Below are positions 1-64,000 of a stretch of 64,000 nucleotides of DNA, piece by piece (position 1 is the first letter of the stretch; each line of letters begins with the position of its first letter). Origin of the DNA: a bacterium SCSIO 12741 (GTDB taxonomy: Bacteria > Bacteroidota > Bacteroidia > Flavobacteriales_G > Salibacteraceae); the NCBI GenBank assembly GCA_024398055.1, contig CP073749.1, positions 1,364,594-1,428,593 of the forward strand, in the 5' to 3' direction. The notes under the pieces are model-generated. The model saw only the letters and a list, made by a program, of their open reading frames with translations, was not told the origin of the DNA and did not search any database. A program made the position numbers and the translations under genes.

Positions 1-1222
1 TGAATAATGGTCTGTTTTTCTACGTCATCCATTCGGGTAGAAACAGATACACTTTCGGCTACGGGGGCTGACAAGCTAAAATCTTCTCCCGTTAAAACTT
101 CTCCTTCTCCCAAAATCACTGCCCGCTCAATTTTATGAGCCAATTCTCGGAGGTTTCCTGGCCAGTGGTAAGCCTTCAAAGCAGAAAAAACGGAAGTATC
201 AAACCGAAGAGATTTGCCGTATTCCTGGTTGTAGTGCTCCAGGTATTGATCTGCAAACAACTCCAAGTCTTCGGGCGCTCCCGAAGGGGTGGGATCTCAA
301 TTTCAATCGTGTTAATCCGGTAGAGTAAATCCTGTCGAAACCTTCCTGATTGCACCCATTCTTCCAGGGAAACATTGGTCGCTGCAATTAATCTAAAATC
401 GACCGACTTCCAGGTGTTTGAACCTAAGCGACAAATCTGTCTGTCCTGTAAAATGGTTAGCAACTTGGCTTGTACCGGAAGAGTCATGTTTCCCAATTCA
501 TCAAGGAATAGGGTTCCAGAGTCAGCCTCCTCAATTTTTCCTTTTTTGTCCTGTCGGGCATCGGTAAAGGCACCCTTTACATAACCCAAAAGCTCCGACT
601 CCATTAAGGACTCAGGTATCGCTCCCAGATCCAGGCTAATGAGCGATTGATCCTTTCTATCCGACAGGCGATGTAAGTGACGGGCCAGTTGAGATTTTCC
701 GGTTCCGTTTTCACCAGTAATCAATACGTTGGCTCGGGTAGCTGCTACCTTATCCACTAACTTTTGCAACTTTTGAGCCTCTGGGGAACACCCAAGTGTA
801 AACCCAGAATTGGACTTAAGAGGTTCGGGTTTCTTCTGCTTTTTACTCAAGCACTGCTCTGTTTTTTGCAACACCTCTTCCTCTGAAAAAGGCTTAACCA
901 CAAAATCACAGGCACCTTTTTTCATGCCTTCCACAGCGGTGTTAACGTCCGCATAAGCGGTCATCAAAACAACGGAAGTTTCGGGTGACCAATTCTTGAT
1001 TTTTTCCAGGTAGGCCATACCTTCTTTACCCGTGGTGTATCCACGCTGGTAGTTCATATCCAACAACACCAAGTCCACCTTCTCCTGCTTCAATCGTTTT
1101 TTAACTTCAGCTGGATGCCTTGCTGTGTGCACTGACTCAAAATGCTTTCCAAGCAGAAGTTTTAACGAAAACAGAATGTCCGGTTCGTCGTCTATTATTA
1201 ATAAGGTATAACCCTCTGGCAT
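1..1222 (-). CDS. Sigma-54-dependent response regulator (NtrC family), partial and frameshifted
   Basis: Cytoplasmic two-component regulator that activates sigma-54 promoters after phosphorylation. From the ATG at 1222: receiver domain with acidic pair D11-D12, phospho-acceptor D55 (LLLDMN) and K110 (VKPF), then an AAA+ domain with Walker A GENGTGKS and a GAFTDA loop (family norm GAFTGA). After the LRERP motif the frame breaks near 273-275; one extra base restores PEDLELFADQY and a readable frame to position 1. The C-terminal Fis-type helix-turn-helix lies beyond the left edge. Divergent from the export operon at 1551, which has a sigma-54 promoter and is its likely target. An in-frame ATG at 1237 is an alternative start. 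Family assignment is very secure; the frameshift may be a sequence error. Confidence 0.88.
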
Positions 1223-1431
1223 AGAACAAAGGAACATAGGGCATGGCGGAATTGGAATCAAATCTTGATAAGCGGCAGGATTGACCCAATTAGACCAAAA
1301 GACCAGGATAGTCCCCTCTGTACCAAAGTGTTTCATTCTGGAACAACTTCTGTGTCATTTCGATACAGGCAAACAACTCACATGCAAGCACCAATTCGCA
1401 CAAGCGCTTAGCTAACAGCAAGTTACTTGTT

Positions 1432-1447
1432 TGGCTCGTCGATTGCC
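1432..1447 (+). promoter_or_regulatory. Sigma-54 (-24/-12) promoter for the export operon
   Basis: TGGCTCGTCGATTGCC matches the sigma-54 consensus TGGCACGRNNNTTGCW at nearly every position, with the invariant GG (1433-1434) and GC (1445-1446) exactly 12 bases apart. It points at the adaptor gene starting at 1551, giving a leader of roughly 90 bases. An NtrC-family activator is encoded divergently next door. The rest of the 1223-1550 gap shows no convincing gene; enhancer sites for the regulator would be expected between 1223 and 1430, but I cannot define one. Confidence 0.72.
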
Positions 1448-1550
1448 ATATTACTTCCCGAAAACGCGAATAACGTAAATCCCGGAAAGGTCGAATCGGT
1501 ACGCCCCCTGGTACCAACGGCCTTTCCTTCGGGATTTTTAGCCCAAAACA

Positions 1551-2800
1551 ATGGATAGAATCATTCCCAGAAAAAAATGGTACCGACGAGGTATTTACTG
1601 GATCGGCTTCGGATCAGGAACCTTGATCCTGCTTTTGATTCTACTCAGCAATCGCTCCAATGGTTCGTCACTCAAGGTCAATTCCACCACACTGACATTG
1701 GCAACAGTGGATCAAGGACCATTTCGCGAATTTGTTCCTGTAACTGGGGTTTTCATTCCGATACACACGGTACAAATTGATGCTTCCAACAGCGGCATCA
1801 TCGAAGAGTTGTTTGTGGAAGATGGTGCTCAGGTAAACCAGGGGGATCCGTTGATCCGGTTGAGTAATACCACGTTGCAAATGACCTACATGAGTCAAGA
1901 GGCACAATTGCTGGATCAGCTCAACAACCTGAACAATACTCGGCTGAGAATGGAAGAACAAAGCCTCAACCTCCGCGATCAGTTTCTTGACATCGAGTAT
2001 AGATTGATTGACCGGCAAAAAGATTTTCAACGCAACAAAAAACTGTTTGATGCAGGTGCTATTTCAGCCGATCAATTTGAGAATGTAGAAGACGAATTTC
2101 AATACCTGGAAAAACGTAGAGAACTCCTGTTGGACAAAATCAAAACCGATTCTCTGATTCGGGCCTACCAACAGGTTCAAATGAAACAATCTGCCAAACT
2201 GATTGAGCGAAACCTGGAAATGATTCATCAAAATCTGGAAGACCTCGTAATCCGGGCACCTTTCAACGGGCACTACAGCACGACGGGTTTAGAACTTGGG
2301 CAAGCCATTGCCCAGGGTGCCAACCTGGGTCAAATCGATGAAATGGAGGCCATGAAACTTAGAGCTCAAATTGATGAGCACTACCTCGGAAGAGTTTTTC
2401 CCGGGCAAATTGCCCACTATGAGCGGGGCGACAGCATTTATGAATTAGAAATCATCAAAATATTTTCGGAAGTTGATAATGGAACTTTTAGCGCAGATTT
2501 CCGATTTACCACCGAAGTGCCTCTGACTCCGCGTCGGGGCAAACCCTTCGGTTTAAACTTTCGCTGAGTAGCGAAGAAACCGCGATCCGATTGCAAAGAG
2601 GTTCATTTTTTAATACCTCAGGGGGACAATGGGTCTATGTCATTAATCCGGAATCTGGTCGGGCCGAAAAAAGGGCCATACGCACCGGAAGACAAAACCC
2701 GGAATATTTTGAAATCCTGGAAGGCTTGGCTCAGGGGGAGCAGGTGATTGTATCATCCTACAGCGCCTTTCAAAACAAAGACGAGTTGATCTTGAATTAA
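1551..2800 (+). CDS. HlyD/MacA-type periplasmic adaptor subunit, frameshifted
   Basis: Membrane-fusion subunit linking an inner-membrane ABC pump to an outer-membrane exit duct. An N-terminal membrane anchor (about residues 14-34) is followed by a lipoyl/barrel-sandwich half, a long coiled-coil hairpin (about 110-230), and the second lipoyl half (VIRAPFNGHYS). The frame ends early at 2567, but the family C-terminus (GQTLRFKLSLSSEET, then a beta-barrel/membrane-proximal domain ending FQNKDELILN) continues in another frame to 2800. Adding one G to the run at 2536-2539 joins them, giving about 416 residues, normal for MacA. First gene of an operon with the T9SS protein, ATPase and permease downstream. 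Confidence 0.88.
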
Positions 2801-2812
2801 ATCCCCCTGAAT

Positions 2813-3718
2813 ATGCGAAATATCCTCACCCTCGCCCTTTTGATGGTAGCCACAGGCACCTGGGCACAGACCATGAATCTAAATTTTGAAACCTGGAATT
2901 CTTCCGGGCAACCTTCCCCCTTCAACTGGGAAGAACCCGCCGAATGGACCTCCACGAATGCTCAAACGGAATGGACTTCGGCTGGCATTCGAAAATCGCC
3001 CAAGGCCTATCAAGGTAGCTATTCCATGCAGCTACTAAGCGTAAATATCAACTCGGGTTGGTACTCCATGGCTTGCCTGGGCAAACCCAAAGCAGGATCG
3101 GATCCTAACAAACCCGAATTGGATTTGATTACCGGCGGAAAACCGATTTCCTACAAACCTGAAAAACTTACGGGCCACTACTTACTCAATGCCCACGTAG
3201 CTGCACGAGGCAAAGCCGTGGTCATTCTAAAGAAATTTAACCCCACCACTGGAAGTCGGGACACCATTGGATATGGTCAAACCTTTTTGCCGCCAACGGA
3301 ACACTTTAGCTCTTTTGAGGTGGATATCGACTATCGATCTACCGAGCAGCCCGACTCAGTGATTATCGCCTTCTACAGCGATGACCCAGGAAATCCACAT
3401 GCTCCACCCGCCTGGATTCATGATGGACTCCTGATTGACAACCTCAACCTGGAGCAGCCCAACAGCATTTCTGCACAAGTACCCGCCCAGGAAGAGCTCA
3501 AAGTTTACCCCAATCCGTCTACCGGAAACTTTAAAATTAAATTCCCAGGGCTCATTGAAGAACATCCATACCGATTGATGAACTACTTAAATTCGGTTCA
3601 ATTTGTAGGCAAACTACAAGGCGATCAACTGGAGCTCGATTTAGAGCCAGGTCGATACTTATTGGAAATCGAAGTGGAAGGAAATCTGCACTACACCCCT
3701 ATATTCATTATACCCTAA
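2813..3718 (+). CDS. Secreted protein with T9SS type A sorting domain
   Basis: A 301-residue exported protein of unknown role. It has a Sec signal peptide (residues 1-19, cleaved after TWAQ), a central beta-rich region resembling carbohydrate-binding or PCMD-like modules, and a C-terminal type IX sorting domain opening with LKVYPNPSTGNFKI. The last residues (YTPIFIIP) replace the more usual basic ending. It sits 12 bases after the adaptor gene and 5 before the ATPase gene, so it is co-transcribed with the pump. Its position suggests a function tied to the exporter, but the sequence does not reveal which. Confidence 0.78.
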   Translation: MRNILTLALLMVATGTWAQTMNLNFETWNSSGQPSPFNWEEPAEWTSTNAQTEWTSAGIRKSPKAYQGSYSMQLLSVNINSGWYSMACLGKPKAGSDPNKPELDLITGGKPISYKPEKLTGHYLLNAHVAARGKAVVILKKFNPTTGSRDTIGYGQTFLPPTEHFSSFEVDIDYRSTEQPDSVIIAFYSDDPGNPHAPPAWIHDGLLIDNLNLEQPNSISAQVPAQEELKVYPNPSTGNFKIKFPGLIEEHPYRLMNYLNSVQFVGKLQGDQLELDLEPGRYLLEIEVEGNLHYTPIFIIP

Positions 3719-3723
3719 AACCT

Positions 3724-4407
3724 ATGATTGAAACTCACAACCTCAGCAAAGTATTCCGTACCGAAGACGTCGAAACAACGGCCTTAAACCAGGTTGACCT
3801 ACACGTTAAGGAAGGTGATTTTGTAGCCATTATGGGGCCTTCCGGTTGCGGAAAGTCCACCTTACTCAATTTGCTCGGTATGATCGATCAGCCCTCATCT
3901 GGTCAATACCTTTTTAATGGAGAAGATATTTCCGGTTACAATGAAAAACAACGAGCCAAGGTTCGAAAAAACAATGTGGGGTTTATTTTCCAGAGTTTCA
4001 ATTTGATTGATGAGCTTTCGGTTTACGAAAATGTCGAGCTGCCGTTGATTTATGCAGGAATGAAATCCTCCGAAAGGAAAACCCGGGTAAATGAAGTGCT
4101 CGAAAAAGTAAATATGGCCCACCGCGCCAAACATTTTCCACTGCAGCTTTCAGGTGGTCAGCAACAAAGGGTTGCCGTAGCTCGTGCTTTGGTCAATCGA
4201 CCGGGTTTTATTCTGGCGGATGAACCCACGGGTAACCTGGATTCGAAAAACGGGCAGGAAGTCATGAGCCTTTTGACTGAACTCAATGAGGATGGCACCA
4301 CCATAGTGATGGTAACCCACTCATCTCGTGACGCCGAGTTTGCCGATAGAATAGTACGCATGCTCGATGGTCAGGTTTTAATGGAAAGTAAACTGCAAAA
4401 CGCCTAA
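3724..4407 (+). CDS. ABC transporter ATP-binding protein (MacB/LolD type)
   Basis: Nucleotide-binding subunit that powers the FtsX-type permease encoded next. All ATPase motifs are present: Walker [10 protein letters not shown] (residues 38-46), Q-loop in [22 protein letters not shown], signature [15 protein letters not shown], Walker [12 protein letters not shown] and the switch histidine in VMVTHS. At 227 residues it is full length for the LolD/MacB ATPase class. It starts 5 bases after the T9SS gene and ends 17 before the permease gene. The substrate cannot be read from the sequence; MacB-class pumps extrude peptides, lipids or antibiotics. Confidence 0.93.
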
Positions 4408-4424
4408 TCCAAGGGAGCTCTAAA

Positions 4425-6824
4425 ATGATCAAGAATTACTTTTTGGTTGCCCTTCGCAACCTGATCAAAAACCGGACTTACGGAATTATCAATATTACAG
4501 GACTCGCCTTGGGTATAGCCTGTGCCGTGCTAATCGCTTTGTATGTTCGTCATGAAACATCCTTCGATCAGTTTCATGATCAAAAGGAGCAGCTGTTTCG
4601 GGTTTGCGCCAAATTGAATTACAACGGTGAGCTCAACTCCGGACTAAGCAGCATGGCTGTTGGCCCCACCTTGATGGAAGAATATGCCGAAATCGAAACC
4701 TTTACCCGGATTACGCCTTATGGTGCCCGAAACTTGCTCCGGGTAGAGGATCGATTCTTTAACCAGTCCCAAATTCAGCTGGTAGATAGTGGATTCCTGG
4801 CCATGTTCGGCTACAAGCTTTTGCAAGGAAATCCAGAAACGGCGCTGCGAACCCCACGAAGCATTGTGTTGAGCGAAACCTTAGCCCAAAAACTGTTTCC
4901 CAATGAAAATGCGCTCGATCAGCCTCTGCGGGTAGACTTTCAGGAATTTAAGGTCACAGGAATCATTGAAGATTGCCCGGACAATTCCGACATTCAGTAC
5001 TCGGCCTTGGTCTCCATGTCCACCATTCCCCCTCAACGCATGCAGGTTCTACTCACCGATTGGTTTCGCATTGCTACGCAGACCTATGTAAAAACCCGTA
5101 GCGTTACCAGTCAAGAGCAATGGTCTGAGATTTTGGGCCAGCTGAGTGAAAAACATGTACGTCCATTTGTGGAAGAAAACCAATTGAATGGTGGAATCGA
5201 CTACTCGGCTCAAGCAATTGCAGAAGTACACCTTGACAACACCAAAGAATACGACACCCCAAAGGCCGACACAGACACCCTCCTTACTTTGGGGCTCATC
5301 GCCATATTTCTGTTATTGGTGGCTTGTATCAATTATGTAAATCTATCCTTGGCCCAATCCACGCGTCGTTCCAAAGAAATCGGGGTTCGTAAAACTTTGG
5401 GAGCCGATCGCGGACAAATCCTCCTTCAATTCTTGTTGGAGTCCATCATCCTATCCGTTATATCCTTGTTCGTTGCCCTCATTTTGGTGGAGCTTTCCCT
5501 GCCCTTCTACAACGACTTAGCGGATAAAAACTTTAGCATTTCTCAAATCTTCCGGCCCGACATGATTCTCCTGCTCATAGGCTTGGTCTTGGTCACCGGC
5601 GTTCTATCCGGACTTTATCCTGCGGTAGTTCTATCCCGATTGCAAGCAGCGAGTGTTATGCGACCTATGAAAAATCTGGGCATTCTGCGCAAAGGACTGG
5701 TAGTGGTTCAGTTTGCCTTTTCTCTGTTCATGCTCATTGGCATGTTTACCATCAACGGCCAGCTTGGCTACCTCAAAGATCAGGAGTTGGGATTCACCCA
5801 GGAGCGATTAATGGTTCTTGAAATCCCACGAGACACGGCCCTTCAGCGACAGCTTCCTGTCATTCAGCAGGAGATGCAACAAATTCCAGGAGTTGAAAAC
5901 GCCTCGCTTACCAATAACATCCCGGGCATTGGTACGGGAGAATTGATGTTTCGCGTGGAGCGAAATCACGAGCTGACCGAGCAAACGATCAAAATGATGT
6001 TTGTAGATGAGAAATTTCTATCTACCCTAGGCGTCGAAATACTTCAAGGCCGAAATTTCAATCGCGACATGCAAACAGATCAACGGCAGGCCTTCATTAT
6101 TAATGAAAAAGCGGCCGAAGCTTTTGGCTGGGGGCAAGAGGCTCTTGACAAAAGAATTCAGTGGGGTCTTCTGCCCAACAATCAGGCAGAAAGTGACGGA
6201 AAGATTGTAGGTGTTATGGCCGATTTCCACTTTCAATCCCTCCATCAGCCCATTGAGCCTTTAGTTTTGATCTTCTCTCCTCGTCGTGCCCGGTATTTAA
6301 TGGTGGATCTGGGCTCACAGAATACCCGTGCCAACCTGGATGCCGTAAAAGCTAAATGGCAGGAGTTTGATCCCAACCATCCCCTCGAGTATTTTTTGGT
6401 TGACGAGCGATTTAACGAAGCCTATGCCGAAGATGACCGTCTGATGACCCTGTTTACTGGTTTTGCCCTGATCTCCGCTTTGATCGCCTTGCTTGGCTTG
6501 TTTGCTTTGAGCAGCTACCTCATCGAGTTAAAAACCAAGGAGATCGGAATACGAAAGATTCTGGGAGGCGATTGGCTGGCCATCACGTTTACCTTCAGCA
6601 AAGAATTTTTGGTCTTAGTCGCCCTCGGATTTTTGTTCTGCGCCCCCTTCTGTTGGTGGTACCTCAGCGACTGGCTCGAGAACTTTGCCTACCGACAAGA
6701 ACTTGACCCATTGGTATTTATAGCAAGTGGAGCAATTGGCCTGATCCTTGCATCAGTAACCTTGAGTTACCAAACGTTTCGCATAGCTACCAATAATCCT
6801 GTGGAGTCTTTGCGATACGAATAA
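4425..6824 (+). CDS. ABC transporter permease, FtsX/MacB-like with duplicated FtsX domains
   Basis: Inner-membrane permease of 799 residues. An N-terminal membrane helix (about 20-42, after LRNLIKNRTYGIINI) leads into a periplasmic MacB-like domain. Then come a three-helix FtsX block (about 285-415, with the SKEIGVRKTLGADRGQILLQF coupling segment), another helix and periplasmic domain, and a second FtsX block (about 680-790, with TKEIGIRKILGGDW). This two-times-four helix layout is typical of large Bacteroidota MacB-like permeases. Last gene of the sigma-54 operon, followed by a strong hairpin terminator. No outer-membrane TolC partner lies in view. Confidence 0.92.
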   Translation: MIKNYFLVALRNLIKNRTYGIINITGLALGIACAVLIALYVRHETSFDQFHDQKEQLFRVCAKLNYNGELNSGLSSMAVGPTLMEEYAEIETFTRITPYGARNLLRVEDRFFNQSQIQLVDSGFLAMFGYKLLQGNPETALRTPRSIVLSETLAQKLFPNENALDQPLRVDFQEFKVTGIIEDCPDNSDIQYSALVSMSTIPPQRMQVLLTDWFRIATQTYVKTRSVTSQEQWSEILGQLSEKHVRPFVEENQLNGGIDYSAQAIAEVHLDNTKEYDTPKADTDTLLTLGLIAIFLLLVACINYVNLSLAQSTRRSKEIGVRKTLGADRGQILLQFLLESIILSVISLFVALILVELSLPFYNDLADKNFSISQIFRPDMILLLIGLVLVTGVLSGLYPAVVLSRLQAASVMRPMKNLGILRKGLVVVQFAFSLFMLIGMFTINGQLGYLKDQELGFTQERLMVLEIPRDTALQRQLPVIQQEMQQIPGVENASLTNNIPGIGTGELMFRVERNHELTEQTIKMMFVDEKFLSTLGVEILQGRNFNRDMQTDQRQAFIINEKAAEAFGWGQEALDKRIQWGLLPNNQAESDGKIVGVMADFHFQSLHQPIEPLVLIFSPRRARYLMVDLGSQNTRANLDAVKAKWQEFDPNHPLEYFLVDERFNEAYAEDDRLMTLFTGFALISALIALLGLFALSSYLIELKTKEIGIRKILGGDWLAITFTFSKEFLVLVALGFLFCAPFCWWYLSDWLENFAYRQELDPLVFIASGAIGLILASVTLSYQTFRIATNNPVESLRYE

Positions 6825-6849
6825 TTGAAGTCTGTGTATAGTTAGAAAG

Positions 6850-6883
6850 CCGGGTACTGGAATCCCTCCAGCCCGGTTTTTTT
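6850..6883 (+). terminator. Rho-independent terminator after the export operon
   Basis: The stem CCGGG-TA-CTGGA pairs with TCCAG-CCCGG around a five-base loop and is followed by seven T residues. It lies about 25 bases after the permease stop codon. Confidence 0.85.
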
Positions 6884-6938
6884 ATTCTAATGAATGGTAT
6901 ATCCCATCCTCGTGACTCGTCCTCGTCCTCGCTTCTGA

Positions 6939-7721
6939 CTAATGTCCTTCAAAAGCAGGCTTCCGCTTCTCCATAAAAGCCCCGGTACCCTCTTTAAAGT
7001 CGGCCGTACCAAATGCTCTTCCGAATGCGTTGATTTCTACTTCATACCCATTGGTTCCATCTTCGTGTACAGCGTTAACACACTCAATGGCCAGACTAAT
7101 AGCGATGGGAGAGTTGCGAGAAATTTTCTTGGCGATATCTCGACACTTGTCCATTAGCTCTTCAGCAGGAACGGTATGGTTAACCAAGCCAATTTCATGA
7201 GCACGGTTGGCATCGATCATTCCAGCCGTAAAAATGATTTCATTGGCAATTCCTTTTCCCACCAACTGTGGCAATCTCTGGGTTCCTCCATATCCAGGAA
7301 TCACACCCAAAGAAACTTCGGGCAATCCCATACGAGCATTATCAGAGGCCACTCGAATGTGAGTCGACATGGCCAATTCCAATCCACCACCTAAGGCAAA
7401 TCCATTAACGGCAGCAATTACCGGAGTTCGGAGATTCTCTACCAAATCAAACAACGTATTTTGCCCGTTGCGGCTTAGCTCAGCACCTTCTTCCATCGAA
7501 AAATGAGCAAACTCCTTAATATCTGCACCAGCAACAAAGGCCTTATCACCAGATCCGGTAATCACAATGCATCGTACCGAATGATCCGTTTCTGCCTCGG
7601 TAAAAGCACGGTTCAATTCCGCAATAGTATCCCGGTTAAGGGCATTCAATTGTTTGGGTCTGTTTATGGTGATAATACGAAGTGTTCCTTCGTTTTCAAT
7701 GATCAGATTTTCGTAGCTCAT
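6939..7721 (-). CDS. Enoyl-CoA hydratase/isomerase (crotonase family)
   Basis: Cytoplasmic crotonase-fold enzyme of 260 residues, normal length for short-chain enoyl-CoA hydratase. The oxyanion-hole segments are visible (AFVAGADIKEF and NGFALGGGLELAMS), and the two catalytic glutamate regions are present (GGGLELA and GLPEVSLGVIPGYGGTQRL), which supports hydratase activity, typically conversion of trans-2-enoyl-CoA to 3-hydroxyacyl-CoA. It follows the histidine kinase gene by 11 bases on the same strand and is probably co-transcribed with it. It is not part of the nearby pigment locus by strand or spacing. Confidence 0.93.
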   Translation of the reverse strand: MSYENLIIENEGTLRIITINRPKQLNALNRDTIAELNRAFTEAETDHSVRCIVITGSGDKAFVAGADIKEFAHFSMEEGAELSRNGQNTLFDLVENLRTPVIAAVNGFALGGGLELAMSTHIRVASDNARMGLPEVSLGVIPGYGGTQRLPQLVGKGIANEIIFTAGMIDANRAHEIGLVNHTVPAEELMDKCRDIAKKISRNSPIAISLAIECVNAVHEDGTNGYEVEINAFGRAFGTADFKEGTGAFMEKRKPAFEGH

Positions 7722-7732
7722 ATTGCTTGAAT

Positions 7733-9193
7733 TTAATGCAGGGGCAAACTTATAAAAAAGGTAGTTCCAGAGGTCACTGAGGATTCCACACGAATGTCTC
7801 CCTCCGCGTTTTCCACCATGCTTCTTACCATGGATAAACCGAGACCGGCACCCCCTGATTTGGTTGTGAAATTGGGTTGAAAAATTCGAGGCTGTAAGTC
7901 TTCCGGAATTCCGCCGCCATTATCCTTCACCGTCAACAGCAATCGATCTTCGTTTTCCAAGGTAAAAGCCAGCTCTATTTTTCCCTTTTCCTCATCTTCA
8001 AATGCCTGAATGGAATTGGTAACCAGGTTGGTCAATACTCTTTTGAAATGGTTGCGGTCCATATTAATCCGACTCTCAGGAACAAGGGTATTGTTCAGGG
8101 TCAATTCGGCGCCACCTTCCTTTCGGAAAAGGTTTAGAATTTGAGTGGCTTCTTTTACGGGATCAAATACCTCGGCTTGAGCTCTGGGCAACTGAGCAAA
8201 ATCGCTAAACTCAGAAGCGATGTGGGCAAGGGTATCAATCTGCTCGGTCATCATCTGAGTAAATCGAGACAGTCGATCACCATAATCCTCACGCCCATCT
8301 TTCCAGCTTTTTTCCAATTGCTGTACACTCAATTTCATCGGAGTCAAAGGATTTTTGATCTCGTGAGCTACTTGACGAGCCATTTCTCGCCAGGCGCCTT
8401 CCCGTTCTTTTTGGGCGAGCTTTTCTGCGCTTTCCTCCAACTCTCTTACCTTCTTGTTGTATTCGTTTACCAATGCTGCAATTTCATCATTACCTGCATA
8501 TTCCAATTCTTCATTCTTTCCACTCAAGCTAATCGAGCGAATCCGCTGCTGGATTGCCTGAAGACTTTTAGTAATGGAATTACTGAGCACATAAGCGATG
8601 ATCAAGCCCAAAACAAGAAGCAAGGCGTACACTTGAGCCAATGCCCAAAGGAAATCCTGGGTTTCTTCTCGGGTGTGTTGCTGATCGGAGTAATAAGGAA
8701 TATTGATGATGGCCAGTGGTTTTTCCGAATTGCTCCGTAGGTAGCGAAGGGCGGTTAGGTAAATTTCTCCGTGAACGGTTTTACTCGAAATAAAATCACC
8801 GCCGGATAGGGCTAATTCACTTAGAATCTCTTTTTCTAAAGAAGGGTGAGGATGGGAAAGCGTATGCCCACTTCGATCAGAGGAAGCAATCCAATTTCCA
8901 TCCAAATCGTAGAGGCTGATTTCCAAGGAGTGAACATCTGAAATCTCCAGAAGCTTGCGTTGAAAATCATCGGTATAGAAAATTTGGTTGTCGCCCTCTT
9001 TTTCAATCAGGTAATAACTCAAGGACGCCATTACCGCCCGCTCCTTCCTCATCAATCGTTGGTTATGGTACTTTTCGTTTTCCTCTTTGGTATACCAAAT
9101 CGTAATCGCACCAATGATTAAAAAGGAAGACAGAATTAAAAGGATCATGGATGTATAAATCCTTCTTTTTAAACTCCATCCTTTAAATGCCAT
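7733..9193 (-). CDS. Membrane sensor histidine kinase (NtrY-like)
   Basis: Inner-membrane kinase of 486 residues. Layout: transmembrane helix about 12-34, periplasmic sensor about 35-182, second helix about 183-205, HAMP linker with coiled coil to about 265, dimerisation domain with H-box VAHEIKNPLTPMK (phospho-histidine about 277), and ATPase domain with N-box NLVTNSIQAF, G1 DNGGGIP and G2 GGAGLGLSMV. The NPLTPMKLSVQQLEKSW stretch is typical of NtrY-type kinases, which partner NtrC-family regulators. The ATG at 9193 is preferred over the GTG two codons upstream. Partner unknown; the regulator at the left edge is a candidate but is not adjacent. Confidence 0.93.
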   Translation of the reverse strand: MAFKGWSLKRRIYTSMILLILSSFLIIGAITIWYTKEENEKYHNQRLMRKERAVMASLSYYLIEKEGDNQIFYTDDFQRKLLEISDVHSLEISLYDLDGNWIASSDRSGHTLSHPHPSLEKEILSELALSGGDFISSKTVHGEIYLTALRYLRSNSEKPLAIINIPYYSDQQHTREETQDFLWALAQVYALLLVLGLIIAYVLSNSITKSLQAIQQRIRSISLSGKNEELEYAGNDEIAALVNEYNKKVRELEESAEKLAQKEREGAWREMARQVAHEIKNPLTPMKLSVQQLEKSWKDGREDYGDRLSRFTQMMTEQIDTLAHIASEFSDFAQLPRAQAEVFDPVKEATQILNLFRKEGGAELTLNNTLVPESRINMDRNHFKRVLTNLVTNSIQAFEDEEKGKIELAFTLENEDRLLLTVKDNGGGIPEDLQPRIFQPNFTTKSGGAGLGLSMVRSMVENAEGDIRVESSVTSGTTFFISLPLH

Positions 9194-9320
9194 AGTCACA
9201 AAAGTAATTCTCCTAAACCATATTCTCGAATCAATCTAATCACCATTCGTTTCAGATCATAAACCGTCAAATCAGCACCTCAAAAAAACCAAATCGCGCC
9301 AATATGGCATCGAAAATCCA

Positions 9321-9343
9321 GTCATTGCGCCATAATGACGCAA
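9321..9343. repeat. Overlapping palindromes upstream of the small heat-shock gene
   Basis: Two overlapping inverted repeats share the same bases: GTCATT (9321-9326) with AATGAC (9334-9339), and TTGCG (9325-9329) with CGCAA (9339-9343). A third small palindrome, GCC-AATAT-GGC, lies just upstream (about 9298-9308). They sit about 90-130 bases before the hsp20 start and could be an operator or alternative RNA hairpins. This is not the CIRCE heat-shock operator. Confidence 0.4.
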
Positions 9344-9430
9344 AAATTACACCGAAAAGCTAATGGTCTCTGAATTGAATAGGGGGAAGTGTAGTTAAAC
9401 ATTGAAAACAACATTTAAAAAACACATATC

Positions 9431-9853
9431 ATGCATTTAATCAGAAACAGACACTTAGGATTCCCTCAATTGATGAACGATTTTATTAACCGTGAAATGA
9501 GGGACGCTGCGGAAGGCAGACGCTCTATCCCAGCCGTAAACATCCATGAAAACGAAAAAGGTTTTGAACTTGAAGTAGCCGCACCAGGATTTGGGAAGGA
9601 CGAAATTAAAATCGAAGTTCACGACGGAATCCTCCACCTAACCGGTGACAAGAAAACCAAAAAAGAAGAAAAGAAAAACGGGAAATGGACCCGCAAAGAA
9701 TTTAGCTACCATTCTTTCGACCGGTCTTTTAGCCTTCCCAAAACAGTGAACGCTGAAAAAATTGATGCCTCTTACGACAACGGAATTTTAACCGTGAAAC
9801 TTCCTTTGAAACAGAAGGAAATTAAGAGTCCTAAAAAAATTGACATTCGCTAG
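9431..9853 (+). CDS. Small heat-shock protein, Hsp20/alpha-crystallin family
   Basis: ATP-independent cytoplasmic chaperone that holds unfolding proteins. At 140 residues it has the usual layout: short N-terminal arm, alpha-crystallin domain from about residue 35 (PAVNIHENEKGFELEVAAPGF) to about 130, and the conserved GILTVKLPL motif near the end. The final KKIDIR can act as the short C-terminal I-x-I oligomerisation tail. Monocistronic: a 237-base gap with palindromes lies upstream and a terminator downstream. Confidence 0.95.
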   Translation: MHLIRNRHLGFPQLMNDFINREMRDAAEGRRSIPAVNIHENEKGFELEVAAPGFGKDEIKIEVHDGILHLTGDKKTKKEEKKNGKWTRKEFSYHSFDRSFSLPKTVNAEKIDASYDNGILTVKLPLKQKEIKSPKKIDIR

Positions 9854-9903
9854 GGTGTAGCGGAAAGCCGAAAGGCGATTTTTTGAGTTGAGTAGTTGGT
9901 TTT

Positions 9904-9940
9904 ACGGGTTCTGCGCTTCGGCCGGAACCCGTTTTTTTTT
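9904..9940 (+). terminator. Rho-independent terminator after hsp20
   Basis: ACGGGTTC (9904-9911) pairs with GAACCCGT (9925-9932) around a GC-rich loop and is followed by eight T residues. It ends just before the stop of the convergent ligase gene. Confidence 0.85.
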
Positions 9941-9944
9941 CCTA

Positions 9945-11243
9945 TTACGAACGATTATCCAAAAACAATATAGGCTTACGGCTCAACTCTGGAAACTGCA
10001 TTTGCTGCACTTTATCAATCGGCAAAAAAGCAATTTTAGGCGTCACTCGAATCTTGGCCTTAAGCCGCTCCTTGATTTGATGCTCAAAGAAATCAGAATG
10101 CTCCTTACTTCCAATATGAATAAGTAGCTCATCAGTACCAATTTCATTGGTGTAAGCCTCTACCACATAATTGGTGATTCCTTCCATCCGATTCAGGATA
10201 TCGTAAATGGCAGGCGGATAAACACTGGTCCCCTTCAATTTGATCATCTGCTTCTTCCGACCAATCACCGGCCCCAATCGCAGGGTATTTCTCCCACAGC
10301 TACACGGATCGGTGTAATGGCGGCAAATGTCTCCGGTGCGAAAACGCAACAAAGGCATCCCTTCAACTCCTAAGGTAGTTATCACTACTTCGCCAGGCTC
10401 ACCCGGCTGCACCGGATTGCCTTGATCATCTAAAAATTCAGTTACGATTAATTCGGGATGATGATGTCCCCCTTGCCCTGCGCTGCACTCCGTAAATGCC
10501 GTACTCATTTCCGTTGAAGCGTACGTGGAGTATAAATCAATAGGCCATTTCTCATTGATTTTTTGTCCCAAAGTATTGAGTGAAAAGTCCTCATTCCTTA
10601 AGGCTTCACCAATACAAATAGCCCGTTTAATTCCAGATTCCCGATAATCGATTCCCCGGGATTCCGCAAATTCAATCAACTTGAGAATAAAAGATGGCAC
10701 CGCGATTATGGTACTTGGCTTGATTCGATGAATGGTATCCCAATGCAATTCAGGCACTCCAGAACCCACTCTAACGATACCCGCACCCAGCTTTCGTGCA
10801 CCTAAGAAATAGGCCATCCCAGCCATAAAACGTTTATCGATGGTGGTCATCAATTGGATGTCATCTTCGTCATCACAACCAGCCGTGATAAATGACAACG
10901 CCTCGTTGTAGGCCAGCCGCTCCAGATCGCTATCTGTAAGCACAAAAGTGATTGGATCTCCCAGGGTTCCTGAAGAAGTAACGTAATCCACAATCTTTTT
11001 GGGCGGCACACAGACAAAGTCATCGTTGTGCGCGTTCAAATCATCTTTGGTGGTCAATGGAATTTGAGCGAAACCCTCCCACGAATTGATCTGATCTACG
11101 TCAATTTCTTCCTCCGCAAATCGCTTCTGGTAGAAAGGAGAGTTATCGGACAAATAGCGGAGTATCTCTTTCAGCTTCACCCATTGAGCATCGCGAATGA
11201 CCTCCATGGATTGGTATTCTAAAGCTGGCTCCAAAGGGTGCAT
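9945..11243 (-). CDS. Phenylacetate-CoA ligase-like adenylate-forming enzyme
   Basis: PaaK-family AMP-binding enzyme of 432 residues that should activate an aryl or acyl carboxylate as CoA thioester or for ACP loading. Motifs include the P-loop YVTSSGTLGDP, the adenine-binding STYASTEMSTAF, RFRTGDIC, and a Cys pair at DPCSCGRNTLRLGPV. In a flexirubin setting its likely substrate is 4-coumarate from the ammonia-lyase (inference). The ATG at 11243 lies two bases after the upstream stop codon and is preferred over a GTG at 11267 that would overlap that gene. Last gene of a three-gene minus-strand operon. Confidence 0.85.
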   Translation of the reverse strand: MHPLEPALEYQSMEVIRDAQWVKLKEILRYLSDNSPFYQKRFAEEEIDVDQINSWEGFAQIPLTTKDDLNAHNDDFVCVPPKKIVDYVTSSGTLGDPITFVLTDSDLERLAYNEALSFITAGCDDEDDIQLMTTIDKRFMAGMAYFLGARKLGAGIVRVGSGVPELHWDTIHRIKPSTIIAVPSFILKLIEFAESRGIDYRESGIKRAICIGEALRNEDFSLNTLGQKINEKWPIDLYSTYASTEMSTAFTECSAGQGGHHHPELIVTEFLDDQGNPVQPGEPGEVVITTLGVEGMPLLRFRTGDICRHYTDPCSCGRNTLRLGPVIGRKKQMIKLKGTSVYPPAIYDILNRMEGITNYVVEAYTNEIGTDELLIHIGSKEHSDFFEHQIKERLKAKIRVTPKIAFLPIDKVQQMQFPELSRKPILFLDNRS

Positions 11244-11245
11244 GG

Positions 11246-12922
11246 CTATTTTATTTTCTTCTTGCACTTCTTAATTCGTTCTTCCAGGTTTTCCCGATCA
11301 TACTCCGTAGTAAGCTCCCGCAGCATGGCCTGCTCGTAAAAATCCTTGGCCCTTTCGTAGTTGCCGGTTTCTTCAAAGTATTTTCCAACCTTGTAATAAC
11401 CCAACCAAAAATCAGGATTGGACTCCACCATTTCGTGCAACTTTTTTTCTGGGATCACCCCTTTAGGGTCTTCCAACCAAAGGTCCAGTTCTTTTTCAAT
11501 TCGGCGGAAAGTTAGGTAATTCTTGTAGTCATCGGTTTGAAGGAAATCGGACTCTGGCACGGTCAAACCTTGTTCGTGAATAGGTTCTTCGGATCGAAAC
11601 CCAGGAGCCAATTCAAATACACGATTTAGGTCATAGCAAACAAAAGCTCCCAATTGATAAGGATTTGCCGAAACCCAAACACGGAGTTTTCCAGGTTGAA
11701 AAATAATTCCGTGATGAGCCATTAACTGATTGATCGCTTTCTCATTTCCGTAACCAATCTTTTTACCTGCAAGGCCATCTGTTTCTCGTAGAATTTCAGC
11801 TACATCCGTATAGTTTAGCTTGTCCTCAGCCGCCAACAACTGATTCATTCGATCCATTCGGTATTGGCTATGCCATTTTTCAATATGCTCTAGGTTCTTT
11901 TTGTCTTTGGAAAAAGCCTCGCTTTGGAAATGATTGGAGCACACCAACTGTGGCTCTTCTACCACATATACACCCTGGTTTTTAGGGCTTTTTTCGATGA
12001 TCACGGCCTTCCCATCTTTCTGAGATCCCACCAAAATAGATTCTGAAACAAATACCTGCCGAGATTCAGCAATCTCAATAGCCTCTTCAATGGTGGAAGC
12101 ATATTGTAAAATTTCACGGGTAAGAATAGAAATGGGCGTTCCTGGCTTGGTCGGAATTCCAGACTTCCCTGCATTAATGGTAACGGTTAATCCCTGGGTA
12201 TTCATTCCGGAAACCACTCCCAGGAAACCGGGCCAGGAAATCATCATAAACGGAATCCCCTGATCGGGCTTCATAAAGACGACCATCTTCTCTTCCGAGA
12301 AACCTTCCCCTGCATAAAAATCAAAATTCCGGCCTAATAGAAGCCCTCCGTCTTCGGTATTGGGTCCCCAGGCGGCAAACGAGGTACACCCGACCAGCAT
12401 CAAATCCTGCAAGGCATGGCCAATATCGTGAGCTCCATGAAGGTTGAGCGCCCGAAAATACTTGGGTCCTACCCAGTCGAACCGGTCAGAAATGAAATAA
12501 GAAGTACCCAATAGCTCCTGCTGGTACTCCGGAATAAAGTAGTAGGGTAAATTCCGATTAAAAACAGCCACAAACTTTCTCAATCGATTGAGTTTTGCTG
12601 AGTCGGGAACAATAGTTTTGATCTGGTTAAAAAAGACCTTTTCCTGATTGGCCATCAAGTCATTGGACAAGATACCGTATTGCACACCTCGATCAAAAGG
12701 CTTGCCTTCCAGGTACATTTCCCAAAGACCGTAGGAGTTTTTGCGCAACCAGTTGGAATCGGAGTAATAATGATTCACTCCAAACTCATGGCGGGTAGAA
12801 TCCACCCAGGCAAGATTTCCTTCAGGCTCGGGTTTCTTTCTTTTCTCGTAGAAATTGTCGCAGCTCGACAGGCTAATCAACGTCCCGATTAACAGGACAA
12901 ACAGAAGAGGATTAAACCTCAT
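11246..12922 (-). CDS. C45-family Ntn-hydrolase/acyltransferase lipoprotein with C-terminal TPR
   Basis: Predicted lipoprotein (lipobox SLSSC, Cys21) of 558 residues. The core resembles acyl-CoA:6-aminopenicillanate acyltransferase, a self-cleaving N-terminal nucleophile family: the block VGCTSFAAWGPNTEDGG places the nucleophile at Cys179, followed by LLLGRNFDF. A tail of about 60 residues looks TPR-like (NYERAKDFYEQAM). Such enzymes hydrolyse or form amide and ester bonds, so in this locus it may act on the pigment ester outside the inner membrane. It overlaps the FAD enzyme gene by 11 bases and precedes the ligase gene by 2. Confidence 0.82.
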   Translation of the reverse strand: MRFNPLLFVLLIGTLISLSSCDNFYEKRKKPEPEGNLAWVDSTRHEFGVNHYYSDSNWLRKNSYGLWEMYLEGKPFDRGVQYGILSNDLMANQEKVFFNQIKTIVPDSAKLNRLRKFVAVFNRNLPYYFIPEYQQELLGTSYFISDRFDWVGPKYFRALNLHGAHDIGHALQDLMLVGCTSFAAWGPNTEDGGLLLGRNFDFYAGEGFSEEKMVVFMKPDQGIPFMMISWPGFLGVVSGMNTQGLTVTINAGKSGIPTKPGTPISILTREILQYASTIEEAIEIAESRQVFVSESILVGSQKDGKAVIIEKSPKNQGVYVVEEPQLVCSNHFQSEAFSKDKKNLEHIEKWHSQYRMDRMNQLLAAEDKLNYTDVAEILRETDGLAGKKIGYGNEKAINQLMAHHGIIFQPGKLRVWVSANPYQLGAFVCYDLNRVFELAPGFRSEEPIHEQGLTVPESDFLQTDDYKNYLTFRRIEKELDLWLEDPKGVIPEKKLHEMVESNPDFWLGYYKVGKYFEETGNYERAKDFYEQAMLRELTTEYDRENLEERIKKCKKKIK

Positions 12923-14153
12923 TCAACGAAGGATCGGTTTGACGGATGAATTTGGCCAGTGAGGTAACAGCTCGCTTATGGTTTCTAACAAATTGGTTAT
13001 TTCTATCCCAAACGTAACCAGCCAACACCGAGCAGATTTGCTTCTTAATGTCTTTGTTTTCGTTTTGGGTAAAGAAAATGTCTTGTAGATCTCCGGTATA
13101 CCAAGTCTTCACATAGGTCTTAAACGTTTCCACGCCTTGCATGATGTAGTCCGTGTATTCGGTTTGCCAATCTACCTCCTCGCCTTTTACCTCACGGGCA
13201 GCCAATTTAGCCGCCTGAATACCACTCTCGGTAGCAAAGGTTACTCCGGAAGAGAATACAGGGTCGAGGAATTCAGTACTATTTCCGGTAAGCGCATAAC
13301 CGTCACCAAAAAGCTGTTTTACACCGCAAGAATACCCCACAATCTTTCTGGGATTGAATTCCATGGGCGCATCCTTGAATCGGTCGCGATAGTACTCTGT
13401 ATTCTCAAGCAATTCGCGGAAAGATTCTTCAGTCATTTCTTCTGAAAAGTACTCCGGTGGAGCCACAAATCCGATGGAGGTAATTCCATTGGAAAAAGGA
13501 ATACACCAAAACCAAACATGCTTTTCCAATATATCGAAGGTAATCATCCAACCCTCGCGTCCTTCAGGGCGATTAACGTCTTTGACATGAACAAAACAAG
13601 AAGCCTTCATGTCCAGATCTGTTGGCTTTTCCAAATCCAAAAGTCGAGGTAGTACACGGCCGTATCCACTTGAATCAATCAAAAACTTAGCTTCGATTTC
13701 TTTCTTTTCTCCGTCCTTATCTTCTACGGTGGTAAAGGAGTCACGTCCTTCAAAGCGTACATCTACAACGCCCGTCTCAAAATCGATTGGCACTCCCATT
13801 TTCTGCACTTCTTCTGCCAATATATTATCCATATCAGCACGAGGCAGTTGGTAGGTCCAGGACCAGCCTTGGGTATATTGCTTGGAGAAATCAAAATTAC
13901 AGACCTTGTCCCCCCTCATAAAACGGGCTCCGAATTTTTTCTGGTAACCTTGTTTTTCCAATGCTGGTAGAAGTCCGGCTTCTTCGAAATGTTCCATACA
14001 CCGGGGTATAAGGCTTTCGCCAATGACAAAACGTGGAAATTTTTGCTTCTCCACGATCTTAACATTTAAACCTTGCTTACTCAGGTAAGCCGCTGCTACC
14101 GAACCGGATGGCCCGGCACCTATCACCAGTATATCTACCTTTTCTTTTCTCAT
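12912..14153 (-). CDS. FAD-dependent monooxygenase (tryptophan-halogenase/geranylgeranyl-reductase-like)
   Basis: Flavoprotein of 413 residues with an N-terminal Rossmann dinucleotide motif (VIGAGPSGSVAAAYL), the FPRFVIGESLIP segment shared with halogenase-like flavoenzymes, and a second FAD motif near GDGYALTGNSTEFLDPVFSSG. The halogenase WxWxIP signature is not obvious, so aromatic hydroxylation is more likely than halogenation. In flexirubin loci such enzymes are thought to decorate the aryl head group. The ATG at 14153 is chosen over an upstream TTG at 14177. First gene of the minus-strand operon, divergent from the ammonia-lyase. Confidence 0.85.
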   Translation of the reverse strand: MRKEKVDILVIGAGPSGSVAAAYLSKQGLNVKIVEKQKFPRFVIGESLIPRCMEHFEEAGLLPALEKQGYQKKFGARFMRGDKVCNFDFSKQYTQGWSWTYQLPRADMDNILAEEVQKMGVPIDFETGVVDVRFEGRDSFTTVEDKDGEKKEIEAKFLIDSSGYGRVLPRLLDLEKPTDLDMKASCFVHVKDVNRPEGREGWMITFDILEKHVWFWCIPFSNGITSIGFVAPPEYFSEEMTEESFRELLENTEYYRDRFKDAPMEFNPRKIVGYSCGVKQLFGDGYALTGNSTEFLDPVFSSGVTFATESGIQAAKLAAREVKGEEVDWQTEYTDYIMQGVETFKTYVKTWYTGDLQDIFFTQNENKDIKKQICSVLAGYVWDRNNQFVRNHKRAVTSLAKFIRQTDPSLNEV

Positions 14154-14201
14154 AGAATCCACCGTTTCTTCATTCAACTATGAAAGTCTATTTTTGTCCT
14201 G

Positions 14202-14209
14202 CAAATTTA
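14202..14209 (-). promoter_or_regulatory. Putative Bacteroidota -7 box for the minus-strand pigment operon
   Basis: On the minus strand the sequence reads TAAATTTG, matching TAnnTTTG, about 48 bases before the FAD enzyme ATG. No clear -33 TTG element is seen at the right distance, so this is a motif-level call only. Confidence 0.35.
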
Positions 14210-14286
14210 CGCAAATAGCTAGAATCATCTGTATTGGATATTTTAGCTTTTTCTATGATTCTAATCAACTTATTTGGCACGAGCAT

Positions 14287-15816
14287 ATGATTGAAATTGG
14301 AGGAAGACCACTAACCATGCATGACTTTAATCGCATTCTTTTTCACGATGAGAAAGTGGGCATCTCAGAAGAAGGACGTTTGAAAGTTCAAAAGAGTTTT
14401 GACTTTCTGGATTCTTTTTCGGACGATAAGGTGATCTATGGTATAAATACTGGCTTTGGGCCCATGGCTCAATATCGAATCAATGACGAAGATCGAATCA
14501 CCCTTCAATACAACCTTATCCGAAGTCACGCTTCAGGAGTAGGACAACCTTTAAAGCCCTCTTACGCCAAGGCAACGATGGTGGCTCGACTGAATACTCT
14601 GGCTCAGGGATATTCAGGCGTACACGTTTCTGCCCTGGAAGTCTTGTGCGAACTGATCAATCGGGATGTTATTCCATTGATTTTTGAACATGGGGGAGTT
14701 GGCGCTTCAGGTGATTTGGTTCAATTGGCCCACCTGGCATTGGTCATGATCGGAGAAGGTGAAGTATTCTACGAAGGCAAGCGTCGTCCGACTGCGGAGG
14801 TGTTTGAAGAATTGAATATCGCTCCACTTAAGGTTCGAAGAAGAGAAGGGCTGGCCATTATGAACGGAACTTCTTGCATGACCGGAATCGGAATCATCAA
14901 TGTACTGATGGCTCGAAAAATTCTTCGCTTAGGTGTTGAAGCTTCCTGCCTGATCAATGAATTGGTAGGAACTTATGATGATCACTATTCCAAAGAATTG
15001 AACCGAGCCAAGCACCACAAAGGTCAGCGACGGGTAGCCGACTTGATGAGCAATTACCTCGCCGATAGTCAAATGGTGAAAAGCCGCAAGGAGCACTTAT
15101 ACTCTGGCGATCATGAGGAAGAGGTGTTTGAAGAAAAAGTTCAGGAATACTACTCCCTACGCTGTGTCCCTCAAATTTTAGGCCCCGTGTTGGATACCAT
15201 CTCCTTCAGCAAAAAAGTACTGATCGAAGAAGTAAACTCCGGCAACGACAACCCAATCATTGATGTAGAAAAACAGAATGTATTTCACGGTGGAAATTTC
15301 CACGGTGACTATGTTTCTCTGGAAATGGATAAATTAAAGATTGCCGTAACCAAGCTAACCATGCTTGCTGAGCGACAATTGAACTTTATTTTGAACGCTC
15401 GACTGAACGATATCCTACCCCCGTTTGTTAACTTGGGTAAATTGGGATTCAACTTCGGAATGCAAGGCGTTCAATTCACAGCCGTATCAACTACCGCCGA
15501 GAGCCAAATGCTCTCTAACCCTATGTATGTGCATAGCATATCCAATAATAATGACAACCAGGATATCGTAAGTATGGGCACCAACGCTGCTTTGATAACG
15601 AGCAAGGTGATCGAAAATGCCTTTGAGGTGATGTCGATTCACTTTATGTCGTTGCTACAGGCCGTTGAAATACTGGATTGCAAAACCCGTCTTTCCAGTA
15701 CCTCACAAAATGTGTACGAAGAAATTCGAGCCCTATTCCCTAATTTTTCGGACGATCATCCCAAATACGATCAGGTAAGAGCAGTGAAAGAATACCTGAT
15801 GCAAAAAGAAATATGA
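14287..15816 (+). CDS. Aromatic amino acid ammonia-lyase (tyrosine/histidine ammonia-lyase, FjTAL-like)
   Basis: Removes ammonia from an aromatic amino acid using the self-formed MIO cofactor; in flexirubin loci it converts tyrosine to 4-coumarate, the polyene starter. The 509-residue protein carries the MIO tripeptide Ala140-Ser141-Gly142 (GGVGASGDLVQLAHL), the catalytic Tyr51 (YGINTGFGPMAQY) and Ser80-His81 in the substrate-selectivity position. As I recall it, Flavobacterium johnsoniae TAL has the same SH pair and closely similar flanks, so this pair does not exclude tyrosine as substrate. The ATG at 14287 fits the family N-terminus better than upstream start codons. Four-base overlap with fabG begins arm A. 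Confidence 0.92.
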   Translation: MIEIGGRPLTMHDFNRILFHDEKVGISEEGRLKVQKSFDFLDSFSDDKVIYGINTGFGPMAQYRINDEDRITLQYNLIRSHASGVGQPLKPSYAKATMVARLNTLAQGYSGVHVSALEVLCELINRDVIPLIFEHGGVGASGDLVQLAHLALVMIGEGEVFYEGKRRPTAEVFEELNIAPLKVRRREGLAIMNGTSCMTGIGIINVLMARKILRLGVEASCLINELVGTYDDHYSKELNRAKHHKGQRRVADLMSNYLADSQMVKSRKEHLYSGDHEEEVFEEKVQEYYSLRCVPQILGPVLDTISFSKKVLIEEVNSGNDNPIIDVEKQNVFHGGNFHGDYVSLEMDKLKIAVTKLTMLAERQLNFILNARLNDILPPFVNLGKLGFNFGMQGVQFTAVSTTAESQMLSNPMYVHSISNNNDNQDIVSMGTNAALITSKVIENAFEVMSIHFMSLLQAVEILDCKTRLSSTSQNVYEEIRALFPNFSDDHPKYDQVRAVKEYLMQKEI

Positions 15817-16544
15817 AAAAATACGCTTTAGTTACAGGAGGCTCCCGAGGAATTGGGCGTGCTGTATGCCTTAAGTTGGCATCCATGGGTTATTCCATTT
15901 TGGTGAATTACAACTCCAACTCTGCTGCCGCCGATGAAACCATTCGTTTGGTTAGTGAAGCAGGCACCGATGGTGAGGCTCTGCAGTTTGACGTTTCCAA
16001 TAAAGAACAAGTAGAAAGCACCCTCAACACCTGGCTCGAAAACAACCCGGATGCGGTGATAGAAGTCCTCGTGAACAATGCGGGCATCACGAAAGACGTG
16101 CTCATGGTATGGATGAGCGACGAAGAATGGAATGATGTGCTTGACATCAGCCTTCACGGTTTCTACAACGTAACCCGAACCCTTTTGGAGCGGTTTTTGA
16201 GAAATAAATACGGTAGAATAATTAACCTGGTATCTCTGTCTGGATTGAAAGGTACACCCGGACAGGTCAATTACTCTTCAGCTAAAGGCGCCGTTATTGG
16301 CGCTACCAAAGCTTTGGCACAGGAAGTAGCCAAGCGTAAAATCACGGTAAATGCTGTTGCCCCAGGTTTTATCAAAACCGACATGACCGGTGACTTAAAC
16401 GAAAAAGAATTGAAAGGACTAATTCCTGCTAACCGTTTCGGAACGTCCGAAGAGGTGGCAGAAGTAGTTGGATTTCTGGCCTCTCCAGGTGCATCCTACA
16501 TCACAGGAGAAGTCATCAATGTTAATGGTGGAATGTATTCGTAA
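15813..16544 (+). CDS. 3-oxoacyl-ACP reductase (FabG-like SDR)
   Basis: NADPH-dependent ketoreductase of 243 residues that reduces the beta-keto group after each polyene extension. It shows the cofactor motif TGGSRGIGRAV, NNAG, and the Ser-Tyr-Lys catalytic set (NLVSLSG, then NYSSAKGAV), ending in the standard GEVINVNGGMYS. Its ATG overlaps the lyase stop codon (ATGA) and its own stop overlaps the ketosynthase ATG, so the genes are translationally coupled. A dedicated aryl polyene reductase is inferred from the operon; a housekeeping role is not excluded. Confidence 0.94.
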   Translation: MKKYALVTGGSRGIGRAVCLKLASMGYSILVNYNSNSAAADETIRLVSEAGTDGEALQFDVSNKEQVESTLNTWLENNPDAVIEVLVNNAGITKDVLMVWMSDEEWNDVLDISLHGFYNVTRTLLERFLRNKYGRIINLVSLSGLKGTPGQVNYSSAKGAVIGATKALAQEVAKRKITVNAVAPGFIKTDMTGDLNEKELKGLIPANRFGTSEEVAEVVGFLASPGASYITGEVINVNGGMYS

Positions 16545-17770
16545 TGGAAAAACGAGTTGTCATAACCGGAATGGGCGCCTATTCTTGCCTCGGAACCACC
16601 CTCGAGGAGGTTACCGAATCGCTCAGAACCGGTCGTTCGGGCATCCAGTTTGACCCGCAAAGAAAGGAAATGGGCTTTCGCTCGGCTTTAACGGGCATGG
16701 TTCCTACTCCTAACCTCAAAGGCATGCTTAAACGTCGTCAACGCGTAGGCATGGCAGAAGAGGTAGAATACGCCTACATGTCTACAATAGCTGCTTTGAA
16801 TCAAGCGGGTGTGGATCAGGATTACCTGGACAACAACATTGTAGGAATCCTTTTCGGCAATGACAGTTCTGCCCGAGCGGTGGTAGAGTCTACCGACATT
16901 GTAAGGGCTAAAAAAGACACTACTTTGGTTGGATCGGGCATGATATTTCAATCCATGAATTCAACCGTTACAATGAACCTGGCAACCATTTTCCGGTTAA
17001 AGGGAATCAATTTTACCATTAGTGCTGCTTGTGCCAGTGGCTCCCATTCTATTGGGCTGGGCTACATGATGATTAAGCAAGGCTTTGAGAAGATGGTTAT
17101 TTGCGGCGGCGCACAGGAAATCAACGCCTACGCCATGGCCAGTTTCGATGGACTTGGAACTTTCTCCACCAAAGAAGAGGAACCTTCAGCAGCCTCTCGC
17201 CCTTTCGACAAAAATCGCGATGGATTAGTTCCAAGCGGTGGTGCGGCAACCGTCATTTTAGAAGACTTGGAAAGCGCTTTAGCCCGGGGAGCGAATATTC
17301 TGGGCGAAGTGATGGGTTACGGATTTTCATCCAACGGAGATCATATCTCCAATCCCAATGTTGATGGTCCGGTAAGGTCTTTGAACATGGCTCTTGATCA
17401 GGCCAAAATGAGCGAACACGACATCGATTACATCAATGCCCACGCTACTTCTACTCCGGTAGGAGATGCTAACGAAGCCCGGGCCATTCACCAGGTATTT
17501 GGAAGGTCCAAACCACCTGTAAGCTCCACAAAATCCATGACCGGACATGAGTGTTGGATGGCCGGTGCCAGTGAAGTTGTCTACAGCATGTTGATGATGC
17601 AAAATGGGTTTGTGGCACCGAATATCAATTTAGAAGAACCGGATGAGCATTCCGCCGACCTGAATATTGCTCGGGATACTCAGAAACATAATATTGACGT
17701 ATTTTTGTCAAATTCTTTTGGATTCGGGGGAACCAATTCTTCCCTGGTCATCAGGAAATTTGAAAAATAA
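16544..17770 (+). CDS. Beta-ketoacyl-ACP synthase (FabF-like)
   Basis: Condensing enzyme of 408 residues that adds two-carbon units from malonyl-ACP to the growing chain. The catalytic triad is complete: Cys163 (SAACASGSHSIG), His300 (NAHATSTPVGD) and His335 (MTGHECWMAG), with the glycine-rich end SNSFGFGGTNSSLV. It is immediately followed by an ACP gene. It is one of three intact-triad ketosynthases in the locus. Confidence 0.94.
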   Translation: MEKRVVITGMGAYSCLGTTLEEVTESLRTGRSGIQFDPQRKEMGFRSALTGMVPTPNLKGMLKRRQRVGMAEEVEYAYMSTIAALNQAGVDQDYLDNNIVGILFGNDSSARAVVESTDIVRAKKDTTLVGSGMIFQSMNSTVTMNLATIFRLKGINFTISAACASGSHSIGLGYMMIKQGFEKMVICGGAQEINAYAMASFDGLGTFSTKEEEPSAASRPFDKNRDGLVPSGGAATVILEDLESALARGANILGEVMGYGFSSNGDHISNPNVDGPVRSLNMALDQAKMSEHDIDYINAHATSTPVGDANEARAIHQVFGRSKPPVSSTKSMTGHECWMAGASEVVYSMLMMQNGFVAPNINLEEPDEHSADLNIARDTQKHNIDVFLSNSFGFGGTNSSLVIRKFEK

Positions 17771-17782
17771 CAGGATCAAATC

Positions 17783-18037
17783 ATGGATCGAGAAGAGATT
17801 ATTGAAAAAGTGAATGAGTTCATGGTCGAGGAGTTCGAGGTGGAAGAAGATGATATTGCTCCAGACGCCAACCTGAAAGAAACATTAGACCTGGATAGCC
17901 TGGATTACGTTGACCTCGTAGTGGTAATCGAGCAGTACTTTGGATTCAAGGTAAAAGGCGAGGATTTTGTTCACATTAAGACTTTAGAAGACTTCTACAA
18001 CTACATCGAAAAGAAAGTAGAAGAGGCTGCTGTATAA
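17783..18037 (+). CDS. Acyl carrier protein (arm A)
   Basis: An 84-residue acidic carrier protein. Ser39 in DLDSLDYVDLV is the phosphopantetheine attachment site that tethers the growing acyl chain. It follows the ketosynthase gene by 12 bases and precedes the acyltransferase gene by 9. No phosphopantetheinyl transferase gene is visible in the window, so activation must come from elsewhere. Confidence 0.94.
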   Translation: MDREEIIEKVNEFMVEEFEVEEDDIAPDANLKETLDLDSLDYVDLVVVIEQYFGFKVKGEDFVHIKTLEDFYNYIEKKVEEAAV

Positions 18038-18046
18038 AATCGCTAC

Positions 18047-18913
18047 ATGGCTGAATGGACGGGACAATCCCGAGGGAATCTCTTAGGCTATAAAATATTT
18101 GCCTTCGTCCTCAGAAACTGGGGCGTTCAATCTGCCTATTTTGTACTCTACTTTGTTGCGGCCTATTATTTCCTGTTTTCTCCCGAAGCATTTTCCGCAC
18201 AGTATTATTATTTCCACAACCGCTTAGGCTTTGGTAAGCTTAAGAGCTGGATTTCTATATACCGCAATTACTACGTTTTTGGGCAAACCATTTTGGATAA
18301 AGTTGCTGTTTTAGGTGGATTTGAAAAAGGCTTGACCTACGACTTTGACGGGGAAGATTTGCTGGAAAAAACCCTTAAGGAAGAAAAGGGCGGAATCCTA
18401 ATTAGTGCTCACATCGGCAACTTTGAGATTGCCGGTCATTTTATGAGCCGCCTGGATTGCAAACTCAACCTGGTTACCACCAACATGGAAAAAAGTCAGA
18501 CCCAGGAATACATGGAGTCTGTGATGTCCGATCAAAAAATTAATCCCATCTACATTGTTCCCGGGAGCCTCAGTCATATGATTGAGATCAGCAAAGCGGT
18601 TAGAAACAATGAACTCGTTTGTTTTACCGGCGATCGATTTATGGGAGGCAAAACCTACACGGGAACGATTTTAGGTGAATCCGCTCGTTTTCCGGCAGGA
18701 GTATTCGACCTGGCAAGTAAACTGAAGGTTCCGGTAATCTTCGTTTATGCCATGAAGGATTCTTCTTCACACTACTACTTTTCAGCCCGATTGGCATCTG
18801 GAATCGGATTAAAACCCGAGGAAATTGTGGCTGAATTTTGCAAATCCATTGAAGAGAAATTGAACAAATACCCGCTTCAATGGTTCAACTATTACAAATT
18901 TTGGGAGGCCTAA
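18047..18913 (+). CDS. LpxL/HtrB-like lysophospholipid or lipid acyltransferase
   Basis: Membrane-bound acyltransferase of 288 residues, related to the late acyltransferases of lipid A synthesis. One N-terminal membrane segment (about 25-45) precedes the catalytic HX4E motif (His122-Ile-Gly-Asn-Phe-Glu127 in ISAHIGNFEIAG), and a later GDRFMGGKTY block fits the acceptor site. Acyl-ACP is the usual donor of this family, so the enzyme could join the polyene acyl chain to the dialkylresorcinol, as suggested for equivalent genes in aryl polyene loci. Activity on pigment is inferred. Confidence 0.86.
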   Translation: MAEWTGQSRGNLLGYKIFAFVLRNWGVQSAYFVLYFVAAYYFLFSPEAFSAQYYYFHNRLGFGKLKSWISIYRNYYVFGQTILDKVAVLGGFEKGLTYDFDGEDLLEKTLKEEKGGILISAHIGNFEIAGHFMSRLDCKLNLVTTNMEKSQTQEYMESVMSDQKINPIYIVPGSLSHMIEISKAVRNNELVCFTGDRFMGGKTYTGTILGESARFPAGVFDLASKLKVPVIFVYAMKDSSSHYYFSARLASGIGLKPEEIVAEFCKSIEEKLNKYPLQWFNYYKFWEA

Positions 18914-18948
18914 AAAATAGATTTACCCAAAACCGGCTTGCTACGATC

Positions 18949-19869
18949 ATGAAAAAAGTCCTCGTACTGTATTACTCTCAAACCGGACAGCTCAAGCGAA
19001 TTCTGGATCGAGTGATGGATACGCTTCAGGAAGACTCCGAGGTGCGCGTAGATTACTGCCGGTATGAACCCGAACAAGCTTTTCCTTTCCCCTGGAACGC
19101 CAAAGCCTTTTTTGGAGCTATGCCCGATTGTGTTTTGGAAAACCCAGTGCCGATGAAACCTCTTGTCTTACCCAAAGATCAGGATTATGATCTTATCATT
19201 TTGGGCTATCAGGTATGGTTTCTATCCCCTTCTATTCCACTCAATTCTTTGCTAGGAATGCCAGAGGTAGCCGGATTGCTGAAAGACAAACCAGTAGTTA
19301 CGGTGAGCGGAGGTAGAAACATGTGGATCATGGCGCAGGAATCGGTCAAGAAAAAACTACATGGACTTCAAGCCCAGTTGGTAGGCAACATTGCTTTGGT
19401 GGATCACTCTCCCAATTTGGTGAGTGTGGTAACCATTGTTTACTGGCTTTTTCACGGAAAGACAGACAAATTGCTGGGCGTTTTTCCCAAACCCGGCGTT
19501 CAGGAAGAAGATATTGAGAATGCCTCATCATTTGGAGACCCAATTCACAAGGCACTTCAACAAGGAAACTATGAGCCTTTGCAAAGGGAGCTTGTAGAGC
19601 GTGGAGCTGTTCTGGTAAAGCCCAATATCCTGTCCATGGAAAGCAAAGCCAAGCGGGTTTTTGGTATTTGGGCCAAGCTCATTCAGGGAGCTGGAAAACA
19701 AAGTTCCGTGTTGAGAGCAATCCTCCTCAAAATCTTTGAATTTTACCTTTATTTCGTAATCCTGTTTATCTCACCCCTAATTTCAATTTTTTCTACTTTT
19801 GGCCGGATATTTGGAAAAGACGCTGTCAGAAGGAAAATTAAGTATTTTTCAGGGGTCAAGATGCAGTGA
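18949..19869 (+). CDS. darA: Dialkylresorcinol condensing enzyme DarA
   Basis: DarA condenses two beta-keto acyl intermediates into the cyclohexanedione precursor of 2,5-dialkylresorcinols, working with DarB. The 306-residue protein starts with a flavodoxin-like segment (KVLVLYYSQTGQLKRIL), contains VVTVSGGRNMWIMAQES, and ends with membrane-associated helices (about 262-290). The ATG at 18949 gives the expected KKVLVLYYSQTG start; an upstream ATG at 18880 would overlap the acyltransferase gene. The darA-darB order matches flexirubin loci. Confidence 0.87.
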   Translation: MKKVLVLYYSQTGQLKRILDRVMDTLQEDSEVRVDYCRYEPEQAFPFPWNAKAFFGAMPDCVLENPVPMKPLVLPKDQDYDLIILGYQVWFLSPSIPLNSLLGMPEVAGLLKDKPVVTVSGGRNMWIMAQESVKKKLHGLQAQLVGNIALVDHSPNLVSVVTIVYWLFHGKTDKLLGVFPKPGVQEEDIENASSFGDPIHKALQQGNYEPLQRELVERGAVLVKPNILSMESKAKRVFGIWAKLIQGAGKQSSVLRAILLKIFEFYLYFVILFISPLISIFSTFGRIFGKDAVRRKIKYFSGVKMQ

Positions 19870-19890
19870 AGTTTAAGGAGATAGCCGTAC

Positions 19891-21027
19891 ATGTCAGAAA
19901 GTGTTTACATCAATAAAATATCCCGGTTTTTACCCAACGAACCGGTAAATAATGACGAGGTTGAAGCAAAACTGGGACAGGTTTATGAGCAACCGGCCAA
20001 ATCGAGAGCCATTGTGCAACGGAGTAACAAGATTCAAACTCGTTACTACGCCCTTGACAACGACCGGAACATAACCCACACCAACGCTCAGCTCGCTGCA
20101 GAAGCTGTGAAAGGTTTAGCTGACCAGGGATTTCCCATGGACGATATGGATTTTCTAGCCTGTGGAACCTCTACTCCAGATCAACTACTTCCTTCCCATG
20201 CTGCCATGGTACAGGGAGAGATCAAATCCCGCCCTATTGAAGTCAATTCATTTATGGGTGCCTGTGTAACGGGAATGCAAGCCATGAAAAGCGCTTGGAT
20301 GGCCATTCGTACAGGGGACAAGCAACATGCTGTTTCAACGGGATCAGAAAGATGTTCTACCTGGCTGATGGCCAAGAACTACGAAAAAGAAGCTGAAAAC
20401 CTGGCTGGGTTATCCCAAAACCCAATGCTGGCTTTTGATAAAGAATTTTTGCGCTGGATGCTTTCCGACGGAGCGGGAGCTGCTCTACTGGAATCGGAGC
20501 CCAAAGGAGATCTTCCCCTCAAAGTGGAGTGGATCGACATCTGCTCCTACGCCAATGAGATGGAAAGCTGTATGTATGCCGGTGCTCGTAAAAACGAGGA
20601 TGGATCGTTAACCGGATGGTCAGAAATGCGGGAGCAGGAATGGCTGGATGAATCCACCTTTGCTTTTAAACAAGACGTAAGATTATTAGGCGGAAACATC
20701 ATGCAAATTGGCGGGCGTTTCTTTTTTGAGACCTTGCAAAAGCACAACCTCAAGCCTGATGACATTGACTACTTCCTTCCTCACATTTCATCTGAATTCT
20801 TCCGAGATAAGCTCAATGCTGAATTGGCTGCTCACGGGGTAGAAATTCCAGCTGAAAAATGGTTTACAAACCTGACTCGGGTTGGAAATGTCGGTGCCGC
20901 TTCAATCTACCTAATGTTGGATGAATTAATTCAGTCAGGAGATTTGAAAAAAGGAGATCGCATTTTCCTTTGCGTACCCGAAAGTGCTCGATTCTTGTAT
21001 GCTTACTCTTTGCTAACCGTTTGCTAA
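19891..21027 (+). CDS. darB: Beta-ketoacyl-ACP synthase III-like DarB
   Basis: FabH-fold condensing enzyme of 378 residues that supplies or couples beta-keto acyl units for DarA. The active-site Cys125 lies in FMGACVTGMQAMKSAW, the His in YFLPHISSEFF and the Asn in NLTRVGNVGAASIYLML, completing the Cys-His-Asn triad of KAS III. It begins 21 bases after darA and ends one base before the first hotdog gene. The assignment to DarB rests on the darA neighbour and the pigment context. Confidence 0.88.
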   Translation: MSESVYINKISRFLPNEPVNNDEVEAKLGQVYEQPAKSRAIVQRSNKIQTRYYALDNDRNITHTNAQLAAEAVKGLADQGFPMDDMDFLACGTSTPDQLLPSHAAMVQGEIKSRPIEVNSFMGACVTGMQAMKSAWMAIRTGDKQHAVSTGSERCSTWLMAKNYEKEAENLAGLSQNPMLAFDKEFLRWMLSDGAGAALLESEPKGDLPLKVEWIDICSYANEMESCMYAGARKNEDGSLTGWSEMREQEWLDESTFAFKQDVRLLGGNIMQIGGRFFFETLQKHNLKPDDIDYFLPHISSEFFRDKLNAELAAHGVEIPAEKWFTNLTRVGNVGAASIYLMLDELIQSGDLKKGDRIFLCVPESARFLYAYSLLTVC

Positions 21028-21028
21028 G

Positions 21029-21487
21029 ATGAGCAGCGAGTTGCAATTTCAAGGCCCGGAGATCGGCGAAGAAGCTCTACTTAAGTTTATCCCTCAACGT
21101 CCACCCATCGTTATGATGGATCGATTGCTGCACTGGGAAGAAAACAAAACCTCATCGGGTCTAACCATTGCAGACCAAAATCTTTTCTGTTCCAACGGAA
21201 AGTTTCTGGAACCTGGCATCATTGAAAACTTTGCGCAAACCATGGCGCTTCGGGTAGGTTATCAATACTTCTTAATGAACGAGCCTGCACCTACAGGATA
21301 TATTGGAAGTTTCAAAAAACTCAACATTCACCGCCTGCCATCCTCGGGAGAAGAAATTCGCACCGATATCGAAGTCATTCAGGAGATGTTTGGCGTAACG
21401 CTGGCCACTGGTAAAATGTACTCTGGAGATGAACTTCTGGCCGAGATCGAAATGAAAACCGTTATTGCCGGAGGAGACTCGAATTGA
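21029..21487 (+). CDS. Hotdog-fold dehydratase-like protein 1 (FabZ family, catalytic His missing)
   Basis: FabZ-like protein of 152 residues. The family opening is recognisable (FIPQRPPIVMMDRLL) and the catalytic glutamate region is kept (EPGIIENFAQTMALRVGY), but the usual GHFPG motif with its catalytic histidine is replaced by SNGKF. As a result it probably cannot work as a homodimeric dehydratase. It overlaps a second, similar gene by four bases, and the two likely arose by duplication. Confidence 0.8.
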   Translation: MSSELQFQGPEIGEEALLKFIPQRPPIVMMDRLLHWEENKTSSGLTIADQNLFCSNGKFLEPGIIENFAQTMALRVGYQYFLMNEPAPTGYIGSFKKLNIHRLPSSGEEIRTDIEVIQEMFGVTLATGKMYSGDELLAEIEMKTVIAGGDSN

Positions 21488-21957
21488 ACGCTTCATTCGT
21501 CAAAGAAGACTACTATGGGGGCAAGGTGGTAGACCTACTACCTCATCAACCTCCATTTTTACAGATTTCTTCCCTGACCTTGATGGAAGCCGAAGAAGCC
21601 ATCACCACACTTGAAGTAAAAGAAGACAACGTAATGGTTTGTCAAGGCCAGCTCACAGAGCCTGGACTTCTGGAGAACATGGCTCAAACGGCCGCTTTGA
21701 GTGCAGGCTATTCCTATTTCATTCAAAACCAAGGAAAATTGGTTGACTATCAACCGCCTCTGGGTTATTTAGGAGCCATTAAAAAAGTGGAGTTTCATGA
21801 ACTTCCATCGGTCAATGAATCCATTGAAACCCACACCACCATTATCAATACCCTACGAAGCGGCGAGACCGACATCTTGTTTGTTAAAGGAAAGATTCGA
21901 CAAGGCGATCGACTCTGTGCCGAAGGAGAAATTAAGGTGTTTCTCACCTACCCTTAA
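21484..21957 (+). CDS. Hotdog-fold dehydratase-like protein 2 (FabZ family, catalytic His missing)
   Basis: A 157-residue protein, paralogous to the preceding one. It keeps the N-terminal LLPHQPPFLQI and the Glu-bearing EPGLLENMAQTAALSAGYSYF block but has CQGQLTEPG where FabZ has GHFPGxP, so the catalytic histidine is again absent. The start is a TTG overlapping the previous stop (TTGA), indicating coupled translation. A heteromeric complex with its neighbour or with the arm-B hotdog protein is plausible. Confidence 0.8.
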   Translation: MNASFVKEDYYGGKVVDLLPHQPPFLQISSLTLMEAEEAITTLEVKEDNVMVCQGQLTEPGLLENMAQTAALSAGYSYFIQNQGKLVDYQPPLGYLGAIKKVEFHELPSVNESIETHTTIINTLRSGETDILFVKGKIRQGDRLCAEGEIKVFLTYP

Positions 21958-21989
21958 GCCGAGCCAATTCAGATTACAGGGAAGATTCT

Positions 21990-21997
21990 TATTTTTG
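21990..21997 (+). promoter_or_regulatory. Putative -7 box upstream of the 133-residue gene
   Basis: TATTTTTG matches the TAnnTTTG element of Bacteroidota promoters and lies 10 bases before the ATG at 22008. No good -33 element is seen, and the very short leader is a caution. Confidence 0.3.
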
Positions 21998-22007
21998 AAG
22001 TCGCCCT

Positions 22008-22409
22008 ATGAAAAAAGAGAACATTCCACAGGATGATGCAAAATTGCTGGAAGGCAAAACACGGGATCTCTGCTACGCCGTGGATGAGAATGGCAATTAC
22101 ACCACAGGTTTAAGTACTGGCTGGGATCCTAAAAATGCCGCCCTTCAGCATTCCCTCGACTACTTTAACGAACGTGCCGAAAAGGTCCTCGAAAAAGTAC
22201 GGGCTGGAAAACAAAGCCTACTCGCCTACCAAATGGAGCGACGCTACATGGACGTTTCCCTTATGGCGGACTACATGGAGCTAACAAAACGCACCGTCAA
22301 AAGACACATGCGACCCAAGTATTTTGATGCGCTCGACGAAGAGACTGTTGCCCGGTATGCTGAAATTCTACGCATCGATCCTGAGGAACTAAAAAAACTA
22401 CCCGAGTAA
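22008..22409 (+). CDS. Conserved hypothetical protein with a helix-turn-helix-like segment
   Basis: Soluble protein of 133 residues with no family I can name. The N-terminal half is acidic (KTRDLCYAVDENGNYTTGLS); a helical middle follows (YFNERAEKVLEKVRAGK), then a segment resembling a helix-turn-helix (DVSLMADYMELTKRTVKRHM). It starts 50 bases after the dehydratase pair, with a possible promoter of its own, and ends 6 bases before the BtrH-like gene. A regulator or small accessory protein of the pigment pathway is possible; the function is unknown. Confidence 0.72.
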   Translation: MKKENIPQDDAKLLEGKTRDLCYAVDENGNYTTGLSTGWDPKNAALQHSLDYFNERAEKVLEKVRAGKQSLLAYQMERRYMDVSLMADYMELTKRTVKRHMRPKYFDALDEETVARYAEILRIDPEELKKLPE

Positions 22410-22415
22410 TTTTCT

Positions 22416-23414
22416 ATGAAATTAGACTTTGAGCACAGGCAATCTGCCCATTGTGAAAATGGTGTGTCTGCCAATCTGTTGAAGTATTACGGCATTGATG
22501 TTAATGAGCCTTTGGTATTTGGGATAGGAGCAGGACTATTCTTTTCTTACCTCCCCTTTATCAAGGTGAATCATGCGCCTGGATCGGCATTCAGAACCAT
22601 GCCGGGTTTGGTTTTTAAACGAGCTGCCAAAAACCTGGGCATTCAAATATTCCGCAAAAAATACCGTAGTGCTGAAAAGGCCATGCGCGATCTGGATAAA
22701 TCCCTCGAGCAAGGCTTGCCTGTTGGATTGCAGGTTGGTGTTTTTCATTTGACCTACTTTCCTGATCCCTATCGATTTCACTTCAACGCCCACAACCTCG
22801 TGGTTTATGGCAAAGAAGGGGACGAATACCTGATTAGTGATCCAGTAATGGAAACCACTACCCGGCTAACCCGAGCAGAAATGAAACGGGTTCGTTTTGC
22901 CAAAGGAATCTTTTCTCCCAAAGGTCAGATGTACCACCCGGTTAACGTTCCCGATTCTTTTGACCTGAAGACGGCTGTGAGAAAAGGGATTAAAAGGACG
23001 GCCAAGGATATGACCAAAATTCCAATCCCCTTCTTCGGGGTAAAAGGAATCCGCTTTCTGGCCAAAGACATTCGTAAATGGCAGAAGAAACACGGGGATA
23101 AAAAAGCCGCTTTGTACCTCGCCGCTGTGGTTAGAATGCAAGAAGAAATTGGAACCGGTGGAGCTGGATTTCGATTCCTGTACGCGGCATTCCTACAAGA
23201 GGCCGCCAAGATTCTTCAGATTGATGAGCTCAATGAGCTATCTACTCAAATGACTCAGGTAGGCGACCTATGGCGTGAGTTTGCCTTGGCCGCTTCACGG
23301 ATTTACAAAGACCGAAGCAAAGATCCAAAAGGCTACGACTCAGCTGCTGATCTTCTGGTGGAAATTGCTGCCCGGGAAGAAAAAATATTTACCCGACTCC
23401 TCAAATTGGTCTAA
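22416..23414 (+). CDS. BtrH-like (butirosin biosynthesis protein H, N-terminal domain) acyltransferase or peptidase-like protein
   Basis: Protein of 332 residues with a BtrH N-terminal domain, a papain/C39-like fold. In butirosin synthesis BtrH moves an acyl chain from an ACP to an acceptor. Candidate catalytic residues are Cys13 (SAHCENGVSANLL), His126 (NAHNLVVYG) and Asp142 (LISDPVM). The C-terminal half (about 180-330) is helical and resembles DUF4872. Its place in an operon with two ACP-dependent arms suggests ester formation between polyene-ACP and the resorcinol (inference). The last base of its stop codon is the first base of the ABC ATPase ATG. Confidence 0.78.
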   Translation: MKLDFEHRQSAHCENGVSANLLKYYGIDVNEPLVFGIGAGLFFSYLPFIKVNHAPGSAFRTMPGLVFKRAAKNLGIQIFRKKYRSAEKAMRDLDKSLEQGLPVGLQVGVFHLTYFPDPYRFHFNAHNLVVYGKEGDEYLISDPVMETTTRLTRAEMKRVRFAKGIFSPKGQMYHPVNVPDSFDLKTAVRKGIKRTAKDMTKIPIPFFGVKGIRFLAKDIRKWQKKHGDKKAALYLAAVVRMQEEIGTGGAGFRFLYAAFLQEAAKILQIDELNELSTQMTQVGDLWREFALAASRIYKDRSKDPKGYDSAADLLVEIAAREEKIFTRLLKLV

Positions 23415-24172
23415 TGGCAACAGCTGCCATAGCGATTCAGAACCTTAGAAAGACCTTTGGCAAAGAAGGCTTTGTGGCCTTAGATAAGATTAGTTTTTCC
23501 ATTCCACAGGGCAGTCTGTTTGGTTTATTGGGGCCCAATGGAGCTGGAAAAACCACCCTCATTTCCATATTGAGCGGAACCTTGGCTCCAGGTAGTGGAG
23601 AGGTGACCGTTGGCGGGTTTTCGTTACCTCGACAGATTCACGAGCTGCATCGAAAAATTGGTATCGTCCCGCAAGAAATAGCCTTGTATCAAAGCCTGAC
23701 TCCATTAGAAAACCTCAAGTACTTTGGCCGGTTAATGAAACTAAGCTCTTCGGAAATTCAAACCCGGAGCGACTATTTCCTCAAGCAATTTGGGCTTTAC
23801 GAGGTTAGGAATAAACCCGTTCAAAAGTTTAGTGGTGGCATGAAGCGTCGGCTAAACCTGATTGCCGGATTGATGAACGAACCCGAAATCCTTTTTCTGG
23901 ACGAACCTACTGAGGGAATTGATGTGCAAAGCCGCAATGCGATTTTGACCTTCTTGAAAAAACTAAACCAAGAAAAGGGAACGACCATCATTTACACCAG
24001 CCATCTGCTCAGTGAAGTGGAAGGACTCTGCGAAGAGCTCCTAATCATGGACCAGGGAAAGGTTAAACTTCAAGGAAGCTGGGCCCAAATCAAAGAACAA
24101 ACGGGTAACGCGTCCACTTTGGAAGAAGCCTTTTTGGCCCTTACTGGAACCGAATACCGCGATCAGTCATGA
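23414..24172 (+). CDS. ABC-2 type transporter ATP-binding protein
   Basis: ATPase of 252 residues that energises the membrane protein encoded next. Walker A is GPNGAGKTT, the Q-loop lies in IGIVPQEIALYQSLTPLENL, the signature is FSGGMKRRLNL, and Walker B is ILFLDEPTEGID, with the switch histidine in IYTSHLLSEVE. The SGGMKRR form is typical of drug, lipid or polysaccharide exporters of the ABC-2 class. Four-base overlap (ATGA) with the permease gene. A likely pigment or precursor exporter. Confidence 0.93.
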   Translation: MATAAIAIQNLRKTFGKEGFVALDKISFSIPQGSLFGLLGPNGAGKTTLISILSGTLAPGSGEVTVGGFSLPRQIHELHRKIGIVPQEIALYQSLTPLENLKYFGRLMKLSSSEIQTRSDYFLKQFGLYEVRNKPVQKFSGGMKRRLNLIAGLMNEPEILFLDEPTEGIDVQSRNAILTFLKKLNQEKGTTIIYTSHLLSEVEGLCEELLIMDQGKVKLQGSWAQIKEQTGNASTLEEAFLALTGTEYRDQS

Positions 24173-25452
24173 GAATTATCGCGGCTGAAATACAAAAAGA
24201 ACTGCTGCTCCTCTTTCGGGACAAAGCCGGGCTGGCTCTGCTTTTCATCATGCCGGTTCTGCTGGTTGTGGTAATGACCTACATTCAGGATGCTACCTTT
24301 AGAGCCATTTCTACCGAAGGTGTGGAAGTACTTTGGATGGATGAGGACCAATCCAAATTGAGCGAAAAAATTAAAGATCGTCTGAATGCATCGGGCCACT
24401 ATAGCCTGGTGGAACCCGAAGGAGATGATTTAGTCAACTCTGCTCGCAATCAAATTGCGGAAGGAAAGTACCAGGTTGGCATTTTGATTCCAGCTGGATT
24501 TGAAAAACACTTTAAGCACCAGGTAAAAGGACGCGTAGATAGCTTGCTGACCCAATTTGGCATTGGAGATAGCGGCAAGATCAAGAAAGCAGTTCCTCCG
24601 GCCGTAAGCATCCGCATTCTCTTTGACCCCTTAACTCAAGCCAACTTTAAATCAGGTATTGAGAATGGCTTAAGAGGTTATATCAATGAAGTGGAGACCA
24701 AGATTAGTTTTCAGGTTTTCCAATCACGTTTATCTGCTCACTTCCCCTATAACCCATCAGGAAAGAGCAAGGAACTTCCCCCATTGATTCAAATGGAGGA
24801 TGAGTATGTCTACAAAGGAGGGCTCCAGTCGCTACCCAGCTCTACCCAACACAATATTCCCGCCTGGACTGTTTTTGCCATATTCTTTATCGTGGTATCC
24901 TTCTCGCAGCGCATTGTGGAAGAACGTAACAGCGGCGTCAATAGTCGATTGTTGTCCTTACCTGCTCCTGCATCCTTGCTGTATTTGGGTAAGTCCATCA
25001 CCTACATAGCTATCAGCTTAACACAAACCCTCCTCATTTTACTGATTGGCTTCTTCGTCATTCCCTGGATTGGTCTCCCTAAGCTGGAGATGAATGGCTC
25101 GATGTTGATTTTGTTTTTGTTTAGCATCACCGTATCACTGGCCTCTTCGGGGTTGGCCCTGTTGCTGGGCGAGTTTGCCCGAACCCGGGATCAAGCTGCC
25201 TCTTTTGGTTCCGTTGGCGTGATCATCTTAGCTGCTTTAGGTGGCGTTTGGGTTCCTGAATTCGCCATGCCATCTGCCTTGCAAACAGCCAGTCACATAT
25301 CACCTTTAAACTGGGCCCTTAGCGGCTACTACTCCATCATCATTCGGGGTAAAGCAGGAATGGACCTACTCTGGAACGCCTTCTTTTTAATCCTGTTTTT
25401 TGGATGTACATTTGGCCTCTCAATCTGGAGAAAAAAGCAATCGATTGGATAA
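24169..25452 (+). CDS. ABC-2 type transporter permease
   Basis: Membrane subunit of 427 residues: one helix near residues 21-38, a large extracytoplasmic domain (about 45-235), then five helices from about 238 onward (PAWTVFAIFFIVVSFSQRIV to the C-terminus). This is the ABC-2 (YhgE/DrrB-like) topology. It partners the ATPase encoded just upstream. The stop codon overlaps the TTG start of the thioesterase. The substrate is inferred to be a lipid-like pigment intermediate from the genes around it. Confidence 0.92.
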   Translation: MRIIAAEIQKELLLLFRDKAGLALLFIMPVLLVVVMTYIQDATFRAISTEGVEVLWMDEDQSKLSEKIKDRLNASGHYSLVEPEGDDLVNSARNQIAEGKYQVGILIPAGFEKHFKHQVKGRVDSLLTQFGIGDSGKIKKAVPPAVSIRILFDPLTQANFKSGIENGLRGYINEVETKISFQVFQSRLSAHFPYNPSGKSKELPPLIQMEDEYVYKGGLQSLPSSTQHNIPAWTVFAIFFIVVSFSQRIVEERNSGVNSRLLSLPAPASLLYLGKSITYIAISLTQTLLILLIGFFVIPWIGLPKLEMNGSMLILFLFSITVSLASSGLALLLGEFARTRDQAASFGSVGVIILAALGGVWVPEFAMPSALQTASHISPLNWALSGYYSIIIRGKAGMDLLWNAFFLILFFGCTFGLSIWRKKQSIG

Positions 25453-25867
25453 AAGATTAACCACAGAAAAGGAAGTTACCGTTCGTTTTAATGAAGTGGA
25501 TTCGCTTGGCATTGTCTGGCACGGACATTTTGTAAAATACCTGGAAGATGGCCGCGAAGATTTCGGCGCCAAACACGGCCTCACCTACTTAGACTTTAAG
25601 GATAACGAGCACGCCATCCCTCTGGTCAAAGTGGATATCGATTATAAACGAGTGGTTGCCTACGGAGATCAACTGAGAGTGGTGACCACCTTCGTAGATT
25701 CTCCCGCTGCCAAATTGATTTTCGAGTACAAACTTTATCGCCTTTCGGACAACGAGCTCGTGGCTACCGGAAAAACCATTCAGGTGTTTACCACCTTCGC
25801 ACACGAATTGTGTTACGTTCCTCCTGAATTTTTTCTCGCTTGGAAAAGGAAGGTAGGCCTGCTCTAA
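25445..25867 (+). CDS. Acyl-CoA/ACP thioesterase, 4-hydroxybenzoyl-CoA thioesterase family
   Basis: Hotdog-fold thioesterase of about 140 residues. The family motif VRFNEVDSLGIVWHGHFVKYLEDGRE carries the acidic catalytic residue (Asp in NEVDSLG) and the conserved HGHFVKYLED helix. It could release acyl chains from an ACP or recycle stalled intermediates. I prefer the TTG at 25445, an 8-base overlap with the permease, over an ATG at 25400 that would add 15 non-family residues and a 53-base overlap. Last gene of arm A. Confidence 0.86.
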   Translation: MDKRLTTEKEVTVRFNEVDSLGIVWHGHFVKYLEDGREDFGAKHGLTYLDFKDNEHAIPLVKVDIDYKRVVAYGDQLRVVTTFVDSPAAKLIFEYKLYRLSDNELVATGKTIQVFTTFAHELCYVPPEFFLAWKRKVGLL

Positions 25868-25914
25868 GATTCCAAGGATAAATCCTTATTTTTCCGGGAA
25901 AGATTACCTTTCCC

Positions 25915-26697
25915 ATGACTGCAGAAGTTCTCGCCAACGAATTCGAATCCTTTCGAGGAGCCCTCAAAGCTTACATTTTAAGAATGACCGCCAGTGTGGA
26001 GGACACGGAGGACATTGTTCAAGACGCCTACCTCAAGGCCCATGATAAAATCGATGGTTTTAAAGGGGATTCCAGTATCAAAACCTGGGTATTTGCCATT
26101 GCATCGAACCTGGCCCGGGATTTACTCAGGTCCAAGAAAAGATGGCCGGAAAACGTTACTGATATCTGCAAGGAAGCCGCTCTGAGCAACCCCCAATTCT
26201 TTGGTGAGGCGATGCAAATCCGGCAGACATCGCCCCAAGGGAATTTTGAGATTAAAGAGCATATCTCCTTTTGCTTTACCTGCGTCTCCAAATCGCTTCC
26301 GCTCGAACAGCATCTCATTCTGTTGCTCAAGGAAGTTCATGGATTCAAAATCAAAGAAATCAGTGCGATTACCGAGCTTAACGAAGCTATGGTCAAATAC
26401 CATCTCCATGTGGGGCGAAGCAAGATGATTGAGATTTTCGATCACCGCTGCTCCTTGATCAATAAAGAAGGTGTTTGTCATCAGTGCACTGAGCTCAACG
26501 GAATTTTCAATCCCAAACAAGATCAGGCCGAAGCCAAAAACAAACTGGACCTGGTTAAGCAAGCCGCCAAAAAAGACAAAGAGCACCTTTTTGATCTGCG
26601 CATGCAAATTGTACAAGAGCTGGATCCGTTTGAATCGGGTGCAGCCGAACTGCAATTGCATCATTTGGAGCATAATCGCGGAGTAATGGAAGGATAA
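25915..26697 (+). CDS. ECF-type RNA polymerase sigma factor with Cys-rich extension
   Basis: Sigma-70 family factor of 260 residues. Region 2 (about 10-75: VEDTEDIVQDAYLKAHDKIDGF, then KTWVFAIASNLARDLLR) and region 4 (about 125-180: LILLLKEVHGFKIKEISAITELNEAMVKYHLHVGR) are intact. After it comes a short Cys/His cluster (HRCSLINKEGVCHQCTEL) that could bind zinc, then a charged helical tail. No anti-sigma gene lies beside it. It opens the non-pigment segment; whether it controls the pigment genes is unknown. Confidence 0.9.
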   Translation: MTAEVLANEFESFRGALKAYILRMTASVEDTEDIVQDAYLKAHDKIDGFKGDSSIKTWVFAIASNLARDLLRSKKRWPENVTDICKEAALSNPQFFGEAMQIRQTSPQGNFEIKEHISFCFTCVSKSLPLEQHLILLLKEVHGFKIKEISAITELNEAMVKYHLHVGRSKMIEIFDHRCSLINKEGVCHQCTELNGIFNPKQDQAEAKNKLDLVKQAAKKDKEHLFDLRMQIVQELDPFESGAAELQLHHLEHNRGVMEG

Positions 26698-26866
26698 CAA
26701 TCTTAAATGATCAATCCGAAGGTGATCGGATCAATTTTTATTTGGGACTTAAAAATTTCCTCACATCTCAGCCCTCACACTCGTTCTGAAAAAATTTTCA
26801 ATTTTTTCCCTCCAAATCCTATCGTTTTCTTTTCACCAGCCGTCAAAGGGTAAAATCACTTATAAA

Positions 26867-27376
26867 ATGAAACTATTCTTAACCCTTTTGATGATGACTA
26901 CATTGGCAACTTCTGCGGCGCAAAATGGAAAGGCCGTAACGACTAAAAAGGCTTTTAGCCAAGAAACTTCCGTGAGCATTCGAATCCATGCAGACGCCTC
27001 CACGATTTGGGCACTTCTAACAAACGCCTCGGACTTTCCGCGCTGGAATTCTACCATTACTTCCCTGGAAGGAAGCATTGAGGTGGGCCAGAAAATTCAC
27101 CTAAAATCAGTACTGGATGACAAGCGGACTTTTAAAATTAAAATTCGATTGATGGAAGCTCCTCATCGTATGGTTTGGGGAGACAGCCAGGGAGAACGCG
27201 TATTTACCCTGACCCCGAACGAAGATGGAAGTGTTACCTTTAGCATGCGTGAAAAAATTGGCGGACTGATGTTTCCTATGTACAAAGGATATCTTCCCCC
27301 ATTTGAAGAGAACTTCGAACAATACGCACGGGACCTGAAAAACGAAGCAGAAACAATAGCTAATCTCAAAAACTGA
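26867..27376 (+). CDS. Exported SRPBCC (START/Bet v 1-like) family protein
   Basis: Protein of 169 residues with a signal peptide (residues 1-18, ending ATSAAQ). An SRPBCC fold follows, with the typical start SVSIRIHADASTIWALLTNASDFPRWNSTITSLEG and a conserved end (FEENFEQYARDLKNEAE). These domains bind hydrophobic ligands. It lies one base before the next gene and is probably co-transcribed with it. The 169-base gap upstream holds AT-rich sequence in which I see no clear promoter. Ligand unknown. Confidence 0.86.
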   Translation: MKLFLTLLMMTTLATSAAQNGKAVTTKKAFSQETSVSIRIHADASTIWALLTNASDFPRWNSTITSLEGSIEVGQKIHLKSVLDDKRTFKIKIRLMEAPHRMVWGDSQGERVFTLTPNEDGSVTFSMREKIGGLMFPMYKGYLPPFEENFEQYARDLKNEAETIANLKN

Positions 27377-27377
27377 T

Positions 27378-27779
27378 ATGGAAAAGCGAGGAAAAGACAA
27401 TCCCTGGATTTTAAAAACACCACCCCAAAGCTCTACCTACGAAATGTATGTAGATGAAAAAGATGGCGAGGAAATTATCGTCTGTACGGTTGGTAAGACA
27501 GTTCTTCACTACCGCTACCGCTGCCTGGAAGATCTACACAAAATGCTAACCGATCACGGTGACTGGATACTTTTAGGGAGCAAGGATGAAAAACAAGATA
27601 CCAAGCCCGATACGGTAGAACACTGGGCACGCTCGGCAGACAATCCTGTTGGTGGTTGGTATGGCCTTAAGAAAAACTTTCGCGGACGCTTTGCGATGTA
27701 CATTCCTCCTTTGATGGAAGAACTTGGATTGGCCGAAGTGGAACACAACAAACGCAACAACCGAATGAAGGCCTTGTAA
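27378..27779 (+). CDS. Conserved hypothetical protein (DUF6855-like)
   Basis: Cytoplasmic protein of 133 residues. From memory it matches the DUF6855 family: the start DNPWILKTPPQSSTYEMYVDE, the middle TVLHYRYRCLEDLHKMLTDHGDW, and the end FRGRFAMYIPPLMEELGLAEVEHN are characteristic. No catalytic motif is apparent and the function is unknown. It follows the SRPBCC gene by one base and lies upstream of the YCII/sigma-factor pair, a neighbourhood often linked to stress responses. Confidence 0.78.
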   Translation: MEKRGKDNPWILKTPPQSSTYEMYVDEKDGEEIIVCTVGKTVLHYRYRCLEDLHKMLTDHGDWILLGSKDEKQDTKPDTVEHWARSADNPVGGWYGLKKNFRGRFAMYIPPLMEELGLAEVEHNKRNNRMKAL

Positions 27780-27854
27780 TTTTTTTTCAAAGGAGTGTCC
27801 AAATCCAATAAAGCCATTCGTCTTAGGATCAGAAACACTCAAAAAAAAGAAATC

Positions 27855-28193
27855 ATGAAAGAGTACTTATTTATTATTCGCGGCGGAGAAGACATGTCGA
27901 ACCACTCACCTGAGCAGATGCAAGAACACATGATGCACTGGCAAAAATGGATGGGCGGCATGGCCGAACAAGGAAAATTTGTGGGTGGTCAACCTCTTCA
28001 AGGTGAAGGAAAATCACTGGTTGAAAAAGGAACTCAGGTTATCGACAGACCCCTTGCCGAAGGAAAGGAACTCGTAGGAGGTTACTTGATCGTAAAAGCA
28101 GAAACCCTGGATGAAGCTACTGAAATGGCCAAAGGATGCCCAGGATTTGAGCACGACTGCTCCATCGAGGTACGGGAAATCCGCGCCATGTAA
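27855..28193 (+). CDS. YCII-related (DGPF domain) protein
   Basis: Small protein of 112 residues with a ferredoxin-like YCII fold (KEYLFIIRGGEDMSNHSPEQMQEHM, then VIDRPLAEGKELVGGYLIVKAETLDEATEMA). The ATG at 27855 gives the correct family start; an ORF extension upstream to 27795 is not needed. DGPF/YCII proteins are typically encoded beside ECF42 sigma factors, exactly as here, where the sigma factor gene begins 5 bases after this stop codon. The biochemical role of the family is not established. Confidence 0.9.
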   Translation: MKEYLFIIRGGEDMSNHSPEQMQEHMMHWQKWMGGMAEQGKFVGGQPLQGEGKSLVEKGTQVIDRPLAEGKELVGGYLIVKAETLDEATEMAKGCPGFEHDCSIEVREIRAM

Positions 28194-28198
28194 ATCGT

Positions 28199-29476
28199 TT
28201 GAACGAAGGAAGTAACATACACCAAACGCTAAACCATCTTTTCCGGCAAGAATCGGGAAGGATGGTGGCCGTTTTGGTTAATGTATTTGGCACCGAACAC
28301 CTGCAAATGGTGGAAGATGTGGTTCAGGATGCCTTGGTAAGCGCCTTGGAAACCTGGAAAATTAAAGGAGTTCCGGATAATCCCAGAGCCTGGCTTTATC
28401 GAACCGCAAAAAACAAAGCCATCGATATTGTAAGGCGAAACAAATTCAGCGAAACGTTTGATTTTTCGGCGCCGGAACATCAACTGCTTACTTCCGAATA
28501 CACCCTCTCTCGTACGATGGATCAATTTTGGGAAGAGACCGAAATTCAGGATGATTTCCTGGGAATGATGTTCGCCTGTTGTCATCCTGAGCTCAGCAAA
28601 GAGAACCAAATTACCTTCATCCTGAAATCCCTCTGCGGGTTCAGTACCCGCGAAGTAGCCAAGGCCTTTTTAACCGGTGAAGACACCATTTCCAAAAGGC
28701 TTTACCGAACCAAGGAGTACTTCAGAAAAAACAAGGTTAAGCTTCAAATTCCCGGACCCGATGAAATTGCCAATCGAACGGATGCTGTATTGAGTGCTAT
28801 CTACCTGGTTTTTAACGAAGGTTATAGCGCTACCCATAATGACCAGCTCATAAGGGAAGATGTTATTTCGCAGGCCATGTTGCTTTGCAAATCTTTGCTG
28901 GACAATCCCAAAACTCAGCTTCCACAGGCTTATGCCCTTATGGCCCTCATGTGTTTTCATGCCGCCCGAATTGAAGGTCGCTTGACTCGGGAAGGAGAAT
29001 TGATTCTGCTCAATCAACAGGACCGAAGCACCTGGAATGCGGAATTAATCTACAAGGGCAACGACCTGCTCAACCAGGCGGCTTTTGGAGATACGGTAAG
29101 CCCTTATCACCTTGAAGCAGCCATCGCTTATGAGCACTCCACAGCCAAGTCTTATCAAGAAACGAATTGGGAAGCCATCCTTCGATATTATGACCATTGG
29201 CTCTCCTTGGCCTTCGATCCTGTCGTTTATCTCAACCGCTGTTTGGTCCTTTTGGAATTAAAGGGTCCTCAGGCAGCCTGGGACGCCATGAACCAGATCC
29301 AGGATCACCAAAAAATGCAGAACTATTACCTCTATCATGCCGCACTCGGTGAAATACTGGACCGCTTGGGGCGAAAAGCAGAAGCCGTTCAGTTTTTAGA
29401 AGCTGCTGCGAAACTGACCCAATCAGCCCCGGAAAAGCGATTCTTAAGAGATAAAATCGCTGCCATCTGTAATTAG
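28199..29476 (+). CDS. ECF42-type RNA polymerase sigma factor with TPR-like C-terminal domain
   Basis: Sigma factor of 425 residues. Region 2 (about 20-85: VEDVVQDALVSALETWKIKGVPDNPRAWLYRTAKNKAIDIVRR) and region 4 (about 135-185: FILKSLCGFSTREVAKAFLTGEDTISKRLYRTKEYF) precede a helical C-terminal domain of more than 200 residues (DUF6596 and TPR-like). In ECF42 factors this extension replaces a separate anti-sigma factor. The start codon is TTG. It is coupled to the YCII gene and may regulate it and nearby genes. Confidence 0.9.
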   Translation: MNEGSNIHQTLNHLFRQESGRMVAVLVNVFGTEHLQMVEDVVQDALVSALETWKIKGVPDNPRAWLYRTAKNKAIDIVRRNKFSETFDFSAPEHQLLTSEYTLSRTMDQFWEETEIQDDFLGMMFACCHPELSKENQITFILKSLCGFSTREVAKAFLTGEDTISKRLYRTKEYFRKNKVKLQIPGPDEIANRTDAVLSAIYLVFNEGYSATHNDQLIREDVISQAMLLCKSLLDNPKTQLPQAYALMALMCFHAARIEGRLTREGELILLNQQDRSTWNAELIYKGNDLLNQAAFGDTVSPYHLEAAIAYEHSTAKSYQETNWEAILRYYDHWLSLAFDPVVYLNRCLVLLELKGPQAAWDAMNQIQDHQKMQNYYLYHAALGEILDRLGRKAEAVQFLEAAAKLTQSAPEKRFLRDKIAAICN

Positions 29477-29526
29477 TATTCGAGTTGCCCGTATTATTGT
29501 GATCGAAATCTGAACCGGTAAACTTC

Positions 29527-30732
29527 TTGAAACCAGACGGCAACACTCCAATCGTACTTACTTATTCCACGTTCATTAAGGGCTTTTTGGCGGTATTGAG
29601 CATCGCGGCACTGGTTGCTGATATTTGGGGCATTCCTCAACTTTTGAATTCTGATCAGCAAGGCTGGAAACTTATTTTATTTCTCCTCCTGATTGCAGCG
29701 GGAAACGCCATCATTTTCCTTGGATTGATCGACGCGTTCAAATGCCGCCTTGAACTGAGCAGCCAGGGAGCAATCTATGTTGGTGTTTTTAGGACCAAAA
29801 AGCTAACTCTGGATCAAATTGAAGGCTATTCCGAAGAAGAAAAATATGTTCGAATCAGAGCCAATCAAAAGGGTTTAAAGAATATTGCGGTGCCCACCTA
29901 TTTACAACCTTCTTATATGCTTCACACCTGGTTTGCCCGCAATGATATTGCCAATTTGGACGAGCTGGAGTTTGAAGAAGAGCAGGAAGACATTCTATCC
30001 AATCCTGAATTCGGAGACACGGAGGCAGAACGCAACATTCAGCTCCTGCAGGCTAAAAAATGGGCGAAATACCTCAACTATGCCGGTTGGGGATATGGTG
30101 CCTGGGCCTTGTTTTACTCCAAGCCCTATGATCTGGTAATTTGGCTCGGTATACTACTCACGCTAACCTGCTATGGTGTGGTCATCAATTTCAAAGGATT
30201 GATTCGGGTGAACCAATATGACAACAGCGCTTATCCTTCCGTTTATGCAGGCGCCCTGGTACCAGGCGTAGTGCTGTTTGTAAGATGTTTAATGGATTTT
30301 GAAATCTACGACTACAGTCCCCTTTGGCCTTCGCTTATTGCCCTGGGTATTGCTTTAGCCGTTTTCATGTTATGGTCAACCCGCTCGATAAACATTAAAG
30401 ACCTCACCGATTTAATGGCCTACGTAGGCTCTTTGGTCTATGGTCATGCCTTCGCCTTTGCAATCATTGTTTCCATCAATTGCTATTATGATTCCCACGC
30501 ACAGGGAGCCACCTATGCAACCGAAGTGATTGACCTCCATACCTCCGGCAGTAAACACACGAGCTACCATGTTACCTTTGCACCCACAGGACCCTTTCCG
30601 GACGGAGACGATGTAACCGTATCAAGAAGCACCTATGAAGAAGTTCAAATCGGGGATGAAATGATTCTTGAAATGAAAGATGGCCTTCTTGGGATTCCCT
30701 GGTACGATTTTCAGATTTACGTACAAGACTAA
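29527..30732 (+). CDS. Integral membrane protein of unknown function
   Basis: A 401-residue membrane protein with a TTG start. Two helices (about 13-32 and 47-67) are followed by a cytoplasmic segment resembling a bacterial PH-like domain (CRLELSSQGAIYVGVFRTKKLTLDQIEGYS, about 70-125). A second set of about five helices (180-325) and a soluble beta-rich C-terminal tail (about 335-401) complete it. No family is recognised with certainty. The last four bases overlap the stop of the convergent gene. Unlikely to belong to the pigment pathway. Confidence 0.75.
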   Translation: MKPDGNTPIVLTYSTFIKGFLAVLSIAALVADIWGIPQLLNSDQQGWKLILFLLLIAAGNAIIFLGLIDAFKCRLELSSQGAIYVGVFRTKKLTLDQIEGYSEEEKYVRIRANQKGLKNIAVPTYLQPSYMLHTWFARNDIANLDELEFEEEQEDILSNPEFGDTEAERNIQLLQAKKWAKYLNYAGWGYGAWALFYSKPYDLVIWLGILLTLTCYGVVINFKGLIRVNQYDNSAYPSVYAGALVPGVVLFVRCLMDFEIYDYSPLWPSLIALGIALAVFMLWSTRSINIKDLTDLMAYVGSLVYGHAFAFAIIVSINCYYDSHAQGATYATEVIDLHTSGSKHTSYHVTFAPTGPFPDGDDVTVSRSTYEEVQIGDEMILEMKDGLLGIPWYDFQIYVQD

Positions 30733-31091
30733 GCCTTCTTCTTTTTGGTAGGCTTAGGTTTTAAGGTAGCGATGTAATCGTAACTCGATTGAATCACCGC
30801 TTTCATCTCTTCCTGATTTTGCAACAATCCATCCGGCACCACAGCATACTCCTTCATGATTCGGCCATGCTGGACCGAAAGTTCGGTATTGTGTTTTTGC
30901 AGAAAATCGGCCAGAACATCCTTCGACAAGCGAATACTCATGGTTCCCTCTTTATCCAAAAAGGAAAACATGTGCCCGTTTAGTGAAGTATAGGGCATAG
31001 TTGCTCCCTTCCTTTCGATATCCGGAAATGAAGCGATCAGTTCGTCATAAGCTTTTAATTTATCCTCTGGAATAGTCGTTTTCTTGCTCAT
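30729..31091 (-). CDS. Small TfoX/YjbR-like protein
   Basis: Soluble protein of 120 residues. The pattern of a short helical start, then GATMPYTSLNGHMFSFLDKEGTMSIRLSKDVLADFLQ, resembles TfoX N-terminal or MmcQ/YjbR-fold proteins, but the match is weak and no function follows. The tail is very lysine-rich (PKPTKKKKA). The ATG at 31091 is preferred over an upstream start at 31136 because the extension is hydrophobic and unlike the family. Encoded against its neighbours. Confidence 0.65.
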   Translation of the reverse strand: MSKKTTIPEDKLKAYDELIASFPDIERKGATMPYTSLNGHMFSFLDKEGTMSIRLSKDVLADFLQKHNTELSVQHGRIMKEYAVVPDGLLQNQEEMKAVIQSSYDYIATLKPKPTKKKKA

Positions 31092-31173
31092 TCCACTAAG
31101 GTAAATAATCCCAATTGGCGTGCAAAAGATGCTCAAGGCATAAAACTTGTACTTTGGTCATAAACGAAATCAA

Positions 31174-31905
31174 ATGCGCATCCTACTCACACTTAGCCTC
31201 GCTTTTCTATTTGCCTATCCATCCTACAGCCAGATTGACCTCGGCAAACTCCGTAAAGAAGCAGAAGAAACCTTAAGTACAACTACCGGCGGGAAAGGCA
31301 CCGGCCTGTCTAACGACGAAGTGATCGCTGGACTGAAGGAAGCCCTGAATGTGGGTATTGAAAACGCAGTAAAGTCTGCTTCCGTAGTGGATGGCTTCAA
31401 CAAGAATCTTGAAATCCGAATTCCGTTTCCTCCGGAAGCTGAAGAAATGAAAAAGTACCTGCTCAAAATGGGTATGCAGAGCCAGGTAGATGAATTTGAA
31501 GAAACCCTGAACCGTGCGGCTGAAGAAGCTTCTAAAGATGCCACTGAAATCTTTATAGCGGCTATCAAACAAATGTCCATCGAAGACGGATTTACTATTC
31601 TCAATGGCAACGACGACGCAGCCAGTCAATATTTAAAAAAGACCACCTACGATCAACTCTACGACAAGTTTAAACCCATCGTGGTGGCAGCTACCCAAAA
31701 GGTCCAGGTTACCAAATATTGGAATCCCCTGGCGAGCACTTACAACAAAGTGCCCTTCGTTAAAAAAGTGAATCCTGATCTGGAAGACTACGTAACGAAA
31801 AAAGCCATAGACGGACTCTTTGTGCTGGTTGCTCAGGAAGAACAAAAAATCCGTAAAGACCCTGCCGCTCGGGTAACCGACATTCTGAAGAAAGTCTTTA
31901 AATAG
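31174..31905 (+). CDS. DUF4197 domain-containing exported protein
   Basis: Protein of 243 residues with a signal peptide (residues 1-20, ending PSYSQ) and the DUF4197 domain across most of the mature chain (SNDEVIAGLKEALNVGIENAVKSAS; YYxQL-like KTTYDQLYDKFKPIV; ending AARVTDILKKVF). The family is found in Bacteroidota and Proteobacteria; the function is unknown. The ATG at 31174 is preferred to a TTG at 31147 because it puts the signal peptide at the N-terminus. Last gene before arm B. Confidence 0.87.
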   Translation: MRILLTLSLAFLFAYPSYSQIDLGKLRKEAEETLSTTTGGKGTGLSNDEVIAGLKEALNVGIENAVKSASVVDGFNKNLEIRIPFPPEAEEMKKYLLKMGMQSQVDEFEETLNRAAEEASKDATEIFIAAIKQMSIEDGFTILNGNDDAASQYLKKTTYDQLYDKFKPIVVAATQKVQVTKYWNPLASTYNKVPFVKKVNPDLEDYVTKKAIDGLFVLVAQEEQKIRKDPAARVTDILKKVFK

Positions 31906-31995
31906 GCTATTAGGAACTTAATTAGGCAAAATCCGGGTTAAAAATCACGTTTGTTTTAGCCCTTCATTCGCCTTCTCAATCTCGTTCCGAAACCC

Positions 31996-32003
31996 TACCT
32001 TTG
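31996..32003 (+). promoter_or_regulatory. Putative -7 box for arm B of the pigment locus
   Basis: TACCTTTG is an exact TAnnTTTG match, 16 bases before the first arm-B ATG. The -33 region is not convincing. It implies that arm B can be transcribed separately from the segment upstream. Confidence 0.45.
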
Positions 32004-32019
32004 CCCCCGTTTTACCCCC

Positions 32020-33153
32020 ATGTCGGTTTACGTAGCCAGTCATAGCATTTTGAGCCCTTTTGGGTTGGGAAGCGCCACCACCTTCGATGCGCTTGTTCAG
32101 GGAAATTCCGCAGTGGTCTACAATGAAGATCCGGAACTTTCTCCGATTCCATTTTTCGTATCCAAAATTCAGGATGAGTTAATCGAACCCATGAAGGTAG
32201 ATGGGATCACCCGATTGGAAAGCATGATGATGCAAACCATCCTGGACGCTCTCAAGAAATTTCCGGAAGCGGATCTTCGAAACAAAGATTCTCTGCTTAT
32301 ACTCTCCACAACGAAGGGTAATATTGACCTACTTGCTGACACACGACCTGTGCAATTGGGTGGATTTGCAAAAGAAAGATCCTACCTCTCTTCGGTAGCC
32401 GAAACGCTGGGCAAGACTTTTAGATGCGCCAACACTCCCATTGTGGTATCCAATGCCTGTATTTCTGGTGGAAATGCACTGCAGTTGGCCAAAACCTTTT
32501 TGGATGCTGGTCGCTACAAAAATGTGGTAGTTTGCGGAGGCGATGTAATCACAGAATTTGTGGTTTCCGGATTCCGTTCCTTTCATGCCCTGAGCGAAAG
32601 TCGATGCAAACCCTTTGATGACAATCGTGATGGAATTAACCTGGGAGAAGCAGCAGCTTGCATGGTACTTTCTTCCACTCCATCTGAAATCAGTTTGATA
32701 GGAGCGGCAACGAGCAATGATGCCAATCACATTTCAGGTCCCTCCCGAACAGGAGAAGGGCTTTATCTGGCCATTGGCAACGCTATGAAGGAAGCCAACA
32801 AAGAGGCCAGTGACATTAGATATATCTCGGCCCATGGAACGGCAACAGCCTACAACGACGAAATGGAATCGATCGCCTTTGATCGCCGAGGGCTCAATGA
32901 AGCCTTTGTAAATAGCTTCAAAGCCTACGTTGGACACACTTTAGGTGCAGCAGGAATTTTGGAAAGTATATTAGCTGTTTCCTGCCTGAAGGAAAATCTC
33001 GTAATCGAATCGCTTGGCTACGATTACCATGGAGTAAGCCGAAAAATTGAAATCATTGAGTATACTCGGAAGAGAATGCTCAAAACCATACTTAAAACCG
33101 GCTCCGGATTCGGAGGTGGAAATAACGCACTAATCTTCGAAAAAAATCAGTAA
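32020..33153 (+). CDS. Beta-ketoacyl-ACP synthase (arm B, first)
   Basis: Ketosynthase of 377 residues, somewhat shorter than FabF. Cys147 lies in VSNACISGGNALQLA, the first His in ISAHGTATAYND and the second in YVGHTLGAAGILES, so the catalytic triad is intact; the end GSGFGGGNNALIFEK is standard. First gene of arm B, behind its own possible promoter. The next reading frame overlaps or abuts its stop codon. Presumably extends the aryl polyene chain together with other arm-B enzymes. Confidence 0.92.
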   Translation: MSVYVASHSILSPFGLGSATTFDALVQGNSAVVYNEDPELSPIPFFVSKIQDELIEPMKVDGITRLESMMMQTILDALKKFPEADLRNKDSLLILSTTKGNIDLLADTRPVQLGGFAKERSYLSSVAETLGKTFRCANTPIVVSNACISGGNALQLAKTFLDAGRYKNVVVCGGDVITEFVVSGFRSFHALSESRCKPFDDNRDGINLGEAAACMVLSSTPSEISLIGAATSNDANHISGPSRTGEGLYLAIGNAMKEANKEASDIRYISAHGTATAYNDEMESIAFDRRGLNEAFVNSFKAYVGHTLGAAGILESILAVSCLKENLVIESLGYDYHGVSRKIEIIEYTRKRMLKTILKTGSGFGGGNNALIFEKNQ

Positions 33154-33214
33154 AGACGCTCACATATCTTCCTATGCCATACTGAATCGGGCTCAAGCCT
33201 GGTGCAACAATCAA

Positions 33215-33778
33215 ATGGCTTATGAATCGGTAAATTCCTTCGACAACTGGGTCAAAGCCTGGTACCGTTCGCGGGAAGTGGGTTATGGAAAGTTTTTTAA
33301 AATGGACCGGCTCAGCAAGCTTGGTTTTATGGCCGCTGAATTGGTTTTGGAAGGCAAAAACCTCTCCGAAAAATACGGACCCGAACGAGTAGCCGTTCTC
33401 CTGGGTAACCGGGCAGCCAGTCTGGACACAGACCGGAAGCATCACGAATCGATCAAAAATCGTGAAAACTATTTTCCGAGTCCGGCTGTCTTCGTATACA
33501 CATTGCCCAATATCGTGCTTGGAGAAATCGCCATTCGCCACACCTTTCGTGGAGAGAATGCTTTCTTCATTTTTGATAAATTTGAGCCCGGATTTTTCGT
33601 TGATCTGGCTCAGGGATTATTGGCCTCCAACAAGGCCGATGCCGTACTATTCGGCTGGGTGGATGTGGATGGAGAATCTTATGAAGCGGAACTCTATCTC
33701 GCCGAGCAAGAAGGTGGAGAATGGGGCCCATTGAGCGAAGAAAACATATCGAATTTGAAAACCAGAAATAATGGATGA
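33215..33778 (+). CDS. Ketosynthase-related small protein (beta-ketoacyl synthase N-terminal-like), start uncertain
   Basis: A protein of at least 187 residues recalling a truncated ketosynthase: KLGFMAAELVLEGKNLSEKYGPERVAVLLGNRAASLDTD, then VFVYTLPNIVLGEIAIRHTF. No active-site Cys motif is present. Homologous-looking residues continue upstream in frame (HISSYAILNRAQAWCNNQ), but between the in-frame stop at 33131 and the ATG at 33215 there is no ATG, GTG or TTG, only CTG (33182), ATA and ATC codons. The true start may be non-canonical, or a base may be wrong. It overlaps the second ACP gene by 8 bases. Confidence 0.75.
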   Translation: MAYESVNSFDNWVKAWYRSREVGYGKFFKMDRLSKLGFMAAELVLEGKNLSEKYGPERVAVLLGNRAASLDTDRKHHESIKNRENYFPSPAVFVYTLPNIVLGEIAIRHTFRGENAFFIFDKFEPGFFVDLAQGLLASNKADAVLFGWVDVDGESYEAELYLAEQEGGEWGPLSEENISNLKTRNNG

Positions 33779-34028
33779 ATTGATTGTAAAACTGAAGGAG
33801 CAAATCATCGAGCAATTGAACCTCGAAGACATGACCCCAGATGATATTGATGCGGATGCTCCTCTGTTTGGAGATGGATTGGGATTGGATTCAATCGACG
33901 CATTGGAACTAATCGTGCTGATGGAGAAATTCTATGGCATTAAAATCCAAGACCCGAAAGAAGGTCAAAAGATTTTCCTTTCTGTACGGTCTATCGCCGA
34001 ATTTATTCAGAACCACCAAAACGCCTAA
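33771..34028 (+). CDS. Acyl carrier protein (arm B)
   Basis: An 85-residue carrier protein with phosphopantetheine site Ser41 (GLGLDSIDALELIV). The LGLDSID form is typical of aryl polyene and fatty-acid-like ACPs, slightly different from the arm-A ACP (DLDSLDYVDL), so the two may carry different chains, for example polyene versus dialkylresorcinol precursors. It overlaps the previous gene by 8 bases and ends 3 bases before the TTG start of the next ketosynthase. Confidence 0.94.
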   Translation: MDELIVKLKEQIIEQLNLEDMTPDDIDADAPLFGDGLGLDSIDALELIVLMEKFYGIKIQDPKEGQKIFLSVRSIAEFIQNHQNA

Positions 34029-34031
34029 TCG

Positions 34032-35227
34032 TTGGCTTTACCCCGGGTATTCGTAACAGGTATTGGCGCAGTTTCAGCCATTGGGTTGACGGCTGAAGAG
34101 AATCGGACGTCGCTGCTGACGGGCAAACATGGTATTGCTCCGGTTCAGCGTATTTCGACCAAAAACAGTCACCTGATGGTGGGTGAAGTAAAACTTTCTG
34201 ATGAAGAGATCCTCGCGAAGCTGGGAAATCCGGAAGGAATCTTTACCCGAACTTCCCTTTTGGGCATGTTGGCCGCTAAAGAGGCCTTGGCTCAAGCTGG
34301 AATCGAAGACTGTTCCGACGCCCCAACTGGATTAATCTCCTCCACCAGCGTAGGTGGAATGGGAAAAACCGAAAACTACTACTACGACTACCTAACCAAC
34401 GACGAGCACCTGGAATTCATCATCACCCACGATTGTGGTGATAGCACCGAGTGCCTGGCAGACTATTTTGGAATAAAAGATTACCTCGCCACTATTTCCA
34501 CAGCCTGTTCATCTGCTGCCAATGCAGTAATGATGGGCGCCCGATTGATCAAGAGCGGTCAATTAGACCGTGTGGTTGTTGGTGGAACGGATTGCCTGAC
34601 CAAATTCACCTTGAATGGGTTTAATACCCTCATGATTTTGGATGCCGAGCACAGTCGTCCCTTTGACCAAACCCGAAGAGGGTTAAACCTGGGAGAAGGA
34701 GCCGGATTCCTGGTTTTGGAATCAGAAGAACTGGTTCGTAAATCGGGTAAAAAGGCCCTGGCAGAAGTATCGGGCTACGGAAATGCCAATGATGCTCACC
34801 ACCAAACGGCGTCTTCTCCGGAAGGAGAGGGTGCGTTCCTGGCCATGAGCCAGGCTTTTCAAGTGAGTGGACTGGAACCTTCAGCCATCAGCTACATTAA
34901 CGTGCATGGAACGGGGACCGAGAATAACGATCAGTCAGAAGGAACGGCTATCAACCGAATTTACGAGGGAAACACACCTCCCTTCTCTTCGGTGAAGGCG
35001 TTTACCGGACATACGCTTGCGGCGGCCGGAGGACTGGAAGCTGTTTACTCCGTTATGGCCATTGATAAGGGTTGTATCTATCCGAATCTGAATTTCCAGC
35101 ATCCGATTGAAGGCTTAAACCTGGTGCCGGAAACCGAAGGTCGGGAAGGAGAAAACATTCAGCACGTACTCAGTAATTCATTTGGTTTTGGGGGAATTGT
35201 ACCTCTCTGATATTCTCAGCGGTGTAA
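34032..35227 (+). CDS. Beta-ketoacyl-ACP synthase (arm B, second), frameshifted at its end
   Basis: FabF-like enzyme of about 398 residues. The triad is intact: Cys159 (ISTACSSAANAVMM), His in INVHGTGTENND and His in FTGHTLAAAGGLE. As written, the frame ends GFGGIVPL at 35210; adding one G to the run at 35190-35194 gives the family ending GFGGNCTSLIFSAV and a stop at 35225-35227, one base before the next ATG. TTG start. Together with the downstream CLF-like protein it resembles the ketosynthase-CLF pair of aryl polyene synthases. Confidence 0.92.
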
Positions 35228-35228
35228 A

Positions 35229-36284
35229 ATGGAAATGTATCTAAATGGCATCGGTTGTGTAGCTCCTCAGAATACTTCTGAGAAACCCTTATTTGCTGAA
35301 CCCCTGGGCGAAACGGATGTGCGCAGAAACATCGTAAAACCCAACTACAAAGAATACATCAATCCTGCTATGATTCGTCGAATGGGTACGGCGATCAAAA
35401 TGGGTGTTGTGGCCTCTAAGCAAGCCTTGAGTCAAGCCGGCACCGACATGCCAGATGCCATTATCGCAGGAACTGGATTGGGCTGCCAGCAGGATAGTGA
35501 AAAATTTCTCACCGCGATTATCGATCATGATGAGCAGTTTTTGACACCTACCTCTTTCATTCAATCTACCCATAACACGGTTGCCGGGCAGGTAGCACTT
35601 ATGCTCAAGTGCCGGGCCTACAACTTTACCTATTGCCACCGGGGATTTTCCTTCGAAAACACTTTGGTTGATGCGGCTTTAGCTCTGGAAGAGGGCTGGG
35701 CACAACAAGTACTGGCCCTTGGCGTAGATGAAATGACGACTCATACCCTGGAAGTTTTCCAGCGAATAGGGCTCAACGTAAAAGATGCTGAACCGACTCT
35801 GGATCTGCTGAAAAGCGAACAAAAAGGATCTGTTTATGGAGAAGGTGCCACCGCATTCGTTCTTTCTCATCAGCCCAGTGAACACAACTTTGGGCGAATC
35901 TCGGCAGTAAAAACGCTGTACAAACCGACAAACGAACAGCAGGTGTTGGATTGGATCAATTCTACCTTGCAAGAATCCGGGGCTTCCCTTAACGACATCG
36001 ACTTGGTGTTGCTTGGAAAAAACGGAAATCCCGAAGAAAATCGCTGGTACGAAGCCGTAGAAGCTTCTGCCTCTACTCCATCCATCGGTGCATTTAAACA
36101 CCTCGTTGGAGAATACCACACAGCTAGTGCTTTCGCCCTTTGGTTGGGCGCATCCATTCTACAGGATCAAGAAGTTCCGGAAGTTGTATTCACTCGAAAA
36201 AACACAACAACCGATTGGAACCGAATCCTGATTTATAACCAATACGACCACCGCGATCACTCCTTAATTTTATTGGAAAAATGA
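35229..36284 (+). CDS. Chain-length-factor-like ketosynthase homologue (no catalytic Cys)
   Basis: Protein of 351 residues with a ketosynthase fold but without catalytic residues: where a synthase has its Cys-containing nucleophile elbow, this protein reads YCHRGFSFENTLVDAALAL, and neither the HGTxT nor the GHxxxAAG histidine motif is found. Such partners (KSbeta or chain length factors) dimerise with an active ketosynthase and shape chain length. It directly follows the second arm-B ketosynthase and overlaps the deacetylase gene by four bases. Confidence 0.88.
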   Translation: MEMYLNGIGCVAPQNTSEKPLFAEPLGETDVRRNIVKPNYKEYINPAMIRRMGTAIKMGVVASKQALSQAGTDMPDAIIAGTGLGCQQDSEKFLTAIIDHDEQFLTPTSFIQSTHNTVAGQVALMLKCRAYNFTYCHRGFSFENTLVDAALALEEGWAQQVLALGVDEMTTHTLEVFQRIGLNVKDAEPTLDLLKSEQKGSVYGEGATAFVLSHQPSEHNFGRISAVKTLYKPTNEQQVLDWINSTLQESGASLNDIDLVLLGKNGNPEENRWYEAVEASASTPSIGAFKHLVGEYHTASAFALWLGASILQDQEVPEVVFTRKNTTTDWNRILIYNQYDHRDHSLILLEK

Positions 36285-37054
36285 ATCGCTACAACCGATT
36301 TAGGTTAGCGTTTCTGGTTGCCCTTGCCGTTTTTGTGTATGGTTGGTACGCCTTAGGTTGGTCCCTTCTTTTTCCTTTGATCCTAATCGTTTTTTTTGCG
36401 GCAGTTGTGTTTTGGGGTGTGGTAAGCATTCGAGCCAACATGTTTACCGAAACCATCTGCAAAAACCCAGAAGCAAAAGGACAAATCTCCATCACTTTCG
36501 ACGATGGTCCTCACCCAGAATTTACCCCAAAACTGCTGGACATTCTCAAACGGGAAAACATCCAAGCCACCTTTTTCTGCATTGGCCATAAAATGGAATC
36601 CCATCCAGATTTGGTACAGCGACTTCATCAGGAAGGTCACCTCATTGGAAATCACACCTACTCGCACAGCAAGTTTATTGACCTGACCCCCATCAAAAAA
36701 TTTGCGGCCGAAATTCAAAAAACCTCCGACCTGACCCAAAAACTCATTGGTTTAAAACCTCGCTTTTTCCGCCCTCCCTATGGCATTACCAATCCTCGCG
36801 TGGCCGGTGGAATCAAACGAGCAGGCGTGTTGAGTATTGGATGGAGTATTCGATCCTTTGACACCGTAAATAAGGAGACTGACAAGGTGGTTCGCAAGGT
36901 TACCCGAAAGCTGGAATCCGGTGATATACTGCTGTTTCACGACCACTTGGAATGGTCCACAGAAATTTTGGAGAAGTTTTTGGTAGAAGTCCGTCAGACT
37001 GAATTCAAAATCGTTCCTTTGGACGAGTTGATAAATGAGAAAGCCTATGAATAA
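36281..37054 (+). CDS. Polysaccharide deacetylase (NodB homology) family protein
   Basis: Membrane-anchored carbohydrate esterase 4-like enzyme of 257 residues. Two N-terminal hydrophobic stretches (about 8-50) precede the NodB domain: motif 1 ISITFDDGPHPEF with the catalytic Asp and metal-binding Asp, motif 2 GNHTYSH with the metal-binding His residues, and motif 3 RFFRPPYGITN. It may remove an acetyl group from a glycan or other substrate. Its repeated presence in flexirubin loci (recalled) suggests a role in processing, but the substrate is unknown. Confidence 0.9.
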   Translation: MNRYNRFRLAFLVALAVFVYGWYALGWSLLFPLILIVFFAAVVFWGVVSIRANMFTETICKNPEAKGQISITFDDGPHPEFTPKLLDILKRENIQATFFCIGHKMESHPDLVQRLHQEGHLIGNHTYSHSKFIDLTPIKKFAAEIQKTSDLTQKLIGLKPRFFRPPYGITNPRVAGGIKRAGVLSIGWSIRSFDTVNKETDKVVRKVTRKLESGDILLFHDHLEWSTEILEKFLVEVRQTEFKIVPLDELINEKAYE

Positions 37055-37673
37055 GTGGCTCCTGATTATGATGTTGGTCATTGGCTCAACGGCCCATGCC
37101 CAAAACACCTGGACAGCGGTAAGCGACAAAGCTGAATTTAAGAACAAGGTTCAACAAAGCACCAATGGTCTTAAAACTCTTATGGCTGATTTCGTTCAAG
37201 AAAAGCATTTGAGCTTCCTGGAAGAAACAGTAACCAGCACCGGAGTGTTCTATTTTAAGAAAGCCAATCAGGTTCGTTGGGAATACAAAGAACCCAATGC
37301 CTATTTCATTTTGATCAATGACAAAACCATCACAACCGTGATGAATGGTAAGGAAACTACAATTGATGCCTCCAAGAACAAAACCTTTCGGGAGATCAAC
37401 AAGATCATGCTTGGGAGTATCAACGGTGATATCATAAATCACCCGGATTTTGAAAGCAACCTCTTTGAAAGTAGTGAGGGTTACAAGCTTCATTTGATCC
37501 CACAGGTAAAGGCCCTAAGCAATGTGATAAGCGAAATCGTTGTGTGGTTTGACAAAGAAAATATGAGCGTTGTTCAGCTCAAAATGATCGAAGCTTCCGA
37601 AGATTTTTCCCTGATTAAATTCGAAAACAAAAAGCTGAATGTTGAAGTACCTGATCGGATGTTTGCTCCTTAG
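37047..37673 (+). CDS. LolA-like outer-membrane lipoprotein carrier protein
   Basis: Periplasmic carrier of about 208 residues. The signal peptide ends at TAHAQ; the mature protein shows the LolA pattern (LMADFVQEKHLSFLEETVTSTGVFYFKKANQVRWEYKEPNAYFILINDKT). In aryl polyene and flexirubin loci LolA-like proteins are thought to shuttle the hydrophobic pigment or lipoprotein across the periplasm. I take the ATG at 37047, an 8-base overlap with the deacetylase stop; an ATG at 37035 is also possible. Overlaps the following lipoprotein gene by 35 bases. Confidence 0.9.
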   Translation: MNKWLLIMMLVIGSTAHAQNTWTAVSDKAEFKNKVQQSTNGLKTLMADFVQEKHLSFLEETVTSTGVFYFKKANQVRWEYKEPNAYFILINDKTITTVMNGKETTIDASKNKTFREINKIMLGSINGDIINHPDFESNLFESSEGYKLHLIPQVKALSNVISEIVVWFDKENMSVVQLKMIEASEDFSLIKFENKKLNVEVPDRMFAP

Positions 37674-38313
37674 CGCACTCCTGACAGGATGCCGATACCA
37701 ACCGCTGCCCAAGTATGCTGACGACTATGGGCGGCAAGAAGGGAGAAGTGCTGCCGATTGGGTGGATCAGCCCGGTCTTTATCGCTTCGACGCCAGTTTT
37801 GACCGCAAGGAATCTCACTTTACCGGCGTATTTTACTTTAAATCCATTGATTCAAACCAGGTTAAAATAGCCATGACCACAGACATGGGCTACAAGCTAT
37901 TTGATCTCCTCCTGACCCGGGAAGGCGTTCAATGGAACTACATCTATCCAGACATGGATAAAGCCATTCTAAAAGGCATTTTGGAAAAAGAGTTTCGAAC
38001 CCTTTTGATGTACATCCCTTATGACTGCGAGACCTGGGTTTATGAACAAAAACCCTTACATGAACGGATTCATTGGGAGAAGGAAAAGATTTACTTTTAC
38101 CCCGATTCTAATCGGACGGGTACCTATGAAAAAATCCAGCTGGTTAGAAGGAACAAGGTAAGGGTAGAAGTACAGGCATCGAATTTTCGTCCTCTGGAAA
38201 AGGAATCGAAAGGAAATGCCCCATCGGGCGTTCCCACTATTTACATTCCCGACCATATGGTGTTGAAGGACTATTTGGCTCAAACTACCATCACCTTAAA
38301 ACGAAAGTTATGA
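37639..38313 (+). CDS. Lipoprotein of unknown function (pigment locus)
   Basis: A 224-residue predicted lipoprotein. The lipobox LLTGC ends the signal peptide at Cys18. The mature part is beta-rich and reminiscent of LolB or DUF-type outer-membrane lipid-handling proteins (GVFYFKSIDSNQVKIAMTTDMGYKLFDLLLTREG), but I cannot name a family. Its position next to LolA suggests a receptor for LolA cargo, analogous to LolB (inference). Overlaps the LolA gene by 35 bases and the hotdog gene by four. Confidence 0.8.
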   Translation: MLKYLIGCLLLSALLTGCRYQPLPKYADDYGRQEGRSAADWVDQPGLYRFDASFDRKESHFTGVFYFKSIDSNQVKIAMTTDMGYKLFDLLLTREGVQWNYIYPDMDKAILKGILEKEFRTLLMYIPYDCETWVYEQKPLHERIHWEKEKIYFYPDSNRTGTYEKIQLVRRNKVRVEVQASNFRPLEKESKGNAPSGVPTIYIPDHMVLKDYLAQTTITLKRKL

Positions 38314-38687
38314 CGGAAGTACTTGGGGATTTCTACTCGGTGGTGAACAAAGGTGAGGCTGACGGAGACAAGCGCAGTTGGACCATCCGTATCAATCCTG
38401 AACACGAAATATTCAAAGGTCATTTTCCGGGTAACCCTATCACCCCGGGAGTATGCATGATTCAGATCATTCGAGAATTGGCAGAGGAAGACCTCAATCA
38501 AAAACTCTTTTTGTTTTCGGCCAACAACGTCAAGTTTATGGCGATTATCAATCCTGAAACAGATCCTGTATTGCAACTCGATGTGCAAATCTTGGAAAAA
38601 GAGGACTTCTACAGCATTCGTTGCTCGGCTCGATTTGGGGAAACGGTAGCCCTTAAATTCAGTGGATCTTTTCGTCCAGTAAATTAA
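38310..38687 (+). CDS. Hotdog-fold dehydratase-like protein 3 (FabZ/ApeI-like, catalytic Glu replaced)
   Basis: A 125-residue FabZ-like protein. It keeps the histidine motif GHFPGNPITPGV, but the position of the catalytic glutamate is Gln (CMIQIIRELAE, where FabZ has EAMAQ). This complements the two arm-A proteins, which keep the Glu and lack the His. In hotdog dehydratases the two residues come from opposite subunits, so a mixed complex could rebuild a full active site. Four-base overlap with the lipoprotein gene. Confidence 0.84.
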   Translation: MTEVLGDFYSVVNKGEADGDKRSWTIRINPEHEIFKGHFPGNPITPGVCMIQIIRELAEEDLNQKLFLFSANNVKFMAIINPETDPVLQLDVQILEKEDFYSIRCSARFGETVALKFSGSFRPVN

Positions 38688-38697
38688 ATCCAACCCC

Positions 38698-39879
38698 GTG
38701 GAAAAAACCGACTGCAAGTCAAAACTCAAAGAACTTCGGTGCTGTATTCTTGTTCCGACCTACAACAACGAGAAAACTTTGACTCGGGTGTTGGATGGCG
38801 TACTGGAATACTCCGATGATCTGATTGTAGTTTGCGACGGTGCAACAGATTCCACTCCCGAACTTTTAAAAAACTACGAAAACAAAGCCCATGTCGTTTC
38901 CTATCAACCCAACAAGGGAAAAGGAAATGCGTTGAGAACCGGATTTAAAAAAGCGGTTGAACTGGGATTTGACTATGCCATAACCATCGACTCGGATGGA
39001 CAACACTACCCGGAAAACATTCCTGATTTTGTGACCAAACTGGAGGAAAATCCAGGGGCGCTGATTATCGGAGCCCGAAACATGGATCAGGAGACGGTTC
39101 CCGGAAAAAGTAGCTTTGGAAACAAATTTTCCAACTTCTGGTTTCAGTTTGAAACCGGTATAAAACTCCCGGACACTCAATCCGGATATCGGTTGTACCC
39201 GGTAAAGGCCTTGGATAAGGTTCGATTCTTTACAACGAAGTTTGAATTCGAAATCGAGGTAATCGTGAAGGCAGCCTGGAGGGATATTCCGGTTATTCCG
39301 GTTCCGATTAAGGTATTGTATGACCCCGAAGAGCGGGTTACTCATTTCCGCCCTCTGCAAGACTTCACGCGAATCAGCATTCTCAATACTTGGTTGGTTA
39401 CCTTGGCCTTACTCTACTACAAGCCGAGGAATCTTTTGCGGCATTTTCAAAAAAAAAGCATTCGCCAACTCATCCGTGAAGATCTGATTCAAAGTCATGA
39501 GCCCATTCACAAAAAAGTGAAGGCCGTGATGTTGGGTGTTCTTATTGGCGTTTTACCTATTTGGGGACTCCACACCCTCTCGGTCATTGTATTCGCTCAC
39601 GTATTTAAGCTGAACAAGTTCATTGCCTTTTTGGCTTCCAATATCAGCTTTCCGCCCTTTGTTCCCATTCTGGTCTTTTTGAGTATGATCATCGGGAAGT
39701 GGACCCTTGGCACAGGTAAAGTGATCGCCTTCAACATGGACATTACGGTAGAATCCATTAAAGATCATCTGGTGCAATATGCCGTTGGCAGTACCATTCT
39801 TGCCCCTCTTTTAGCACTCCTTTTTGGATTGCTGACGTTTGTTTATCTTTCCTCCACCCGAACCCAGAAACACGGTTGA
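38698..39879 (+). CDS. Family 2 glycosyltransferase fused to a DUF2062 membrane domain
   Basis: Protein of 393 residues, GTG start. The N-terminal GT-A domain (about 10-225: ILVPTYNNEKTLTRVLDGVL, metal-binding DSDGQH, then MDQETVPGKS and GYRLYPVKAL) resembles dolichol-phosphate-mannose synthases. The C-terminal DUF2062 part (about 265-390) has several membrane helices (VMLGVLIGVLPIWGLH). It may glycosylate a lipid or the pigment. Directly followed by the MMPL gene with no gap. The sugar donor is unknown. Confidence 0.9.
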   Translation: MEKTDCKSKLKELRCCILVPTYNNEKTLTRVLDGVLEYSDDLIVVCDGATDSTPELLKNYENKAHVVSYQPNKGKGNALRTGFKKAVELGFDYAITIDSDGQHYPENIPDFVTKLEENPGALIIGARNMDQETVPGKSSFGNKFSNFWFQFETGIKLPDTQSGYRLYPVKALDKVRFFTTKFEFEIEVIVKAAWRDIPVIPVPIKVLYDPEERVTHFRPLQDFTRISILNTWLVTLALLYYKPRNLLRHFQKKSIRQLIREDLIQSHEPIHKKVKAVMLGVLIGVLPIWGLHTLSVIVFAHVFKLNKFIAFLASNISFPPFVPILVFLSMIIGKWTLGTGKVIAFNMDITVESIKDHLVQYAVGSTILAPLLALLFGLLTFVYLSSTRTQKHG

Positions 39880-42800
39880 TTGGAAAACTGGTTTATCCAT
39901 ATTCAACGGTATTTTAGCCGGAAGAAAGCCCTATTCTTCGGACTGCTATTGCTCCTCATGGCCTTGCTTGGTGGCTTGGTCTCTCAGCTTAGGTTTGAAG
40001 AAAACATATCCCGTATGCTACCCGGCAGCGAGGAATTGGTGGAAGTCAATCGTTTGATTGAATCTTCCGGGTTCATGGATCGGCTCTTTATTCACGTTTA
40101 TGCCGACGGAGATGTACATCCCGACAGCCTCACCGAGCTCGCTGATCAACTGGCCGAACGGCTAAGCGACACGAGCTATCAGGGACTGATTCGAACCTTC
40201 GAATATCAATTGACCGATGAAGATCAACAAGCGGTTTACAACTACCTCTCAGACAACCTGCCCTATTTTCTTTCCGAAAAAGATTATCGGTATTGGATAA
40301 ACGCCTGCAACCCGATTCCATCCAGTCTTTCGTTCGCGGTGGTTACGATTTGATCCTTTCACCAGCTGGAATGGTAGCCGGAAAGTTCTTTATGAACGAT
40401 CCGGTTGGAATGAATAGCCTCGGTCTCAATAAGCTCAACCAACTCCGATTGGATGATCGCATTGAGCTCTACAACAACTACTACGTTTCCAAAGATCAGC
40501 GCCATCTGCTCATGTGGTTGATTCCGGAAAATGAACCGAACGAAACCACCGAAAATGCTCGATTACTCGACCTGCTTTCCGAGGACTTGAAATCGCTCTC
40601 TACCGACCAGGTAAAGGCCGAGTACTACGGAACCACCGCCGTTGCCGTAGGGAATGCTCGTCGAATCAAAAAAGACATTCAATCGACGGTTGGTATTGCC
40701 GTTATCATTCTACTCGTCTTTCTCACCTTTTATTTTCGCAAGCCCACCACCTTTATTTTGCTCTTTCTTCCGGTGATTTTAGGAGCGGGATTTGCCCTGG
40801 CCACTCTTTATTTGGTGAAGGGAACGATTTCAGCCATCTCCCTGGGAATTGGTTCTTTAATCTTAGGAATCACCATTGATTTCAGCCTTCACTTTCTGAA
40901 CCACATGCGGGAAGAAAACGAAGTGGAATCAGTTTTGAGATCTACCGCACGCCCTATTCTAACTTCTTGCCTTACCACTGCTTCTGCTTTTATGTGTTTG
41001 GCCTTGGTAGGTTCAGACGCCCTAACCGATCTTGGCTTGTTTGCCTCTATCAGTGTAATCGTGGCGGCCCTGGCCACCTTGTTGGTTCTTTCCAATTTGG
41101 TGAAATCTAAAAAAGGAGATTCTACCAGGAAAAGCGCTCCGAAAAAGGGATTCATGCAGACCTTGAGTCAATACCCTTTGCACAAAAAGCCCTGGGCTAT
41201 ACTCGCATCATTGGCCATTACTGCAGTCCTTCTTTTCTTCTTTAGTGAGGTTCGTTTTGATGGAGACCTCTCCAAAATGAATTACCAGAGCGAAGCCCTG
41301 GAAGAAGCCGCTACCCGACTAAACTCGATAAACGGTCAACAAGAAAAAACCATTTACCTCGTCGCCCGATCTTCGGATCAAAACGAAGTATTTGCTGAGA
41401 ACCAGCGCATCCTTCAAGTAGTTCAAAACTTGCAAAAAGATTATCCCGAAATTCATGCGGCTTCTTTGGCACCCATTGTTCTTTCTAAAGAAGAACAGGA
41501 GCGAAAACTGGCCTTGTGGAATAATTTCTGGACAAACGAGCGTATCGATGGCCTTCGACAAATGCTCATCGAAGCCGGCACTCCCTACAAATTCAAAGAG
41601 ACCGCTTTCAAACGGTTTTACAAACGACTGGAAAAGGATTACGAACCCTTGTCTTTTGATGAGGCCCAGGAACTCAAAGCACTAAACCTATCGGCATTCA
41701 CCGGTCAAACCGGGAAGGATTTAATCATCTATAGTCCTTTGCGAATTGGCCAAACACCTGCTGATTCATTGAAGTTGGCCTTACGCAAAGAGGGCGTAAC
41801 CGTATTTGATAAAAGTGACTTTGCCAACGGAATCATTCTCGCCCTGAAAGAAGATTTTTCATCGCTCATCGGCCTGTCCTTGATTTCGGTCTTCCTTATT
41901 CTTCTGATCTTTTTCAGGCATTCCTTGTTGGCCCTCATCACCCTATTACCCGTGGCTATTAGTTGGGTATGGGTTACCGGCTTAATGGTATGGTTGGATG
42001 TTCCATTCAACATTTTCAACATCATCGTATCCAGTTTGATTTTCGGGCTGGGGATCGACTATGCCATATTCATCACTTCAGGCGTCCTGCATGAGCTCAA
42101 GACGGGAGAACAAAAAGTATCGGTTTACAAAACTTCTATTCTGCTATCCGGACTTACCACACTGGCCGGAATTGGAGTATTGATCTTTGCCAAACATCCG
42201 GCCCTTCACTCCATGGCCCTCATTTCCCTGCTTGGAATATCAGTGGCCATTTGGATCTCATTTACGCTTCAGTACTTCCTGCTTGACCTACTCATATTAA
42301 AGCGAAAGAAAAAAGGCGTGGAGCCCTTTACCACGGTCAATATCTTTTGGACCCTGTTTACCTTTTTCTACTTTCTGGTTGGTTCAGTAATTATTACCGT
42401 ACTCAGTGCCATCGCTTTAATCATTCCGGTAAAACCGGTTACCCGTCAACGCTTTTTGGCCTGGAGCATCAGCCGGTACATGTTGTCTTTGATTGCCGTT
42501 TCCCGAAACGTTAAACGCTCCCTTGATTTGCCTAAACAAAACCCAAGTGGAAAACCGGTAGTCTACTTTGCCAATCACGAATCCTTTTTGGATATTCTAC
42601 TGATTTTGGCTCTAAATCCCAAGAACATTCTACTCACGAACGACTGGGTGTACAAGTCACCTGTATTTGGATTTATCGTCCAGCGGGCGGGTTTTTTCCA
42701 GGTTTCTGAAGGCTACGAAAAGAGTATTCCTCACCTGAGTCAAAAGGTGAAAGAAGGATTTAATATCTGTGTTTTCCCGGAAGGTACACGCTCCGTCTTT

Positions 42801-43568
42801 CCCAAAATCCAACGCTTTCACCGCGGAGCCTTCTTTATCGCCGAAGAGTTGAAGCTGGACATGGTTCCCATCCTCTTGCACGGTTTTGGAGATGCGATGA
42901 CCAAAAGCGATGATTTCATTTTGAAAAATGGCTCAGTTACCACTCGTTACCTGGAACCCATTCGCTACGAAGATCGAAGTTGGGGTGACAACTACCGAGA
43001 ACGAGCCAAATCGGTTCGGAAAGATTTTATGGCTCAATTCCTGGCCATGCGTTTTGAGTTAGAAACGGTTCATTATCACCGTCATCGTTTGTTTAAGCAT
43101 TACCTCTACAAGGGTCTCGATTTGGAAAAACGAGCCAAAGGGGTCATTCGAAGCAATCAAGCGAGCCGAGAAACCATCAACCGGCAACTTCCACTTAAAG
43201 GGCGCATTCTGGTAGTAGGAGAAACTCTGGGGCTCGGAACTTTCTATTATTCCTGGTTTTCTGAAAAACGTGAATTCACCAGCTGGGTAAAACAGGAAGC
43301 TGATTTGTATCTCCCGGAGCAAAGTTTTACGACTTTGAAAAATGACAAAATCCAATTTCAGGCATTTCCTGATGGATCAGAAGATCACTCTTTTGACGCC
43401 CTGGTGATTGATCAAACCGATGGTTCCTTGCCGTCGGATCAATGGGACAAGCTACAGAGTTGGTTGAAGTCGGGCAAGCTACAGGCGAATCAAATTTTTA
43501 CGCTTAATTTGGCGGAGGAATGGCGGAACGAGTCCAACAACTGGCCGATCCGACCCGAACATTTCTGA
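39880..43568 (+). CDS. MMPL-family transporter fused to a PlsC-type acyltransferase, frameshifted
   Basis: Very large inner-membrane protein of about 1,229 residues after repair. The N-terminal RND-like half has a first helix, a periplasmic loop and helices at about 270-410, then a second periplasmic domain and helices at about 670-800 (LIFGLGIDYAIFITSG). A PlsC-like acyltransferase domain follows (NHESFLDILLILA and FPEGTRSVF motifs), then a small Rossmann-like tail. The frame breaks at 40295-40296: YW then DKRLQPDSIQSF resumes if one G is added. TTG start. Probable pigment exporter and acyl-transfer enzyme. Confidence 0.9.
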
Positions 43569-43572
43569 TCAT

Positions 43573-45069
43573 TTGGATTACGATGCGATCATAATTGGCA
43601 GTGGCCTGGGCGGGCTGCTATGTGCTTCTACTTTTTGCGACGAAGGACTTTCAGTGCTGGTGCTGGAAAAGAACAACCAGCTTGGAGGAAACCTTCAAAT
43701 CTTTAAGCGAGATGGAGTGACCTTCGATACGGGCGTGCACTATTTAGGCGGACTCGGAGAAGGACAAAACCTCCATCGTTTGTTTGAATACCACGGTATT
43801 CTGTCTGATTTGAAATTGGACCCTATGGATCCCGAAGGATTTGACATCATTTCCTTCGACGACGATCCCCAAGACTACAAATGGGCTCAAGGTTATGAAC
43901 GATTTATTGAAACCCTTTCGAGCCAATTTCCAGGAGAACAAGAAGCCATTAAAAAATACTGCGCCAAGATTCAGGAGTTTTGTCTGCGCTTTCCGCTGTA
44001 CAACCTCAAGGAAGGTGAACTCTCTATGGAAGGAGACCTGCTATCTCTAAATGCCCAGGATTTCATCGATTCACTCACCTCCAATCCTACTCTTCGGGCG
44101 GTATTGGCAGGAAATAACTTACTCTACGCCGGCAATCCGAAAAAGACCCCATTTTATGTACATGCCTTGGTCTGCAACTCCTACATTCTAAGCGCATATC
44201 GATGCGTAAATGGTGGAGGCCAAATTGCCCAAGCCCTGGCAAAAAAAATTCGGAGAAAGGGAGGAAAGCTGCTTCGCTATCGGCAAGTAGATCAAATTCT
44301 CTCCGATGGTAAAAAAGCCCTTGGAGTGACCACAACCAAAGGAGAAACCTTTACCGCCAAACATATTATTTCCAACCTACATCCAGCCATGACTTTCGAC
44401 TTGGTGGAAAAAGGCATTCGAAAAGCCACCCGACAACGTATGAAGGCCCTTGAAAATGGCATTTCTGCCTTCTCCGTTCACCTGGTGATGAAACCCGAAT
44501 CCTTTCCCTACCTCAACCACAACCGCTACCACTTTAAATCCGCTAATGCCTGGAGTGCTGCAGACTATACGCAAGAAGACTGGCCTCGATCATACATGTT
44601 ATCCGTTCCAGCAGAAGGCGATGACAGGGAATACGCCCACGGGCTTTCCATCCTAACCTACATGAGAAGCGAAGAAATGGCCCCCTGGAAGGACTCCTTC
44701 AACACCATTGCCGCCACCGCCAATCGGGGAGAGGATTACGAACAGTTTAAAAGCCAAAAAGCCGAAAAAGTTCTTTTGGAACTGGAAAAAAGGTATCCAG
44801 GAATTCAACAAAGTGTTCAATCCATATACACCTCTTCTCCCCTGTCTTACCGCGACTACATAGGCACTCCTGAGGGCTCGATGTATGGGATTGAAAAAGA
44901 CAGTAGAAACCCCTTGAGCACCATGATATCTGGCAAGACCAAGCTGGAAAACCTCTATCTCACCGGACAAAACCTTAACCTTCACGGAATATTGGGGGTT
45001 AGCGTATCTGCTTTTAAAACCTGTTCCGAAATCTTCGGATTGCCCTACCTACTCAACAAAATCAACTAA
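43573..45069 (+). CDS. FAD-dependent oxidoreductase, phytoene desaturase/retinol saturase-like
   Basis: Flavoprotein of 498 residues with an N-terminal dinucleotide-binding motif (DAIIIGSGLGGLLCASTFCDEG, then LEKNNQLGGNLQIF) and a C-terminal FAD segment (LYLTGQNLNLHGILGVSVSAFKTC), the pattern of CrtI-like and all-trans-retinol 13,14-reductase enzymes. It could reduce or oxidise a polyene double bond. TTG start, 4 bases after the MMPL stop codon. Last gene of arm B. Carotenoid-type activity is not implied, as no phytoene synthase is present. Confidence 0.88.
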   Translation: MDYDAIIIGSGLGGLLCASTFCDEGLSVLVLEKNNQLGGNLQIFKRDGVTFDTGVHYLGGLGEGQNLHRLFEYHGILSDLKLDPMDPEGFDIISFDDDPQDYKWAQGYERFIETLSSQFPGEQEAIKKYCAKIQEFCLRFPLYNLKEGELSMEGDLLSLNAQDFIDSLTSNPTLRAVLAGNNLLYAGNPKKTPFYVHALVCNSYILSAYRCVNGGGQIAQALAKKIRRKGGKLLRYRQVDQILSDGKKALGVTTTKGETFTAKHIISNLHPAMTFDLVEKGIRKATRQRMKALENGISAFSVHLVMKPESFPYLNHNRYHFKSANAWSAADYTQEDWPRSYMLSVPAEGDDREYAHGLSILTYMRSEEMAPWKDSFNTIAATANRGEDYEQFKSQKAEKVLLELEKRYPGIQQSVQSIYTSSPLSYRDYIGTPEGSMYGIEKDSRNPLSTMISGKTKLENLYLTGQNLNLHGILGVSVSAFKTCSEIFGLPYLLNKIN

Positions 45070-45136
45070 TCAGGTCGCGTTAACATGCCTTTGTATTTTT
45101 TGAAAGTACTGGTAACATGGGCCTCCCGGATTCGAT

Positions 45137-45144
45137 TATCTTTG
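45137..45144 (+). promoter_or_regulatory. Putative -7 box for the nucleotidyltransferase operon
   Basis: TATCTTTG is an exact TAnnTTTG match, 52 bases before the ATG at 45197 and downstream of the last pigment gene, so it marks a likely new transcription unit. No clear -33 element was found. Confidence 0.45.
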
Positions 45145-45196
45145 CCGCGGTTTTATCCATGCGTTCATTAACGCAGCAAAACAACTTAAAGGGCTG

Positions 45197-46201
45197 ATGA
45201 ATATAATAGTTCCAATGGCTGGAATGGGCAAGCGAATGCGCCCACACACCTTAACCGTACCGAAACCATTAATCCCCGTAGCAGGCAAACCAATTGTTCA
45301 ACGTTTAGTTGAAGACATCGCTGGTTTGTGCACCGAAAAGATTGACGAGATTGCCTTTGTGATTGGTGATTTTGGAGCAGAAACGGAAGCCAAGCTTCTC
45401 GCTATAGCAGAATCACTCGGCGCCAAGGGAAAGATTTGTTACCAAAAAGAAGCTTTGGGAACGGCCCACGCCATTCTTTGTGCCGAAGAAACGTTGAAAG
45501 GCAAAACCATTGTTGCCTTTGCAGATACCTTGTTTCGTGCCGATTTCAAATTGGAAACCGAACGCGATGGAATTCTTTGGGTAAGCCAAATTGAAGATCC
45601 AAGCGCATTTGGGGTAGTAAAGCTGGACGACAATCAAGTCATTACCGACTTTGTAGAAAAGCCCAAAACCTGGGTATCGGATTTGGCTATGATTGGTATC
45701 TACTACTTCAAAGATGGAGAGACACTCCGCCAAGAATTGCAATACCTCATCGACAACGACATCATCAACGATGGCGAATACCAATTGCCAGAGGCGCTGA
45801 AGAACATGACCGCCAAGGGCATGCAATTTGTACCAGGCAAAGTGGATGAGTGGCTCGACTGTGGAAATAAGAACGCAACCGTTTATACCAATCAACGGGT
45901 TTTGGAAAACACCAAAGACCAGTTGAAAAATGGAGATAACCTGGTTCTGGAAAACAGTGTGATCATTCCTCCCTGTTACATCGGGGAAGGAGTATCGTTA
46001 AAAAATGCAATTGTAGGCCCGCACGTGAGCGTTGGAGACAATTGCCAGATCGAAAACTCCGTTGTGAGCAACAGTATTGTTCAAGCCAATTCTGATTTGA
46101 ATCAGCTGGTAGTAGCTGACTCTATGATCGGACACCATGCCCGCGTAGAAGGATCTGCGATGGACTTGAGCATTAGTGATTACAGTACTCTAAAAGCCTA
46201 A
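45197..46201 (+). CDS. Sugar-phosphate nucleotidyltransferase with left-handed beta-helix tail
   Basis: Enzyme of 334 residues that transfers a nucleotide to a sugar phosphate to give an NDP-sugar. The GT-A-like catalytic domain begins with the pyrophosphorylase motif IIVPMAGMGKRMRPHTLTVPKPLIPVAGKP; a later EWLDCGNKN motif and a hexapeptide-like C-terminal region (about 255-334: VILENSVIIPPCYIGEGVSLKNAIVGPHVSVG) follow. The exact sugar (glucose, mannose or GlcNAc type) cannot be decided. First gene of an operon with the TPR, DUF4292 and EnvC-like genes. Confidence 0.92.
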   Translation: MNIIVPMAGMGKRMRPHTLTVPKPLIPVAGKPIVQRLVEDIAGLCTEKIDEIAFVIGDFGAETEAKLLAIAESLGAKGKICYQKEALGTAHAILCAEETLKGKTIVAFADTLFRADFKLETERDGILWVSQIEDPSAFGVVKLDDNQVITDFVEKPKTWVSDLAMIGIYYFKDGETLRQELQYLIDNDIINDGEYQLPEALKNMTAKGMQFVPGKVDEWLDCGNKNATVYTNQRVLENTKDQLKNGDNLVLENSVIIPPCYIGEGVSLKNAIVGPHVSVGDNCQIENSVVSNSIVQANSDLNQLVVADSMIGHHARVEGSAMDLSISDYSTLKA

Positions 46202-46205
46202 TTTA

Positions 46206-47945
46206 TTGAAGTCAATAGCCCAAATATCGATTCTGATTCTTCTGTCTATCTGCCTGGCCATTCCCAATGCTCAAGCGAAAAAGAAGAAGAAGGAGTCTTC
46301 TCCCGGGCTGACTGAAAAACAGCTGATTGAACTCAAGCATACCTTTTTCGAAGCGAACAAGCAGAAGATGCTTGACAACTATCAGGAGGCTGCTGAGCTC
46401 TTTCAACGTTGCATTGAAATATATCCGGAACACGCCGCCTCCCTATATGAGTTAGCCGGAATTCGGATGCAACAAACCCGCTTGGCAGAAGCCACCTTTT
46501 TGCTTGAGGCAGCGGTAGAAATTGAACCCAAAAACAAATGGTACCGTCAAGCTTTGGCTGGCATTTACGAAACGGTAGGTGAATATGAAAAGGGAGCGGA
46601 TCAGGTTAGGGCTTTGATCGAGGTTAATCCTGATAACATAGCCTTGTACGAATCGCTGGCCAACATGTACCTCTACCAAAATGATCTCAAGTCAGCTATG
46701 AAGGTCTACAATGAGACTGAAGAGAAATTTGGGGTCAATGAAATGACCAGCACCCAAAAACAAAAGATATATGTAGCTCAGGGAAAAAATGACAAAGCCC
46801 TGGAAGAAGCCAACAAATTGGTGGAAACGTACCCCAGTGTAGCTCGCTATTATACGGCCCTGGCTGAGTTGTACTTCAAAACCGGAGACAAAGAAGCGGG
46901 AGTAGCTACCTACGAAAAATTGCTGGCCATTGATCCGGATAATGCCTTGGTTCAACTTTCCATGGCTACCTACTATTATGAAGCGGGTAATGTGGAAGAG
47001 GCTCAAAAAACCATGAAGCTGGCCTTCGCCAATCCTGACCTGGAATTTGACTCCAAAGCACGGATACTTTTTAACCACATCGCCTATCGAGGCGTGCCCG
47101 AGGGAATGGTCAATCCCTTTGCCCTGGAGCTGGCGGAAACGTTGACCGAAACTCACCCTGAGGATGCTAAAGCATTTGGTGTTTATGCGGATTTGCTCTA
47201 CCAATCCGGGAAAATCAATCCGGCTAAAAAGAACTACCTCAAAAGCCTTGACATCAACAAGGATCAATTTTTGGTTTGGAGCCAGGTATTGATCATTGAT
47301 TCCGATAAGGCGGATTGGCAAGGTATGTATGACCATGCTGCTGAAGCGGTCGATCTCTTTCCGACACAAGCCAGTTTTTACTACTTCCAGGGTGTTGCCG
47401 CTCTGCAATTGGACAAGAATCAGGATTGCATTGATATTTTGGAAATGGGCTTGGGCCTCATCATGGACAACCGGGAGTTGAAGGCCCAGTTTTATACCTA
47501 CCTGGGTGACGCCTACTACAACCTCGACAACTACGATAAGTCTTTCGGAAATTACGACCAGGCGCTCAAATTGGACCCCAACAATATGGTGGTGCTCAAC
47601 AATTACAGCTACTACTTGTCTCTTTTAGATCGTGACCTTGAAAAGGCGAAAGAAATGTCGAAACGGACGGTTGAAAACGAACCCGAATCGGCTACGTTTC
47701 TGGATACCTATGCTTGGATATTGTACCGCATGGGTGACTACGAAGAGGCCAAGAAATACATGGGATTTGCGCTGAATCACGGAGGCCGTGGCGAAGCCGT
47801 AATTCTGGAGCACTATGGTGACATCCTCTACCAATTGGGAGAAAAGGATGAAGCCCGTAATTACTGGAAGAAGGCTTCTCAAGCAGGGGAAGGCTCAGAA
47901 TTCCTAAACCAAAAACTGGAAACCGGTGAACTGCACGAAGAGTAA
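46206..47945 (+). CDS. Exported TPR-repeat protein
   Basis: A 579-residue protein with a signal peptide (residues 1-24, ending NAQAK) and then about fifteen TPR helices across the chain (for example YQEAAELFQRCIEIYPEHAASLYELAGIRM and NYDKSFGNYDQALKLDPNNMVVLNNYSYYL). TPR arrays bind partner proteins, here in the periplasm or at the outer membrane. TTG start, 4 bases after the nucleotidyltransferase stop. It overlaps the following lipoprotein gene by 20 bases. A scaffolding role in envelope maintenance is plausible. Confidence 0.92.
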   Translation: MKSIAQISILILLSICLAIPNAQAKKKKKESSPGLTEKQLIELKHTFFEANKQKMLDNYQEAAELFQRCIEIYPEHAASLYELAGIRMQQTRLAEATFLLEAAVEIEPKNKWYRQALAGIYETVGEYEKGADQVRALIEVNPDNIALYESLANMYLYQNDLKSAMKVYNETEEKFGVNEMTSTQKQKIYVAQGKNDKALEEANKLVETYPSVARYYTALAELYFKTGDKEAGVATYEKLLAIDPDNALVQLSMATYYYEAGNVEEAQKTMKLAFANPDLEFDSKARILFNHIAYRGVPEGMVNPFALELAETLTETHPEDAKAFGVYADLLYQSGKINPAKKNYLKSLDINKDQFLVWSQVLIIDSDKADWQGMYDHAAEAVDLFPTQASFYYFQGVAALQLDKNQDCIDILEMGLGLIMDNRELKAQFYTYLGDAYYNLDNYDKSFGNYDQALKLDPNNMVVLNNYSYYLSLLDRDLEKAKEMSKRTVENEPESATFLDTYAWILYRMGDYEEAKKYMGFALNHGGRGEAVILEHYGDILYQLGEKDEARNYWKKASQAGEGSEFLNQKLETGELHEE

Positions 47946-48759
47946 TGGTCGATCTTTAACCTGGCTGGTAGTAATCAGCCTGGCCCTGGTCTTTTCGTCT
48001 TGTAAGTCGAAGAGAGATAGCGGGGTGATCAACTTTGGCAATACCCTTCCAAAGATGACCGAGGACGAGTTGATGACCAAGGTATCCGAAAACGAAGTGG
48101 ACGCCGAATACCTCAACCTTAAGACCAAGGTATATTTTAAGACACCAAAGCTTTCAGATTCCTTCAAGATGCACGTTCGTATGAAAAAGGACAGCGTGAT
48201 CTGGGTTTCGGCTACCTACTACAAAGTAGAAGTTGCCCGCTTCCTAATGTTTCCCGACAGCGTTAAAATGATCGACCGCAAAAACGGGAAGTACTACCTC
48301 GGTGATTATGCATTCGTGCAAAATCGCTTCAAAATGCCTTTCGATTTTTACTCCTTTCAATCCATTATTCTTGGAAATTCCTTTGACCTGAGCAAAAGCG
48401 AAAAAACAAGAACTTACTCTTCAAGAGGCCAGTATCTCGTGAGCAGTTTGCAAACCCGTGAATACAAAACAAGCGACACCACCGTAGTCCAACATCAGCA
48501 GAACTACACCATTTGGGTAGATCCGGAAAGCTATAAGGTAACCAAGTCCAGAATTTCGGAGAGCAAAACCAAAAAGAACTTTGTGGCTGAGTTTTCAGAG
48601 CATCAGCAAGTGAACGATGAATTGATTCCCCATAAGGCGAGATATTTCGTAAAAGATGAGGAAGAGATGGAGTTTCGCATGGAAGTATTGAAGCTCACGG
48701 TGAACGAAAAGACCTCCTTCCCCTTTAACATCTCGTCTAAGTACGAGCCCTTTTTTTAG
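47926..48759 (+). CDS. DUF4292 lipoprotein
   Basis: Predicted lipoprotein of 277 residues with a GTG start inside the end of the TPR gene. The signal (SLTWLVVISLALVFSSCKSK) ends with a lipobox Cys, and the mature chain fits the DUF4292 family of Bacteroidota, thought to be related to LolA/LolB-like outer-membrane lipoproteins (KTKVYFKTPKLSDSFKMHVRMKKDSVIWVSATYYKVEVARF). Function not established. Co-transcribed with the TPR gene upstream; an EnvC-like gene lies 97 bases downstream. Confidence 0.88.
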   Translation: MNCTKSNGRSLTWLVVISLALVFSSCKSKRDSGVINFGNTLPKMTEDELMTKVSENEVDAEYLNLKTKVYFKTPKLSDSFKMHVRMKKDSVIWVSATYYKVEVARFLMFPDSVKMIDRKNGKYYLGDYAFVQNRFKMPFDFYSFQSIILGNSFDLSKSEKTRTYSSRGQYLVSSLQTREYKTSDTTVVQHQQNYTIWVDPESYKVTKSRISESKTKKNFVAEFSEHQQVNDELIPHKARYFVKDEEEMEFRMEVLKLTVNEKTSFPFNISSKYEPFF

Positions 48760-48855
48760 ACCCACAGAAGCGCTAAAACCATAGGTTTTCCGTTGAATTT
48801 TGTTGAAAACCAATTCCCCTAATCCAGTACAGGACTTAGAATTGGCTAATTTCGA

Positions 48856-50070
48856 ATGGTAATGCGCTCGGTAAAAATCATAGCCCTATTTCTCATCCTC
48901 CTATCCTGGACTAACCTATCCATGGGCCAATCCGGCGAGAAAGCCCGGCTTGAGAAACAGCGCTCTTCTCTACTCAAAGACATTGACTACAACAAAAAAC
49001 TGATCAAAGAAACCCAGAAGAAAAAATCGAGTTCGTTAAATGAGCTTCTACTTCTTCGCCAAAAAATTGCAAAACGTCAAAAACTGATTCACAACCTGCG
49101 TAGTGAAATCGATCTAATCGATCAGGATATTGAGGTAAACCGATTAGAAATTCTGGCTAAAGAACAGGAACTGGATAAACTAAAGGATGAATATGCCCAG
49201 TTGATCTATAATGCCTACAAAACCCGAAGCACCTACGATAAGATCATGTTTGTGTTTGCCTCCAAGGATTTCAACCAGGCCTACAAAAGACTGCTTTACC
49301 TTCAACAATATTCGACTTACCGCCAAAGTCAGGCTCAATTGATCGTTCAAACTCAGGAAGAACTCAACCAAAAGAACCTCGAATTGGCCGATCGAAAAAA
49401 CGAGAAAAAAGACCTGTTAAGCTCCAAGGAATCGGAAACAAAGAACCTGGATATAGACCGCACCAGCAAACAGAAGACGTACAACAGCCTAAACTCCAAG
49501 CAAAAAGAACTGGAGAAAGAGCTGAAGGAGAAGGAAAGAAAAAAGGTCAATTTGCAAAAGGCGATAAACCGCATTTTAGAAGAAGAACGCCGCAAAAACA
49601 CCGCAGGCAGCAAATACAAACTCACACCAGAAGCTTTGGCTTTAGCTGCTAATTTTGAAAGCAACAAGGGAAAACTCCCTTGGCCTACCGATCGCGGTAT
49701 TGTGACTGGAAAATTTGGAAAACATGCTCACCCGGTACTACGTGGAATCATCGTTCACAACCGGGGTATTGACATTAGCACCGACCCTGGATCTCAATGT
49801 CGGGCTGTATTTGATGGTCAAGTAGTGGCCGTAGTTGTTCTTCAAGGAATGGGTAAAGCCATCATGGTGAAGCACGGAACCTACCTCTCGGTTTATTCCA
49901 ACCTAAAAGAGGTATACGTGAAGAAGGACGACATGATTAGCACCAAGCAAAGCATTGGAACGATCTTAACCGACAATTCTGACGGAAGTACAGAAGTTCA
50001 CTTCGAGCTGTACAAAGACGGCAGTAAAGATCCATTGAATCCTACTCAATGGATTTACCAACTGAAGTAA
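48856..50070 (+). CDS. EnvC-like murein hydrolase activator (degenerate M23 peptidase)
   Basis: Periplasmic protein of 404 residues: signal peptide (1-24), two long coiled-coil regions (about 28-130 and 160-235) with many Lys, Glu and Gln, and a C-terminal M23/LytM domain (from about 270: LPWPTDRGIVTGKFGKHAHPVLRGIIVHNRGIDI). The first zinc ligand region reads NRGID where active enzymes have H-x3-D, and the last motif is VHFELY instead of HxH, so it is probably an amidase activator and not a peptidase. Cell division is the likely role. Its stop abuts the stop of the convergent gene. Confidence 0.9.
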   Translation: MVMRSVKIIALFLILLSWTNLSMGQSGEKARLEKQRSSLLKDIDYNKKLIKETQKKKSSSLNELLLLRQKIAKRQKLIHNLRSEIDLIDQDIEVNRLEILAKEQELDKLKDEYAQLIYNAYKTRSTYDKIMFVFASKDFNQAYKRLLYLQQYSTYRQSQAQLIVQTQEELNQKNLELADRKNEKKDLLSSKESETKNLDIDRTSKQKTYNSLNSKQKELEKELKEKERKKVNLQKAINRILEEERRKNTAGSKYKLTPEALALAANFESNKGKLPWPTDRGIVTGKFGKHAHPVLRGIIVHNRGIDISTDPGSQCRAVFDGQVVAVVVLQGMGKAIMVKHGTYLSVYSNLKEVYVKKDDMISTKQSIGTILTDNSDGSTEVHFELYKDGSKDPLNPTQWIYQLK

Positions 50071-51594
50071 TTACTGCTTCGAGAAATTCAAATTGGAAAA
50101 GTGAAAATCCGGATTCGGAAGGTCGATGGTAAAACCTTTGCAGGTTCCATTCTCCACTTGAAAGGTTACAAATCCACGAGGTAGAAAAGCATCATTAAAC
50201 TTAAATACCCAGGTATCTCCTTCCCAATGCTCCATCATTCCTGTAAAGAGTTCTTTGGCCGGAGTGAGCTCCAATTTGAGTTTGGCCTTTTTTCCTTTTC
50301 CTTCCAGCGTGATTACTGCAGGTCCATAATAACTATCAACGTAGTTGCCTGTGTAAGCCATCTTCTCGAGCGATGGAGGCATATCCGTCTTGCGATTGGC
50401 GTCTACCGTTGAATCCTGTTTAGCCTGGTGCGCCTCTTGTCTTTTAGCATACCCGGCAAATTCTTTGGACCAATCTCTATTCGTTTCTGCACCGCTGTAG
50501 ATATCGATTAATTTGTACATCAACGCTGTACAAACCGCAGACATGTCATTGGTAAGAATCACAATTCCTACATTCTTTTCTGGAATCAAAGCTACTTTGG
50601 TAATGTAGCCAGGAAGCCCTCCACCATGGTGCACAATTTTTAATCCCTGGTAATCGAAAAGGAACCAGCCCATTCCGTAACCTTTAAAATGAGTTCCATT
50701 CTTCTCATCCCAGCCCGATACAGGTAGTGGGTTTTGAACACTCCAAATTTTGCGAATGGTGGCCGGCTGCAGTAAGGTATCTCCATTGTGGATTCCGTTG
50801 TTCAACCAAAACAACATCCACTTTTCCATATCCACCACATTGCTGTTAAGAGCGGCGGTAGCCCCCGAGTTGTTGTAGTCAATAAGTTCCTGAGGCTGTC
50901 CTTTTAAGTGAGGATAAGCGATGGAATAAGTTTCCTTGTAATTGCTAATCGAGCTGTTGGTTTTGTTCATTCCCAATGGCTCAAAAATGTTTTGACGAAC
51001 ATAGTCATCCCAGCTCATGCCCGAAACTTTCTCGATAACCTGACCAGCGGTGATGTACATAATGTTTTGATACCCAAATCCTGCTCGGTATTCGTAGCTC
51101 AATGGCAAGTGGCGAATTCGGGTAATGATTTCATCGCGTGAATAGTTCGTTCCGTACCAAAGTAGATCTCCATCAAAGGTTTTCAATCCGCTGCGGTGCG
51201 AAAGCAAGTCTTCAATGGTCATCATGTCGGTAACCGTTTGGTCATAGAGCTTCCAATCGGGAAGATAGGTGGTTACCTTATCGTTCCACTTGATTTTCCC
51301 TTGATCTACCAGCTGTCCCAATGCCGCAGCAGTAAAGGCTTTCGACAAGGAGGCAATACCAAACATAGAGGTCGTATTTACCCGCTTCGTTTCACCGGCT
51401 TTGCAGACTCCATAACCTTGTTGGAATACAATTTCACCATCGTGCACAATACCAATGGCAAGACCTGGAATTTTGTGCTGAGCAACCGATTTGGAGATGT
51501 ATGAATTAATCTCGCCGTAATCCGCTTCCTGAGCCAGGGAGCTCCAGGAAAAAAACAGCAAGGTGGCAAGAACTAAATAATGTGAGCTTTTCAT
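50071..51594 (-). CDS. Serine hydrolase, class C beta-lactamase family, exported
   Basis: Secreted enzyme of 507 residues. A signal peptide (ending SSLAQ) is followed by the beta-lactamase/penicillin-binding-protein fold: nucleophile motif SLSK (GIASLSKAFTAAAL), YQN (GYQNIMYITAGQV), and HHGGG (IVHHGGGLPGY), plus a C-terminal beta-rich extension of about 110 residues. Substrates of this family are peptides, esters or D-amino-acid bonds. The ATG at 51594 is preferred to a TTG at 51633. Convergent with the EnvC-like gene; a 226-base gap lies upstream. Confidence 0.92.
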   Translation of the reverse strand: MKSSHYLVLATLLFFSWSSLAQEADYGEINSYISKSVAQHKIPGLAIGIVHDGEIVFQQGYGVCKAGETKRVNTTSMFGIASLSKAFTAAALGQLVDQGKIKWNDKVTTYLPDWKLYDQTVTDMMTIEDLLSHRSGLKTFDGDLLWYGTNYSRDEIITRIRHLPLSYEYRAGFGYQNIMYITAGQVIEKVSGMSWDDYVRQNIFEPLGMNKTNSSISNYKETYSIAYPHLKGQPQELIDYNNSGATAALNSNVVDMEKWMLFWLNNGIHNGDTLLQPATIRKIWSVQNPLPVSGWDEKNGTHFKGYGMGWFLFDYQGLKIVHHGGGLPGYITKVALIPEKNVGIVILTNDMSAVCTALMYKLIDIYSGAETNRDWSKEFAGYAKRQEAHQAKQDSTVDANRKTDMPPSLEKMAYTGNYVDSYYGPAVITLEGKGKKAKLKLELTPAKELFTGMMEHWEGDTWVFKFNDAFLPRGFVTFQVENGTCKGFTIDLPNPDFHFSNLNFSKQ

Positions 51595-51820
51595 AGCAAA
51601 AAGGTATCCGATCCTACGGTATTTTAATGTCAACTATCAAGCCGACTCGAACCACAAAGATTCGAAAGTAATAAAGAATTGAACAAGGGGCTACGTCAAC
51701 TCAGCAATTTGATCCGTAACCTTTAATCGAACCCCAGCCAACTCTACCGTTCAGTAATTTGTTAGGGTATCATAAGAAACAAGGATTATCTTTAATTTTA
51801 GAAGGTTAAAACCTAGATCG

Positions 51821-53983
51821 TTGAAATCTGTATTTGGTTGTCTGATTCTGCTACTCTTACTTCCCTTTTCGGGGAGTGCTACTCATATTGTGGGTGGTGG
51901 TATTTACTACGAATGCCTGGGTAACGATCAGTATCGAATCACGATGTACGTCTACAGGGACTGCATAAGCGGTGAAGTTGACTTCGACCGGCCGGCCAAT
52001 TTGACCATCTACGATTTCAATCCCGACATTCTCTACAACCTTCAGATTTATCCCAAGCAGATTTCTAATATTCCCAGTGATATTTACGATCCCTGTTTTG
52101 ATGTTCCTTCGGGTGTTTGTGTAGAAGAGGCGATTTATGACACCATTCTCACCCTACCCCCCATTGCTGGAGGGTACACGCTTTCCTACCAACGATGCTG
52201 TAGGAACCGAACCATCAAAAACATTACAACTCCTGGCGATTGGGGCTCTACTTTTACCAATCACATTCCGGGAATTGGAGTTGTGAACTGCAACAGTTCG
52301 CCCCACTTTAAATCGAAACCGCCGCTTGCCATTTGCCTCGGATCCAACTTCAAATTTGATCACTCCGCCACCGATTCGGATGGTGACTCTCTGGTTTACG
52401 AACTTTGCGAACCCTATCACGGTGGAGGTAAAAATCTAAACGATAACGGTTGGAACTCTCCCAAACCGGATAGTGCCTCACCACCACCCTACTCGACGGT
52501 GACCTGGAATACAGGTTACAATGCCAGTTACCCCATTGATGCAAATCCTGCTTTTGCTATTGATCGAAACACCGGATTGTTGACGGGTACTCCAAGAAGT
52601 TTGGGTCAATATGTATTTGTGATCTGCGTAAGTGAATACCGCAATGGCATCCTGATCGGAGTTACCCGAAGAGAATACCAGGTAAATGTAAAAACCTGTA
52701 TTTCAAACACTCAAGCGCTATTTACTCCTCCACCTGTGTGTGATGGACTTACGGTGACCTTCAGCAACTTTAGCACGACCAGTGGCAGTTATGCCTGGAA
52801 CTTTGGTGTTTTGCCTACCATTCAGGACACATCCAGCCAATTAAATCCGACCTACACCTACCCAGATTCAGGAACCTACAACGTTCGGCTCATTGCTAAT
52901 CCAGGTTTCAACTGCGCTGATACGCTTACCATTCCCGTTCGGGTGTTTCCAAAACTGGATCCTGGAATGATGGACTTCCCCGAAAAATGTGCTTCAGAAG
53001 CGGACTTTAACTTCTTTGCTGCGGGTACCTATGAAACCTATACCGAATTTGACTGGAGTTTTAGCTCATCAGGTAACCCGACGTCTTCCACAGACGAAAA
53101 TCCGACGGGAATTACCTTTGCCAAAGCCGGTCGTTACCCCATTGAAGTGACCATGAAACATGGACCATGCTCAGCTTCATACAGCCAGGAATTGGTCATC
53201 TACCCACACCCCGAATTAGGCTATCGAATCAATGCCTTAGAAGGATGTACACCCATGAATCTAAAGCTATTGGACTTGTCTGAAGCCTGGACCCCGGTAT
53301 ATCGTCGGTGGGAAGTAGATGGTAAGGTATACACCCAAAAAGAAGAACGCGTCGTATTCAACGAGCCAGGAACTTATCCGGTATCGCTAACGGTTTATAC
53401 CACCGAAGGATGCGCCGATACCCTGGAAACCATCAATGCCAAAGTGGTGGTGAAGAAAGGACCCGTTGCCGGCTTTAGTGTTTCCGACACAGTAGTGAGT
53501 ATTTACAACCCAGAAATTCAGGTATGGGATCATTCGGTAGACGCTACCCGCTGTAGATTATTCTATGGCGACGAAAAGGTGCAAACCCCCTGTAGCTCCT
53601 CCCACGAATTCACCCGACCCGGTATTTTCCGTATTAGTCAATACGTTGAGAATAGCTTTGGCTGTAATGATACATCCTCTCAGTTGATCGTAGTAGAAAA
53701 TGCCTATTCCTTCTTTATTCCAAATTCGTTTAGCCCGAATCACGATGGATTGAATGAAACCTTTAGGCCGGTGGTTACGGGATGGAAGACCTTTAAACTC
53801 TCCGTTTATGATCGTTGGGGACATGTCATTTTTGAATCCGATGATCCGACGGTTGGCTGGGAAGGAACCGAACCCAACACCGAGAAACCAAGCCCGATAG
53901 GTACTTATATGTACAAAGTCCAGGTTAGTGATTTCCTCGATGAACGCCACTTCTATTCAGGTAATGTCTACCTATTCAGATAG
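51821..53983 (+). CDS. Secreted PKD-domain protein with gliding-motility-type C-terminus (T9SS type B)
   Basis: Surface or secreted protein of 720 residues, TTG start. After a signal peptide (cleaved near GSATHIVGG) come beta-rich modules with many Cys residues, one or more PKD domains (SGSYAWNFGVLPTIQDTSSQLNPTYTYPDSGTYNVRLIANPG), and the C-terminal gliding-motility-associated domain FIPNSFSPNHDGLNETFRPVVTGWKTFKLSVYDRWGHVIFES, the type B sorting signal. Such proteins are adhesins or gliding-surface components. Confidence 0.9.
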   Translation: MKSVFGCLILLLLLPFSGSATHIVGGGIYYECLGNDQYRITMYVYRDCISGEVDFDRPANLTIYDFNPDILYNLQIYPKQISNIPSDIYDPCFDVPSGVCVEEAIYDTILTLPPIAGGYTLSYQRCCRNRTIKNITTPGDWGSTFTNHIPGIGVVNCNSSPHFKSKPPLAICLGSNFKFDHSATDSDGDSLVYELCEPYHGGGKNLNDNGWNSPKPDSASPPPYSTVTWNTGYNASYPIDANPAFAIDRNTGLLTGTPRSLGQYVFVICVSEYRNGILIGVTRREYQVNVKTCISNTQALFTPPPVCDGLTVTFSNFSTTSGSYAWNFGVLPTIQDTSSQLNPTYTYPDSGTYNVRLIANPGFNCADTLTIPVRVFPKLDPGMMDFPEKCASEADFNFFAAGTYETYTEFDWSFSSSGNPTSSTDENPTGITFAKAGRYPIEVTMKHGPCSASYSQELVIYPHPELGYRINALEGCTPMNLKLLDLSEAWTPVYRRWEVDGKVYTQKEERVVFNEPGTYPVSLTVYTTEGCADTLETINAKVVVKKGPVAGFSVSDTVVSIYNPEIQVWDHSVDATRCRLFYGDEKVQTPCSSSHEFTRPGIFRISQYVENSFGCNDTSSQLIVVENAYSFFIPNSFSPNHDGLNETFRPVVTGWKTFKLSVYDRWGHVIFESDDPTVGWEGTEPNTEKPSPIGTYMYKVQVSDFLDERHFYSGNVYLFR

Positions 53984-54080
53984 CCCATTTCGGAATTCCC
54001 CGATGCGCTGTTAAAAAAACAAATTCCCCGAACGATAGAGCCCTCTTCATTTTACCACCTTTGGGACAGAACTTCTGGTA

Positions 54081-55532
54081 TTGGCAAATCCGATAAAGAA
54101 ATTAGCTAAGCAAACGGCCGTTTATGGGCTTTCTTCCATTTTGGGTCGCTTGCTCAATTACCTGCTCGTACCCTTGCAGACCTACTTCTTTGTCTCCAAG
54201 GAATACGGAATTATCAGCGAGTTTTATGCCTATGTGGCCTTCTTTGTAGTGGTGCTCACCTTTGGTATGGAAACCACCTTTTTCCGTTTCGTAAACCGCT
54301 CGGAGGACAAAGAGTCGGTATTCAATCAAGCAACCAGTTTTATCTTGCTCCTGAATGTGCTCTTTCTTGTTCTGGTTGGAGTGTTCTCCCAGGATATTGC
54401 CGATTGGTTGCAGTTTCCACACTATCAGCACTTCGTGATATGGCTGGGTATTATTCTCGCTGCCGATGCCATTAGCTCCCTGTTCATGGCCAAATTGAGG
54501 TTTCAGGAAAAGGCTCGCAAGTTTGCTGTTGTTCAACTTTCGTCCATTGGTATTACGATCATACTCAACTTGGTTTTTCTGGGTATTCTCTACGATCCGA
54601 ATGATCCGGATTCCCTGGGCATTGGGTACATTTTCTTAGCGAATTTGGTAGCCAGTCTCTTAAAACCAGCACTCCTTTTCCGGGAAGTACTATCCTTTCG
54701 ATTCACTTGGAACACACAGCAAATGCGTGCTATGCTCATCTTTGCCGTTCCGCTCGTAATTGGAGGGTTTGCCGGAATTATCAATGAAACTCTGGATCGC
54801 ATTTTGATCAAGCGATTGCTGTTGGATGAAGGTTTGGATTTTGCTCAAAGTCAGGTCGGTATCTACTCCGCTAACTATAAGTTATCTATCCTGATCACCG
54901 TATTCATTCAGGCTTTTCGCTACGCAGCCGAGCCTTTCTTCTTTGCCCAGGAAAAGAATAAAAACAAAGACGAGGTCTACTCCCGGGTAATGACCTGGTT
55001 TATCATCGTGGTTTCCACCATGTTCTTAACCATTAGTCTTAATCTGGAGTTATTCAAATGGTTTATTCCCAACGAGGAGTATTGGGAAGGACTGAAGGTG
55101 GTTCCGATTCTATTGATGGCGAACATATTTCTGGGTATTTATTACAACCAATCCATTTGGTATAAGCTGGCAAATCGGACCCAATACGGGGCCTATATAT
55201 CTATTGGAGGCGCCTTTATCACCATTGGGCTCAATCTTTATTTAATTCCCATCATGGGTTATGAAGGATCAGCTTGGACCACACTTTCCGCCTACTTCTT
55301 TATGATGGTGGCTTCCTATTTCTGGGGACGAAGAATCTATCCAATACAATATGATTTACCCAGGGCGGGGCTCTACCTCTTTGTGAGTTTAGGGCTTTAC
55401 TTGATTTCCCAGTTTGTAGCCACTGAAAACCCATGGCTAAATGCCTTGATCAACAATGTTATGCTACTTGGCTTTGTTGGCCTAATTATGGTAGCAGAAA
55501 AGCCCTTGCAAGAATTTAGAAAGAACGGTTAA
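54081..55532 (+). CDS. Polysaccharide flippase (MATE/MVF superfamily, Wzx-like)
   Basis: Integral membrane protein of 483 residues with about 12-14 helices, beginning KQTAVYGLSSILGRLLNYLLVPLQTYF, the standard start of Bacteroidota oligosaccharide flippases. These proteins move lipid-linked saccharides across the inner membrane. TTG start. The dUTPase gene follows 19 bases later. I recall a common flavobacterial gene order of flippase, dUTPase, nucleotidyltransferase, TPR, DUF4292 and EnvC; here this order is broken by two inserted genes and the parts are in a different order. Confidence 0.9.
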   Translation: MANPIKKLAKQTAVYGLSSILGRLLNYLLVPLQTYFFVSKEYGIISEFYAYVAFFVVVLTFGMETTFFRFVNRSEDKESVFNQATSFILLLNVLFLVLVGVFSQDIADWLQFPHYQHFVIWLGIILAADAISSLFMAKLRFQEKARKFAVVQLSSIGITIILNLVFLGILYDPNDPDSLGIGYIFLANLVASLLKPALLFREVLSFRFTWNTQQMRAMLIFAVPLVIGGFAGIINETLDRILIKRLLLDEGLDFAQSQVGIYSANYKLSILITVFIQAFRYAAEPFFFAQEKNKNKDEVYSRVMTWFIIVVSTMFLTISLNLELFKWFIPNEEYWEGLKVVPILLMANIFLGIYYNQSIWYKLANRTQYGAYISIGGAFITIGLNLYLIPIMGYEGSAWTTLSAYFFMMVASYFWGRRIYPIQYDLPRAGLYLFVSLGLYLISQFVATENPWLNALINNVMLLGFVGLIMVAEKPLQEFRKNG

Positions 55533-55551
55533 CACCCTAACGACATATCGC

Positions 55552-55985
55552 ATGCACATCAAAGTCATCAACAAAAGCAAACACGACCTTCCTCAATATG
55601 CAACCGCTCATGCCGCTGGCCTCGATTTAAGGGCCAATATAGATGAGCCAATTGTGCTTCATTCACTTGAACGAACCATTATTCCCACCGGAATTTTTAT
55701 GGAAATCCCCCAGGCTACGAAGCTCAGGTACGACCACGAAGCGGTTTAGCCGCCAAGCATGGACTCACTGTATTAAATGCTCCTGGGACCATTGATGCTG
55801 ACTACCGTGGTGAGGTAGGCGTAATTTTGGTAAACTGCTCCAACGAGCCTTTTACCATTAAAGATGGAGAACGAGTGGCACAGCTCATTGTGGCTTCACA
55901 CGAAGTGATTGAATGGATACCAGTAGACCACCTTTCAGACACCGATAGAGGGGCTGGAGGCTTTGGCCACACCGGTAAAAAATAG
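55552..55985 (+). CDS. dut: dUTP diphosphatase, frameshifted
   Basis: Hydrolyses dUTP to dUMP and pyrophosphate, preventing uracil incorporation and supplying dUMP. The start carries motif 1 ([16 protein letters not shown]). The frame breaks at 55713-55714 after IPQ; adding one G restores [41 protein letters not shown] (motifs 2 and 3) and the end [11 protein letters not shown] (motif 5). Repaired length is about 145 residues, the standard size. As given, the ORF would stop at 55749 with only 65 residues. Follows the flippase gene. Confidence 0.9.
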
Positions 55986-56010
55986 GTGACAATCAGGGTC
56001 GAAGGAGGAT

Positions 56011-56058
56011 TCTATCAAAAAAATGATAGATTTGGTTAATCACTAAAATAATCTATCA
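56011..56058 (+). repeat. Alternative hairpins ahead of the EGF-like lipoprotein start
   Basis: The seven-base word TCTATCA occurs at 56011-56017 and again at 56052-56058, with its complement TGATAGA at 56024-56030 between them. TGATAGA can pair with either copy (loops of 6 or 21 bases), and the second copy includes the A of the ATG start. A TAGATTTG (TAnnTTTG-like) box overlaps 56027-56034. Possible attenuator or translational switch. Confidence 0.4.
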
Positions 56059-56633
56059 TGAAAAAAATCTTCTTCGGAATGTTAATTCTTTGCATGGGTT
56101 TATTGACCTCATGCGATAAGTGTAAAGACAAAACCTGTGAAAATGGATCCTCTTGTGATTCGGATACCGGGGATTGTGTTTGTGTTTGCCAAAATGGAGG
56201 AGAATGCTCCACTGCTGACGGGAGCTGTGCTTGCCCAACCTTTTACACTGGATCTACTTGCTCTATTGCCATTCGTTCTAACTATACGGGTTCTTTCAGT
56301 GGCTCTTTAGGCATCACTCCAGGAGCTTTGACTTATACTCGTGAGGCTTCTGTGAACGTTGATGGAACAGACGTAACTAAGCTTACAGTTGAAATGGATA
56401 TCTCAGCTAATCCTCTTGTACCTCAGCGTGAAACATTCAACATCACGATCAACGATGCTACTTCTTCTTTTACGGTAGAAACAAAGTCTATTACAGATGA
56501 CCAAAATCGTACTTACGAGTACACCGGTAGCGGAACTATTTCTGCAACTGAATTGAAAATGACCTTGAATGGTTCAGGTATTTTCAACGGATTCAAAATC
56601 ACCAGAGATTTGGATTACACCGGAACTAAATAA
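56058..56633 (+). CDS. Lipoprotein with EGF-like cysteine-rich segment
   Basis: A 191-residue predicted lipoprotein: lipobox LLTSC at Cys19, then a Cys-rich stretch of about 50 residues (CDKCKDKTCENGSSCDSDTGDC, then CQNGGECSTADGSCACPTFYTGSTC) with the six-cysteine spacing of EGF-like modules. The rest is Ser/Thr-rich beta structure of unknown fold. EGF-like domains are uncommon in bacterial lipoproteins but known in Bacteroidota surface proteins. Monocistronic, with a strong terminator downstream. Function unknown. Confidence 0.86.
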   Translation: MKKIFFGMLILCMGLLTSCDKCKDKTCENGSSCDSDTGDCVCVCQNGGECSTADGSCACPTFYTGSTCSIAIRSNYTGSFSGSLGITPGALTYTREASVNVDGTDVTKLTVEMDISANPLVPQRETFNITINDATSSFTVETKSITDDQNRTYEYTGSGTISATELKMTLNGSGIFNGFKITRDLDYTGTK

Positions 56634-56653
56634 GAATTTCTCTTAGTTATAAG

Positions 56654-56687
56654 AAAGCCCACTCCCTTCGGGGATTGGGCTTTTTTT
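56654..56687 (+). terminator. Rho-independent terminator after the EGF-like lipoprotein
   Basis: AAGCCC (56655-56660) pairs with GGGCTT (56677-56682), extended by further pairs around a CCTTCGGGG loop, and is followed by a run of T residues. Confidence 0.85.
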
Positions 56688-56698
56688 GTGCCTGGCAG

Positions 56699-56731
56699 CA
56701 AAAAAAACACCCGGCTCAAAAGAACCGGGTG
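56699..56731 (-). terminator. Rho-independent terminator of the large T9SS gene
   Basis: CACCCGG (56708-56714) pairs with CCGGGTG (56725-56731); on the minus strand the stem is followed by a run of T residues (A run 56699-56707). It lies about 40 bases after the end of the minus-strand gene. Confidence 0.82.
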
Positions 56732-56771
56732 CCATACCGCAAATGAAAATTGCTATCGTGTTTCCAAAGTA

Positions 56772-59700
56772 CTATTTACGAATGATCAACTGACTATGGA
56801 AGTGGATGGAAGGGCCCTCAACGCTTAATACGTATGCACCATTCTCCAACCCTGATAGATCTTCGATAAAATTATTCATCCCTTCAACGAGGTTACGATC
56901 ACCCAGTGATTGAACCTGCTTTCCTTGCATATCGAATACCCGAATATTTACTTTTTCAGGGCTCTGTGTTTCTAAATTGAATTGAACCATACCGGTGGTA
57001 GGGTTGGGATACATTCTCAAAACATGGTTATCCTGAGCTTGTTCTTCAACCAAGGCCGATACAAAATCGTTATCCAACTTCACTTGATCAATTTTTAAGC
57101 TAAATGGCTTCATAGCCTGGTAATCGCCTTCCATTACGAAAGTGAAGGTAAGCACATCCTCAGCATCAAACTGAAGCGACTGATCGGAGGAAGTAAGCAA
57201 TGGGAAACCAACACGGTATTCCTTCATTCCATCTTCAACCGGGAACTTCACACGGAACTGATCTTTCCAAGGGCCTACAGATGCCCGAGAAACCACCAAT
57301 TCCATTTCTTTTACACCAGTAGCACTGGCCTGGAAAACAATTTGGTTGTAGGCATTCACATCCACCGGACGGTTACCTACTTTCAAGGTTTTGAATACGG
57401 AGTAGTAGGTTTGAACCTCACCTTCTACTTCCACTCCTCTTTCTACAGGGTAGTCATCTACATTCAAATAAGTAGTGTCGTGCTCGGTTACTTCAAACTT
57501 AGTTTCTTTCGCTCCGGTGTTTCTTACGAAATCAGTTCCCCAAGGACCATCCGCCACATACAAGATGTCTCTTCCACCGATGCGATCGTTAGACAAGCTA
57601 AACCCGGCATCAAATAGGTATCCGGCTTCTACATTAGCCTGGTAAGAGCTACCACCAATGGAAGTCAAGGTGATATTGGTATCCAAACCAAGTCTGTCGC
57701 CATTTTCTACCAAAGAGCGGTTTCCAGAAATGAATACCTCAGCTGCCTGAACGTCGTTGTGAACAATCATTTCAAGGTTTCCATTGTGGTAAGAAGCAGA
57801 CTCTACGTACACGGTAGGAATGGTAGGTGCCCAGTTATTCAGGTATCTCATGTATCCTTTTCCATCGATTCGCTGCAAAATGTTTTCTACCATTTTACGG
57901 GTTTCGTTAGGGGCAATAGACCAAACCTGGAAGTTGAACACACTGTCGCTGGCTTCCACCTGGTATTCTTCGATGTTCCAACGGTTATCGATCGAGAAGG
58001 TACCATTGGCCTTCTTCAAAGCGACAAAACTTACAGCATAATCCAAATCGCCGTTTTCTTGCTGAATCTTAGCCATTATGAATGGGCGACCGGCAATCAA
58101 TTCGTGACGTAGGTTGGTCAAGCGACCACCGTTCAATCGATCACAAATAACCTTGGTGTGCTCATACACTTCTCCATCTTTACTGTTGATGGCCAAAATG
58201 GCTCCCAATCTGCGATCCTTATCAAAGTAGTCTACAGAGAATACTTCGTTGGCATTGGAGATACCGATCAAATCGGTTGGAGTTGTAATTTTTGCTTGAG
58301 TTCCGTTTGGACCTGTTTCAGGAAGGTAATCTTCCAAACTGGTTTGACCGGCACGAACGGCCGTGTTGGTATGTGAAAATACCGGAAGCTGGCTCACGTT
58401 AGCGTAGAAGTCATCTTCATCTCTCACCTGACGTTGGTAGTTTCTATTGGCTACCAAAGAGGCCAAGTGACCGTTAGATTCCAATCCTCCGTTGTTTCCA
58501 CCCGAAGTATTTTTCACACATACAGCTACTACTGCACAGTTGTTGTAAGCATTTCCATCCACTTGATCAGAAGCGGTCAAACAAGCCAGGTTCTCAGCAG
58601 TAGAGTCGGCAATAACCACCATGCTCATGGAGGCCGTATCTCCGTTCATAACGACAGGAATGGTCCATTTTCCGTTGTTTACATCATAAGTACCATGAGT
58701 AGCGGTATATGAAAGGAAAGTAAGGTTTGGATCCAACTCATCGTAGATTTCTACATTGGTCATGGTTTTCATTTCCTGGTTGCTCACCTCAACGGTAAAC
58801 TCAATGGTGTCTCCAGAATTAGGAGCCGAGTTGCTTACTGATTTGGCTACAGCAATATCGAAAGGACATTGAGGGGAAGAAGAACTGGCCGTAGCCGTTT
58901 TTCCATCCAACTTCCAAACCAAGTTAGAACCGTTGAAGTTCACTTCAAACACATCCCATTGTCTTCCCGGTTGGAAAGCAGTAGGCTGCCCTTGATTTTG
59001 CGGAGCAGGAACAAATTCGTTTTGTCCGCCAATGGCCAGATTAACCACGGTGTTGTTTGGGTTGTTGTAGCCAAATACAGCGGTGTAGGAACCGTTTGTA
59101 TCTGGGTAAACACATTCCAAAACGGGAGAGATTTTAGATAGCGCCTGAGTAACCACACAAGCCCCACTAAACTCTGAAGTGTTGTTGTTAAGCGTTGCCG
59201 TAGAAGTAATCACCGAACCAACCTGAATTCCAACAGGAGCCGTAATGGTAAAGCTAAAACGGTTGGTGCTATCCTTACCTTGACCTAAACCTTGAACCGG
59301 GCCAGGACCGTACCAGGAAATAGCACTGCTGGCATCATCTCCCGAACCTTCGGTAAAGGCAGCAATAAACTCCTCACCTTGTGGGAAAACAGCATTGTTA
59401 GGAACACAACCCTTAAAGATTTCAACTTCCGATTGCGGACGTGTCCATCCCTTTACAATCAAGTCGCCGTTCAAGAGTTCACAAGATTCCATTACCGGGA
59501 AGTTAAGGGCACCATTACCTCCTAAATCAAAATCATGTTCGTCATTCAAAGTATAGTATGGGGCGTTTCCTTTGTCTTCGTTTTCGGTAGAGTAAAGAAC
59601 GTCAATACCGATGTTTTGTGTGGCAGCTTGTCCGGAGTTACCCGTTACATATCCATTGTCACACATGCAGTTTTGCGAGATTTTCGTTTGGCTTGCACCT

Positions 59701-60713
59701 GAAGTAACCATTACCCCAGCACCATAATTTGAGGAAATGCTGTTGGAACTAACCTCAGAATCAAATCCGAAGATGCGAATACCTGCAGTTTCGTTAGCAG
59801 CCTTTCCATTTTCAGTTACCGTATTTCCATCAATAACCCATTCTCCGGTACCTTGCCAGGTATCAATTCCGTTTCCAGAGTTACCTCCGATGTAGTTGCC
59901 AGAAATGGTTACGTTTTTGGTATTGTTTACCAACGTGATTCCATCCTGATTGCTTTTGCCAACACCATTGGAAATAATTTCATTGTTGTCGATCGTCCAG
60001 TTCTGACTGATCTTGCTTTTGTAGTTGGTCACATAAATACCGGAGTATTTCGCATAGCCAATCAAGTTATTCTCGATGATTACCGAATCGCCATCACCTG
60101 CACCAATGTTGTAGGCTCCGTTCACTTCAGCTCCTGCTGGAGCAGTGAAGGACGTGGCCGAAGCACCAATTACGTTCTTGGTGATTCGTACGTTGTAGCG
60201 TGTGGGGCAAATCACAATGTTGGCGTGGGCGAAGTATTCTTTCTTTCCAAAACCGTATACGGCAAATCCGCAGATAACGATATTGTCTCCATTGATGTTA
60301 AAACCAACCTTCAAATTACCCTTGTCCACAATTTCCACCTCTGGACCATCCAGGGTTGAAAGGGTATCACCATGGCAACCGACCAAACCTCCACGACCGA
60401 GAAGGGCCGTATTGGTATTTCCGGTAAATGCCGTTTGGCTACATCCATCGATCACCAGATTGTGAGCATGAATGGTAGGAAGATTGTTGGAGGTAATCTC
60501 AATGCGAAAAACACCTCGAGAGGTATCAAATCCTGGATCGGAAATGGGAATTCGAAAGAGAATTGTGTCAATCAGAGAATCGGCATTAGCCGTGTTAAGA
60601 GCTTCCCTTAAACTTCCGGGCCCGGAGTCTAAAGTATTCGTAACCTTTACGTTATTGGCAAACGACCAGTGGGCCGCTACAACTATCAATAACCCGAGTA
60701 CAATTTTTTTCAT
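56772..60713 (-). CDS. Large secreted beta-helix protein with DUF11 and T9SS type A sorting domain
   Basis: Secreted protein of 1,313 residues. A signal peptide (ending SFANN) is followed by a right-handed parallel beta-helix region of about 300 residues (SGPGSLREALNTANADS and repeated NVTISGNYIGGNSGNGI-like coils), a DUF11/conserved repeat domain (DIAVAKSVSNSAPNSGDTIEFTVEVSNQEMKTMTNVEIYDELDP), a long uncharacterised region, and a C-terminal sorting domain (HVLRMYPNPTTGMVQFNLE). Beta-helices often bind or cleave polysaccharides. The ATG at 60713 starts the signal peptide; an upstream start at 60770 is less likely. Confidence 0.9.
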   Translation of the reverse strand: MKKIVLGLLIVVAAHWSFANNVKVTNTLDSGPGSLREALNTANADSLIDTILFRIPISDPGFDTSRGVFRIEITSNNLPTIHAHNLVIDGCSQTAFTGNTNTALLGRGGLVGCHGDTLSTLDGPEVEIVDKGNLKVGFNINGDNIVICGFAVYGFGKKEYFAHANIVICPTRYNVRITKNVIGASATSFTAPAGAEVNGAYNIGAGDGDSVIIENNLIGYAKYSGIYVTNYKSKISQNWTIDNNEIISNGVGKSNQDGITLVNNTKNVTISGNYIGGNSGNGIDTWQGTGEWVIDGNTVTENGKAANETAGIRIFGFDSEVSSNSISSNYGAGVMVTSGASQTKISQNCMCDNGYVTGNSGQAATQNIGIDVLYSTENEDKGNAPYYTLNDEHDFDLGGNGALNFPVMESCELLNGDLIVKGWTRPQSEVEIFKGCVPNNAVFPQGEEFIAAFTEGSGDDASSAISWYGPGPVQGLGQGKDSTNRFSFTITAPVGIQVGSVITSTATLNNNTSEFSGACVVTQALSKISPVLECVYPDTNGSYTAVFGYNNPNNTVVNLAIGGQNEFVPAPQNQGQPTAFQPGRQWDVFEVNFNGSNLVWKLDGKTATASSSSPQCPFDIAVAKSVSNSAPNSGDTIEFTVEVSNQEMKTMTNVEIYDELDPNLTFLSYTATHGTYDVNNGKWTIPVVMNGDTASMSMVVIADSTAENLACLTASDQVDGNAYNNCAVVAVCVKNTSGGNNGGLESNGHLASLVANRNYQRQVRDEDDFYANVSQLPVFSHTNTAVRAGQTSLEDYLPETGPNGTQAKITTPTDLIGISNANEVFSVDYFDKDRRLGAILAINSKDGEVYEHTKVICDRLNGGRLTNLRHELIAGRPFIMAKIQQENGDLDYAVSFVALKKANGTFSIDNRWNIEEYQVEASDSVFNFQVWSIAPNETRKMVENILQRIDGKGYMRYLNNWAPTIPTVYVESASYHNGNLEMIVHNDVQAAEVFISGNRSLVENGDRLGLDTNITLTSIGGSSYQANVEAGYLFDAGFSLSNDRIGGRDILYVADGPWGTDFVRNTGAKETKFEVTEHDTTYLNVDDYPVERGVEVEGEVQTYYSVFKTLKVGNRPVDVNAYNQIVFQASATGVKEMELVVSRASVGPWKDQFRVKFPVEDGMKEYRVGFPLLTSSDQSLQFDAEDVLTFTFVMEGDYQAMKPFSLKIDQVKLDNDFVSALVEEQAQDNHVLRMYPNPTTGMVQFNLETQSPEKVNIRVFDMQGKQVQSLGDRNLVEGMNNFIEDLSGLENGAYVLSVEGPSIHFHSQLIIRK

Positions 60714-60850
60714 CACTATCCTGCTATGCAATTTTGGGAACTCTAAAGTAATACAGTCAACCCAGACCACCTTTAAATTTGAAATATTCCTGGATTAAGT
60801 TCGACTAACAACACTTTATCTTCGATAAAATAAAATCATAGCTTCGAGGC

Positions 60851-61795
60851 ATGGCATCAATTCAGGCAAAAGAGATCGAAAAAGCGGAGGCGAGAATTCA
60901 GGGTTATATTCATCATACTCCGACATTTAGCTCATCAGGAATCGACAAAATATTGGGCTGTAACATCCTGTTTAAATGCGAAAATCTGCAGCGCATTGGC
61001 GCCTTCAAGGCGAGGGGTGCATTCAACTTTGCGTTACAGCTTTCGGAAGCCGAACGAAGAAACGGAATCTGCACCCATTCTTCAGGAAATCACGCTCAAG
61101 CTATCGCTCTGGCTGCGAAGACCTTGGGAATCCCGGCCTATATAGTCATGCCCGAAACTGCACCCCAGGTGAAAGTAGCTGCCGTTCAAGAATATGGAGC
61201 CAAAATCACCTTTTGTGAACCAACGCTACAAGCCCGGGAAAGTACCTTGGAGGAAATTCAGGAAAAAACAGGGGCTTTTTTCATCCCTCCCTACGACCAT
61301 CCTTGGATTATTGCCGGCCAGGCCACAGCGGCGAAAGAAATGCTCGAAGTCTTCTCCCCAGACGTGATTATCACACCAGTAGGCGGTGGTGGTTTGTTAG
61401 CTGGCTCTGCCCTTTCGGCTCATTATTTTGGAAATAATGTGAAAGTATACGGTGCAGAACCCCTGGGTGCCGATGATGCCAAGAGGTCCTTTGACTCCGA
61501 AGTTTGGGTCCCATCTAAAAACCCGGATACCATTGCAGATGGCCTCCTTACCTCGCTTGGTCAAACCAATTTTAAAATCATTCAGGAGAGAGTTTCAGAC
61601 ATTATCACTACCAGTGACGATACGATCAAAAAAGCAATGTTGCTTATCTGGGAGCGACTCAAACTGGTGGTAGAACCATCGGCTGCGGTTCCGTTAGCTG
61701 CGATTATGGATAATCCGGAAGTCGTTCAGGGAAAAAAGGTGGGTATCATTCTCAGCGGCGGGAACTTAGATCTGAAAAAATGGTCCTTCGTATAA
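60851..61795 (+). CDS. PLP-dependent threonine/serine dehydratase or serine racemase
   Basis: Fold-type II pyridoxal-phosphate enzyme of 314 residues. The Schiff-base lysine is Lys53 (GAFKARGAFNFAL), the cofactor phosphate loop is GGGGLLAG (in ITPVGGGGLLAGSALS), and SSGNHAQAIALAAK is conserved. The short length without an ACT regulatory domain fits the catabolic threonine dehydratase/serine racemase group and not biosynthetic IlvA. It may deaminate serine or threonine to a 2-oxo acid. Monocistronic, downstream of a 137-base intergenic region. Confidence 0.9.
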   Translation: MASIQAKEIEKAEARIQGYIHHTPTFSSSGIDKILGCNILFKCENLQRIGAFKARGAFNFALQLSEAERRNGICTHSSGNHAQAIALAAKTLGIPAYIVMPETAPQVKVAAVQEYGAKITFCEPTLQARESTLEEIQEKTGAFFIPPYDHPWIIAGQATAAKEMLEVFSPDVIITPVGGGGLLAGSALSAHYFGNNVKVYGAEPLGADDAKRSFDSEVWVPSKNPDTIADGLLTSLGQTNFKIIQERVSDIITTSDDTIKKAMLLIWERLKLVVEPSAAVPLAAIMDNPEVVQGKKVGIILSGGNLDLKKWSFV

Positions 61796-61852
61796 TTTAA
61801 TACTGTATATTGGACTCGTTATAACAGTCTATTACCCGAAATCACTTCTCCT

Positions 61853-62002
61853 ATGACGTACATCAATCCCCACAAGCCGGCTTCGCAATTCAACTCATTG
61901 CTTCAATGGATTGCTGATTTGTTGTGTAAAAACTTAGGCCTTCCTTGCGAACAGCGTAGAAGAAACAAATTGAAGCCAATTCCTGTCCGGGTGAGAAGAT
62001 AA
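61853..62002 (+). CDS. Candidate small basic protein of 49 residues
   Basis: An ATG-to-TAA open frame in the 335-base gap between the PLP enzyme and the DUF2911 gene. The predicted protein starts MTYINPHKPASQFNSLLQWI and ends with a strongly basic tail (CEQRRRNKLKPIPVRVRR). I do not recognise a family; composition and frame look protein-like but coding potential is unproven. The rest of the gap holds a weak hairpin (61802-61828, ACTGTATA with TATAACAGT) and otherwise nothing I can identify. Confidence 0.5.
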   Translation: MTYINPHKPASQFNSLLQWIADLLCKNLGLPCEQRRRNKLKPIPVRVRR

Positions 62003-62130
62003 ATCCTTCCATTAGCCTAGCGGCGACACCACTTATTTCCCTTTTTTGCCATTTCCCTGACCTATTTTGTGAAGATCGGTGAAGGGCTGTATGCTCCTAT
62101 CGAATATTTTAGCGCAAAATTTTACAGGAC

Positions 62131-62988
62131 ATGAAAAACCTATTTGCAATGGGGGCGTTGCTTCTTGCCCTCACCATCCAATCCACTGGATACGCACAAG
62201 AGATTAAAACACCTCGCCCAAGCCCATTATCAACTCTTACCCAAGAAGTTGGATTAACTGAAATCACGGTTACTTATTCCCGTCCAGGAATCAAGGGTCG
62301 TAAAATCTTTGGTGACTTGGTACCTTACGGTAAAATGTGGAGAACCGGAGCAAACTCTCCAACGAAAATCAAATTCGACAAAAAAATCAAGTTGGCAGGA
62401 AACGAGATCGAAGCTGGTGAATACGCCATGCTATCCATTCCTGGAGAAAGTGATTGGGAAATCATCATCAACAAAAACCTGGGAACCTATCCACAGAATC
62501 ACGATCCGGCTGATGACGTAGTTCGTTTTAAAGTTTCTTCGAAAAAAATTGAGTCTGCAGTTGAGTCTTTCACTATTGACTTTCAAGCGTTCACTGCTGA
62601 TGGCGCTAACATGATTCTTCTTTGGGAAAACACGGCTGTTGTAATTCCAGTAGAAGTGACGGCTTCTGAAGAAGTGATGAAAACTATTGAACGAGTGATG
62701 AACGGACCAAGTAGCCGCGACCTTTACTTGTCTGCACGTTACTACTACGAGAACGACAAAGACATCAGCAAAGCGACTGACTGGATCAACAAGTCGGTAG
62801 AGATGGATCAGGAAAAGCCTAAGTTCTGGGTGATTCACTGGCAAGCTAAAATTTTGGCTAAATCAGGCGATACTAAAGGAGCTATCAAGGCTGCTGAGCA
62901 ATCGAAAAAATTGGCTGAAGAAGAAGAATACGATGCTTACATCAAAATGAACGATGAGCTAATTAAAGAGCTTTCTTCTAAGAAATAA
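62131..62988 (+). CDS. DUF2911 exported protein
   Basis: Protein of 285 residues with a signal peptide (residues 1-22, ending GYAQ). DUF2911 occupies the first two thirds (SPLSTLTQEVGLTEITVTYSRPGIKGRKIFGDLVPYGKMWRTGANSPTKIKF), and a helical, TPR-like C-terminal part follows (about 190-285). The family is common in Bacteroidota; its function is unknown. Monocistronic, with a strong, probably bidirectional terminator shared with the convergent MgtE gene. Confidence 0.9.
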   Translation: MKNLFAMGALLLALTIQSTGYAQEIKTPRPSPLSTLTQEVGLTEITVTYSRPGIKGRKIFGDLVPYGKMWRTGANSPTKIKFDKKIKLAGNEIEAGEYAMLSIPGESDWEIIINKNLGTYPQNHDPADDVVRFKVSSKKIESAVESFTIDFQAFTADGANMILLWENTAVVIPVEVTASEEVMKTIERVMNGPSSRDLYLSARYYYENDKDISKATDWINKSVEMDQEKPKFWVIHWQAKILAKSGDTKGAIKAAEQSKKLAEEEEYDAYIKMNDELIKELSSKK

Positions 62989-63009
62989 GCTTCTTCTTTT
63001 TAAAGGTTT

Positions 63010-63063
63010 TAAACCCGGGGATTTCACTGAATGAACACGTGAAATTTCCGGGTTTCTTTTTTT
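63010..63063. terminator. Strong, probably bidirectional terminator
   Basis: AAACCCGG-G and ATTTCAC (63011-63027) pair with GTGAAAT and CCGGGTTT (63039-63055), flanked by a T run on one side and A/T-rich sequence on the other. It separates two convergent genes. Confidence 0.85.
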
Positions 63064-64000
63064 AAAGGCTATAGAGATACTGCCCGATTCCGAAATAAAT
63101 GAACAGGCCTAATATGTCATTCATCGTCGTGATAAATGGGCCTGTAGCCAAGGCGGGATCTACCTTGTAACGATCTAAAACAAGTGGCACAAAGGTGCCA
63201 AACAAGGCCGCAAACAGGATCACCACCATCAATGCACTACTTACCGTATAGGTAAGTGTGAGGGACGATCCACTGAGAAAAATGTTATAAATCAAAAGCA
63301 ATACAGAACACACCAATCCATTGAGCAAGGCCACTCCAAATTCCTTCATCAATTTAGACGCCATACTTCCCATTCCCAGAGAATTGTTGGCCAACCCTTG
63401 AACAATAATCGCTGAAGACTGAACTCCCACATTTCCTCCCATTGCTGCAACGAGAGGAATAAAAAAGGCCATTTCAGCATGCTTAATCAAGTCGTGTTCG
63501 TAAAGCTGAATGACCATGGCCCCTAAAACACCACCCAGCATTCCCAATAACAACCAAGGCAGACGAGCTCGGGTGAGCATCCAGACACTATCCGTGGATT
63601 CAACATCTTCAGAAAGACCCGATGCCAATTGGTAATCCTTCTCGGCTTCTTCACGAATAACGTCCACAACGTCATCGATGGTAATACGACCTACCAAGCG
63701 ACCAATTTCATCCACTACGGGAAGGGCTACCAAGTCATACTTCTGCATCACGTTGGCCACTTCTTCCTGATCAGTGGTGGTTTTTACCTGCTTAATTCCT
63801 GCCTGGTATATTTCGCCAATTTTAGACCGCGGCGAGGTTACCAATACTTTTTTCAGAGATAGCCTACCCAACAACCGATCCTTGTCGTCGACCACGTAAA
63901 TGGTGTAAACATTTTCGATATCCTCGGCCTGTTTCCGCAGCTGACGAACACTCTCCGTGACGGTGAGGTTTTCGTTCACCTTTACCAGCTCCTTACCCAT
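63062..64000 (-). CDS. mgtE: Magnesium transporter MgtE, partial (N-terminus outside the window)
   Basis: Mg2+ channel of the inner membrane. The visible 312 residues hold the CBS pair (about 1-125: VTESVRQLRKQAEDIENVYTIYVVDDKDRLLGRLSLKKVL and GRLVGRITIDDVVDVIREEAEKD) and the five-helix pore (about 150-312: PWLLLGMLGGVLGAMVIQLYEHD, with the conserved FIPLVAAMGGNVGVQSSAIIVQGLA and ending LFIYFGIGQYL). The MgtE N-domain must lie beyond the right edge, so the first Met in view is internal. Convergent with the DUF2911 gene. Confidence 0.93.
   Translation of the reverse strand: MGKELVKVNENLTVTESVRQLRKQAEDIENVYTIYVVDDKDRLLGRLSLKKVLVTSPRSKIGEIYQAGIKQVKTTTDQEEVANVMQKYDLVALPVVDEIGRLVGRITIDDVVDVIREEAEKDYQLASGLSEDVESTDSVWMLTRARLPWLLLGMLGGVLGAMVIQLYEHDLIKHAEMAFFIPLVAAMGGNVGVQSSAIIVQGLANNSLGMGSMASKLMKEFGVALLNGLVCSVLLLIYNIFLSGSSLTLTYTVSSALMVVILFAALFGTFVPLVLDRYKVDPALATGPFITTMNDILGLFIYFGIGQYLYSL

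Follow-up and report, generated by a model that had tools for sequence, protein, structure and literature searches.

The darH gene occupies 22416..23414 on the forward strand of the window (the whole 64,000-nucleotide stretch that was analysed) and is a 332-residue open reading frame with an ATG start. Between 15813 and 25867 all genes have the same orientation, are separated by -5 to 50 bases, and encode in order a ketoreductase, a KS, ACP 1, an LpxL-like acyltransferase, DarA, DarB, two dehydratase-like proteins, DarG, DarH, an ABC transporter ATPase and permease, and a thioesterase-like protein. Because of this close packing on one strand, the genes fit a single operon, which includes the ACP upstream of darH (ACP 1, 17783..18037, forward strand, LDSLD motif). 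The other forward-strand members considered here are the LpxL-like gene (18047..18913), darA (18949..19869, flavodoxin-like), darB (19891..21027, KSIII-like dialkylresorcinol synthase, 572 bits against 550 for NF053539), the two FabZ-like dehydratase genes (21029..21957), darG (22008..22409, 133 residues) and the genes of the ABC transporter ATPase (23414..24172) and permease (24169..25452). DarA is assigned the aromatising step of the dialkylresorcinol (DAR) (PMC3949708, Table 1). The earlier note had placed DarA and DarB just before DarH; they do lie upstream, but three genes (the two dehydratase genes and darG) stand between darB and darH.

A second ACP gene (ACP 2, 33771..34028, forward strand, LDSID motif) was found 10.4 kb from darH, past about 6 kb of unrelated genes of which one is on the opposite strand (30729-31136). 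Because of this intervening block ACP 2 is outside the darH operon here, so that of the two ACP genes formerly ascribed to the operon only the upstream one is retained. Both are possible donor carriers, and the ACP 2 homologue adjoins the DarH and ABC genes in several other genomes. The block of about 6 kb (25915-31905) interrupts the flexirubin cluster, parting the thioesterase-like gene from the KS that follows it; in most relatives examined the cluster is contiguous across this point. From the look of their sequences, we take its genes to include two sigma-factor-like genes, an SRPBCC-like gene and a YCII-like gene, among others. Beyond it lies the gene of the chain-length-factor-like protein (CLF) of the aryl polyene (APE), at 35229..36284 on the forward strand. 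On the reverse strand are a C45-family lipoprotein (11246..12922, 239 bits, NCBIfam) and FlxY of the coumarate-CoA ligase family (9945..11267, 699 bits against 520 for NF053551). An MMPL-type exporter is divided between two frames that overlap (39880-40353 and 40293-43568), an arrangement suggestive of a frameshift. No tRNA genes turned up when the window was scanned for them.

The DarH product matched BtrH_N at residues 12-143 (165 bits, cut-off 29.7) and DUF4872 at residues 155-328 (210 bits) in Pfam; with both domains present, the BtrH-like protein described in the earlier note is real. Its residues 4-328 also matched positions 1-324 of the 325 in NF053550, an equivalog model of NCBIfam release 20.0, with 494.3 bits (cut-off 300 bits), and the family is already named there 'BtrH-related acyltransferase DarH'. 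No other BtrH_N protein was found in the source genome. By domain content DarH would belong to the BtrH-type papain-fold carrier-protein acyltransferases, which combine BtrH_N and DUF4872. Three residues that had been singled out as kept are present, namely Cys13, the proposed nucleophile (codon 22452..22454), His126 (22791..22793) and Asp142 (22839..22841), all on the forward strand. They did not vary in the 16 rows of alignment A2, nor in the nine DarH rows of A6, a wider alignment that takes in DarH of Pseudomonadota. Arg287, Lys/Arg298 and Lys/Arg300 were found in all 19 distinct DarH rows of A2 and A6 together; among five other family members a basic residue was missing at 298 in all five, at 287 in four and at 300 in three. 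By a rough positional offset only, these DarH-specific basic residues correspond to the site of carrier binding in CcbD.

An AF2 model of DarH was built from two sequences (those of the window and of locus L064) and had a pLDDT of 72 and a pTM of 0.78, with poor loops near the active site (6-12 and 108-125). The top fold matches (Foldseek, VIA-align) were AziU3, CtaG and CcbD, over nearly the whole chain (282-295 residues), CcbD appearing in the VIA-align list only. Z scores were 17.9-18.8 for CtaG (288 residues at an rmsd of 4.1 for the value of 18.8), 17.7-18.1 for AziU3 and 15.9-16.3 for CcbD, against about 13 and below for papain-like domains alone. Identity in the structural alignments with CtaG and CcbD was only 10-14%. 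A His-Asp spacing of 16 is common to DarH and CtaG, as read from the variant names C11A, H128A and D144N. Searching PDB sequences with a DarH profile returned mostly designed coiled coils, and AziU3 only at E 0.25. The model predicts for DarH the two-domain fold of CtaG and CcbD, with a putative Cys-His-Asp/Glu triad.

Co-occurrence was counted using a profile of the chain-length-factor-like protein (A1) as the APE marker. In an earlier phylum sample of 238 genomes, DarH was over cut-off in 17, and the same 17 held full-length canonical DarB (16 over cut-off, and G017 at 519 bits); the APE marker was in those 17 and in G118, a genome with neither DarB nor DarH. The class sample comprised 376 genomes of the window's class, nine of them common to those 17. 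In it 71 genomes had the APE marker, 63 had DarH and 72 had DarB at E<=1e-40; DarB was counted in 65, the seven with the long type alone (616-635 aa) being left out. The earlier note had suggested asking whether BtrH-domain genes are equally frequent without darA/darB. They are not: DarH was present in 62/64 genomes with DarB and the APE marker and in 0/7 with the marker alone. It was in 0/304 genomes with neither and in the single genome with DarB and no APE marker. Fisher's exact test among the APE genomes gave p = 2.7e-8, with counts that ignore relatedness. The seven APE genomes without DarB fall, by the tool's labels, into six genera and six families, three of which (f1, f5 and f94) also contain DAR genomes with DarH. 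A broader BtrH_N search (E<=0.001) covered 16 genomes (these seven, G297, G360, G271 and six with long DarB only); none of the eight APE genomes without a DAR locus gave a match, and of the 16 only G271 did. By distribution, DarH behaves as a gene of the flexirubin cluster, found where DAR and APE genes are both present and absent where APE genes stand alone.

Several observations bear on how far this pattern reaches. Relatives of DarH below the cut-off were the sole match in 6/376 genomes, none with DarB or the APE marker, and plasmid-borne genes of the BtrH family lie in unrelated gene settings, which together indicate other functions in the wider family. The pattern of DarH is shared by DarG and the ABC transporter, and co-occurrence alone does not single out DarH. 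For 15 loci, distances between pairs were computed for DarH, DarB and CLF; the three sets correlate with one another at 0.93-0.96 and give no preference for DarB or CLF as the partner of DarH. The known DAR-only producers (Pseudomonas chlororaphis and Photorhabdus), for which the accessible portions of the papers describe darABC(SR) loci only, lie outside the genome samples, and the distribution therefore does not fully separate a role in DAR from a role in the ester.

The genomes that depart from the pattern were inspected individually. G297 has DarB and the APE marker and no DarH; its darB is beside a TetR-type regulator, and darA was absent from the 20 kb fetched. It was kept in the raw counts and was not treated as a DAR locus in interpretation. 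G360 has DarA-DarB and the APE marker, and no DarH was found in its assembly of 360 contigs, where DarA-DarB lie on a contig of 5.5 kb; five other genomes with its genus label carry DarH. In G271, DarB and DarH are orphan genes on separate contigs (L065 and L066), without DarA, DarG or an APE gene in the vicinity, and the genome is an awkward case for the ester reading.

A DarB-like protein was rejected as evidence of DAR unless inspected, given the long frames of 616-635 aa in 7/376 genomes and the DarB paired with TetR in G297 and on three plasmids. One long protein was scanned, the DarB-like KSIII of G182 (L048:8422-10269, 616 aa), which proved to be a fusion with a haem-oxygenase-like iron redox domain; on a Pseudoalteromonas plasmid a DarB-like KSIII and a haem-oxygenase-like protein are separate neighbours. 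The TetR-type regulator and lone DarB-like synthase form a two-gene unit on plasmids of Prevotella, Bacteroides and Phocaeicola (L022, L023 and L024, near 9400-13100; the L023 regulator is annotated HTH-domain) and on the G297 chromosome (L051:9021-10752), with darA and darH not in view. A DarH search of plasmids matched 63 records, 45 of them from Acinetobacter. On Acinetobacter baumannii plasmids a gene of the BtrH family (L026:7968-8939) is beside genes of a P450, a ferredoxin and PaaI thioesterases. None of the 25 pattern matches among viral contigs was to a relative of DarH.

Gene order was compared among relatives. Fifteen loci (L030-L044) have the order DarA-DarB-DarG-DarH-ABC-ABC, and in every one but L044 dehydratase-like genes separate DarB from DarG. 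No more than 10 kb lies between DarH and DarB in 48/63 genomes; DarH is beside the APE CLF and away from DarB in five (G246, G282, G365, G381 and G430), and near neither in ten, for which contig ends are perhaps part of the reason. DarG-DarH and the ABC genes of L058-L060 lie inside a group of APE genes or adjoin it, and L045 has DarG-DarH on their own. An ACP and a KS, often together with a CLF-like protein, adjoin the DarH-linked ABC genes in L058, L059, L073, L088, L091, L092 and L101; some genomes have these in addition to a separate APE cluster with its own KS.

The association was also found in a second phylum. A DarB-motif search led to two contigs, one unrelated and one betaproteobacterial with darA-darB-darG-darH. 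In the class of the latter, DarB was over cut-off in 5/119 genomes (the seed G566 included), and all five canonical-DarB genomes have BtrH_N, the order darA-darB-darG-darH and APE-type clusters of low identity to the genes of the window. Two of the 119 with weaker DarB-like matches had no BtrH_N. This result agrees with the published Azoarcus dar cluster, described in the accessible part of PMC3949708 as darA, darB, darD, darE ('BtrH-like peptidase') and an ABC gene; the Azoarcus pigment arcuflavin is predicted there to be a polyene-DAR ester.

DarG is likely a partner of DarH. Its gene adjoins darH in 29/31 relative loci examined, and 13 columns are invariant over 14 proteins from two phyla. 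In NCBIfam the DarG of the window passed the subfamily model NF053536 (144 bits, cut-off 70) and missed the equivalog one (146 bits against 170). Pfam gave no match and a PDB sequence search no convincing one; the predicted model is helical and of low confidence (pLDDT 68, pTM 0.48).

Taken with the predicted fold of a carrier-dependent acyltransferase, the distribution (62/64 against 0/7) supports the earlier suggestion that this BtrH-like protein may be the ester-forming enzyme. DarH is the best-supported candidate for the enzyme joining the two halves of flexirubin, and we consider this role likely. The step had been described as not firmly assigned, and the literature found gives only a guess, FlxW; no enzyme assay or mutant of it was found in that literature, which leaves most subscription journals uncovered. 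Under the proposed mechanism, the aryl-polyene acyl chain, once complete and bound to an ACP as a thioester, would dock on the DUF4872 helices at the C-terminal end. Cys13, with activation by His126 and Asp142, would then take the acyl chain from the ACP. The acyl-enzyme would be attacked by a hydroxyl group of the dialkylresorcinol, the product of DarB and DarA, with release of the phenolic ester; the adjacent ABC transporter is the likely handler of the product. A ping-pong route for the polyenoyl group, from ACP by way of Cys13 to the resorcinol hydroxyl, is proposed because of the likeness to CcbD and CtaG and the C-terminal basic residues, and the phenol acceptor because flexirubins are esters.

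It is unlikely that the C45-family lipoprotein or the LpxL-like acyltransferase, which had been named as rival candidates, makes the ester with DarH as an accessory. LpxL-type enzymes carry out O-acylation with acyl-ACP, and C45 was present in all six flexirubin loci where the far side was covered. From gene order, C45 is probably FlxW, the 'ligase-like enzyme' proposed for the joining step in the accessible part of PMC3992019. However, of the seven APE-without-DAR loci fetched (from eight such genomes, G297 counted in), five contain an LpxL-like gene and three C45; DarG, DarH and the ABC pair were not found in these seven, save for weak generic ABC matches in L062. Neither candidate therefore tracks the resorcinol. 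C45 also starts with a lipoprotein-type signal and so would be outside the cytoplasm, away from the ACP-bound substrate.

A somewhat smaller chance is given to DarH acting in resorcinol supply, by bringing an acyl chain to DarB, or in export with the ABC transporter, like a C39 peptidase domain. DarH strictly follows DarB, even in G271 with no recognised APE gene, an ABC transporter often comes after it, and the C39 domains of ABC transporters match its N-terminal half with a Z of about 13. On the opposite side, the darA-darB pair by itself yielded the flexirubin DAR in a heterologous host (PMC3992019, in the part available), so that DarH appears not to be needed for the resorcinol. CtaG, AziU3 and CcbD also match the whole length of DarH, C-terminal domain included, and DarG-DarH occur without an adjacent ABC gene in L045, L070, L072 and L074. 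It is very improbable that DarH acylates a target other than the resorcinol, as the unrelated settings of wider BtrH-family members might suggest, or that DarG, which shares the distribution of DarH and is its neighbour in nearly all loci, is the true joining unit with DarH in support, since DarG has no recognised enzyme domain and only a helical model of low confidence.

For DarH as the joining enzyme, we lean towards a broader reading, in which it would be an ester-forming member of the BtrH/CtaG/CcbD group of papain-fold enzymes that, with DarG, makes up a portable unit joining two polyketides made separately, an ACP-bound aryl polyene and a free dialkylresorcinol, and marks hybrid pigments in Bacteroidota and Pseudomonadota. 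The orange flexirubin-type pigments have a long history of use as markers for Bacteroidota, and darG-darH is the one small gene pair to which the distribution points. If DarH does form a phenolic ester, carrier-dependent papain-fold transferases would extend beyond amides, and darG-darH would be a genome marker telling hybrid polyene-resorcinol pigments from plain aryl polyenes.

Among known systems, AziU3 of azinomycin shares the predicted fold of DarH (Z about 18) and works in a two-protein system, AziU3/U2; its chemistry, which we take to be aziridine formation, differs from that proposed for DarH. NF053550 matches the DarH of the window over its full length, and its name describes an acyltransferase of the dialkylresorcinol locus and gives no reaction. 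Azoarcus darE has the same neighbourhood as darH and comes with a polyene-DAR pigment, a likeness of gene neighbourhood and description. BtrH of butirosin has BtrH_N and DUF4872 in common with DarH and, as the earlier note had said, moves an acyl group in an ACP-dependent manner according to the available part of PMC10318531; it acylates an aminoglycoside, and both donor and acceptor differ from those of DarH. DarH shares its full-length predicted fold and putative Cys-His-Asp/Glu triad with CtaG (closthioamide) and CcbD/LmbD (lincosamides). In the accessible sections of the respective papers, CtaG moves hydroxybenzoate off a carrier protein (PMC6772006), and CcbD, which binds its carrier through C-terminal arginines, passes a carrier-bound acyl group to its Cys and on to an amine in ping-pong fashion (PMC12945683). 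A carrier-bound acyl donor is thus described for CtaG and CcbD and proposed for DarH; as far as those sections go, CtaG and CcbD/LmbD place the acyl group on an amine to give an amide, whereas DarH would use a phenol and give an ester.
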